Assembly (NCBI RefSeq): GCF_964204865.1
Contig: NC_135255.1
Span: forward strand, 6,353,135-6,417,134
DNA: 64,000 nucleotides
Source of the DNA: Styela clava
Lineage: Eukaryota > Chordata > Ascidiacea > Stolidobranchia > Styelidae
Direction: 5' to 3'
Shown one piece after another: positions 1 through 64,000 of the stretch. The number at the start of each line of letters is the position of its first letter. Positions within the stretch are counted from its first letter, which is position 1. The notes beneath the pieces are model-generated. The model saw nothing but the letters and a program-made list of their open reading frames with translations, searched no databases and had not been told where the DNA came from. The position numbers and the translations under genes are program-made.

Positions 1-1485
1 TTTATGCTCATCATAAGGGGTGCATTCCGCACATTCGTGTGCTTTAAACCAGTATGGTCTTGTGCATACATCCTGTATTCAGTATTGATAATTACTAACT
101 CTTTTATATTGATTTTATGAGACGAATAAACATACATACATACAATATTTTTTTTATAGCTATTTGAACTATTGATTATAAGTAGAAATTTGACATCCAG
201 TCTTGAGTATTGATAATTACTGACTCTCTTATATTGATTTTACAAGATGAATAAACATACATTTATACAATATTTTTCAATAAAAAAATTTCAAACAAAA
301 GAACACTATTCCACAAGTATTTGAATTATTAGCTGAAATTTGACGAAAACAGCAAGTTTCATGTGCTGAATTTATTTGATGAAATATACATATTACTAAA
401 CTGTGATTGATGTCTTTTGTCAAATATCGAAATAGGATAATATAATATTAAAGTTTTCATATTAGGTCAACCAAAATAACTGTTTTTGAATTTTTGTTCA
501 ACTTTAAATTATTGCACTATCTGAGAACTGTGCCCTACTTTTGATTATTTAAACCTTAAACTAGTATATTATTTGTAAGACAAAGTGCATATGCATTTGT
601 TTTTTTTACGCCTATAATTTTATTTGCCCGCGCGCTAAGAGACTTTTTCTATTAGATTATTGAAGCGAGTAACATTTCAACTGTGATTTTGAGAAAAACA
701 TATCTAAGTATATTGATTAACCATAGCTATCGACAAAATTCTCACTACATTAGGAAAAAACCTGAAATTTTATAAATAATTCATTTTAAATATTAGTGAT
801 GGTGGTTTCCAAGCTATGATAGAAATATTTACTGTTGGTTTGCTTGATGATAGATTGATATATGTATCGCAAATTAACCATGTACAAAGTATAAATATTA
901 ATATATTCTACAGGTGCTAAAAGCTAAATGTCAGGTTATGTGACCATCAAAGTTCTAAAATTGCCTGAGGCAATTCAGCCCATCAATCATTGGTTAATAA
1001 TCGATAGGAAGTTCTGACATATTGATCTTAAATCAACCATGAAAGTGTGATAACTTCTAATCTTCTGTAGTTCTAATTCTACTGTTTTTACTTGTAAGTT
1101 TTGAAGAAGCATCATGTTGAAAGGGGTTTTTATTAAGCTGTTAATCTGCACTCTGTAAATATCTATAGGCAAGTGCCAGTCATAGATTTTGTTTGCACAA
1201 ATGAATGAAAATTAGGTCAGTAGGTACCGGTAATAGAAAGTAAATTTGGCGATGAAAGGAATTGACTATTACTACAGCGAATAAAACCAATTGTGATTGC
1301 TTTCGAATAGTTTATTTATACCTAGCTATCTCTGATATAGGCTACCTCATTTAAAATATAGCATCTGTTTATTTAAATTTCATTCTGTGGGACACATTTG
1401 GCAACAGTATTGAAAACTTATATTTAGTCCTATATATGTTTTGTATTCAATACAGATACTAATAATTTTTAATCTTGGATTCTAT
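1..1485. other. AT-rich upstream region, no gene seen
   Basis: No coding region is supported here. It holds a short local direct repeat near 76-151 and 205-280 (listed separately) and the presumed promoter and 5' leader of the PH-domain gene. A polypyrimidine/AG acceptor-like site ends at about 1455, 31 bases before that gene's ATG. Confidence 0.6.
76..280. repeat. Imperfect direct repeat, about 76 bp, two copies
   Basis: Two copies (about 76-151 and 205-280) share the run AGTATTGATAATTACT, then TATATTGATTTTA, then GAATAAACATACAT and TACAATATTTTT, with a few substitutions. They are about 129 bp apart and in the same orientation. This looks like an old local duplication; no function is evident. 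Confidence 0.75.
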
Positions 1486-2577
1486 ATGGCTCGTGTTGTT
1501 AAAGAAGGCTACCTACAAAAATATTCGACTGGTATATTCAAAGGCTGGAAGAAAAGATATTTTAAGGTATTTTCTGATGGGCAGTTTGTATTCTATGATC
1601 ATAAAGATGGACCTCGTGGAGGGAATATCAACATAGCAACACAATGCCAAGATATTCAAGTTGGAGCAGGGATAATGGCTAAAATACCAAAGCTTCCTGA
1701 TAAATATGAGACTGATTGTATTTTCCTGTTCATTGCAAGGGATAAAAGGTTTCTCCTTCTGGCGGACAATCGTCGAGAACTGGATTCATGGTTGCAGGCT
1801 TTGAATAATGCACGTCCAATTCATCCACAAAATTATCAACAAGTCACTTCAGGCTACCCACAATTCAATCCACAGTCTTCTAACAATGGTTATGTTGGTC
1901 ACTCTGCAGCACCGCCATACCCCGCAGCACCTCCTCCCTATGTTCCGGAGGGAGGTCTTCCACATCAGCCAGTCGGAACTCTTGGTTTCGAAGGACTAGC
2001 AGTTAGTCAAAATCAACCGTATCCACCGCCGCCACAGCCAGGATATGGTGGACAGTATCCCCCTCCACAAGGACCTTATCCCTCACAGTCCGGTCCTTAT
2101 CCACCTCAGCCAGGCCCATATCCACCTAGTGGACCTGCCTATCTTCCACCCCCGAACACTGGATATCCAGCACCGCAAGCAGGTGGCCCTTACCCTCCGC
2201 CATCTGGAGCATTTCCCCCTGGCGCATACCCAGTACAGTATGGATCAGCTTACCCTGCATATCCTCAACAAGGAGGCTATTATCCGCAACAGGGTGCTTA
2301 TCAAGGTGGATATGCACCACAGCAAGCATACTCACATAAGCAAAAGAGCAAAGGTGGCTTGGGAGCATTAGGTGGTTTGCTTGGTGGCGGTGCAGCTCTT
2401 GCTGGAGGTCATGGAATGATGAAGAAAGCTGGAAAGCATAAAAAACTTATTGGGGGTGCAGCGGCTGCAGCACTTGGTGGATATGCTCTGCATAAGGCGA
2501 CAAAAAGATTTTCCTGGAGTAGTGGCTCTGGGTGCAGTTTCGGTAGCTTTGGCAGTTTCGGAAGCTTTGGTAGCTAA
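1486..2577 (+). CDS. PH-domain protein with Pro/Tyr/Gly-rich linker and glycine-zipper tail
   Basis: Single coding exon, 363 residues. The frame is open further upstream but without an ATG; the first ATG in frame is at 1486 (MARVVKEGYLQKYS). Residues about 6-108 form a pleckstrin-homology domain: an EGYLQK opening, the KGWKKRYFKVF basic strand pair, FVFYDHKD, a FLFIARDKRFLLLA segment and the closing helix LDSWLQAL with its conserved Trp. Residues about 130-280 are a low-complexity linker of YPP, GPYPPQ and GYYPQQG repeats. Residues about 288-333 are Gly/Ala-rich with two glycine-zipper-like hydrophobic stretches (GALGGLLGGGAALAGG and IGGAAAAALGGYAL) separated by a Lys/His-rich patch. The tail repeats FGS four times. 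The PH domain suggests phosphoinositide or membrane binding and the zipper suggests membrane insertion or self-association; both are inferences. I do not recognise a named orthologue. An AG acceptor ending near 1455 could be the end of a leader intron or a trans-splice site. Confidence 0.88.
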   Translation: MARVVKEGYLQKYSTGIFKGWKKRYFKVFSDGQFVFYDHKDGPRGGNINIATQCQDIQVGAGIMAKIPKLPDKYETDCIFLFIARDKRFLLLADNRRELDSWLQALNNARPIHPQNYQQVTSGYPQFNPQSSNNGYVGHSAAPPYPAAPPPYVPEGGLPHQPVGTLGFEGLAVSQNQPYPPPPQPGYGGQYPPPQGPYPSQSGPYPPQPGPYPPSGPAYLPPPNTGYPAPQAGGPYPPPSGAFPPGAYPVQYGSAYPAYPQQGGYYPQQGAYQGGYAPQQAYSHKQKSKGGLGALGGLLGGGAALAGGHGMMKKAGKHKKLIGGAAAAALGGYALHKATKRFSWSSGSGCSFGSFGSFGSFGS

Positions 2578-3818
2578 TCGTAATTGTTACTGTCGGTTTT
2601 CTCACATATCATATTGCATGTTTTATTTATCTTTCTCTATCAGGTCAAACTTCATATTGCTTTTTTTTATTTTTGGGACTTATATTGCACTGAAATACTA
2701 CATGAACCACCTTTTTCAATCTATTCTCGTTCATTCAACATATTGCAAATACATGTAGGGTATAATGCAATAATATTATGAAGCTCATTGGAAGCATAAA
2801 TTGATCGCTTTGTATAGATTGTGTTGTTGCTGATGCAAGAAATATATTCAACTCCTTTAACCTCATAAATTCATTTTAAATACTGTACACCCTGGGGGGA
2901 AATTATCGTTGCTATTCATTTGTATTAGCTTACACAATGTGGGAAAATATTCCACTTTGTTGGAGTTTTGTTTTAATTTCCATTGTTTATCACCTACCTA
3001 GTTATAGCAAGTGTGACTGCCATACTCATTTTGGTTTCTCTTACAACATAGTATTGGATATATAGGCATGTGCTTCGACTAAATAGCCTACAGTTCAAGC
3101 ATCTACCTTGTAGCCTAATGTATTTAATCCAAAATAGATTATTTTCATATGTAATTTTTTTTGTATTCTTCAAAGTAAACACTAAAACCATTGTTTAGCA
3201 CCTAACTGAATAGGCTATGATGTGATTGTTTGGTGATATAAATTTTCATTTGTCACATGTCACAAATCAAACTATTTTTAGTGTCAGGCGTTGCTAGTGA
3301 TTTTTGTGTTTTCTATATTTATTAGGGTAAAAATTACACCATTACAGTACTTCAATAAACTAGACTTTTTTTTGTATTGTAGTAGATGTAGTATTGCCTT
3401 GTATACACAATTGTTAATTGATTTTTTTTGGTACATGATTCATTTTCTTTAATTCACTAAGCTTGGTTGACTCAAGAAAAATAAATTATATTTACCTTTG
3501 TGTATGCGTTTTTTGTTGTTGTATTAACGTGGGTTGCTGAATAGGATATGATGTGTTTAAGAGATGTGACGGCGGACTAGCGAACCTGACACGTCATTGC
3601 ATCATAGTATGTTGTCTTATCATCCTAATAGTCCGGCAGATAAAGGGCCTTTTTGGGCCCAACCTTGTTTTCGAACATGAATTTTTTTTATTTGTGATTA
3701 TTCATCTTGGGGCCATTGCCCATCATTTCTATATGGGAGTGAAGTTTGCAGCCTTGAGCAATTTTTTACGGCTTGATATTTGTAATAATTTTTTTCGTCA
3801 AATCTGTGAATAATATTG
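2578..3818. other. 3' UTR of the PH-domain gene and spacer
   Basis: No further coding region is supported. A candidate poly(A) signal AATAAA occurs at about 3354, with another near 3480. A short open frame at 3553-3813 has no recognisable domain and lies next to repeats, so it is not called. Confidence 0.5.
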
Positions 3819-3900
3819 GCACACAACCTAGACCCTAACCTGATACAATACTATGTTCAGGTTATGTGCCATCTTGTTGCTCAAACTGCAGAAGCACCAA
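3819..3900. mobile_element. Degenerate palindromic MITE fragment
   Basis: A worn copy of the small palindromic family seen at 4.1, 4.3, 7.4 and 37.8 kb. It keeps ACACAACCT, CCTAACCTG and the opposing TTCAGGTTATGTGCCATCTTG, but the outer arms are eroded. Confidence 0.5.
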
Positions 3901-4096
3901 ATTTACTATGAAATAAAATCAATAACTTTTAGGTATTTGTTAAACCTAGCTTTGGGTCGCGACCCATATATATGGCAATACGTACAGTACTATTTCAAAA
4001 TACCCGCTTTTGTGGCAATTAACAATACAAGTCTGCAATGCAGTCGGCAGTGGTTCAAGTGGATATACACCCCGTGGAAAACAGTCAATTATTGGA

Positions 4097-4203
4097 CCCC
4101 CTGAAGTATGCGCCCCAAGATGGCGCACAACCTGAACTCAGGTTGTGTACCAGGTTAGGGTTCAGGTTATGCGACATCTTAGTGCGCATACTTCAGGAGC
4201 ACC
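4097..4203. mobile_element. Palindromic MITE copy
   Basis: Near-palindrome of about 107 bp. The left arm reads CTGAAGTATGCGC, CAAGATGGCGCACAACCTGAA; the right arm reads TTCAGGTTATGCGACATCTT, GTGCGCATACTTCAG. The arms are inverted around a short GTACCAGGTTAGGG centre. There is no coding capacity, so it is a non-autonomous foldback-type element. Confidence 0.8.
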
Positions 4204-4299
4204 CAATTATTTGTTAGCAAGGATTGTTATGCAGCGGGATGATCACGACAATGAAGTGAAAGATAATGCTATCACGAGAACAAGAGTGAGAAAATTGTG

Positions 4300-4395
4300 G
4301 ACCTCCAGAAAAATGGCGCACAATCTGAACATAGTATGTGTACCCGGTTAGGGTTCAGGAGGTGCGCCATCTTGGTGCACATACTTCGGGAGCGC
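4300..4395. mobile_element. Palindromic MITE copy
   Basis: Second copy of the same palindromic family, only about 100 bp from the previous one. It has AATGGCGCACAATCTGAAC on the left and GTTCAGGAGGTGCGCCAT on the right around GTGTACCCGGTTAGG. The outer left arm is shortened. Confidence 0.75.
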
Positions 4396-5097
4396 CAAAA
4401 TTGCTACCTTTTAATAGTATATCCCTGGGAAAGAATGTAGTTCATTCTTGTGTTCTATGTCAATGCTTTTCAAACTACCAAAGACTCTCAACACTTTTGC
4501 TACTTTTCTTCTATAAAAATACATTGTTAATATATATTCAAATTTCCATCTGTTTGTTTGTGCTCCCAGATACCCGAACAGTGGCCTCCAAGGAGGCGGG
4601 GTCCCCTTCTAGGAAACCCTGTCATAAACTAAAAGAGGCAACTGTGCTTCTCTTGTCTGTTGTCATGCTGTCCCTCTAATTCAGCTACAACAAAAAATTC
4701 ACGAAAACGAAGGTTTACCAAAAAGCATTACATGAAAAATGGTAAAATAAAGATCAATTTAGCAATATCTACTTAGGACTTGGTGATATGCATCTGTTGA
4801 TGATTTTATATGTTTGTTTCGAAAGTTTAATGACAGAACTAATTGTGGTTGTTGGGGATGTTTAAAAAAAAGGTTGAATGGAAAAAAGTTTTCACAAAAT
4901 GTCAAGGTTTGAGAGTAGTAGAGAAGTAAAAAAAAATAGTCCCATGTTTTCTTCATTTGATAATCACGCCACAGAACCTCTCCAATAAATATATGCAGCA
5001 ATTGCGAGAGGCAGAAATGCCAAGATGGGATTTCATCGCATTGCAAACTAATATTAGCGATTCTCAGATATATTCGCGCATACCCATCTGAAGTCTT
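4396..5097. other. Spacer, nothing recognised
   Basis: AT-rich sequence between a MITE copy and a hAT-like element. Open frames at 4338-4679 (+) and 4759-5115 (-) show no conserved domain and run into repeats at their ends. Confidence 0.5.
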
Positions 5098-6316
5098 GAG
5101 ATGTACCGATACCACTTTTGTCGCCGATACCGATACCGATCCGATACAAGCTAAAAAAGCCGATACCGATACTACAGAAAGGCCGATATTACCGATATTC
5201 CGATACCGATACTATGTAAATATTACTTAATTAGGTGTGCTGTGTAGGGCAGATGGGTTAAAACAATGGTCTTTGAGCGTTGTTCATAGTACACATTATT
5301 TCAGATCGAAATAAAGATATATCACATAATATGAAATTAATGTTCGGTGATTGCTTTAACTGATTAAGATACACTGTACAGTAACGCTAGTAACCTCGGT
5401 GTTCAATTAGAAAACTCATAAGCCGGGATGTCCAATTTGAATTTAATGGTAATATCGCGACCTTCGAATATCGTTATTCGTGTTTAAAAGAATATCGAAT
5501 ATCACCCACACATTCTAGAGCCGCCGTCCTACGTTCAAATTAAAAGCATTTTTCAAATATTTTATTTCGTGGCTAATCGTAATCGTCGACGCAATAAGTC
5601 AAAGCCAACATGAAAGAATATCGATCAGCACCGACCAAAAGAAGGCCCACATATAACCGTCGAGGATGTTTTTTTACTTTACTATTTTATATTATTATAT
5701 AATTGCCATCATATATTTTGAGACAGTCTAGGACTCTAGGCCCTCTGGGGCTAGGCGGTCATGTCAATATATCTATAAAGAAATTGTGTAGTTAAACAAA
5801 ATTAATATCTGCGTAGAGGGATAATTGTGTCGGAATTTAGTTTATCGATGTCGTCGGACTAAATGACACTCGTACTTGACGACAAACAGTCAGAATTTAT
5901 AGCCGTGCCAAAAGTCCATGTGCCGTTAATAAGGACCCCAATTCCACTGTATGATTTAAAACTGGGCGCCTAATTGCTTTTTGTTATGTGCCGTGTTGAT
6001 ATATTTCTTCATAATTACTATGTAATATTAAAAATGTCAATATAAAAATTTGACAGCGAAAATAGCTAAAAATACGTGAATCCTATTCTCTCGCGGGGGT
6101 AGGGACATGTATGGCTCATAGCTCACGATCTCTCCAGACAAAAAATAAATTGAAAAGTAGTATTCCACCTTATCTTTTAAAACATTCTGGACCATATCAA
6201 AAAGGTAAATATATCGGAAATATCGGCCTTAATCTAACCGATACCGATACATGGCCGATACCGAAAAAATGGCCGATATTGCCGATACCCGATACCGATA
6301 CATCGGTACATCTCTA
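5098..6316. mobile_element. Non-autonomous hAT-like element with CGATACC-rich ends
   Basis: The left end starts TTGAGATGTACCGATACC and the right end closes GGTACATCTCTA, giving inverted termini of the form AGAGATGTACCGAT. Both subterminal regions are packed with repeats of CCGATACCGATA and GGCCGATATT, as in hAT elements where such repeats bind transposase. Roughly 1.2 kb long with no transposase-like open frame, so it is non-autonomous. I could not find a convincing 8-bp target duplication. Related end sequence recurs near 49,985-50,065 and 56,740-56,795. Confidence 0.65.
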
Positions 6317-7425
6317 AATTCTGAACAGCGTGGAAAAGATTATACCTATCTTCTATCTACACACTTAAAAAACTATGTCAGCTGAACGTCATATTATCGA
6401 ATATCAGTAAAGGAATAGTACAATGGGAAAAGACATGTAATGCGTAACTTTCAGTAACATGCAATCAAATAATCTTATTGTAGAATATATATATATTTAA
6501 AAACATTTCGTCACGCCAACCGCAGTCCGAAACTTTCTGTCTGTGGCTGAGCTTAGATACCAATTGGCACTCATGTAAACTGGTAAGAAAGAGGCACGCG
6601 ATGGAGCAGATCCATCTCCAAGCTGTCATTTGAGTGAGTACTGCTGTTTTTATTACAGATGATATTGATCTTTTTGTATTAAAGATTTACTGACATCACT
6701 GATTTAAGGATGCCACATGATGGATATAAATAAACCAGTTGAAAACCAACACGCAATATTACAAAACTTACTTCCAACATGCGGCTTGAACGAATGAAAA
6801 AGCTGAAACTAGTATTTTTTAGAACAGCATACAAATTCTATGAAATCATACACAAAGGCTCGTCAAAAACCCATAGCTCAATAAACAAGTGGAATTTGAT
6901 GCATATGCGCAAAAATGTGCGCGTTACTACGTACAACCGAAGCACACAGGAAAATGTGTGTGATGTACTAGTGATCAAAATGTTTGACTGAACTATTTGG
7001 CATAACAGGTGCACATCTCGGTTTCGCATACGCATACCCTCTATCCCCACAAGGATATATTAATTTGGCCAAAGTCAATGCTGCACCTGAAAGGTTCCGG
7101 TTCTTCCAAAAGAAAACACGTTACATATCGTTAGATACCAGTGGATGGTTTTACATGGCCTTGTTCCAATCCATTTTAACTAATGATATATTTCCCAAGC
7201 CTCTAAGCTTTAAGCCGGGAAACGAAATGCCCGCGGCAACACAAACGTAGTTTGAAGAGCGCAAAAAAAGTGGCTAGATGCTGTCGATGGATCTTGGCTT
7301 ATATTAGTGAAATGAACTACCATTTATTCTACTAAAATTGAATTTCTGACATTGTAAGGAGATTCAATGTCACTATGTATTCGAAACTAACCCATGTAGT
7401 TATGAATTATTATTTTTAACAAAAA
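6317..7425. other. Spacer, nothing recognised
   Basis: No gene supported. Short open frames near 6779-6991 and 6984-7250 lack recognisable domains. There is a TA-rich run near 6485-6500. Confidence 0.5.
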
Positions 7426-7426
7426 G

Positions 7427-7536
7427 GGGCTCCTGAAGTATTTGTACCAAGATGGCGCACACCCGGAACATTGTATATGTACCAGGTTCGGGTTCAGGAT
7501 GTGCGTCATCTTGGTACGAATACTTGAAATCCACTT
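7427..7536. mobile_element. Palindromic MITE copy
   Basis: Left arm CTCCTGAAGTATTTGTACC, AAGATGGCGCACACC; right arm GGATGTGCGTCATCTTGG, TACGAATACTTGAA; centre GTACCAGGTTCGGG. Same family as the copies at 4.1 and 4.3 kb. Confidence 0.8.
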
Positions 7537-8251
7537 AGAAAAAATTGCTCAACATTATATACTCCACACCTACCTGGGTATCATTATTTATGTCATCGAC
7601 TTTATATCTAAACAATCAAAAAAACTTTATGTCCCAAAACAATGTTAAGGCCCGATTCTGCCGGACTATAAAATTCAAAACTGTTCACGGCGTAACCGCT
7701 TGTGGTAGAAAAATTGATTTATTTTGTTGTCCAGACAGACGCACATGACTAGAAAGTCCTACAATAATATAGAAATTATTTAATATTACCGAAATGTGAC
7801 GCCTGCGCATTGTTTGGGACACACAGTGAGGATATATAGGTCCTCATTGGGACAAATGACTTCTAGATTTTACGTATGCTTTTTGTAGTAGTGCTCGCAA
7901 TGAAACTCAAATGTTAACCCCTTTTTTGCCAAATAAATTCCAATGCCAAACATAATTTGTGTATAGAGGTTTTAGTGTGTAATCAGTATAAATTTCCCAA
8001 ATTTTTTTCCACTTTTTTAAATTTTACGATTTAACTGTTTAATACTTTTGAACACATTACCCACAAGATCAAATAGTAAAAATTAAAATATAAAACCATA
8101 CCATTACCAGATTTTATTAATGTCCAACTGAAAACACATGTGCCCAAATGCCCCATTTTCATATACCAATATGTTATCGGAACGGCCTATTTTACCTCAA
8201 GCCTTTCCCGACTGTTTATCGCTGCGGGGTTTGTTATAAAGATGAAGAATA
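7537..8251. other. Spacer, nothing recognised
   Basis: AT-rich non-coding sequence. I see no domain-bearing open frame, RNA gene or clear repeat. Confidence 0.45.
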
Positions 8252-8420
8252 TAAATAATAATAATAATAATCTTTATTTTGATTTCCCCAAAAAAACATA
8301 CACATAACAAATAATGAACACATAAAACAAACACACAGAATAATGGGAAATCGGGAAAACAGGCAAAACCTCGAGTAGGGTTTAAAACACGTATAAATAC
8401 ATGTGCCTGTTCACCCATGA
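8252..8420 (-). mobile_element. Truncated retroelement 3' end with (TAT)n tail
   Basis: Read on the minus strand, the sequence ends GGGGAAATCAAAATAAAGAT followed by about seven TAT/ATT units. AATAAAG plus a microsatellite tail is the usual 3' end of non-LTR retroelements or SINEs. No coding remnant is recognisable, so the element is either strongly 5'-truncated or a SINE. Confidence 0.55.
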
Positions 8421-9003
8421 TATTACACTCACAAACATATTACAAAAAAAAGATAAAAACACGAACGTGTTATCGTTCCAACGTTCGGGCGTCTAACTTG
8501 TGTTACAAACAAAATGCGGGTGCGTAGGTTCTAATTTAAAACTGTTTACGTCGAAACGGACATGATTCGGGCTGTGTTTATTAAATTGGCGTAAACAAGT
8601 GCGAACTAGTGAGTTAGATAAAAGCAGTGTCAGAATGAGTAATAAATAAATCGAAATGTCTTTTGGTTGATTTCCTCTTTGTAAATAAAATCCGACGTTG
8701 TGATGTGCTGTAGTGTGCTAGGTGCAATGTTTCATAGAAAATGCCTGTCCATCTCTTTTTCCTTAGTTCTTTGCGAAGCAAATATGTAAAATTGGAATCT
8801 TGGGTAGCCCGTACAGCAATGCCAAAGTAGTCTATTATTTCGTTATCCATCATTTAGAATGTTGATTGTTTCTAATTTTTGTATTCCATTTGTTTCCACT
8901 AACCAAGTTGTTATCTTCGGCGCTATTACTTTTTGTTTAGTTTCCAATTCTAGTATTTCACCTGTTTACCCTTCCATGCCTCTAGCTGAGACTTAAAACG
9001 AAG
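8421..9003. other. Spacer, nothing recognised
   Basis: No gene or repeat recognised. A minus-strand open frame at 8614-8853 has no identifiable domain. Confidence 0.45.
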
Positions 9004-9150
9004 TCCACGACTAGATTCATAAAAGGATCGAAACCTCGCAATATACTCGTAACAGATCGTCCACCATTTAACTTTAAATCCAATCTTTTATCCATAAACT
9101 TCTTTAATTCCAGTGGATGGGCTTTGCTGATGTTGATATTACGCGATACA
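9004..9150 (-). pseudogene. Truncated SNRPG copy with lost start codon
   Basis: The 147 bases align without gaps to 23151-23297 of the intact SNRPG gene, with 14 mismatches by my count (about 90% identity). The copy covers 19-20 bases of 5' leader and the first 42 or so codons, through the [10 protein letters not shown] segment, then stops matching. The reading frame remains open, but the start codon at 9131-9129 is ATC instead of ATG. The Sm1 core ([18 protein letters not shown]) is retained with a few substitutions such as P-to-L and G-to-S; the Sm2 half is missing. It has the same orientation as its source, 14 kb away. Keeping the 5' part and losing the 3' part argues for a DNA-level duplication over LINE-mediated retrocopying. 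Confidence 0.9.
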
Positions 9151-9488
9151 GATTACATCGTATAATTTCTTGCTCATTGGTTGAAGCGTTATTGAATATT
9201 ATGTTTACTTTTACCCTGTATCTAAGGCGCGTGCATTGCTGTAAGCCTGTGAAATGTGTGGGCGACGCACATGGTTTGCCTTACAACGGAATCGTTATTT
9301 TAAAAGTAGATTTATGTGACTAAGATCTCGAGTGTGAGTTTAAAAAAAGTACTTATTGGGTGATCGTTTTGTTTCATGGTCGTTGTCGTGGATTCATGCT
9401 ATTTTGCATCAGACAAAGTTCGTTTTCCATTCCCAAAGTGTTGCAAAAAGTCGCTGCAATTACCCCGGCACAAGTGTTCCGCTTAAAA
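9151..9488. other. PRMT7 upstream and 5' leader region
   Basis: A 338-bp stretch between the SNRPG-like fragment and the PRMT7 ATG. It presumably holds the PRMT7 promoter and leader; no clear TATA box or acceptor was identified. The frame is open upstream of the ATG, but the family's usual N-terminus starts at the 9489 Met. Confidence 0.4.
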
Positions 9489-12400
9489 ATGTCACAGTTA
9501 CAATTCAATCAACGAGTTAATCCTACCACTGGGAAAATGGAGTGGGTAGCTCAAAATAAAGAAGACTATGATTATTTCCAAGGTAAGTTCTTTATTATTT
9601 ACCGCCGATTTTGTGTACGATAATGTCTTTTTTGTTGTATACTTGTATATATTGTGGGTCTATGCTGTATTCGGGTAAACTAAATGTATAGTCAGAAGTA
9701 TTCTTTTCTGTCAACATTGTGGTAACTGCATCAACCACTTTGAACTGGGGTACCTGGCCTGAGCAAACTACTTTGTTTCATCATAAGACTCTACCGGGGG
9801 AATTAATTTTTAGGGAACGTTTGTATTTTTGCTATTATTTCTGTATTGCTGTTGTTTCTGATCTGATCTTATGAAGAAGACATACTCCTGGTACCGAATA
9901 CATATATTGCAATTGTATATTTACAAATACAAAGAACAGTTCCAAGTCATGACTGATAAGTCACATAAAAATCAAAGTTTCACTGCAAGCCCGAGTTCGT
10001 TAATTACTTGTCCATCGTTATCCTCTCTTTTCTCTCCTAACGATTGGTCGCTTTTATGCTGGTTTTGGTATCCTTAGGGCATGACGCGTTATCGTCATCG
10101 TACCTTACAGGACGTCTAATTGTTACGTATTTTATGACTGAGAGATTGCTTCTAATTTTAAGATTAGTATGACTTTAAGTCTAAACACGTAACTTAACCA
10201 AAATCAGCAAAATTACCCAATATCCTATACTATGCACCTACTTTAGCTGCGGAGCAGTGGCCAAGCTTGGGCGTGCAGTGAAAATATATACACAAAATGC
10301 AACAAAATTCATAAAAACATAAGAAAGTTGAAATTATGATTATGAGACAGAATGTGTGTGTGTTATACAGTGTATGGAAAGAAAAAGATTTGGCGTTGGT
10401 TTATTTTATAATTTAGGTGACAGATTACTACCAATGCTTAGCTTTAATACACTTCGTTTCACATTAATAAATTTTGAAGCGCTGAAAAAAATAAAAAAAT
10501 ACGCGTGTTGCGTTGATGAGCCTTTCCGGCTATAATTGTGATGAGCCTCTCTGGGCGTTTAAAAATAAAAATAAAATGAGGATTTCACTTGCGTTTATGC
10601 AAATACATCCTGAAGCGCTGATTCGAAATACGATCGTATATGAAATCATATTTTGAAAAAAATGTTAAAGTCAACGTAAAGTATATTTAAAGAAAACGAA
10701 TGCTAATATCTGCCAAAATCGAATAAATTAAATATTTTTGAGTAAACCTCGTTGGGTTTAATACCAAATATAGAACGCCTTAAAGATTAGAAAGAAGGAA
10801 ACGTGAAATACCTGTGAAGAAGAAGAAGAATGTCTGTCCATTTTGTACACGAAATTGAAATATTTATAGTACAATATAAAATGCTACAATCGCGCGGTTT
10901 CTTGAAGTTGGTTCGCGGGCGTTTCTTTCTGAAGTTCTTTCGTTTCATATCTTTCTCATTTGTTTTTGTAGTCAAGAGTTCTGACTAGTTTTTGATTTTA
11001 CAGTTTTTTTCTGGTGTAAAACAGTTCATATAGTATGAATGTTTTACACACATATTTTTATAACAGTCCATATAATGTGAATCTCATACACATTTTTAAA
11101 TCTAACAGTCTTTTTCTTTTTGTCAGAGTCTTTGGTATTTCGCTTGTAATTCCTTGATTTTTCATACTGTCTGAATCTTGGTTTGGTTGTTGTTTTTCAT
11201 TTTCCCTGATCTTTTTATCCTCGGCTTGCTTGTGGAGTTGATGTCTTTTTGGGGGTCACCTTTAGTTCTAACGGTTGTTTTTCAGACTCCATCTCAGAAA
11301 GGCGCTGGTTCGTCTGTCGGGTCACCATTTTTAGGGAACGTTTGTATTTTTGCTATTATTTCTGTATTGCTGTTGTTTCTGATCTGATCTTATGAAGAAG
11401 ACATACTCCTGGTACCGAATACATATATTGCAATTGTATATTTACAAATACAAAGAACAGTTCCAAGTCATGACTGATAAGTCACATAAAAATCAAAGTT
11501 TCACTGCAAGCCCGAGTTCGTTAATTACTTGTCCATCGTTATCCTCTCTTTTCTCTCCTAACGATTGGTCGCTTTTATGCTGGTTTTGGTATCCTTAGGG
11601 CATGACGCGTTATCGTCATCGTACCTTACAGGACGTCTAATTGTTACGTATTTTATGACTGAGAGATTGCTTCTAATTTTAAGATTAGTATGACTTTAAG
11701 TCTAAACACGTAACTTAACCAAAATCAGCAAAATTACCCAATATCCTATAAATTTACTCAAATTGATATGAGTTGTTAATTCAAGTCTTGTTCACACAAC
11801 TTTTACTGGACTGAATTCAGCATGTCTTTAATATTAGAATATAAATTAGCGTTTTACCTCGTGAGACATGTCACAATGTGCAATGTAGCTTCAATTGTGT
11901 GCAATTAACATTAAGAGTATATATGTTTTTCTTAGACGTTGCTCGGTCATCATATGCGGACATGCTTCATGATACAGAAAGAAATCAAATGTATTACAAA
12001 GCTATTAAATTGGCTGTGAAAAGCATGCATGAAAGAGGAAAAAGGGCAAAAGTACTTGACATTGGGACAGGAACAGGCTTATTGTCAATGATGGCTGACA
12101 CTGCAGGAGCTGATTCCATCACTGCAATTGAGGTAAGATAGAATAGGATATACATATTTATCTCGAGGGGAAGAGGAAAGCCGCTAAAACGGCTTAATGA
12201 TATGGCGAACAACGGCCTCTCGTCCAGTTATCAGTCGATGTCAGGTATGGGATTAGCCAGTTTCAGATGCATGGACTTGAGGGTGAAAGAAGCTGTGACC
12301 GACCAGGGGTTAATAAATCACAGCGAGGAGTCCAGCAAATCTCATGCACATAAGTATCCCCCACAGATTTCGAACCCGCAAACCCACGCAGGGTAATCAG

Positions 12401-14834
12401 GGGAGCTTATCTCATAACGCTTAACTGGATGCGCCACCCTGCCAAGGTATTTTTATGATGTCTTATATATCTGATTTATTGGATCCTAATTGCCTGATTA
12501 ATAATACCTCTTTGTAATCAGTTACAATTTCTTCTATGAACAAGGTATTCGAACCAATGGCAGAAGTTGCACGATCTGTTACAGCAGCCAATGGATTCGG
12601 TAAAATCAATGTCATCAATAAACACTCCACTGAGGTAGCTGTCGGTGAGGATAAAGACATGCAGGTTTGTTAAGCTTATCAATTATTCAAATGCCTTTAA
12701 ATATCTCAATTCGATGGATTGTATACTTTTGAAAGCATAATATATTAAAAGTTTTATTTTATTGTAGGAGAAAGCAAATATTCTTGTGACTGAACTTTTT
12801 GATACAGAGCTTATAGGAGAAGGTGCTCTCAAGGCATACCAACATGCACACAAGAATTTAATGGAAGATGTAAGATTACATTCACTACAGTAATTTAGTT
12901 TTCTTCAAGATGGTTTGTTTCAATTGTGATTTTTTACTTAGGATTGCATAGCGGTACCGCACTCTGCAACAACGTATGTACAATTGGTTGAGTCAGATGT
13001 TATGGATTCATGGCATTCACTAAATCCCATTGAAATTCCGCTTGAAAATGGGTTATCGACGGACATCTATCCTGACCCAAGAATGGAAAAATGCCCTGGT
13101 GTACCCGCAGTTCATGACATACAACTAAGCCAGATTAAAAGAAGCGAATTTACTGCACTGACAGATGCTGTTGAAGTATTCAAGTTTGAGTGGGGAAGCA
13201 AAACATTGGCTGCATCTGGAAAATCGTATGTTGAAACAACAACAGTGAACAGTGGCAAAGTGCAGGCAAGTTTCCAAATAAACTTGCATGTCTTTATTAA
13301 TACAACTTATACAAGGTATAATTTTGAAGCACTTTTTTACAGTAATATTGGGAATTTGAAGCAAGAATTTGTTAATACCAATTTGGCCTGGATTATAGAT
13401 TATTGGTTAATTTTATATGATTTTATTCATACAAATGACAGGATTTCTTGACCTATGTAGTCTCTGAACAAGACAATATTATTATGGAATTGCAATTTCA
13501 TGAAATCAAATTGGATAACAGTATCTTAGTATTTGAAGCAATTTTCATATGTCTGATAAACTTGATGTTATATTTAGGTTGCTTTATCATGGTGGACATT
13601 AAGCATGGACCAGAAAGGAGAAATCATCTTGAGCACTGCCCCCTATTGGTATCACCCAACTCCTGACAATATGCAATGGAGAGACCACTGGATTCAAAGT
13701 GTCTATTTCATTCCCAAGCCATTCAATATGATCCAAGGCGAAACGATTTGCATATTTGCATTTCACGATGCTTATTCAATTTGGTTTGACGCAAAACCTA
13801 AAAAAACTGATATAATTATACCTCATGAGCGACCAGTATGTGATTATTTACCAAGAATGTTGTGGAGTAGACCTAGATTAGGAATGCTTAATGATGCGAA
13901 CAGAAACCTAGCATTTTCAAAAGCACTGAAAAAAGTGAAATTTGGTGAATCTGTTGATGATGTCGCAGTGTGTGTGAGTGACGTTAGTCTTCTACCTCTG
14001 ATAGCATGTAAGACATGCTTTACCAACGGCCATATATATTCAATCGAAAATGACAGTATTGGTCAAAAGGGCATAAGAAATATTGTAAAGAAAAATGGAT
14101 TAGATGAACGTGTGTCAGTTGTTGAGAAATTTCCCCCTGATGATAGTACACCTGATAAATCGAATTATCAAATAAATCTACTCCTGGGAGAGCCTTTCTT
14201 CAATGCGTCTTTTCTGCCATGGCATGACTTAAGGTTCTGGTATGCTCGAACTGATTTACAATCGTATTTAGCAGCAGAAGCACAAATATTGCCATTAAAA
14301 GCTCATCTTTATATTGCTGCAGTAGAATTCGAAAATTTGTGGAAAATTAGGGCGCCTGTAGGCATTGTTGAAGGTTTTGATGTGTCTGTAATGGATGGCA
14401 TGATAGATCATGCAATGGAGATGAAAGATTATCATGAGGCAGAGCCACATGCATTATGGGAATATCCTTGCAAATTGCTAAGTGACCCAAAAAGTGTGAT
14501 GACTTTCAATTTTTCTAATCCTGTTCCTGATAAAGAAATAGTTTCAGTTGGAGATCTGAGTCTTGATTTATATGATAATACCTCCACTAGAACTTGCCAT
14601 GGTGTTGTGCTGTGGATGGTGTATGACCTGGATGAGGAAATATCAATCAGTACAGGGATCACGGAGAGAAAAGGGTTTACTGCAAAATGGAACATCCACC
14701 ACAAACAGGGAGTGTTTTTTCTAAGAAAACCCCTTACCCTAAAATATATGAAAAATGAAAAAGTTGACTATGAAATAGCATTTATTCCAACGACTGGTAG
14801 TTTTAATATGAAATTCAATATACAGGCTCGATGA
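9489..14834 (+). CDS. PRMT7: Protein arginine methyltransferase 7 (six exons)
   Basis: Exons 9489-9582, 11936-12132, 12545-12664, 12768-12869, 12942-13265 and 13578-14834 join in frame to 697 residues, close to the roughly 690 usual for PRMT7. The enzyme makes monomethyl-arginine on histones, Sm proteins and other RNA-binding proteins using S-adenosylmethionine. Visible marks: the N-terminal [26 protein letters not shown] before the first methyltransferase core; SAM motif VLDIGTGTG at residues about 71-79; and the double-E loop [12 protein letters not shown] at about 145-156. A second, degenerate methyltransferase-like half follows, as is typical of PRMT7, including [17 protein letters not shown]. 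Intron 5 begins GC instead of GT (CAG/GCAAGT at 13266), and using it restores SGKVQVALSWW. The last exon is unusually long (1,257 bases). Intron 1 contains a 424-bp perfect direct repeat and intron 2 a SINE. The gene converges on PSMA6. Confidence 0.97.
9806..10229. repeat. 424-bp direct repeat, copy 1 (PRMT7 intron 1)
   Basis: Identical by eye to 11327-11750, from ATTTTTAGGGAACG to CCAATATCCTATA; both copies are 424 bp. The 1,097 bp between them belongs to the same modular family seen at 48.3-49.8 and 54.8-56.1 kb. The ends lack TG/CA, so a classical LTR is not supported. Confidence 0.92.
10230..11326. repeat. Modular dispersed repeat between the 424-bp copies
   Basis: Non-coding AT-rich sequence inside PRMT7 intron 1. 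Blocks match the tandem duplication on the right in the same order: GGGTTTAATACCAAATATAGA near 10,753 resembles 49,273 and 55,873; TTCTTTCGTTTCATA near 10,936 resembles 49,390; CTCAGAAAGGCGCTGG near 11,293 resembles the CAGAAGGTGCAGTCTGG block near 48,770. It is an old, mobile or duplicated non-autonomous element. Confidence 0.6.
11327..11750. repeat. 424-bp direct repeat, copy 2 (PRMT7 intron 1)
   Basis: Second perfect copy, starting 1,521 bp after the first and ending 185 bp before exon 2. Sequence on the far side of each copy differs, so this is not a simple tandem duplication. Perfect identity implies a recent event, gene conversion or an assembly error. Confidence 0.92.
12141..12443 (-). 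mobile_element. tRNA-derived SINE in PRMT7 intron 2
   Basis: On the minus strand the right end begins GGGTGGCGCATCCAGTTAAG (A-box-like) and continues to GCGGGTTCGAAATC (B-box-like), a tRNA-like head of about 75 bp. The body follows, with CTGGACGAGAGGCCG and CGTTTTAGCGGCTTTCC, and a tail GATAAATATGTATATCCTA. It is a full-length copy in antisense orientation to the gene. Confidence 0.8.
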
Positions 14835-14904
14835 TAACACAATTGAGCATTTTTTTGAACTCTTGCAGTTTTCAAATACATCACTTTCACAAATTATGTA
14901 TTCA

Positions 14905-17649
<2,745 letters not shown>

Positions 17650-17975
17650 TAGGATTAGGATTTACATATTTATCCTGGAGGAGAGGAAAGTCGATAAGAC
17701 GGCTTAACCATATAGTGAACCACGGCCATGGTTCCATTCCATGTCGGGTATGGGATTAGTTAGTTATTTGTTTTCGGAAGCATGGACTTGATGGTGGAGG
17801 AGGTCGTAACCGTCCAGCAGTTATGTGAACCACCCTACAGCGGCGAGGAGTCCAACAATCCTCTCGCATATGACCATCCCCACATGGGATTTGAACCTGC
17901 GAACCAACGCAGAGTAATCAGAGGTGCGGTGGCGAGCGTATTCCTTACGCTTAGCACGATAAGCCACACCGCCGT
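17650..17975 (-). mobile_element. tRNA-derived SINE upstream of CEP131
   Basis: On the minus strand the head reads GGCGGTGTGGCTTATCGTGC and later CGCAGGTTCAAATCCC (B box). The body contains GCCGTGGTTCACTATATGG and the tail GATAAATATGTAAATCCTAA. Full length and the same family as the 12.1 kb copy. Confidence 0.8.
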
Positions 17976-17997
17976 GTTGTGTTGATGATGAAAGTAT

Positions 17998-18150
17998 AGG
18001 ATTCACATATTTATCCTGGGGGTGTGGAGGGGAAGAGCTGATAAGATGGCTTAAGTATATGGCGAACGCGAACCATTGCCTCTCATCCAGTTACCAGTCC
18101 ATGTCAAGTATGGGATTAGTTAGCCAGTTTTCGGATGCATGATCTTGAGT
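17998..18150 (-). mobile_element. SINE fragment, body and tail only
   Basis: Follows the previous SINE after about 20 bp, in the same orientation. It carries the CACATATTTATCCTGG tail side and the CTCATCCAGTTACCAGTCCA body but no tRNA-like head, so it is 5'-truncated. It ends about 100 bp before the CEP131 ATG. Confidence 0.75.
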
Positions 18151-18231
18151 ATCTTATAATACATTATACTTTTATTAGTCTGGCAAAGCTTGTTTAAATC
18201 AATCAAATCAATTGTCATGATTGATATTATA

Positions 18232-18250
18232 TCATACCTTGTAATTTCAG
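18232..18250 (+). promoter_or_regulatory. 3' splice acceptor just before CEP131 ATG
   Basis: CATACCTTGTAATTTCAG precedes AAAAATG. With only four bases between AG and ATG, it fits either the last base of a 5'-leader intron or an SL trans-splice acceptor. The sequence cannot tell which. Confidence 0.65.
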
Positions 18251-18254
18251 AAAA

Positions 18255-21200
18255 ATGTCAGACCTTAGTTTGACAGGAAAATCTATTTCACCAATTCAGC
18301 AAGGTGCTAGAAGTTACTCTGCTAGATCAACAAGATCATCAGCAAGTGATTATCATAGAACTGCTACACAAAGTGATGTAAAAGTTCCAAGAAGTTCATT
18401 GTCAACCAGACCGAAACGACGAAAGCCTGCTATGACCTTACAATTTCCCAAAAATTCAAAACCGTCACCACGGAGTTACAGTGTGGATATGCCCAAAACT
18501 AACTCATCACATGAATATCTTACATTGTTTGAAACTCCAAGAAATGCAAACCATAGTTCACCAAGGACTCTTACAAATTCGAATATTAAAAAACCCAGTA
18601 AAAAATCTGACAGAGACAGATTTGAGCCAACTACAAATTTCACTCATAATACAACACAAAATTACCACAGATCTTTTTCTACCGATTTACCAAAATATAA
18701 ACCAGTTAATAGCAGTGCTCGAAGTTACAAGTCTGAAAGATATAAAGAAAGTGTGGAGCCATCTTCACCTGTTATTGTGGTACCAATTTGGGATAATGAA
18801 AGGGTTGTTACAAGTACATTTTCTTCTGCTCTTTCACAAAATAATAATAAAGCACCAAAACCAATATCAAATAATAATTTACTAAAAAGAGAAGAAGCTG
18901 CGAAAAAAATTCAGACGTGGTACAAGCGGCATTCTGTTCGTGCTAAATCTAGTGAAGCAGCATTAAAGCGTATGCTTCATCAAAAGAAAATTGAAGTTGA
19001 AGGTACGATGCATCAAGAAGAAATGCAAACAAAACAACGAACAGATGAGCAGAAAAGAAAACAGAGGAGAGAGCGAGAAAGAGAAGAGCGGAAACGGGCA
19101 ATTGCAGAGTTGAGAAAAAGCCGCGAAGAGCAGGACCGAATAAAGAAATCTCTTGTGGATGAAGAGATGGCTATTATTGCGGAAAAACAAAAACAGAGTC
19201 GGATTCGTACAGTTTACAAAAAACAGACAGAACGATCTGAAACAAGCGATTCCAAAGTTATTCAAAATGTTGAAGATAAAATAGATAGGATATTTGAAGA
19301 AACAAAATTTTCCACTGCAAAAAGTTCAAGCTATAATTCAGCACAAAAAGACGATATACCTTCTCAAGATGAAGAAAGTATCCCTGAAGAATTACCTGAA
19401 TCACCAGGAGAAACGACAAAAAGTCAAGGACTCTTGGAAAGCTTGTTAGAAACAATACAACAACTTGAAGCTGAGCCTGAGCAACTAACAAAAATAGAAA
19501 CTAATGGTAAACTTGATGAAAAGCTTGCGTGGATAGATGAAATGCAGGCAGATCACTTGAGCTCTGTATCCAATTCAAAAGTTTCTGGCAGTGCTCGTGG
19601 TGCTGGTGATTTCATAGATGGTACAAAACCGGTACAAGACAGCACAAACAACTTGTTAACAAAAGCTAAACTTAGCAATCTCATGGAGTTTTTGGATAAT
19701 GTAGAGAAACAGGATGAAAAGTATGAGGCAGCGCGCTCTCACACTAGTCATGTCTCAGAACACAGACATCAAGAAATTTCAGAATCTGATAAAATGGCTG
19801 AATTAGTTCAAGCAGAGAAAGCTGCTTCTCAAGTTACAACAGAGTTGCTAAAATTACGTCTGAATGTGGACGAAAAGACAAAAAGTGTGGATTTGCTAAA
19901 GAAAGCACTTGCACAGCAACGTGAATTGACAGTTCGTCATGCACATGAACAGGAAAAAGAAATGAACCAACGATTGAAAATGCAGAAAGAGCAATATGAA
20001 TCAACAATCCAAAGGCATCTTTCTTTCATCGATCAACTAATTGATGACAAAAAAGTTCTTGGTGAAAAATGTGAAAGGGTTGTTATTGAAATGAAGCAAG
20101 CTGAAAGTAAATATCAGAAAAAGATAAAAGAACTTCAAGAGGCCCATGCTATTGAAGTCCGAAAGCAAAAAGAAGTATTATCGGCTGCTGAGAAGTTGCG
20201 AAGAGAAAAATGGATTGAGGATAAGACAAAAACTATAAAAGAAATGACTGTAAAAGGATTGGAACCTGAGATACAAAGGTTAATAGCTAAACATAAACAG
20301 GAAGTAAAAAAAATAAAAGCAATTCATGAAGCAGAGTTACTGCAATCAGATGAGAGAGCCGGTCAAAGATATATTCGACAAACTGAGGAGTTGCGTGAAC
20401 ATCTCGAACGGGAAAAAGATGCAGCTTGCAATCGAGAAAGAGAAATGGCAAGACAGAGATATGAAAAGCAACTTGAACAAGAAGAAATTGCTCTGCAGCA
20501 ACAAAGAAGAAGATTGTATGCTGAAGTATCCGATGAAAAAGAAAGGCTGAATGAGCAAGCTGCTCGACAACGAGCTGACATTGATCGCCTAAAAGAACAA
20601 TTGGAAAAACATAACAGCCTTGCCACCTCCGCACTAACAGATGAATATGAGAAAAGCAAAGAGGAAGCTGAACGACGCCATACAGTGGAAATCGAAACTC
20701 TGAAAGAACGGTTGGAATTAGAAAAACAAGCCTGGCAAGAAACTTATATGAAAAAGCAGGAAGCATATGTTCTCCAAAAAGAAAGAGAATTGAAAGATGC
20801 AGTACGACAAGATCGTGATTCTGAAATTGAAACTGTAATAGAACAGCTTGAAAAGGACATGGGTGTACAAAGAAGTCAAATCGAAAAAACAGCTGAAAAT
20901 AGAATCAAGAGAATACGGGAAAAGTATGAATCGGAACTCAAAGAGATTGAAGTTTTGGAACGACAGACTCATGAAAAATACAACAACATGAAAGTGCAAT
21001 ATTCTGACATGGAGGGTGAAAATATGAGGCTGAAAAGCACAATTGCTCATAAGGAACAAGAAATCTTAGATGTGAAAAAGGTGAAAAACAGACTTGTGGA
21101 AGAAAGAGGGAACGTCACAGATATAGTTCGTGACGAATTTGCTGAGCGGCTAGTACACACAGAGGAAGAAAATAAGAGGATGAAGAATGAAATCGCACAA

Positions 21201-21416
21201 ATGCGAGCTCGACACCGGTTGGAACTGGATCGAGTAAACCAAGAAAAAGAAGAGGAGCTTGCTGAAGTACACAAAAGAGTGAAAGCAGCAATTGTGAAAA
21301 AAGAAGAATCAGTTGCACAAATAAAACAACAGCATGAGTCCGCAGTTAAGCGTGCTGATCATCTAGAAGGCTTGTTGGAAGCACAACGAAAACAACTCCT
21401 TGGCAGGAAGAAATAG
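18255..21416 (+). CDS. CEP131: Centrosomal protein of 131 kDa (AZI1), single coding exon
   Basis: Uninterrupted frame of 1,053 residues. CEP131 is a centriolar-satellite and ciliary basal-body protein needed for cilium formation and satellite traffic. Near the start DLSLTG matches the family N-terminus. A Ser/Arg-rich disordered stretch covers about residues 1-205, an IQ-like motif AAKKIQTWYKRH lies near 215-226, and charged coiled coil fills most of 230-1053. The best-conserved block is ATIQRHLSFIDQLIDDKKVL near 575-600, followed by GLEPEIQRLIAKHKQEVKKI and HEAELLQSDERAGQR. The C-terminus keeps AVKRADHLEGLLE. Length is close to the human protein (about 1,080). Vertebrate genes have many exons; here there are none within the coding region. 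A clean acceptor (GTAATTTCAG) ends at 18250, four bases before the ATG, so a leader intron or trans-spliced leader is likely. Two SINE copies lie just upstream. Confidence 0.96.
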   Translation: MSDLSLTGKSISPIQQGARSYSARSTRSSASDYHRTATQSDVKVPRSSLSTRPKRRKPAMTLQFPKNSKPSPRSYSVDMPKTNSSHEYLTLFETPRNANHSSPRTLTNSNIKKPSKKSDRDRFEPTTNFTHNTTQNYHRSFSTDLPKYKPVNSSARSYKSERYKESVEPSSPVIVVPIWDNERVVTSTFSSALSQNNNKAPKPISNNNLLKREEAAKKIQTWYKRHSVRAKSSEAALKRMLHQKKIEVEGTMHQEEMQTKQRTDEQKRKQRREREREERKRAIAELRKSREEQDRIKKSLVDEEMAIIAEKQKQSRIRTVYKKQTERSETSDSKVIQNVEDKIDRIFEETKFSTAKSSSYNSAQKDDIPSQDEESIPEELPESPGETTKSQGLLESLLETIQQLEAEPEQLTKIETNGKLDEKLAWIDEMQADHLSSVSNSKVSGSARGAGDFIDGTKPVQDSTNNLLTKAKLSNLMEFLDNVEKQDEKYEAARSHTSHVSEHRHQEISESDKMAELVQAEKAASQVTTELLKLRLNVDEKTKSVDLLKKALAQQRELTVRHAHEQEKEMNQRLKMQKEQYESTIQRHLSFIDQLIDDKKVLGEKCERVVIEMKQAESKYQKKIKELQEAHAIEVRKQKEVLSAAEKLRREKWIEDKTKTIKEMTVKGLEPEIQRLIAKHKQEVKKIKAIHEAELLQSDERAGQRYIRQTEELREHLEREKDAACNREREMARQRYEKQLEQEEIALQQQRRRLYAEVSDEKERLNEQAARQRADIDRLKEQLEKHNSLATSALTDEYEKSKEEAERRHTVEIETLKERLELEKQAWQETYMKKQEAYVLQKERELKDAVRQDRDSEIETVIEQLEKDMGVQRSQIEKTAENRIKRIREKYESELKEIEVLERQTHEKYNNMKVQYSDMEGENMRLKSTIAHKEQEILDVKKVKNRLVEERGNVTDIVRDEFAERLVHTEEENKRMKNEIAQMRARHRLELDRVNQEKEEELAEVHKRVKAAIVKKEESVAQIKQQHESAVKRADHLEGLLEAQRKQLLGRKK

Positions 21417-22142
21417 CAATATCTCCTGGTTAATAGAATTCACCATCAAATATCTTGCCTGGTCCAGCTTAAGGTCTTTGATTTTCAGCCCTGAGCCTAA
21501 CATAATGTCATCGGTATAACCTTGTAGCTCCAGCTTTGTCCAAAGCTCAAATCGTTCATTTGGTCACTACATTGTCACATTGATGGTTTTATACATGCCC
21601 TACCTGGACTGTTTTGGTAGTTTGGGCGACACATGTGCCTTGTTCTGTATTTTAGCATAGCAGCGTTTTATCCCTCACAGAGAATAGAGAATATATTTTT
21701 GTACTAAAATGATTACTCAATTTCACCATGGGTATCATGTTTTACTGAAATGTTTTATTTTTTAGTTATTGCAAATTTTGATATATTTGATACATTATAA
21801 TAGTTACTTTTCATTGTGCCGGCTCTTTTAAAATGGGAAGGTGAAAGAGGCAGGATAAGTGAGTAGTTCATTCGGATTGAGCACAGAAAGTAAGTAGGGT
21901 ACGGCATTAAATATTAGGTCAGGGGGGGGGGGGGGCACAATGCTAGGCGTAAAACTGATTTTACTATCCACTTCTCAAGAAAACTCTCCGTTCTTCCTAG
22001 TTTCGTTGCTTGATGAGGTTATTTCACATGGTGTTCCTCCCTTTTTTAGTGCATGAATTGTTTGAACATAATGGAACTTGGAATCTACCAATCAAAATAA
22101 CACTGGAATGATAAACAAACAGCGTGGCCACGAGCCATAAAA
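21417..22142. other. CEP131 3' UTR and spacer with a G14 run
   Basis: No coding region is seen. A homopolymer of 14 G begins at 21922. The sequence grades into a worn hAT end at about 22143. Confidence 0.5.
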
Positions 22143-22157
22143 GGTTGGGAACCACTG
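22143..22157. mobile_element. Solo hAT-like terminal repeat
   Basis: GGTTGGGAACCACTG is a typical hAT terminus, matching the right end of the element at 51.2-52.1 kb. No matching left end was found, so it is a remnant. Confidence 0.55.
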
Positions 22158-23044
22158 TAAGAGGTGGTCTTGGAACATCACTTCATTTGCAATCTAATTG
22201 ATTTTGGAATCATATAAATATCAAAATTGGGTATTATTCTTTTATTTCCTCAATCCGTTGGGAGAAGTTATTTTCCCGGCTTCCCTTTTTATACTTTGCT
22301 TATATCTCAAGAAAACAAGGATCAAAGAAAACGACAAACAATTAATAGGACGATAACAGCCCATTTTGACAGGCATTCGTTATGGGATAATGTTTCTAAG
22401 CGAATGCGGATATGCACATCCGTCTATGTGTATCACATTGCAGGCTTTCTCAATAGGATTGTGTTGAGATTTAAAACATAGACGTTCACTTTTAAAAATT
22501 TTATTCCATAGCAAAATGCTATTGGCACATAGAAAATAAGACTTACAATTCAATTACCTTCATACATAGATCTAGCATGAACTGAAATTACACAACTGCA
22601 ACAGTTAAAAATGACAGAATGAAGGTAATTAGAGCCACAGGAAACTATGCATTTTATTTTGCTCAATATTAACAGATATACTATTTCCCAATGATATGCT
22701 AAGTTAAAATACATATGGTTCGCAATGCCACTTTGGGGGTATAGAAACAATAGTGTCAAACCATCACTATTGGAGGTAAGCAGTCACTGTTTAGCTTGTT
22801 TTGCAATCAAGTATTTAAGTAGTACATGTTTGGAAGCTACACTAGATCAAAGTAGGGTATACAAACATAAATAAAAATCGCTCTTACAACTTACCGAAAA
22901 CAGCACAAACAAAAAGAAACTATGATAAACGCTGTTTTCGATAATTAGCAAGACCGAAAATAGATCGAAATGTTTTTATAAGTCTATGCACAATCACGGA
23001 TTGTTAAATCAGTTTTTTTGTGGTTGGTATTAGTTCATTAAAAA
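22158..23044. other. Spacer, nothing recognised
   Basis: AT-rich sequence downstream of CEP131 and SNRPG (the genes converge here). Short open frames lack domains. No repeat family was identified. Confidence 0.45.
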
Positions 23045-23278
23045 TCATTGAATCCTTTCCAATGCTTCCAACATTAATATCGAATTTCCGCGAACGACCA
23101 CCATTCCGACGGGTGCAGTGGTCCCGTCTTTTCTGCGCTCTGTTCCATCATCCACAACTAGATTCATGAAAGGATCGAATCCTCGCAAAACTCCCGTAAC
23201 AGATCGTCCACCATTCAACTTTAAATCCAATCTTTTATCCATAAACTTCTTCAATTCTGGTGGATGGGCCTTGCTCAT
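23045..23278 (-). CDS. SNRPG: Small nuclear ribonucleoprotein G (Sm G), single exon
   Basis: 77 residues from ATG at 23278 to TGA at 23045, the normal size for Sm G. It is one of seven Sm proteins forming the ring around U1, U2, U4 and U5 snRNA, needed for snRNP assembly and splicing. The N-terminus [17 protein letters not shown] is followed by the Sm1 motif ([20 protein letters not shown], then NLVVDD) and the Sm2 motif [15 protein letters not shown]. The frame stays open upstream, but the 23278 Met is the family start. No introns. The truncated copy at 9004-9150 shares this gene's leader as well as its coding part. Confidence 0.97.
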
Positions 23279-23297
23279 CTTGATATTACGCGATACA

Positions 23298-23764
23298 ATC
23301 CAACAGCAAATACCGAAACATACAGTGCGCAGAAAGTGAACTGAGCGCAATCAAAACGCGCGTCCTTATTTTAAGAAGTAGCTTGCTTCTCCCCCTAGCG
23401 TTTGAGCTCATCAAAAAGAATATGGAGTAAATGATGCAATATGCTTACTCTGGTCTTAACTTATTTATTAATTAATTATTTAATCATAAAATATACAAAT
23501 AGGAAAAATATTCAACCAAAATTGTATTTATTTCCTAAAAAACTACCCGTAACGCTCCAGTGGCAAAAGTATGAGTAAGCATCTAATATATTTGCATTGT
23601 CAGATTTTGTTGTTCTGTCGTTTCAGAAGGGACGGATTTACATTTAGAGGTCTGGAAGTTACGTACTGTGCCGTACCTTGAAACTCCAAGCTATCATCAT
23701 ATATTTTTCTATTAGAACACAATTTTTTAGAAATTAAATCGCTGTCGCAGTAGTATAATTGAAG
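23298..23764. other. Divergent promoter region of SNRPG and PSMC3
   Basis: The two ATGs are 486 bp apart and point away from each other. The GC-richer block near 23,340-23,400 is the likely SNRPG promoter side. No motif is firm enough to name. Confidence 0.4.
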
Positions 23765-30393
<6,629 letters not shown>

Positions 30394-31459
30394 TTGTCTT
30401 CTCAAACTTTATCGTTGACATTAAACTCTGGTGGAAGCCATCTAGGTTTCATATTCGCATTGCTGCATAAAATACAGCGTAATTACTGCTGTTTGTTTCC
30501 CCTTTCACATGCCAGATCCAGTTTGTAAATATTTATTGAAATAAATCACATTACAAAGCTTTGTTCATGTTACTGCATAAAAAAAACCACTTGTACAAAA
30601 TTCAAATAGCAGTTTGAATGGTGTAACGAGAGATTTCTTCAAATCTGTAACCACATAATGCCATTAAGGTGTGATTTCTTTGGCACAATGTCCACTGCAG
30701 GCTTGAACTTTTTAGAAAAAATTTAATAGTGATATCAAAAAATTCATAGTCCTCTTAGGAATTATTCTATAAAAGATTCAACTTCTAATGCTAGAGAGGA
30801 AAGTTCGAGAAAACAGTGTTTCGGTCGCTTACGAGTTCTCCATAATCAAGTCCATGCACCCAAAACAACTCGCATTGCGCTGAGTGTTGTGAATATTTTT
30901 GCCATCACACATCTGACTAAATAAAGAGAAGGGTTTCATATTTAATCCATATTTAAACGGCTTCAATACTATATCAAATGCGCCACATTAAAAAGATGAC
31001 CCATCTGTAGTACCGTAATTCCTGATATTTACAAATTGTATACATAGCATACCTGCCAAATTCGGAAGCAGGTGGAGAAATTATATGGGCGAATATTGGT
31101 GGACAACTCGCATCGCATGATGGTTTATGACGTTGTCGGGTTGTATCTTCAAATGACGGTTGGTGGAAAAGTATGCAGGTGCCAATGCACGTGCTCGTTG
31201 TGGCTTAGCGTTAGGAATACGGTACGGTACTTTTATTCATTAAAAACAGAATTACAAAGTAGAGATTTTCAAATATACAAAATATGAAAACCGATATACA
31301 TTTACTTATAAACACTACGTTCTTTAATTAAAATAACTGCTAAACATAAATTACTAATCATATAAAACGTGCAGGAGAGATTTTTTGCTATCGACTGGGT
31401 CAAAAACAAATTCGCGCTATTGACAAGAGGCCTAAATAATTGAGGTTTATATAAACTAT
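30394..31459. other. PSMC3 3' UTR and spacer
   Basis: AATAAA at 30539-30544 probably ends the PSMC3 transcript. Beyond it I see no gene; an open frame at 31072-31287 has no domain. Confidence 0.5.
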
Positions 31460-31600
31460 AATTAAAATATTTATCAGAGGGAGAGGAAAGTCGCTAGGAC
31501 GACTTAATCATATGGCGAACCGCCGCTACTTGTTCAATTACCAGTCTATGTTGTGTATGGGATTCATTAGCCAGTTATTAGTTTCAGTAGCCGACGTGGG
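31460..31600 (-). mobile_element. SINE body fragment
   Basis: It contains ATTTATCAGAGGGAGAGGAA, GTCGCTAGGACGACTTAATC and CAATTACCAGTCTATG, matching the SINE body and tail. There is no tRNA-like head. Confidence 0.7.
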
Positions 31601-32410
31601 TAGAAATGTGTTGACGTTGTTTTCGCGTGTCAGCGTATTGTTACGATTTTGATCCGTCTAAACTCTAAGTTGATGCATCGTACGTGGTCAGAGCGTTGTA
31701 GCATATATTTAAGGTCAAAGTATATACTGTAAAGCTTTTTTAGCCAAACGAGAGTGATAGAGTGTATAGGGTGATATCTTCAGGAGAAGCTCATGATACG
31801 GTAATCATAGAGAAACAGGAGTTATCTGGGCTAAAAAATTTTCACTGTACCGAAATGTTTGCATACTGAACATTTCGGGTCGGTAATTGGTGTCAGAACT
31901 AAGTTAATTTTCTGACCATCTTTGACAAATGCTCAGAATTAGAAATTTTCAAATAAATACTTTCTAAATTCGAACTGATTTTGTCACATAAGAAGCAACG
32001 CCCGAAATTAGTTTTTATGTTTGTTGTTTACTTTTTAGCTTTGTTTGTTTACAAAGAAAAATAGCAGGAAATCAATAAAATATTATTGGTATTCGTATTC
32101 TAGCACAGGAACCGTCACATAACTTCTAATTGTTTTTGTATTCTTCACGACTTTCACTCATCAAAATTATTTACAACTTTACAAGTAAGGTTCGGCCGTG
32201 AATTTTATTTTCTCGTGTTCATGTACGCTTTTCTTCAATTAATTATTAATTCTAGTATGATTGTCGTGATGTGTTTTCATTTGTGTGAATGTGGGTGAAT
32301 GGGCACAAGCGCTGATTGAAGCGTTTGCTGTAAACCGTTATCTAGGTTTTGCCCATTTTCTCGATCTTTCCGTCGCCCGTTTTATTTGTGTTTTACAATG
32401 TAGATTGTAG
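31601..32410. other. Spacer, nothing recognised
   Basis: No gene, RNA or repeat family was recognised in this AT-rich stretch. Confidence 0.4.
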
Positions 32411-32480
32411 ACCAGGGGTCGGCAACCTACGGCCCGCGGAGCACTATAATCCGGCCCTCGACGCTTCGCTAAATTGTAGT
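32411..32480. mobile_element. hAT-like end fragment
   Basis: CCAGGGGTCGGCAACCTACG followed by GCCCGCGGAGCACTATAATC and CGGCCCTCG is a characteristic hAT terminus. No opposite end or target duplication was found nearby. Confidence 0.55.
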
Positions 32481-32695
32481 AACAAAACATCCGTTTTGTC
32501 GAATATATTTTTTAGACTAAATTATATTATAACCTAACAATTATATATTTCACAATTACTCGTTTAATGAGCAAATAATTTAATTATGATTAGGCAAATG
32601 GCAACAAAACGCAGAAAACTTGATGCTAACGCAAAGGGTTCAATAGCGCTGGAAATATTCAAATGGAATTTTATGAGATGCCATGAGGAAATAAA

Positions 32696-32880
32696 TAAGT
32701 ATAAGTTTATTTCGACTCCATAATCAGCATAACAATACATTTGACAGATAAAAACAAATATATAAATAAAAATTGATTATGAAATCATGGGAGCAAACGA
32801 AACTTAAGATGACGCCCCCTCATGTGTAATTTAATTATAAAAACAATAAACCACATAAGTGTATTATCCATTAAAGATAA
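32696..32880 (-). mobile_element. Retroelement 3' end copy
   Basis: Shares AAGTATAAGTTTATTTCGAC and TCCATAATCAGCATAACA with 29088. The remainder (GGGAGCAAACGAAACTTAAG) is a diverged version of the same element. Confidence 0.6.
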
Positions 32881-35219
32881 TCACAACCAACAGTAAATAG
32901 AACAACTTTTACGAACATTTTTAGGTTTTTTAACTGTTATATATAGCCGATATATATATCGGCCGTTAACTGCCTATATTATATATATGCAAACACGCAA
33001 TATCGGGCCGATATATCGGTTGGGCTAATCCTGGGAGAGTGTGACAATAAAGATTCATGCCTCCAGTCTCAACGTGAATCGAAATACCAAAGGATACAAG
33101 TCACAACTGTAGTTTGGAATTTTACCGGTACCTATTAGTCTACCTCAAAGTGGTTCAAGGTTGCTATGTTGAAGGACCGCAAAAACTTTTGAGGAGCTCT
33201 CGCGGGCCGCAAGTCGGAGAAAACCCAAAAGTGATCAAAATATAGCGAGTTTACTTACTTTAAATTTAATAAACAACGAAAGTTCACCGTTCTAATCAGA
33301 CTATTATCATGTTGCATGGGTGGCGTTCTTTTAAAGAAGATATATAAAGCCTTCAGTTATTTTAAAGTTAATTACCGTTGTATTTTGCGCATCTCGCGTT
33401 TAATGTCGCTTCAAATTATATTCTTTCGTGACAGATATTACTCACGCTATGTGATGGGCAAGGAAATACATTTCCGCCGTGTTCTCTTATGTCACCTTTC
33501 TTGCGACACTCATTTTATTACGAATTGTTATATTGAGTAGTTTAAAAACTTGCAGCGTAAGCAAGCTTAGTGACATCGTCAAATACCAACCAAGTCCGTC
33601 TCAGTTGGTATTTCGGGGCCTAACTGAAAAAAAAAACTGGATTACGCAGCGTTAAGTCGGCTCTGCGTTTCGTCACTACTGTCACATGGCCGACGCTTGT
33701 AAACAGAGGAGTGTTTTTACTAAAATAAAGGCACAAAGCGTTAAAAAAAGGTTTGAATTTCGGTATCCCAACCCCAGTTGGAATATCTAAAAAAAAAACT
33801 AAAAAACGTTACTCCATTAGATACAAATATACGCTAAAATTGTTCTGTGAGCCGCACGGAATGTATCAGCATGACAGAGTTTGGACCACCCTGGTCTACC
33901 TTATCAAGAAACTCCCGACTTTGCTGACCAATATATCGTTGAAATGCGATCGTGGAACCGCCACATAGTGTAAATAGTTCATTGGTCTAATTGTTGAAAA
34001 AAATAAAAAAAATTTTGAAAATAAAAATAAAGGTGAATACTAGAAAGAAAAAAACAACAACAACAATTTAAGGAAACGACTCATAGGCCCATTTCGTGTC
34101 CAATAAATAAGTTTCAGTGTTTATTTTTAGTAAAGAAGGTTAATATGACACGTGAAGACAAAAAATAAGCGAACATTTTGAAGTTTGACTCGCCTGGTGA
34201 ACTCGTAATATTTTAATAAATACCGATAAACTATATAAAATTCTGCTCTAAAATTTCTGTGGTGCCCCTCTTTGCTTGGTGCCCTAAGCACGTGCTTATA
34301 TTGTTTAATGGTTAATCCGGCGCTGCTTAGAGTAATTAAAGTATTCCTGGCGCCAAGAAGATCTTCCGCTGTTGGGTATATGATGTCGGTGTATACACTC
34401 CGATTCATCGAATACCTGAAAAATGTGAGACTATGTTATAAATAGCGTTGTATTTCGAAAATAATTATCATAGTGAATATTGGTATGAACTAATCACGGC
34501 GCCACGGTTTCAGTTTTGAGACCTTAATTTACACACTTTGGAGTTATTTCATTTTATATGATTATGGCAATATTTATTTTGTGCTAAAAAAGTACTATAG
34601 TTTTATTTTATTAAATGCGTTTGATGTTTCCTGAAGCGGTTACTTAATAAATAAGATCTTCGCCCAAGTTCCTAAACTTGCGGTTGTATGCAAAGTAAAA
34701 GTTAATTTTTTTCATGCACTTGTTACACTTCAAAAATTACCTTCAAATTTATTACAATCAACAGTCAGGATAAATGTTGAATAATCTGATGCAAACACAA
34801 TCTTCTTGTTGCCATTTTCATAGGACTCAGCAGTGATAATAGACACATAAATTTAACAAATGTTTGTGTTACAAGTGGTCACAGTCGAAAGTAATTTTTA
34901 CTTACAGTATACAAATATTGAAGGGAATACATCATAAACAAGAGAGCTATGCTCGAAATAGACACGTTACGCTGAAATTCACTGTGGTACGGTACGGTAA
35001 CTTACCAGCAGGCTTGACCACGGAACCTGTTCGTTGATCAAGTGATCGATATATGTTTGCGGAATCGCTACATGGTGGCAAATTCTGATGACGTCATAGC
35101 CCAAAATAAAACAATTCTCATAAAGCTCACAGTAATATTTGAAATTAATAAAAGTAATAGCCATCTAGAAAAAAATTCCATCATTAACTACTGAAAATTT
35201 CAAAGCAATTGGTCCAGTA
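32881..35219. other. Spacer with worn repeat ends
   Basis: No gene recognised. A TA-rich patch with GGCCGATATATCGG-like repeats lies near 32,945-33,020. A degraded hAT-like end (AAGTGGTTCAAGGTTGCTAT) lies near 33,150, with a GGGCCGC block near 33,205. A minus-strand frame at 34127-34408 has no identifiable domain. Confidence 0.4.
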
Positions 35220-35819
35220 ATGAAAGAGAAAAGCGACTTTTTAAAAACGTGTCAAAGAACAAGAACAGGAACAATAAGAACAACGACTATATTGCGGAAA
35301 CTGGCTGTAATCCAATCACAATGTTTGGTTGCATTAAAAAGTACTCCTATTATAGCGTTACAATCCCAGTGTAACGAAATGCCTTTACATATTATACATT
35401 ATAGAAAATGTCTACATTACAAATGCAGAATGATTCCTCATGACAGCGAAATTACAGCACAATTATTCAAACAGTCGTGGGAAGAATATTTTCCTGGCAA
35501 ACCGTCATTTGCAACGTTTATTATGAAAACAACCAACAGCTTTTTTACCGACTTCTTTGTTGCAAAAGATGGCAATTTTAAGATTCCTCCCTGGATAATG
35601 AAGCCACCGCAAATTGATACATCGTTAACGATTTATGGTACAACATGTTCACCAACAATACTTCAAACGTCATTTCTTGACCATATACACGAAAACTATC
35701 GAGACTATGTACAAGTATTTACTGACGGTTCGAAAAATCCATTTGGCGTAGGTGCTGCATATTATGTGCCTCAAGCGAAAGTAGAGAAAAAACTGAAATT
35801 ACATCATAAAAAGTATTAA
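35220..35819 (+). pseudogene. Non-LTR retrotransposon ORF2 fragment (RT C-terminal part and RNase H start)
   Basis: A 199-codon frame, taken as a fragment and not a gene. The first part resembles the segment after the reverse-transcriptase fingers and palm in RNase H-bearing LINEs (LRKLAVIQSQCLVALKSTP, then PLHIIHYRKCLHYKCRM). The end holds YRDYVQVFTDGSKNPFGVGA, the first RNase H strand with its catalytic Asp in TDGSK. The frame breaks soon after, so the rest of RNase H is missing, and no RT active site (YADD-type) lies upstream in frame. I-like or Jockey-like lineages carry such a domain; the clade cannot be fixed from this piece. Confidence 0.75.
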
Positions 35820-35862
35820 TATTCCGTGGCAAAAAAAGTTTGGGAAGCGCTAGCTTAGATTA

Positions 35863-35997
35863 GGGATGGTGGGAAGAAGCCGCCAGCAATCATCTGGTAC
35901 TAAATTATCCCCTACTGGATTTGAACCTGCGAATCCAAGCGGGGTAATCTTAGGTTAGAAATCAAGCGTAGTCCTAAGGCACAATGCGCCACTCAAC
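35863..35997 (-). mobile_element. tRNA-derived SINE head fragment
   Basis: On the minus strand GAGTGGCGCATTGTGCCTTA (A box side) is followed by GATTCGCAGGTTCAAATCC (B box). The usual body is missing, so only the head is present. Confidence 0.65.
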
Positions 35998-36839
35998 GCG
36001 AACGTAGTCAACTGCAGTGCACTGGCCGACATAGATACTAAACACATTAATATAAGTCTATACCCTTACGCTGGATTACGAAATCTCAGGATTGTTCTTT
36101 ATGGCCGTACATACCTGTATCATATTCGCTTTTTACCAAGAGGTCTACTGTAGAGACAAACTCAAAGTGCTTCATACAAAACTAGAGTCTCCGTTAACTA
36201 TTAGTTTACTCAAAATGACATCAATAAAATTTAAGAAGCAACAAATACATCCGAGTTATTAAATAGAGTAATTTCAAATCACTCATTAATATTAATCGGT
36301 AAGAAACAATTTGTTTTTGTTACGTTCTTATTGTGGGGCTCCGTAAATAACAGTCTACCCCTTCACGAGCTCCATAACACCAAATATGTGACTCAGTCGT
36401 TGTCGTCGGTATGCACTTGTCTTGAGCAGTCAATTACCGTATTTACTTCACATAGAACCGTGATTAATGCTGTTGCTGATGTTATGTCTCTGCCGTTTGG
36501 TTTGGGCGGAGAAATTATCTTTACTGTAGAGGGAGGCATCGAAACAACGTTAATTGTGACTCCACCTTTAAGGACATCGCCGGCACGTTATTGTATGAAA
36601 ACATTTTTGGCTGCGAAAGTCAATGAGCTAAGATTTGTACGTCAATTTAGAGAATGCATTGAAATAACGCTAAACACGCCGTTATTCTTTCATTGAGTGG
36701 AAGGAAGGTTACATTTTTGATGACATCCACGTGCGCGTTTACTCGACAAATATGAAAAGACAAATATAATGGAAATGCTGGATTCTTTGTACCAAGCTTC
36801 CGTTACTGATGTAAAAATGTGAGATCTGAGATGAACGGT
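35998..36839. other. Spacer, nothing firm
   Basis: A 121-codon open frame at 36331-36696 has no recognised domain and no splice or codon evidence for being a gene. Nothing else was identified. Confidence 0.4.
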
Positions 36840-36844
36840 TCCAT

Positions 36845-37014
36845 TACATTTGAACCCACGACAATTGCACCTGCGTACTATTGCACTTATGAATTTTTTT
36901 TGTTTTACGGTTATTTGAACCCATACTAACCCTAACCCATGGATTTTAGCACCCCCATATAGATTGAACCCGCGGATATACGCATGGGTTCAAATGTACG
37001 TGGGTTCAAATGTA
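36845..37014. mobile_element. Short MITE with 16-bp perfect terminal inverted repeat
   Basis: TACATTTGAACCCACG at 36845-36860 is perfectly inverted at 36999-37014. Internal copies of GGGTTCAAATGTAC and TTGAACCC repeat the theme, and CTAACCCTAACCC lies in the middle. About 170 bp, non-coding. Confidence 0.75.
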
Positions 37015-37768
37015 CGGTCACCGAGATAAAAACCCCCGAAAATACTATGAACTAGGTATTATGCGATCAGAAAATGTATGAAGCAAATCCCAACCGTCAT
37101 CTTCATTCTGCCACTTTGAGATCACGCGTTAGAAGCGTGAACGACTCGTAACGGCAACCTGGAGTAATTAAAGTAATCAGTTAAAACTATTTGATTACTA
37201 ACAATCAGTTAGCTTTTTTCGTCAAATATTTGTGCGCGGGAAGCCACAAGCGACATCGCAGTCACAAATGTTCGTCGTAGGATGAGGTTCGATTTTGTGT
37301 AAGATGTATGGGTAAGCTGACTGTTGGGTTATGACAGCGAGTTCGAAACGATATTCAGGTGAGCTAAATGTTTTTTATACTTATTGTTTTCATTGCTATT
37401 CTATTGCTTTCATTTTTCTGTTGTATAAGTGGTAAATTAGAAGTTTTCGGGCATATACGAAATGAAATTATTAACCTAATACAGACGTCTAGATTAGTGG
37501 GCGATTCTCTTTTGTATCGAACTCACTAACATCGGGTTCCACCGTTTCCTCACAACTGGTCGAACTTTAAAGCTATATGGCAATACATAGACTTATCATA
37601 TTAGGAAACTTAAACGTAATATACTGATCTACGTAAGCTGCATTCAACAGGACAAGATTTACATGAATGTATTGCATAACTTTCAAAACTTTCGCAAATG
37701 TAGCGCAAAATCAATGGTTTATTAGAGATTCGCGTAGCCTTTTCACTTTTATATTTTATTGTGTATAG
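37015..37768. other. Spacer, nothing recognised
   Basis: No gene or repeat recognised. Confidence 0.4.
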
Positions 37769-37855
37769 GGTGCTCCCATAGTATTCGTACCAAGATGGCG
37801 CACAACCTGAACACAGTATGTGTACATGGTTAGGGTTCAGGTTGTGCGCCATCTT
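37769..37855. mobile_element. Palindromic MITE copy (left of a nested pair)
   Basis: CGTACCAAGATGGCGCACAA, CCTGAACAC on the left and GTTCAGGTTGTGCGCCATCT on the right, around GTGTACATGGTTAGG. The outer right arm is cut where the next palindrome begins. Confidence 0.8.
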
Positions 37856-37997
37856 GAATTTCCAGCACGATCTGCATTCCTAACTTAAACTACCAAGATG
37901 GCGCACAACCTGAACACTGTATGTGTACCTGGTTAGGGTTCAGGTTGTGCGCCATCTTGGTAGTTTAATTTAGGAATGCAGATTGTGCTGAAAATTC
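37856..37997. mobile_element. Palindromic MITE with extended arms
   Basis: 142 bp. The core is the same GATGGCGCACAACCTGAAC palindrome, but the inverted homology extends outward through ACCAAG, TTAAACTA, GGAATGCAGAT and AGCAC to GAATTT / AAAATTC. Arms of about 60 bp are nearly complementary, longer than in other copies. Confidence 0.85.
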
Positions 37998-39090
37998 AAA
38001 TTTTTAAATCATTCCTAACCCCAAATGGATAATAACTAATATGTCATTTTAAAACGTGGCGGGAGCTTTGTGCAAAAGATCCGATAGATTCAGCCCCGCT
38101 GTTCATTGAATATGCTAGCTACAGTTCTGCGACAGTTTATTTATCAATATTTTTTTCAGATGCAAAACTATTAAAGGTTGGAGATTTAAAGACACAAAGC
38201 AACGAACGAGGAATATTACAAGTAAATATCATTTAAACATTTTATTTGACTTTCGACGCCTATTTTATTCCTGTACACCACTGTTTTCGTTTAGAATGCT
38301 AGACAATTAGATGCGAGCGCACCGCGTCTCGGGTCTTGCGATCAAAGTCCGCATCGTTATGCCACATATTTGATCGTGTGTTTTCCTTCGATAATAATTG
38401 TCTTTCGAATCAAAATTTCAAAAAAGTAAGACCCACGTTCACGTTTAAAATGCTAAATAGTTCGATGCGAGCCAACATTGTTATTGCGCTTATTTTATCC
38501 TGTGCATTCTATCGAAATTTGAGATTTAGATTTTGCACATGTTTTAATAATTGTGTTTTGAGGTCCGAAATAGTACTATAAATATAGTACCTTGTATCAA
38601 ATTGGTGTACTCTCTTGAGACCCCTAAAATTTGTTGCTCGCTTCTCTGCTGGATAGCGATCTCCAGTTTGCGATCCCCACCGTGAACAATGTGATAATTC
38701 TACAAGTTACTGATCAGAGTCAGGATCAGATCAGGTAATTAGTCATATACTCCATGAAACAGTTATAAAAGTTCATTGGGCGTTTTACTGTTATTGTAAT
38801 ATTTGCAACTCGTGCAGTTTGAAAACTAAACCTGATATGTTATAAAATATTAAGCTGAATTTATGAAATTGAATGATTACATATACCTGTAACTGTTGAG
38901 TTGATGAAAAGCAATTTCTATGGTAATCTATAATATTTGAAATTTTATGGCAATCGCTGTATAAATTTTATTCGTTCAAATTTTCTTAGTTTTGTGTATT
39001 AAAAAAAAATCGGAGAAAAGTTTGGGTTTTATGAAATCAAATGTCGAAATTTACCCCTTACGTATTTTATTTAAACTAACGTATATTTTT
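37998..39090. repeat. AT-rich sequence with an internal duplication
   Basis: CGTTTAGAATGCTAGACAAT, TAGATGCGAGC near 38,288 recurs as CGTTTAAAATGCTAAATAGT, TCGATGCGAGC near 38,440, a diverged direct repeat about 150 bp apart. No gene is called; the frame at 38336-38581 has no domain. Confidence 0.5.
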
Positions 39091-39347
39091 TGCTTTGCAG
39101 TGTCTCTGTCAAATAGCATTTGTGTGAATTAACTACCTAATGACCTAGTTGGCTCAAATAAATTTAGTTTGAATCAAATTTAGAATTGGCTTGCACAAAA
39201 TCATGACACATATATTGATTTTCAGCTTAAAACACTGCTTGAAAGTTGACAGGACAATCTATAATTGCACCAAAAGAAATTCGTCAAGTGCCAGCTTTTC
39301 ATCACTGAGTGAGATGGAGGCCTATCAAGTCTGAAGAGCAAGTATGT
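39091..39347 (+). repeat. Exon-like module, copy 1 (most diverged)
   Basis: Contains CTCTGTCAAATAGCATTT, an acceptor-like GATTTTCAG, TTAAAACACTGCTTGAAAG, CATCACTGAGTGAGATGGAG, AGTCTGAAGAGCAA and then GTATGT, a donor-like end. Related modules recur at 41.9, 43.9 and 50.7 kb. Confidence 0.65.
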
Positions 39348-41890
39348 GCCCAAATCATTTGAAATCTTTTCAATTTAGATGTCTATAGTATGAATAAAAT
39401 ATATATGTTTTTTTTCGGGAAATCCACAGACAAATATTACTTTCAATATATTGAGTATAAGCTCAGTTTTGGTTTGTGTGTCAAATGAAATTTTCTAAAA
39501 ATTACAATCTCAAAATTTCAAAATAACATGATACGCACAACTACCGTTTTATTCTGGCTATTGAGTCGGCCCAGTGAATAAGGCTAGGGCCATGTTTCAG
39601 AAATAAAAAAAATTAAGCTTTTTTTCGTTCCCGCCCAATAGTCGAGATACAGGAATGCATTAAATTGATCTTATTTTTGTCAGTTTGGGCACCAATGCGC
39701 GCTCATTGTTTATGGCAAAATCTGTTAAACCGAACCCATGCTCATTTCGTAGAATCGCGGAATTAAATATTCTGTCCTACGAATTAACTGTAGCAATATC
39801 CTGTGAATAATAACATAATCAGTACAGCGCAGGGGCTAACTGCTGTGTTGTCCCATCTGCTGTCGTTTCGTTTAATTGTCCACACCGAAAGGCCAATTAC
39901 TATCTTGAAATGTCAGTCTATTTAAAGGTTATTAGGCCAGCATAAATAAAAGGCGTTTCACCGCAATAGGGTGTCACGTTGTGATTACGACAAACAGTGA
40001 AATTTTTTCATAGTGATACTTTTAGTTCAGCAGTGTATATCTGCAGAGATACTGGAAGAGTTTGAACTATGCCTCGTTAAGTGCAATTCAGTTAAAACAC
40101 AACCCCAACTTAATAATCATGCGAATATTAAAACTTGTTGTTTATCCTAGGGTGCCTATATCTACTAATATGTCTGACATTTTTGAAATCGTAGTCCTGG
40201 CCTTTTTCATTAATCTGATGAGCGTTTTTGCCACAAATGGTAGTTGACACTAACTAACATACTATATAAAGAAATCAGGCTAATTTTTTAAATGTAACTG
40301 TGGCTCATTGTGACCTGTACGCTCGGGTAGTTCACAGTTGATATTCATGCCAATGATGTTCCCAACCAGTTCAAACTGGAATCGTCCCAAATTTCCAATA
40401 ATGATATTATAAGAGTGAGTCATACTATGTGAATTGAGATAGTCGTTAATTTTACACCTTAAAGAACTCGTGTTCCAACTAAATTTTCAAAAACGATACT
40501 GTATAAATTATATTCAACCTAGTGTAAACTCTTTTTTGGTTCTTATCCCCTTGCTAAAAGTCCTTATGTTATCATAGCATCCATGTTCATAACTATTTAA
40601 AAATAATGAAATAGAAATGCGTGTCCTATTTTCTCCATTGTTAGTGCGGGTCACGTCATGTTATGCCTAATCATGTGTATTGAAAAGAGCTTAATTAATA
40701 TAAACTCGCCTATATAATTTCTACTGAATGGTCTCTTTCATATACGTCACTCACCGTCAATATAAGATATAGTAGTTTCAAAACTCTAAGAATTCTTACT
40801 TTTAGATATTAGGAACTTTGGTGTCGCTGCTCGATAACCAGTTTGGTTCCCCGCGACGTCCCTTTCCCAGTAAAACGGTGTAAATTTTATGGTTGTGATA
40901 CTTTTCACTGGTTGGAAAAAAAAAAACTTGACTTGACTTGATTAATCGTGTATCTTACCCCTTTTGGTACTAGTTAACCATGACATTCGTGTTCACATGT
41001 GTTTCGAACTAAAATTGCATTAAGTTTCCAATAACGATATTATATGAGTGAGTAGAATCAAGTGCGTCAATATGCATCAATATAACCGGGAATCGTACCC
41101 CCTTTAGGACTGGTTAACAATGGGATTTGTGTCCAAAACTAACATTTCGAAGGTTACTATATATATACATGAGATCCCACCAATTATAAATCTACTATAG
41201 CCAGCCCTATTGCTAGTAGCCTTATGTTCATAAGCGTTTGAATCTGGGAATATATTCCTTATTTTGCTATCGTTTATTCCCTAGTTATGATCTGTCATGA
41301 TCTTATATTTATATATATAATGTCTAAAATGTCTTTGGCATTTATAGATGGCATCAAGTTATTTATAGATGTATATTTTCAGGTCTCTGGGATGGGAAGA
41401 AAAGACTATAGAGAACTTGAAGGTAAAATATAACACACTAATAAATAATTTACTAGTTAAGATTCAGATAATGAGATACAACATAGCACACTGACAGATC
41501 ATTCCGAATAAGTAATATTTATAATATTGAAAATCTGCAAATAATATAGAATGAACGTAAATGAATATCAGTACAAGTTGTCGTCCTTGTATTTTTAGGA
41601 TAAGTATAGCTTATCACAAGAGCGTGGACAATTTTTTCGAGGGGCGTAAAGGTAATTAGAAACAGAAATATTTGTTAAATTTTATATTTTCCGCCTTATT
41701 TTTGATATTTACATTTCTTAATAGCCGTATTTTCAACGTGCTTTTGAATGAATATAAATATAATTTATATTATGTGTTGCAATATTATAAACTGACGGAT
41801 CATTCCAAAGTAATGTTAGTAAATAAGGGGAAAATCTGAATAATTTGTCAATCAACTGATAATTAATATTTTTATTTTATGTATAAGTAT
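39348..41890. other. AT-rich sequence with internal repeats, no gene seen
   Basis: TTTCCAATAATGATATTATA near 40,395 recurs as TTTCCAATAACGATATTATA near 41,020. CTTGACTTGACTTGATT lies near 40,930. Short exon-like pieces flanked by AG and GT occur at about 41,383-41,421 and 41,600-41,650, but nothing conserved is encoded. Confidence 0.45.
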
Positions 41891-42157
41891 AGCTTCTCTG
41901 TGCTCCTGTCAAATTACATTTTCCGTAACTTATAAATCTAAAAATTATTAATGACTTAAATCGAACAACTATATTTATTCAAATCAATATTATACAAAAT
42001 TTACTTGCAGTTCATTATCTCGCATAAAGTTCAGCTTTCTGAAACTTGAAAGCGGAAAAGGCAGTTTATCATTATACATCAAAAGACATGCGGAGTTATT
42101 TGTCCGATTATGCATCACTGAGAGAGGTGGATGCATCGAGTCTAAAGAGCAGGTATG
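41891..42157 (+). repeat. Exon-like module, copy 2
   Basis: CTCCTGTCAAATTACATTTT starts the match. The end reads GCATCACTGAGAGAGGTGGA, TCGAGTCTAAAGAGCAG, then GTATGT, a good donor. The middle differs from copy 1. Confidence 0.6.
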
Positions 42158-42234
42158 TTTTTAAAATCTTCTGAATCTTTCTAATTTACATTAATCACAA
42201 ACAAGTTAGAATACTATATTATAAAAATCGGTGA

Positions 42235-42900
42235 AGAAATAAATGATAAAGAGGTGAATCCGCAACCCAATTTCTTGATTGCGGCATTATAAAATATTAA
42301 AATTAAAATATAAAACGGAAGATATCACCATAAGTTTTGTTTTAGCAGTCTCGCAGCAGATTGAAAACGCTTTTTAGACATTGCGAATCACAAAATTTGG
42401 TGCTATGTTGGGATTTCTTCAAAATATATGCCATAATAGTAACTGAAATCGAAACACAGTAAATTGTTCACGCGATGTACCTTTTGTCTAATTTGAAACT
42501 AACTACCTATGAAGCCGCATACGACGTTTTCTCGGTATGTGACGATATATAAAATAATTAATGCAAAATATATCGATTGATTTTTTTTCGCAATAATTTA
42601 AATTACAATCGTTCGTATTTTGTCTATATCTTGGGATATTTCAAACGGTGAAACCTTAAAAAGAATCAGAGTGACAGGCCTGCGGCGGGGCGGATTCAGT
42701 GTTGTTACACTTGGTTTCATTGTTCTTCATTTCAAGTCCACTGATTGACGCGGTAATTTTGAGTTGTAATGATTTTATATTGTCGTAAGACGTAAGTCGT
42801 CGCAACTGCAGGTTTCATTGAACACAATTAAGCCAATAAATACCGCATTTTAAATATTGCCGCATCCAGGGGTGCAGCCAGGATTTTCCAATGGGGGTTA
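42235..42900. repeat. Dispersed repeat also found inside the 44.6-46.5 kb hAT element
   Basis: Blocks TTTCTTGATTG, CCATAAGTTTTGTTTTAGCA, CACAAAATTTGGTGCTATGT and GCAACTGCAGGTTTCATTGA match 45,135-45,870 in order. The right end, AGGGGTGCAGCCAGGATTTT near 42,871, is reverse-complemented near 46,265 (AAAAATCCTGGCTGCGCTCC). Confidence 0.6.
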
Positions 42901-43894
42901 CGTTGTAGCCCGTCTCTCTTTGCCTGATGGTGTTGGTGAATATTTTACAAGTCGTATTTTAAACGTCGACTATTAGTCCGTAGTCAGCGGGTACCCGCAT
43001 TTGGAAATAAAACATCAAAAAATCGGGAAAATTAATTTCAGAGAGAACTAAAACTCGCAGATGTCAGTAGTGTCATAATGGTTTATATGTACAAAAATAC
43101 GCTCGCATGTAGCGCCGATCAAATGCATGAAATGTGAAACTATTACTTGGAATTTATGAAGTTTTATTTCCATTCAATGATTATGTACTTGCGCCGTGAT
43201 CACTGGCGGGCAAAATCGTATTTTTTAATCGAGTTAATCGAATATTTTTAACGGACACCGAATAATCAGTATTGTCATTTTGAACGACATCAATTGGGAT
43301 GTCGTCCGCCGAAACCATCGCCGTGGCAATACTTTTTTTTTCGGATTTTACTTGAACAGTGTGGCTTTTTTATTTCATAATTTTGTCGTAATCGAAGGCC
43401 TCAGTGAATTATTTGTCACCGCGATCGTTTTGGCGGCCGACAATCCAATTATGTTGTTAGACTATATTTAAAGCACTTTTTTATTCACTAGTAAATATTT
43501 ATTATCACGGCGGATATCGTAGTTTTTAAATTTCGGACATGATTGTGAGTTCACATCGGCAAAGAGGGACAACAAGTGCATTCACAACACAAATTAATTT
43601 TATTATGATTTCTATCATTACGGTCCATATTTTAGGCGAACAATACCATCATTATTGACCCCGGGGTGCGATATTTTTGAAGCGGATAGTTGGACATTTC
43701 TATGCGTTTAATTTTAGATCGTGTCGGTGTTACTTTTGTGTTAAATAATAATTTAAAGAACTTCGTAAATTGGTAATCACTACAATACTCACTGTTGAAT
43801 GTTCACGTAACTCAACTTTGTTAAAACACTTTTTTAATTGATACTGACCCATGAATAAATCGGCAATAATGGCATTTCTACGTGGTTAAAATAA
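42901..43894. other. Spacer, nothing recognised
   Basis: No gene or RNA recognised. A short open frame at 43280-43471 lacks a domain. Confidence 0.4.
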
Positions 43895-43920
43895 TATTGT
43901 TTATGTATTTTTAATATAAG

Positions 43921-44121
43921 CTTACCTTTGCTTTACCTCTGTTAATAAGCATTTTTTGTGATTTGTAACTCCAAAACTTGATAATGAAACTACATATTTA
44001 TTTTCAGTTTTCTAAGTCACTGCTTGAAAGAGTCATTGCATCAAACGGACATTGGTATTAGTCTGGTGCCTCACGGAGTGAGATGGAAGCCTATATAGTG
44101 TAAAGAGTAAAGAGCAAGTAT
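43921..44121 (+). repeat. Exon-like module, copy 3
   Basis: CCTTTGCTTTACCTCTGTTA, then TATTTTCAG/TTTTCTAAG, CACTGCTTGAAAGAGTCATT, GAGTGAGATGGAAGCCTATA and AAAGAGCAA/GTATG. It opens copy A of the duplication. Confidence 0.7.
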
Positions 44122-44596
44122 GAAATCTTATAAATCTTTCAATTCATATTTTGTCAGGTATAAACTGATATATCATGTTAAATCCCGCTAGTAAGGAAGA
44201 ACTGCAAATATTTGAATTATCCTCACAAGATGTCCATAATATTCCGCCCAATTTTATTTATATAATTTCGTAAAGTCATATAATGCAATGGTTTCCACCC
44301 GCTAGTTCACGGAAGGTGTGCAGTTTTTAGCTGGTATGCAATAAATGTTCCTGCTTTGTTAGTTTCGTATGCACAATTCCCGAAAAGACACGGGTTATGT
44401 TTCTTTTCGGCGTTCTCCCATCGTTTGACAAGTATCGAAGTATGCGGCAGTCCGCCAGCAATCGGGTTATATTACTGATAATGGGGCAATTGCGGCTGCA
44501 TTAATACAATAAGTCGGGCCTCATTTTATAGTATTTATTGTATTCGTATTTTATGGGTTTATTTCGTTTCCATAGCGTTTTGTTAGTTTTTCAATA

Positions 44597-46464
44597 GTCT
44601 AGAACAGGGGTTCTCAAACTTTTGGTGTTGCGGAGCCTTCGAAGTGGTTGACTATTATTCACGGAGCCCCAAAATAAATTTTAAAATTGTTACTTTCCGA
44701 TTAATATAACTGAGTAAGTTAAAAGTACTTTACTTCATTTAATTGCTAAACCTTTTTTAATAGGGTTAATACAAGTCATAAATAAATCTAAATTTTAAAG
44801 ATAAATTATACCTATTAAGGCTGTAAATTTGACACTTAACAAACATATTAATAAATTAGGGGTCGAATCTTTTCCCTTTTGATGTTTTTGGAAGACTTGA
44901 AAGATCGCTAATAACGTTCGCGATTGCATTTTGTTACAACCGCCGATTGTTTTCGTCAGAGTGACGTGCTTTTCAAACCCCAAACATCCTAATGTCTGTG
45001 TTTATTCTCCCTCCCTAAATCTAAATTTCCTTCGGCATATATATGTATTGTTCCACAATGACGACAATAATTGCTTTTTTGTTCTCGTGGGGAATTATGA
45101 GTTCGATGTGAAAAACATGTTATTTAAAAATAGGTAAATCCGCAACTCAAATTTCTTGATTGAAAAGCGGAATTATGAAATATATATTGAAACTAAAACT
45201 TAAAACGAAAGATACCACTATAAGTTTTGTTTCTGCAGATTCGTGACAGATTAAAAACGCTTTTTTAGTCGTTGTAATCACAAAATTTGGTGTTTTGTTA
45301 GGTTTTCTTTGGTTATCCATCGTAGTAATTAAAATCGAAACACAGTCAATTGTGCGCGTGATGTGATGTAGCTACCTGCAATAAAATAAATTTCAATCTT
45401 CGTATTTTGCCCAGACCTTGTGATTTTTTAAACGGCGATATCTTGCAAAGAATCGGAGTGGCGGACTTGCGATGGGGCGGAGTTAGTGTTGAAAAAATGG
45501 CTCAAATTTGTCGAATTCGCTATAATCTGCCGCTCTATCTGTCATGATTACGATTTAATCAGGACGGGCACAAATATCTTATCAAACTACTGGCACCAGT
45601 AGTAGGTATGTTCTTTTGTGGACAATATATATATATGACTTTGCTTCTAATATCTTATGATAACAGCGTCGTTCAGGATAAACGGTAGTCCAGAAGAACT
45701 TCGTTCACTTAACTTCGTTTCATTGTTTCTCATTTCATGTCCGCGGATTGTCGTGGTAATTTGAGAAGTAATGATTTTTATTGTCGTGAGTCGGCACAAC
45801 TGCAGGTTACATTGAACCCAATTAAACCAATAAACGAGTCATTTCAAAATGCCCGCATCGGTCATGGGTTGCACAATTGTAAATTGTACTCATTGAGTTT
45901 TAACGCCGACCTGGTGATTTTTGAAACGGCGATATCTCGCATAATAATAATCTCGAGTGCGGATGAACAAATCATATTTGACAAATCCCTAAAATACGAT
46001 TTCATTTTATTTATAGTTGACAGTTTATCACGTATTTTATGGTATTTTAGAATAGTAAACTTTTATTTCAGCAATCTCGAATCAAACGTGAGTAACGATG
46101 AGTACCATTAAATTATTATGATAAGACATTTTAAATGCTCGCATCATTCATGGATTGAATATTTTACGCAGCAGAAATCTCGTTATCCGCTGAAAATTTT
46201 TTTTTAGTCTAGAAGAGTGTTCCGCGGAAATTTCCGACTTCAACATTGAACCCCCCTCCCTCTTAAAAATCCTGGCTGCGCTCCTGCTTATAAATAATTT
46301 TTGAATTCCGCCTCTATGCCATATTTCGTGGCTATATTGAACAATTACAAAATTAGCCAAGTCAGTATTTTGAAAAGTAATCAAATAGCTCGCGGAGCCC
46401 CTGGGTTTCTCTCGCGGAGCCCTGGGGCTCCGTACGGAGCACTTTGAGAACCTATGGTCTAGAA
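44597..46464. mobile_element. hAT-like element with perfect 8-bp target duplication (copy A only)
   Basis: The element spans 44605-46456 (1,852 bp). It starts CAGGGGTTCTCAAACTTTTG and ends CACTTTGAGAACCTATG, inverted termini around GGTTCTCAAA. Both flanks are GTCTAGAA (44597-44604 and 46457-46464). Copy B at about 52,428-52,440 reads AATAGTCTAGAACAGTAGTT, the uninterrupted site with one GTCTAGAA. No transposase frame. The interior contains a block shared with 42.2-42.9 kb, so it is nested or composite. Confidence 0.92.
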
Positions 46465-49400
46465 GAGTAGTTTTTAACCAGGGTTCAATCGACTTTTTGT
46501 TTTTTGTTGGAGTAACAGGGGTTCGACGAGCTTCCTTCAAATTAAAGCAAGTTTTCTATTATGGGAATTTCTATCCCAGCGTCTACTAATTATGCAAATT
46601 TAACTACAATTCATCTCAGATATTTAAACTTACACTTTCAACAACTTATAAATTAGCGTTGCTGTTTGTATAGCGTTGCGCAGTTGTAAGTTTTAGTGAA
46701 CCCGTCATCTCCACGGATGTCGCGAGCTTTGGTGTTTGTGCTTATATGATAGTGCCCTTTGATGCTTTCTGCTTATGACTTTGAAACATCTTCGATTTCT
46801 ATGGCAAACTAAGAATTTTCAACCTGAATCCTTTCATATTCTATAACCTTGCACGAAATTATGCTTCCCCTTTATAAAGTCTTAATTGGGCACCTAATTT
46901 CAACCATCAGGTACAATGGGGTTTGGCGGGAGCTTTTAGGATAGCGCAGGAGTTCGACAGGCTTGGAATGGTTAGGGTTTAGAATTTGGAAAATCTACGG
47001 TGTATTATTTTATTTGATGTTGCCATATCGCTAGAGCAGACAGGTACAAATAGATTGGTTTGAATATCCATCCAATTCATATCTAATTTATCAAATTACA
47101 TTTTCGGTCATTCATAAACCCAAAACTTGACATAGTTCATATAGTTCACATAATGGCATAGTTCGAAAAATTATTGGTACATTCAAATTTTAACCCCCAA
47201 GCCGAAATTAGATCGAAATAATTAAATATTTTTCTGAAATCAATTAATTTTTGTAAAATTTACCATCTTCGAATACCACATTGTGCCACCGCAAGTTTTT
47301 GTTGAATTAAGTTTTTGGACACGTCAGTGTACATAACGATCGTTTCAATATTATGTTGTTGTTCTTGTTAGTATTCTTCTCTTTCGTCATGATGAAATCG
47401 CTTTTCTTTTCGAATACTGAACAATTGCTTTGAAATTTTCAGTGGTTAAAGATTGATTTTTTTGCCAGAAGGCTATTACTTTTCTTATTTCAATAATTTC
47501 TGTGGACCTCAAAGATTCGCGTTTTTTATGTTTCGGAATAAAAAATAGCGACACCTTGTGACGTGTCCAAATATTTGAGCACAGCTCTCTTGTTTATATT
47601 AGTCCTCGATTTAATGGAATATTCAAATATTTCCCCGCTAGATCGGAAAAGTTTCTTTGAAAAATGAGAGATTTGATTTGAAATTAATGCTTTCATTGAA
47701 TTGAATTTAAATCCGTCGTTAACAAATTAGTGGTTGTCCGGCTTGGGTTAGGTTTCGGGTTAGGAGAAATTGAAAAATTTTAAATCTGCATTCAGGGGTG
47801 TTTTTTGAAATAAATGCTTTCGTTGAATTGAATTTAAATCTGTTGTTAACTTAAATGCCCAACCCAGATTTGTATTTGGTAAATTTTTATTTAAATATAA
47901 AAAATTCTGATAAATAATAATTTATTTCTAAGTCATTGTCGCGTGAATGTCTTAGTCGTACAAAAATACATTTGTGAATGCTAAATGATGTGAATTGTAT
48001 TTTACTTTGAGTAAAACAGTAAAGATGCAAAGTAAGAATGTTAAGCTAAATAGTGGGGTAATGAAAGAAAATGTATTAACAAAAAAGCGCTGGATGTTTC
48101 CACGAATTTGAGAAATAAATGAAATAGTCACTTCTAATTCTCCGATGAAGCGTAATAAATTGGTAGATTCGAAAACACGCAACATGAGGACTTTTTATCA
48201 AATTTTCAGAATTTTCTGATTTTGTCGCAACGACACTGATCAGTTTGTTCTTCCTTAGGGATTGCGAATACTTTAGAATAGTTTTGTTTTATTAGCTGAA
48301 TTGTTATTTATCCGACGCTGACACTGAATATTCATAGTTTCTAATATGTATGTTGAAATGGTTTATTTTTGAACGAAAAATTAAAATGTTTTAAGCAAGC
48401 TGACAAGCTAGAAAAATCTTAGTTACACTGCACGCATGCCAGGTCATATTTATTAATTCCTCGCTCAATCGTATGTTTTTCTTTTTTAGCTGATCCTCTG
48501 CTAATAAGTGCTAATACAATACAATGCAGCAATAATCGCGAAAGTCGTTCAGGTTCATTCTTGAGCCGTTTTTCCAGAGTTTCTAACATTTCAAATTTTT
48601 CATTTTGTCAAGGCTAGTTTTTTATTTCACATTTTGTTTTGTCTCTGTACAAAATATTTCATATAGTTTATAATTGTTATCAAATTGCTGTGTTTGATTA
48701 TTGCTCGATCTGTTTATCCTGGGTTTGTGCGCTCGATATTCCAACGGTTGTTGTTCTGACTCCTTTTCAGAAGGTGCAGTCTGGTTGTCGGGTATTCAAT
48801 GTAGTAAAAAAAAAGATTCCCTGTGATTGGTTACTAAATCTGTTCTAGGCTGCACTGTTGTATATTTTACGCTTACACTGGATATTCATATTTTACAGCG
48901 CATAGAAAACAGTCCCAAACAGGCTGGCAAGGCAGAAAATATTCAATTTACATTGCACACATGTCGAGTCATATTATTTAAGCCTTCGCTTAATCGTTTG
49001 TTCTTCTATTTTAGGACATTTATAAACTCGTTTTCCCTCTTAACTTGCTTCTAATTTTAAAGATGGAGGGTGTTAGAATATTTTAGGATAAAACACGTCC
49101 AATCAACTGTTAACTGAAGGCGCTTGTTGGATGTAATTGTGTCAAAATTATACCAGTTTGAGCTTTTAAAAAAAATAAAAATGCGAATTCTACTGATGGC
49201 TTTAATGTAGGTACATATTAAAACTCTTATTTTTAGTGCGATTGCTTTAATTCCTTTTAATAAACCCTCTTTGGGTTTAGTACAAAATATAGAACGCCGT
49301 TAACATTATAAAGAGGAAAATATGGGATACCTGTAAAGAAGAAAAATGTCCGTCCATTTTATATTTCTGCGAACATTTTCTGCAGTTCTTTGCGTTTCAT

Positions 49401-50669
49401 ACTTTTTCATTTCTCTTTGTTGTCAAGACTTTATGATTTTTTACAGTTTTTTGATCTTGGTTTAAAAAGACCATAATATTATAGTGTGAATTTTTACACG
49501 CATTTTCTACTTGAGTCTCTCGCTTATCGTTTGTTCTCCTTTCTCCCCCTAATAATAGGTCATCTATAAACTTGTTTTGGTATCACGATGCCATGAAAAT
49601 ATAATGTCATTTGAACTTACGGGTTATGTTCTGATTTTCGCGTTTTTTTACTGTAACTTGGTTCTAATTTTATCGCTCGAATTCAAATTAGAAGGATTTT
49701 AAGTCGAATCACGTCCAAATATTAACTGAGGACAGCTAAACTAACCCAATATGATATGTTCATTTTGCAATATTATTTTTGCCTTGAATAGTAATTTTTT
49801 TAACAAATGTTCATATAACTATCGTGTATTATTTACTTGTTTTATTTTATCATTAATTGCGGTAGATTGACTTTTCATTTATTTCAATTTCGGTTTGGAA
49901 TGATTAAAATGAGTGTTTTACCTTCTGCTTAAAACAAACATCAGTGTCGTTATACAGTCAGTGCTTGTCAAAACTAATTTAAAAAGCTTTCGGTAAAAGG
50001 TATCGGGTATCGGTAATATCGGCAATTTTTTTGGTATCGGCATTCGTATCGATATCGGCTAAATGTAGACTGATATTTTCAAGATAATTAACTTTTATTC
50101 TATTCCAGAATGTTTTAAAAAGTAGGTTGAAATACTGACATGAAAATTATTTTTTGCTTGGAGTGATCGTGTTCGCGGTATTAACCTCGTTAGGTAGGAA
50201 CAATGTTGTTTCCCAACCGCGCGAATAGAAACGGGAATATGATTATGACATGATTTTAGCCATTTATCACCTCAACTAATTTGGCTATTTTTGCAGCCAA
50301 TTTTTTATATTGACATTTTTAACATTGCACGGGAATCATGAAGAAATATATCGAATGGGAATTTTTCGATGTGCAAAATACAAAATACGACGTTATAATG
50401 TCATAAAATTCTGTGCACGCAACTCAGTATGTATCAGTTAGATAGAATGAGTGAACATTTATTTATTTTACCACCCACAGTAGCCAAACCCGAATAGCCA
50501 AAGACATAGTTCGAACAACAATATCTCTTCTCTGTATTTCTGTCTTGTGAATTGAATAACTTGATAATGTCTTAGGTCAACGAAATTTAGTTCCACCTAA
50601 AGTAAGATGGACTCGGTATGCACATAATATGGCATTAAATTAATATTTTTATGTATTTTTATTATAAGA

Positions 50670-51017
50670 TAACCTTTGCTTTACCTCTGTCAAACAGCAT
50701 TTTTTTGGGATTTATTACTCCAAAACTTGATAATGAAACCATATATTTATTTTCAGTTTTCTAAAACACTGCTTGAAAAAGTCATTGCATCAAACGGAAT
50801 CGACAAAATTTATAGTATTGTGCATCACAGAGTTAGATGGAAAATAACCTTTGCTTTACCTCTGTCAAACAGCATTTTTTTGGGATTTATTACTCCAAAA
50901 CTTGATAATGAAACCATATATTTATTTTCAGTTTTCTAAAACACTGCTTAAAAAAGGCATTGCATCAAACGGAATCGACAATGTTAATAGTATGGTGCAT
51001 CACAGAGTTAGATGGAA
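50670..51017 (+). repeat. 174-bp tandem duplication of the exon-like module (copies 4 and 5)
   Basis: Units at 50670-50843 and 50844-51017 start ATAACCTTTGCTTTACCTCT and run to CACAGAGTTAGATGGA, with few differences. Each carries an acceptor-like TATTTTCAG. Only the second continues into the AGAGTAAAGAGCAA/GTATG donor end (near 51,045), so the duplication copied the module without its 3' edge. Confidence 0.9.
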
Positions 51018-51227
51018 GCCTATTTAGTCTAGAGAGTAAAGAGCAAGTATGTAATCTTATAAATCTTTCAATTCATATTTTGTCCGGTATAAACTAATAT
51101 ATAATGTTAAATCCCGCTAGTCATGAAGAGCTGCAAATATGTGAATTATTCTCACAAGATGTCCAAAATATTTCGCCCATTTTTTTTTATAATTTCGTAG
51201 AGTCATGTAATGCAATGGTTTCCACCC

Positions 51228-52139
51228 TCTAGTTCAGCGGTTCCCAACCTTTCTACCCTGGCGGACCGGTAAAATTAAATTAAATGTACTCGCGGACCGG
51301 CAAATAATTGAAAAGACCGGAACAGAAACGAATAACATATATTTGCGTAATATAATGCAATGTCGGGCACTCAGTATGCTTTTAGATGAAAAAAGGCACA
51401 CTTAAAAATATCATATAATGTGCCGGCCAAAAATTGAAATGGGTAAAACATGAATATATTTGCGTAATGAAATGCAGCGCTGGGCACCCATTATGAATGT
51501 AAGAAAGGCACACATACAACATCTCACATGAAAAACATGTAAATGCCACTGCAGTTGATCGACGCATCAAACAAATTGAATTTACATCACAATGACAAAG
51601 TCGTCGGTGACTTGGCACCATGCTCAAAATCCAACTGTACCTGCTCAAAATACTGGAAAAGATCTCAGCGGCCCGTGCTTTTTTGCGCGTCTTGTGACCA
51701 CCTGCAGGGTCGGAACAAGTAGGCCTACATATCTTACTGGAATATTATACTGTTTTTAACTGTTTTCGGGTTTAAACAAAGAAATATGCATAACGTTTTA
51801 TATGGATGGTAATGTTAATTAGGAAAAGCATGCTGAACAGAAAAAGTACGCGTGCCGATTTATAGGTTTCTGAATCTTGCGAGATTTGATGCCGCGCATT
51901 CGCGATGAATCGAAGCCGAAAAAGCGAAAAGTGTGATTACTCGGCGCCAAGATGTCGTGAAAGAAGTCGCCAATATGACGGCGAAAGAGAAATTGCGTAA
52001 TAAACTAACGTAAACTCGTCTTCGGTAAAGCGATTGAGACGGCATAAGAACAACGAAATTTCTCGCGGACCGGCAAAAAAGCTTTGCGGACCGGCACCGG
52101 TCCGCGGACCGGCGGTTGGGAACCACTGCAGTCTAGTTC
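51228..52139. mobile_element. hAT-like element with 8-bp target duplication (copy B only)
   Basis: The element spans 51236-52131 (896 bp). It starts AGCGGTTCCCAACCTTTCTA and ends GGTTGGGAACCACTGCAG, with CGGACCGG repeats inside both ends. Flanks are TCTAGTTC at both sides. Copy A at about 44,297-44,312 reads CACCCGCTAGTTCACGG, the uninterrupted site. No transposase frame recognised. Confidence 0.9.
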
Positions 52140-54287
52140 ACGGGCGAGTGTGCAGTTTTTAGCTGGTATGCGATAAATTTTGCTAATTGGTTAATTTCGC
52201 ACACATAATTCCCGGAAAGACGCGGGTTTTGTTCCCTTTTGGGCGTTCTTCCATCGTTTGACAAGTATCGCCGTATGCGCCAGTCGCCAACAATGGGGTT
52301 ATAATACAGGCAATGAGGGCATTTGCAGCTGCATTAATACAATTGGTCGGGCCTCATTTCATAGCATTTATTGTATTCGTACTTCATGGGTTTATTTCGT
52401 TGCCATAGCGTTTTGTCAGTTTTTCAATAGTCTAGAACAGTAGTTTTTAATTAACCAGGGTTAAATCGAACTTTTGGTGTTTGTTGGTGTTGTTCTAGGG
52501 ATTCGACGAGGTTCCTTTAAATTAAAACAGTTTTATATTATGGGACTTTTCTATCACATTGTCTATTAATTATCAAATTTAACTACAGTTCATCTCAGAT
52601 ATTCAAAGTTACACTTTCAACAACTAATAAATTAGCGTTGCTGTTTGTATAGCGTTGCGCAGTTGTAAGTTTTAGTGAACCCGTCATCTCCACGGATGTC
52701 GCGCGCTCTGGTGTTTCTGCTTATATGATAGTGCCCTTAGATGCTTTCTGATTATGACTTTGAAACATCTTGGGTTGTTATGGCAAGCCAAGGATTTTCA
52801 ACCTGAATCTTTTAATTTTCTATAACCCTGCACGAAAGTATGCTTCCCCTTTATAAAGTCTGGAATTGGGCTCCTAATTACAACCATTCGGTACAATGGG
52901 GCTTGGCGGGAGCTTTCAGGATAGCGCAAGAGTTCGACAAGCTTGGAATGGTTAGGGTTTAGAATTTGGAAAATCTACGGAGTGTTGTTTTATTTGATGT
53001 TGCCTTTTCGCTAGAGCAGACAGGTACAAATAGATTTGTTGAAATATGTATCCAATTCATATCTAATTTATCAAATTACATTTTCTGTCATTCATAAACT
53101 CAAAACTTAACATAGTTCATATAGTTCACATAATGTCATAGTTCGAAAAATTATTGGTACATTCAAATTTTAACCCCCAAGCCGAAATTAGATCAAAATA
53201 ATCAAATATTTTTCTGAAATCAATCAATTTTTGTAAAATTTATCATTTTCGACTACCACATTTTCCCACCACAACTTTTTGTTGAATTAAGTTTTTTATT
53301 CAATCCTCGATTTGATGGAATATTCAAATTTTTCCCCGCTGGGTCGGAAAAGTTCGAAATAATTCAATATTTTTGAAAAAACGTATGGTGCAATATACTA
53401 ATTATTAAGGTATATTACCACAGTTGTAAATGTTTCTTTGAAAAATGAGAGATTTGATTTGAAAAAAAATGCCTCCATTGAATTGAACTTTAAACTTAAA
53501 TTTTTAAAATAACAAATTAGTGGTTGTCCAGCTTAGGTTAGGATTCGGGTTAGGAATAATTAAAAAAATTGAAATCTGTATTCGGTGGTGTTTTTTAAAA
53601 TTAATGCTTTTGTTGAATTGAATTCTGTTGTTAACTTGAATGCCCGACCCAGAGTTGTTTTTGGTAAATTTTTATTTAAATACAAAAAATTCTAATAAAT
53701 AATAAGAATTTATTTCTAAGTCATTGTCGCGTTAATGTCTTAGAGTTAGACGTACAAAAATACATTTGTGAATGCTAAATGATGTTTATTGTAAGAGTAA
53801 AACAATAAAGATGCAAAGTAAGAATGTTAAGCTAAATAGTGGGGAAATGAAAGAAAACGTAGCAACAAAAAAGCGTTGAACGTTTCCACAAATTTAAGAA
53901 AGAAATGAAATGGTTACTTCTAATTCTCTGAAGCGTAATAAATTGGTAGATTTGAAAGCACGCAACATGAGGACTTTTACGAGATAAATTTTCAGAATTT
54001 TCTGATTTTGTCGCAACGACCTTGATCAGTTTGTTCTTCTTTAGGGATTGCGAGTACTTTTGCAGAGCAATGCTGTATTATATAATGATATTTTGCAAAA
54101 ATCTTAATCTATGTAATGAAGAGAGGTAAATGAACTGCAAAATTCTTGTTTCTAACACCCTTTTTTACACAAAATTCCTCACACTATATCTCCGCCATAA
54201 CAAAAACGCTTGATCAGATGTTTGAAAGCTGCACAGAAACAGATTCATAAAAAAAACGCAAGTTACTTTTCGGATTTTGTCTCCCTT

Positions 54288-54567
54288 ATATTCTTCATTG
54301 GTTCACATTAGTTCACATGCGATTTTTGGGGCATGTCGCCAGAACAGAAGGCCTAACAAAAGACTTGCTCTTTGGTAAAACCCCTGGCAAAAGAAGACGT
54401 GGGAGACCAAAAACAAGAATGTCAGACAACGTGAAGGACATCGCAGACATAAGCATGCTTGAGTTACTCAGAATGGCACAAAACCGGAAACAATGGCGGC
54501 GATTCGTGAAGAGTGCCACGGCTGGTCAGTGATGACCATCCCGTCAAAGAGAGAGATATTCTTCATT
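54288..54567 (+). mobile_element. 5'-truncated LINE fragment with 12-bp target duplication
   Basis: ATATTCTTCATT flanks both sides (54288-54299 and 54556-54567) of a 256-bp insert. The insert encodes, in one frame at 54317-54532, a typical C-terminal tail of endonuclease/reverse-transcriptase LINEs: MRFLGHVARTEG, LLFGKTPGKRRRGRPKTRMS and WRRFVKSATAGQ followed by a stop. It ends in GAGAGAG with no poly(A). Catalytic domains are absent. Confidence 0.85.
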
Positions 54568-56485
54568 AGACACGACTTAGTTTTGGTGGTAAAAAATGTA
54601 AATCAAACAGCAGGGTTGTACAAATTATAATACAGGAAGACCAGCAAGAAATAACTGGGTGAAGAGTAATTACTTAGTATCTCACGAGCCAACATTGAGT
54701 TTCTCGCTGAATTTAATCGTATTTTCAACCCTAAATATTAACTTTTTAATATAGAAGTAAAATGATATTTTCTGTTGTTTGCTGTCTAGTTCTGTTTTAT
54801 TAGCTGAATTGTTATTTATCCGACGCTGACACTAAATATTCATAGTTTCTAATATGTGTATTGAAATGGTTTATTTTTGAACGAAAAGTTAACAAGTTAA
54901 GTTAGTTAATCTTAGTTACACTGCACGCATGCCAGGTCATATTTATTAATCCCTCCTCGCTTAATTGTATGTTTTTCTTTTTAGCTCATCCTCTGCTAAT
55001 AGGTGGTCATTTTGTACACGAAACTGGAAGTAATGAAATACAATAATATGCAGCAATAATAGCGAAAGTAGTTCTGGTTCATTCGCGAGCCGTTTTTCCG
55101 GAGTTCCTAACATTTCAAATTTTTCATTTTGTCAAGGCTAGTTTTTTCTTATACATTTTGTTTCGTCTCTGTACAAAATATTTCATATAGTTTTTGATTG
55201 TGATTAAATTGATGTGTTTTATTATTGCTCGATCTGTTTATAATCGGTTTGTGCGCTTGATATCCCAACGGTTGTTGTTCCGACTTCTTTTCAGAAGGTG
55301 CACTCTGGCTGTCGGGTATCCAATGTAGTGTAAAAAAAAATGATTTTTTGTGATTGGTTGCTAAATCTGTAGTATGCTGCACTGTTGTATACTTGAGGCT
55401 TACATAGAATATTCATATTTTCCAGCGCATAGAAAACAGTCCCAAACAGGCTGGAAAGGCAGAAAATATCCCATTTACATTGCACACATGCCGAGCCATA
55501 TTATTCAAGCCTTTGCTTAATCGTTTGTTCTTCTATTTTAGCTGATCCTCTGCTAATAAGTGGACATTTATAAACTCATTTTACTACTTTAACTTTCTTC
55601 TAATTTTAATGTTGGAGAGTGTTAGAATATTTTAGAATAAAACACGTCCAGCTAACTGTTAACTGAAGGCGCGTGTTGGATGTAATTGTGACAAAATTAT
55701 ATCAGTCTGAGCTTTTAAAAAATAAAAATGCGGATTTTACTGGCTTTCATGTAGGTACATCCTGAAACTCCTATTTGTAGTGCGATTGTTTAAAAATCAA
55801 ATTCTAAAATATGTTAACGTGACTATAAATATTAAAGAAAACAAATCCCCCAAAACAAATAAACCCTCTTTTAGTTTAGTACAAAATATAAAACGCCGTT
55901 AACAATATAAAGAGAAAAATATGGGATACCTGTAAAGAAGAAAAATGTCTGTCCATTACATACTTCTACGAACATTTGTTTCTGTAGTTCTTTGCGTTTC
56001 ATACTTTTTCATTTTTTTTTTGTTGTCAAGACTTTATGATAGTTTTTGATTTTACAGTTTTTTGCTCTTGGTTTAAAAAAGAACATAATATTATAGTGTG
56101 AATTTAAAAAGTAGGTTGAAATACTGATATAAAAATTATTTTTTGCTTGGAGTGATCGTGTTCGCGGTATTAGCCTCGTTGGATAGGAGCAATGCTGTTT
56201 CCCAACCACGCGAATAGAAACTGGTATATGATTATGAACTGATTTTAGCCATTTATCAGCCCAACTAGCTCAACTAATTTGGCTATCTTTGCAACCTATT
56301 TTTTATATTGACAATTTTAACATTACATGGAAATTGTAAAGAAGTATATCAAATGTGAATTTTTCGATGTGCAAAATACAAAATACGACGTTGGCATGGC
56401 ATAAAATTCTGCGCACACAACTCGATTTATCAGTTGGATAGATTGAGTGAACATTTATTTTTTTTACCACCTACAGTAGCCAAAC

Positions 56486-58449
56486 CCGATGAGTTTTCTA
56501 ACCAAACACCGATATAATTAACATCAGTGTACAATGTATTTAAATTAAAAAACGTAGCAGGATCCAAAACATTAATTTCTTTATATCTGAAATATGGCTT
56601 TTTCAAATTTGAAAAATTGTGTGGCATGAATAATGCTTGCAAACTGTTACTTTAACTTGTTTGGACTGAACACCTGAGATAATAATTACATAGCATGTAA
56701 ATGTCGGCAATTTCTGCTTTAAAATATTAATATCGTCGTTTTATCGTTGTTGTCGGATTGGTATCGGCGACAAAAGGTATCGGTACATCTCTTAGTTGGA
56801 ATCTCTAGTATAATGTAATGGACGTTAATGTATTGTTTAAAATAGATATACACTTCATGCGTTATTGTATCAAATATTATGTTGTAAAACAATATACTCT
56901 TTCACTGCAAACCTCGTATGATATCAAATACCATCTTTTTTAAGCCATCAAGCATGTAATAGTATGTTACACATACTACTACTAAGATTTATTTCCTCAG
57001 CAACAGACAAAGTTTAATTGTTTTCTTCCGTATATATATTTGACCCGGGGTTATTTCAAAAGTTATCGGGCGTTGTACTTTCAGTGAATGACCGCTCATA
57101 GACTTCTCTCTTTAAGGCAATTCATCTTCTGTTCGTGGGGAGAAAAGAGGCATGTTGACTTCAACAAAATCTTGTATCGGTTTTGTCTCCTCATATTCTT
57201 GTTTGTTTATAGTTATTTCGGATCATTGCAGGTCGGCTATTTAAAAGTTAATTCGCATTTGAAGTTTGTCGTTCAAGTAGTGTTAATTTAATTGCTGTAA
57301 TAATCGGATTGTTTGCTTGTTTTATATTTTGGTTAAATGATAGGGTTTATTCAAATTGCATAAATTAATGTTGCTATTGTTTGCATCTTTTGGAATTAAG
57401 TATGTTGTAGACATACTTAGGTTGGTCGTAAACTTTAGCAACCCAATACATTATGACCGAGTATGACAGATGTCCCAATATATTGGCTTATGTGAAAAGT
57501 AGGGTTAATTGTTTTGGCTTCTACATTATGCGTTTCGACCTCTACAATAATCATTTTTATCAGCACACTATTTGACGTTTTTCATCACATATTATTCGTT
57601 TCTCGTACTTTGGTTTATGTAGACTGGATATTTCATTGCCAGTAACAGAATTCAATCATATTCAAAGATGTGTAGTTGTTAATATCGGGAAATAAGTGTT
57701 AAGGGAGTTGATGTTGCGCAGCGTCACCGCCCAACACGTTATAGGCGTCTTGTAGAGCCTCATCATACGTAATAAGTTGCTCATAATTTACTTCCTCTAC
57801 TATAAAAGTGCATAAGAAATAAATGTATATATATTTTTACAGGATTTTTCAATTATGGAACTTGACGAATCTTTCTGTTTTTCAAAAGAAAATACAACTC
57901 AATTATTTGAATAAGAAGAAGAGTTTTATTAAACATAACTGAGATGTGCTAGCCAACAAATGCATCGAGTCCACACAAGACTTTGATATAGAAAAATAGA
58001 CTGATGTTTGAGACTGTATTTCATTGCCATACGTACTTTAAGCTCGTATGTATGTGCACTGATTACTAATATGTAATCGCAAACAAATGCATTGGGCAGC
58101 ACATACACATGTCTTTTATATCAAATAAGACTGTTGTTTAAAACTATACCAAAATGTCATACACACTGTCAAAGAATTATATGCGGAAGTTTAACATGGG
58201 TCGACCCGCGAGGAACTAACTATTTATGTAATTTGAATAATTGCAAACGGCTTTTTGATTGTATATTTATTATTGAATTGAATCATAACTCAGAAAACTA
58301 AATACAATTGTTATTTGTATTCTAACACCCTGCAATGCAATCCTGTGTTTGATGTCCTGTTATGATAATTTTAAAATGATTCTTTCGTTTTACGTTATTT
58401 TTATATTTTTATTACTGTTATTGTAAATTACTGATTTATTAATTATATT
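56486..58449. other. Spacer between the duplication and the exon array
   Basis: No gene recognised. A GGTATCGG-rich hAT-like end (GGTATCGGTACATCTCTTAG) lies near 56,777-56,796. Short frames such as 57088-57291 and 58092-58301 lack domains. A possible first exon is hinted at by TTTTTACAG near 57,842 and a short ATG frame at 57855, but it ends after 19 codons without a donor. Confidence 0.4.
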
Positions 58450-61400
58450 GTCGTTTATTACTGATATTGTATATTTTTAAATAAGCTTTTTTTGTAATAT
58501 GATGTTTCCATATTTAGCTATCTTATTTGTCATATTTATTATTTTATATTGTATTTTTGGAGATATTTTCAACAGGTAAACAAGATATCGTGACAACGAC
58601 AAAGGAAAAAAAGTATTAACAGGGCTTGCCATCTATAGTGTTCATTTTGATTTTAGTCGGTATAATAATTTTCTAAAGATATTAATACTGATACAATATT
58701 GCACGAAGTATGATGTTTATTGCTGATATTGAATATTTATTGATAAAGCTTTTTTAGTAATATACTGTATCCATATTTTCCTATCTGTGTTTGTCATAAT
58801 CATTAATTTCTCTTCTATTTTTAAGATATTTTCAACAGGAACCAGGATATCGTGACACCGACAAAAGAAGAAAGGTATTAACAGATCTTGCCATGGCTTT
58901 TTTGTTTTTAATATTTTATTTGGTATAGATAGATTTAGACCCATTCCCGCCATTAGGAATAATAGGGTTTTTATTAGGCTTAGATATTTTTAATGTTATT
59001 CTAGCTTCTCAGGCACAGAACTATGAAGGGACTTGGAAAATTAGGAAAAGACGGATACAAGGAAAATCTACAAATTACATGTAAATATTTTTACGAATTT
59101 TATTAGGATTAGATAGAAGAATCTAAGGCACAGAATTTTGAAGGCACTGGAGAAATTGAAAAAAGACGGAATCAGAGACAAATCTGAAAGTCCGGTAAGT
59201 ATGCCCTATCCATATTTCCCTATCTTATTTGTCTTAATCATTAATTTCTCTTCTATTTTTAAGATATTTTCAACAGGAACCAGGATATCGAGACACCGAC
59301 AAAAGAAGAAAAGTATTAACAGGGTTGCCATGGCTTTTTGTTTTTAATATTTTATTTGGTATAGATAGATTTATACCCATTCTCGCCATTAGGAATAATA
59401 GGGTTTTTATTAGGCTTAGATATTTTTAATGGTATTCTAGATTCTCAGGCAAAGAATTATGAAGGCAATAGGGAAATTAAGAAAAGACTGATACAAGGAA
59501 ACAATGGAGAAAATAGGAAAAGACTGATACAAGAAAAATCTACAAATTGAATGTAAATATACTTACAAATTTTATTAGGCTTAGATATTGTTAATGTTAT
59601 CTAAGCTTCACAGGCACAATATTTTGAAGACACTGAAGAAATTAAAAGAAGACGAAATCAGAGACAAATCTGAAATTCCAGTAAGTATATCACAAGTGTT
59701 TCATTAGTCAGGCTTACTCGTTGATTTCAATTTTAGTTCGATATAATATTTTTTTGGTTATATTAATACTGATACAGTAATGCACGAAGTATTATGTTCA
59801 TTGCTGACATTGAATGTTTAATAATAAAGCTTTTTTAGTAATATGCCCTATCCATATTTGCCTATCTTATTTGTCTTAATCATTAATTTCTCTTCTATTT
59901 TTGAGATATTTTCAACAGGAACCAGGATATCGAGACACCGACAAAAGAAGAAAAGTATTAACAGGGTTGCCATGGCTTTTTTGTTTTTAATATTTTATTT
60001 GGTATAGATAGATTTATACCCATTCCCGCCATTAGGAATAATAGGGTTTTTATTAGGCTTAGATACTTTTAATCTTATTCTAGCTTCTCAGGCACAGAAC
60101 TATGAAGGGACTGGGAAAATTAGAAAAAGACGGATGCAAGGAAAATCTACATATTACATGTAAATATTTTTACAAATTTTATTAGGCTTAGATATTGTTA
60201 TTATTATCTTAGCTTCTCAGGCTCAAAATTTTGAAGGCACTGGAGAAATTGAAAAAAGACGGAATCAGAGACAAATCTGATATTCCGGTAAGTATGTTGC
60301 AAGTGTTTTATTAGTCAGGCCTACTCCTTCTATCTAGTGTTCATTTTGATTTTAGTTCGATATAATACTTTTTTGATTATATTAATACTGATACAGTAAT
60401 GCACGAAGTACTATGTTTATTGCTGATTGAATATTTAATATTATTTAATAAAGCTTTTTTCGTAATATGCTGTATCCATATTTTCCTATCTGTGTTTGTC
60501 ATAATCATTAATATCTCTTCTGTTTTTAAGATATTTTCAACAGGAATCAGGATATCGTGACACCGACAAAAGAAGAAAAGTATTAACAGGGTTGCCATGG
60601 TTTTTTTGTTTTTAATATTTTATTTGGTATAGATAGATTTAGACCCATTCCCGCCATTAGGAATAATAGGGTTTTCATTAGGCTTAGATATTTTTATTGG
60701 TATTCTAGCTTCTCAGGCAAAGAATTATGAAGGCAATAGGGAAATTAGGAAAAGACTGATACAAGGAAACAATGAAGAATATAGGAAAAGACTGATACAA
60801 GAAAAATCTACAAATTGAATGTAAATATACTTACAAATTTTATTAGGCTTAGATATTGTTAATGTTATCTAAGCTTCACAGGCACAATATTTTGAAGACA
60901 CTGAAGAAATTAAAAAAAGACGAAATCAGAGACAAATCTGAAATTCCAGTAAGTATATCACAAGTGTTTCATTAGTCAGGCTTACTCGTTGATTTCAATT
61001 TTAGTTCGATATAATATTTTTTTGGTTATATTAATACTGATACAGTAATGCACGAAGTATTATGTTCATTGCTGACATTGAATATTTAATAATAAAGCTT
61101 TTTTAGTAATATGCTCTATCCATATTTGCCTATCTTATTTGTCTTAATCATTAATTTCTCTTCTATTTTTAAGATATTTTCAACAGGAACCAGGATATCG
61201 AGACACCGACAAAAGAAGAAAAATAATAACAGGGTTGCCATGGCTTTTTTGTTTTTAATATTTTATTTGGTATAGATAGATTTATACCCATTCCCGCCAT
61301 TAGGAATAATAGGGTTTTCATTAGGCTTAGATATTTTTATTGGTATTCTAGCTTCTCAGGCAAAGAATTATGAAGGCAATAGGGAAAATTAGGAAAAGAC

Positions 61401-64000
61401 TGGTACAAGGAAACAATGAAGAATATAGGAAAAGACTGATACAAGAAAAATCTACAAATTGAATGTAAATATACTTACAAATTTTATTAGGCTTAGATAT
61501 TGTTAATGTTATCTAAGCTTCACAGGCACAATATTTTGAAGACACTGAAGAAATTAAAAGAAGACGAAATCAGAGACAAATCTGAAATTCCAGTAAGTAT
61601 ATCACAAGTGTTTCATTAGTCAGGCTTACTCGTTGATTTCAATTTTAGTTTGATATAATATTTTTTTGGTTATATTAATACTGATACAGTAATGCACGAA
61701 GTATTATGTTCATTGCTGACATTGAATATTTAATAATAAAGCTTTTTTAGTAATATGCTCTATCCATATTTGCCTATCTTATTTGTCTTAATCATTAATT
61801 TTTTCTTCTATTTTTAAGATATTTTCAACAGGAACCAGGATATCGAGACACCGACAAAAGAAGAAAAGTATTAACAGGGTTGCCATGGCTTTTTTGTTTT
61901 TAATATTTTATTTGGTATAGATAGATTTATACCCATTCCCGCCATTAGGAATAATAGGGTTTTTATTAGGCTCAGATACTTTTAATCTTATTCTAGCTTC
62001 TCAGGCACAGAACTATGAAGGGACTGGGAAAATTAGAAAAAGACGAATGCAAGGAAAATCTACATATTACATGTAAATATTTTTACAAATTTTATTAGGC
62101 TTAGATATTGTTATTATTATCTTAGCTTCTCAGGCTCAAAATTTTGAAGGCACTGGAGAAATTGAAAAAAGACGGAATCAGAGACAAATCTGAAATTCCG
62201 GTAAGTATGTTGCAAGTGTTTTATTAGTCAGGCCTACTCCTTCTATCTAGTGTTCATTTTGATTTTAGTTCGATATAATACTTTTTTGATTATATTAATA
62301 CTGATACAGTAATGCACGAAGTACTATGTTTATTGCTGATTGAATATTTAATATTATTTACTAAAGCTTTTTTCGTAATATGCTGTATCCATATTTTCCT
62401 ATCTGTGTTGGTCATAATCATTAATATCTCTTCTATTTTTAAGATATTTTCAACAGGAATCAGGATATCGTGACACCGACAAAAGAAGAAAAGTATTAAC
62501 AGGGTTGCCATGGTTTTTTTGTTTTTAATATTTTATTTGGTATAGATAGATTTAGACCCATTCCCGCCATTAGGAATAATAGGGTTTTCATTAGGCTTAG
62601 ATATTTTTATTGGTATTCTAGCTTCTCAGGCAAAGAATTATGAAGGCAATAGGGAAATTAGGAAAAGACTGATACAAGGAAACAATGAAGAATATAGGAA
62701 AAGACTGATACAAGAAAAATCTACAAATTGAATGTAAATATACTTACAAATTTTATTAGGCTTAGATATTATTAATGTTATCTAAGCTTCACAGGCACAA
62801 TATTTTGAAGACACTGAAGAAATTAAAAGAAGACGAAATCAGAGACAAATCTGAAATTCCAGTAAGTATATCACAAGTGTTTCATTAGTCAGGCTTACTC
62901 GTTGATTTCAATTTTAGTTCGATATAATATTTTTTTGGTTATATTAATACTGATACAGTAATGCACGAAGTAATATGTTCATTGCTGACATTGAATATTT
63001 AATAATAAAGCTTTTTTAGTAATATGCTCTATCCATATTTGCCTATCTTATTTGTCTTAATCATTAATTTCTCTTCTATTTTTAAGATATTTTCAACAGG
63101 GACCAGGATATCGAGACACCGACAAAAGAAGAAAAGTATTAACAGGGTTGCCATGGCTTTTTTGTTTTTAATATTTTATTTGGTATAGATAGATTTATAC
63201 CCATTCCCGCCATTAGGAATAATAGGGTTTTTATTAGGCTTAGATACTTTTAATCTTATTCTAGCTTCTCAGGCACAGAACTATGAAGGGACTGGGAAAA
63301 TTAGAAAAAGACGGATGCAAGGAAAATCTACATATTACATGTAAATATTTTTACAAATTTTATTAGGCTTAGATATTGTTATTATTATCTTAGCTTCTCA
63401 GGCTCAAAATTTTGAAGGCACTGGAGAAATTGAAAAAAGACGGAATCAGAGACAAATCTGATATTCCGGTAAGTATGTTGCAAGTGTTTTATTAGTCAGG
63501 CCTACTCCTTCTATCTAGTGTTCATTTTGATTTTAGTTCGATATAATACTTTTTTGATTATATTAATACTGATACAGTAATGCACGAAGTACTATGTTTA
63601 TTGCTGATTGAATATTTAATATTATTTAATAAAGCTTTTTTTCGTAATATGCTGTATCCATATTTTCCTATCTGTGTTTGTCATAATCATTAATATCTCT
63701 TCTGTTTTTAAGATATTTTCAACAGGAATCAGGATATCGTGACACCGACAAAAGAAGAAAAGTATTAACAGGGTTGCCATGGTTTTTTTGTTTTTAATAT
63801 TTTATTTGGTATAGATAGATTTAGACCCATTCCCGCCATTAGGAATAATAGGGTTTTCATTAGGCTTAGATATTTTTATTGGTATTCTAGCTTCTCAGGC
63901 AAAGAATTATGAAGGCAATAGGGAAATTAGGAAAAGACTGATACAAGGAAACAATGAAGAATATAGGAAAAGACTGATACAAGAAAAATCTACAAATTGA
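58450..64000 (+). repeat. Tandem array of exon-bearing units of about 0.63 kb, cut by the window end
   Basis: The marker AGGATATCG starts at 58844, 59282, 59924, 60549, 61192, 61837, 62462, 63105 and 63731, with a worn copy at 58582. Full-unit spacings are 642, 625, 643, 645, 625, 643 and 626. Two unit types, X (625) and Y (643), follow the order X Y X Y Y X Y X Y. Each unit has three exon-like segments: e1 (…CCAG/GATATCG to GAAAA/GTATTA, 29 bases), e2 (after CTTCTCAG) and e3 (67 bases after an AG, then GTAAGTAT). Read e3 to e1, the phases fit and give DIETPTKEEK plus a 22-codon stretch containing ILKALEKLKKDGIRDKS. All eight complete e3 copies are open. The product is unrecognised. Confidence 0.85.
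59923..60299 (+). CDS. Candidate 32-codon repeat module (one example unit), hypothetical
   Basis: Example from the X unit. e1 is about 59926-59954, acceptor CCAG before GATATCG, donor AAAA/GTATTA. e3 is about 60225-60291, acceptor TTCTCAG, donor CCG/GTAAGTATG. e1 begins in phase 0 and leaves two bases; e3 supplies one base to complete Lys and ends in phase 0, so e1 plus e3 equals 96 bases and can repeat indefinitely. The peptide is Lys/Glu/Leu-rich and likely helical. The intervening e2 (about 60092-60159) resembles e3 but is 68 bases and would break the frame; in Y units e2 has an in-frame stop. A rival reading uses the earlier AG (GGAACCAGG) and joins e1 to e2 in another frame, ending at a stop. 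No known family is recognised and expression is unproven. Confidence 0.4.

Follow-up and report, generated by a model that had tools for sequence, protein, structure and literature searches.

A tandem array of exon-like units in Styela clava is probably a non-coding satellite inside a dispersed repeat

The right end of a 64,000-nt stretch of the Styela clava genome (the window) raises the question of whether an array of exon-like islands belongs to a gene for a growing repeat protein or to a satellite. The array is made of 0.6-kb units of two types (X and Y) standing head-to-tail; its left edge was placed at window position 58,452 by nhmmer, and its right end lies about 7.5 kb beyond the window end (Table 1). 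The original prediction had described X and Y units of about 0.63 kb running past the window, and both points were confirmed, with seven e1-to-e1 intervals of 625-645 nt and two others of 262 and 438 nt at the left edge. Within each unit lie three islands that are rich in purines and bordered by splice-like signals (e1, e2 and e3), and the window holds 10 e1-like islands (one degenerate, at 58,584), 9 e2 and 8 e3. The e2 island measures 68 nt in X units, 104 in Y units and 105 in one window copy, and its divergence between X and Y exceeds that of the rest of the unit (13/68 vs 37/436, p = 0.014). When splice-bounded purine islands were counted on both strands, 42 were obtained in the 5.6-kb array and 8 in 36.9 kb of the remaining window, using a loose donor pattern picked once the array had been seen and with repetition multiplying the islands of a single unit.

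It had been proposed that e1 and e3 are alternating mini-exons, with e2 skipped, which encode a tandem 32-residue repeat protein. The lengths on which this chain was built are correct: with CCAG as acceptor e1 has 29 nt, e3 is 67 nt and open in the proposed frame in 8/8 window copies, and the sum is 96. However, the chain omits e2, which bears similar signals, and a second e1 acceptor, AACAG, is present seven bases upstream of CCAG and adjoins a T-rich tract; an e1 counted from AACAG measures 36 nt, and the phase of e1+e3 is lost with it. The claim that every unit has identical acceptor and donor signals did not hold either, as the e1 donor at 61,223 reads ATAATA instead of GTATTA, the first window e3 is preceded by CTAAG and the others by CTCAG or CACAG, and the copy at 58,584 is degenerate.

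Table 1. Features of the array and of its carrier repeat, in window coordinates
Feature	Position	Strand	Remark
Composite repeat, part upstream of array	38500..58451	+	array's carrier; left end not reached
Two diverged copies of a ~6-7 kb tandem segment	43886..56489	+	~43.9-50.5 and 50.6-56.5 kb; inside composite repeat
Tandem array	58452..64000	+	runs on to L031:8527 (C6:6,424,661); total 13.1 kb
e1, degenerate	58584..58612	+	left edge; unit shortened by deletion; other arrays share edge
e1	58839..58874	+	36 nt from AACAG; first near-complete unit
e2	59013..59080	+	68 nt
e3	59128..59194	+	67 nt; acceptor changed to CTAAG
e1	59277..59312	+	
e2, Y type	59449..59552	+	104 nt, with 36-nt duplication
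e3, Y type	59614..59680	+	
e1	59919..59954	+	X unit, reference
e2, X type	60092..60159	+	
e3, X type	60221..60287	+	
e1 (Y)	60544..60579	+	
e2, Y type	60717..60820	+	
e3, Y type	60882..60948	+	
e1	61187..61222	+	donor lost (ATAATA)
e2, Y type	61360..61464	+	one additional base (105 nt)
e3, Y type	61526..61592	+	
e1	61832..61867	+	
e2, X type	62005..62072	+	
e3, X type	62134..62200	+	
e1 (Y)	62457..62492	+	
e2, Y type	62630..62733	+	
e3, Y type	62795..62861	+	
e1	63100..63135	+	
e2, X type	63273..63340	+	
e3, X type	63402..63468	+	
e1 (Y)	63726..63761	+	window's last
e2, Y type	63899..64000	+	truncated by window end

The window alone offers 2 to 23 differences, so that coding tests confined to it had little power. 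The larger sample consisted of ten arrays from the same genome, with about 210 units. The dN/dS-type check on e3 suggested with the original prediction was run on 48 distinct 67-nt sequences, in which changes fell 19, 24 and 23 times on codon positions 1, 2 and 3. In the proposed frame, 15 changes were synonymous vs 16.0 expected without constraint, the omega-like ratio was 1.09 (0.60-2.08), and stop-creating changes numbered 5 vs 5.1 expected; the positive control, ten fibrinogen-domain exons, gave 69 synonymous changes vs 34.5 expected and a ratio of 0.33. Results close to expectation were likewise obtained for e1 in its proposed frame (14 synonymous vs 14.4, in a set including some out-of-register edge copies) and for e2 in frame 0 (13 vs 14.9 for the 68-nt form; 11 vs 11.4 for the 104-nt form). 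Over 164 distinct units, the exon-like parts had 1.67 changes per site vs 1.55 elsewhere (p = 0.63), the changes between copies being non-independent because of exchange among copies. A weak synonymous excess was seen in e3 frame 0 (19 vs 12.9 expected, p = 0.035), which may be a remnant of the founding exon, and another in the frame-0 comparison of X-unit e2 with e3 (6 vs 3.1 expected, p = 0.03); e3 frame 0 carries a stop in 159/175 copies. Since e3 copies evolve without codon-position bias, an outcome named beforehand as evidence against it, a 32-residue gene growing by unit duplication is unsupported.

The splice signals were followed through the same ten arrays, and the proposed exon chain was found to be broken at least once in every one of them; nine contained a broken e1, and the tenth (C6, 7.19 Mb) contained three 66-nt e3 copies. 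Among 209 in-register e1 copies, the GT donor was absent in 23 (7 with GC) and the AG of CCAG in 15, with both sites intact in 172. The e1 donor dinucleotide had 9+2 changes, which puts it in the top 1.6% of dinucleotides, and the CCAG acceptor had two changes at each of its two bases; the constancy of AACAG is uninformative because AACAG helped to select the e1 copies. Few changes were detected at the acceptor AG of either e2 or e3; summed over the four splice dinucleotides of these two islands there were 5, somewhat fewer than at random ones (P = 0.08). Variant e3 lengths were 66 nt (10 copies) and 68 nt (2 copies). Neither of the properties looked for in a repeat-protein gene, phase kept from unit to unit and purifying selection on the repeat, was observed.

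Tandem 0.6-kb units occur at many loci, and their higher-order periods vary among arrays: 625+643 in the window, where X/Y dimers are formed, 620+626+621 on C9, 643/607 on C6 and 672/622 on C8. The nearest neighbour came from the same array for 95 of the 164 distinct units. All arrays compared occupy one fixed position in a large composite repeat, which is present on at least nine contigs; its left flank was paired with its right flank in 34/40 cases, in the same order and strand, with 3.1-29.6 kb of array between them, and the unit number estimated from flank distance ran from about 5 to about 47. The upstream stretches 38500-41700, 41800-43800 and 57500-58300 were each matched at 40/40 scored candidates, window included, many matches to the first two being only partial, and between these stretches some parts had no counterpart in two other loci compared. 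Coding exons were sought in the upstream duplicated segment, and no convincing stretch was obtained. On C19 the repeat is also present inside a fibrinogen-domain cluster that has been amplified. The idea that each array is hosted by a fibrinogen-domain gene was not borne out: of 224 fibrinogen-domain candidates 150 were scored, and none of these was less than 100 kb away from the array in the window or from the non-C19 left-flank loci.

Head-to-tail units at several loci, multi-unit periodicity and change without coding constraint are what is looked for in a satellite, and copies at scattered loci that have both array flanks in common are what is looked for in a transposable element with internal tandem repeats. 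As the supposed coding parts vary as freely as the sequence elsewhere, the most probable interpretation of the array is a non-coding satellite that has higher-order structure and lies within a dispersed carrier repeat. The second option of the original prediction, a satellite that captured exons, fits with the higher-order units, the many loci, the missing coding constraint and the exon-like islands. The founding unit may have been a piece of some gene whose short exons were taken up along with the introns; the purine-rich islands and their splice signals would thereby be accounted for. Arrays would be enlarged, contracted and homogenised by unequal exchange, and the carrier repeat would be copied by duplication or transposition, taking the array along. 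The satellite explanation requires no protein product.

Alternatively, the array could belong to a long non-coding transcription unit, with repeated exons that undergo splicing but no translation. The abundance of AG/GT-bordered islands relative to the rest of the window, the few changes at e2/e3 splice dinucleotides and one more exon-like island past the final unit are consistent with such a transcript, but the e1 donor is free to decay and the exon-like parts change no more slowly than the rest, so we regard it as unlikely. No known RNA family was detected at gathering score across the window (a snoRNA match in 60,500-63,200 stayed below threshold, 22.4 vs 43 bits) or in L031:8480-9200. A genome-wide "exon satellite" is decidedly improbable; in it, hundreds of units bearing acceptor and donor signals would truly be spliced into long transcripts that are untranslated or rarely translated, and would offer a standing supply of new exons for genes near carrier landing sites.

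The 32-residue protein is very unlikely. Besides its phase-consistent lengths, the proposed frame is open in 170/175 of the 67-nt e3 copies across arrays, and on the + strand e1 and e3 have a coding-like codon composition; however, 24% of dinucleotide shuffles leave the e1+e3 frame likewise open, and frame 0 scores equally well in composition. A four-module query passed the Pfam cut-off for RHH_1 (21.7 vs 20.5 bits, E 2e-4), but this score is the sum of four near-identical stretches of about 20 residues in an artificially joined query, for which all other Pfam matches were below cut-off and PDB chains came no better than E 0.0025, to a designed helix bundle. The protein would also need the changeable CCAG acceptor and the skipping of e2; against it stand, too, the variant e3 lengths, the lack of codon constraint where the control works, and a last unit without e3 at all five right edges aligned.

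Equally improbable is a small gene in each unit or X-Y dimer, with e1 as 5' leader (splice or trans-splice acceptor), a GCCATGG start, the peptide MAFLFLIFYL, an intron, e2/e3 as last exon and AATAAA. The ATG context, the hydrophobic start, a phase fitting e2 frame 0, the 36-nt duplication in Y and AATAAA in 6/7 window units holding that stretch speak for it. It was rejected on per-site change rates: the hydrophobic stretch is above the average in its changes per site (1.9 vs 1.58), the ATG positions changed 0, 3 and 2 times and AATAAA positions up to 4 times; in addition, e2 frame 0 is unconstrained and the GTATAG donor behind the hydrophobic start appears weak by eye. A three-exon chain, e1(36)+e2(68)+e3(67), is open in X (as are 4.7% of shuffles), stops at the e2 end in Y and was rejected by the codon test.

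Examined at a single locus, a satellite that grew from an exon-intron fragment can mimic a repeat-protein gene, and copies from the same genome together with a codon test can decide between the two. In this genome the satellite is a large repeat of variable length, and it may mislead gene prediction. A search of IMG/VR with one 31-base e1 pattern gave no exact match, and among the papers searched none joined higher-order repeat, satellite DNA and tunicate.

Schistosome micro-exon genes (PMC10526429) have exons whose length is mostly divisible by three, and their products are secreted proteins bearing a signal peptide. The array resembles them in its very short exon-like parts with longer intron-like parts between, but its islands are 29/36, 68/104 and 67 nt, only the 36-nt e1 (from AACAG) and the rare 66-nt e3 being divisible by three, and its hydrophobic start is not conserved as a signal peptide. 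Tetrahymena LRR genes, according to PMC6564038, consist of arrays of exactly 90-bp symmetric exons supported by RNA-seq, with Ka/Ks indicating purifying selection in most and unequal crossing over proposed; they likewise repeat short exons with introns as tandem units, whereas the present array has no codon constraint and lengths that break phase. The review PMC4107277 cites a Crassostrea MITE for its internal tandem repeats and alpha-satellite for its higher-order units, and, compared with the satellites from or in dispersed repeats that it treats, the array differs in its 0.6-kb unit with three splice-bounded purine islands and in a carrier of tens of kb whose ends were not reached, but has in common with them units in tandem, a higher-order organisation, a copy number that varies and a dispersed-repeat setting.

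The array begins at window position 58,452 and, as had been noted, runs off the right end of the window; it was followed into L031, a fetched stretch of the same genome that continues it rightward, and finishes at L031:8527, with a whole length of 13.1 kb at this locus. About nine 0.63-kb units bearing the exon-like islands e1 and e3 had been proposed; the array is indeed present, but its signals vary between units, and a third island, e2, had been left out of the proposed chain, yet its borders are similar to those of e1 and e3. The window array holds ten e1-like copies (one degenerate), nine of e2 and eight of e3. Its two unit types, X (~625 nt) and Y (~643 nt), are 89-90% alike, with 97.5-100% likeness within a type among seven complete units, and largely alternate to form a 1.27-kb dimer; X variants in the left part of two Y units (59,284 and 61,194) were read as exchange points between e1 and e2. 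The lengths proposed for e1 (29 nt) and e3 (67 nt) and their open frames agreed with the window copies. The same splice signals were not kept in every unit, one e1 donor being gone and the acceptor of the first e3 altered; at 29 + 67 nt phase is preserved, but the second e1 acceptor, AACAG, makes e1 36 nt.

Purine-rich islands following a pyrimidine-rich CAG and preceding GT[AG][AT][AGT][AT] were counted on both strands, and 42 were found in the 5.6-kb array versus 8 in a 36.9-kb portion of the window outside it. The exon look of the array is therefore not due to chance, with the caveats that the donor pattern was chosen post hoc from the array and that repetition multiplies the islands of one founding unit. 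An open e1+e3 frame is not special, because 24% of dinucleotide shuffles were likewise open. Codon composition of the + strand was coding-like, the proposed frame and frame 0 being alike.

The window was placed at C6:6,353,135-6,417,134 of the 376.6-Mb assembly. When e3 was searched for with a 95-bp query, 1141 loose candidates came up, and each of the 40 scored showed 100% identity. Ten arrays, some incomplete, were taken from three chromosomes (C6, C8 and C9), yielding 220 e1 matches and 424 non-overlapping e2 or e3 matches. Because copies exchange sequence, their changes are not independent, and p values serve as guides.

Changes were counted by parsimony, using trees built from the distinct sequences, and compared with the same changes placed at random. 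For the 67-nt e3 (48 distinct sequences, 67 changes), codon positions in the proposed frame received 19/24/23 changes, with 15 synonymous (16.0 expected), 51 replacement and 5 to stop (5.1 expected), and the omega-like value was 1.09 (0.60-2.08); the proposed 32-residue coding repeat thus failed the codon check on e3. This result was matched by the synonymous counts for the 68-nt e2 in frame 0 (13 vs 14.9 expected, 38 sequences), the 104-nt e2 in frame 0 (11 vs 11.4, 34 sequences) and e1 in the proposed frame (14 vs 14.4, 38 sequences, including some edge copies that were not in register). As a positive control, ten fibrinogen-domain exons (99 codons) of one C19 cluster gave 69 synonymous changes versus 34.5 expected and an omega-like value of 0.33. 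In frame 0, e3 showed 19 synonymous changes versus 12.9 expected (p=0.035); when e2 was compared with e3 in X units, that frame gave 6 versus 3.1 (p=0.03). Given the several frames and sets tested, this excess is weak, and 159/175 e3 copies carry a stop in frame 0; it is possibly a trace of the founding exon.

Among 164 distinct units (187 in all), mean changes per site were 1.67 in exon-like and 1.55 in other sequence (p=0.63); by part, e1, e2 and e3 had 1.67, 1.99 and 1.34, the three other stretches 1.83, 1.39 and 1.43, and the hydrophobic start 1.9. The e1 donor dinucleotide had 9+2 changes; the four e2/e3 splice dinucleotides had 5 in sum, somewhat below random dinucleotides (P=0.08). In 209 in-register e1 copies, 23 lacked GT (7 of these having GC), 15 lacked the AG of CCAG and 172 kept both. 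The 209 e3 matches comprised 175 of 67 nt (proposed frame open in 170), 10 of 66 nt, 2 of 68 nt, 1 of 64 nt and 21 unresolved by extraction. Extraction required AG before e2 and e3, so that the acceptors of the copies scored for open frames are constant partly by design. Nine 66-nt copies lie in the C6 arrays at 6.91 Mb and 7.19 Mb (L033, L034, L037), with frame 0 fully open; these are probably a one-base deletion handed on between units. In the window set, X-Y differences were enriched in e2 (13/68 vs 37/436 in stretches outside islands, p=0.014), with no excess in e3 (p=0.36), and unit-private variants were equally common in exon-like (7/208) and other columns (17/457). The e2 island (60092-60159 and counterparts) thus differed more between X and Y than sequence outside the islands, and it also had the top rate in the larger unit set.

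The array occupies one fixed position in a large dispersed carrier. Left edges, where reached, are alike (window, L035, L037, L039, L043, L045), as are five right edges, in which the final unit ends after e2 and is followed by ~0.65 kb of common sequence and a 39-bp minisatellite. Past the latter, three of four compared loci share further sequence (93-96%), the fourth (L034) stopping too soon to judge. Leftward, common sequence extends as far as window 38,500 or beyond, and within it lie two diverged copies of a 6-7 kb segment; some parts of this common sequence were also matched elsewhere, at sites for which no left flank was listed. The 40 left flanks scored, out of 345 candidates, lie on nine contigs and have 90-97% identity apart from the self-match; the 40 right blocks scored (L031:8600-8900), out of 192 candidates, have 94-100%. 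The two were paired in the same order and strand in 34 of the 40 scored left flanks, with a spacing, less a fixed offset, of 3.1-29.6 kb (median 16.8 kb), which corresponds to ~5 to 47 units per locus and ~870 in total if all of it is array, as confirmed at the fetched loci only. On C19, eight copies recur at 81-101 kb intervals in a region that also has fibrinogen-domain exons.

Features beside the array and in the amplified C19 region (L031, L032 and L050 are fetched stretches)
Feature	Position	Context	Remark
Ficolin-like gene exons	L050:4749-5078 and 7012-7368	amplified C19 region	Fibrinogen_C 1e-28
Ordinary genes	window 1414-2577, 13578-14834, 14905-15300, 18225-21416, 23048-23350, 29609-29932	left of repeat	
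Near-palindromic repeat family	window 37788-37999		more copies near 4.1, 4.3 and 7.4 kb
39-bp minisatellite	L031:9184 to L032:8728	right of array, window's locus	~232 copies in main stretch

The collagen match of the ficolin-like gene was under its cut-off; genome-wide, at least 150 fibrinogen-domain matches were scored. The left-hand genes include a PH domain, an arginine methyltransferase, a proteasome subunit, an LSM domain and an AAA ATPase; the long ORF at 18225 gave no Pfam match and presumably resembles CEP131. The near-palindromic repeat looks like a small inverted-repeat element. The minisatellite is also present at other loci in differing lengths. In L042 and L044 its reverse strand reads as an uninterrupted 13-residue repeat for 164 codons, and in L047 for 116; at the window's locus that strand was not open over 100 codons. 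A 60-base stretch (L031:8781-8840) had no variable site in five aligned copies, most other stretches having ~4-5 per 60, and gave no Rfam match.

The array is tandem, has array-specific periods, a fixed position in a dispersed carrier and variable length, and shows no coding constraint. An exon-intron fragment was probably captured as the founding unit, after which the array would have grown by unequal exchange and spread together with its carrier. Because the nearest neighbour lay within the same array for 95/164 distinct units, homogenisation appears not to be strictly local, pointing to exchange among loci or to recent copying from one to another. Tetrahymena LRR genes with 90-bp exons, as described in PMC6564038, resemble the array in layout, but it fails the selection and phase features given there. 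Apart from local homogenisation, for which same-array neighbours made up 95/164, the features tested fit satellite DNA that is organised in higher-order repeats and sits within a dispersed repeat, as outlined in PMC4107277.
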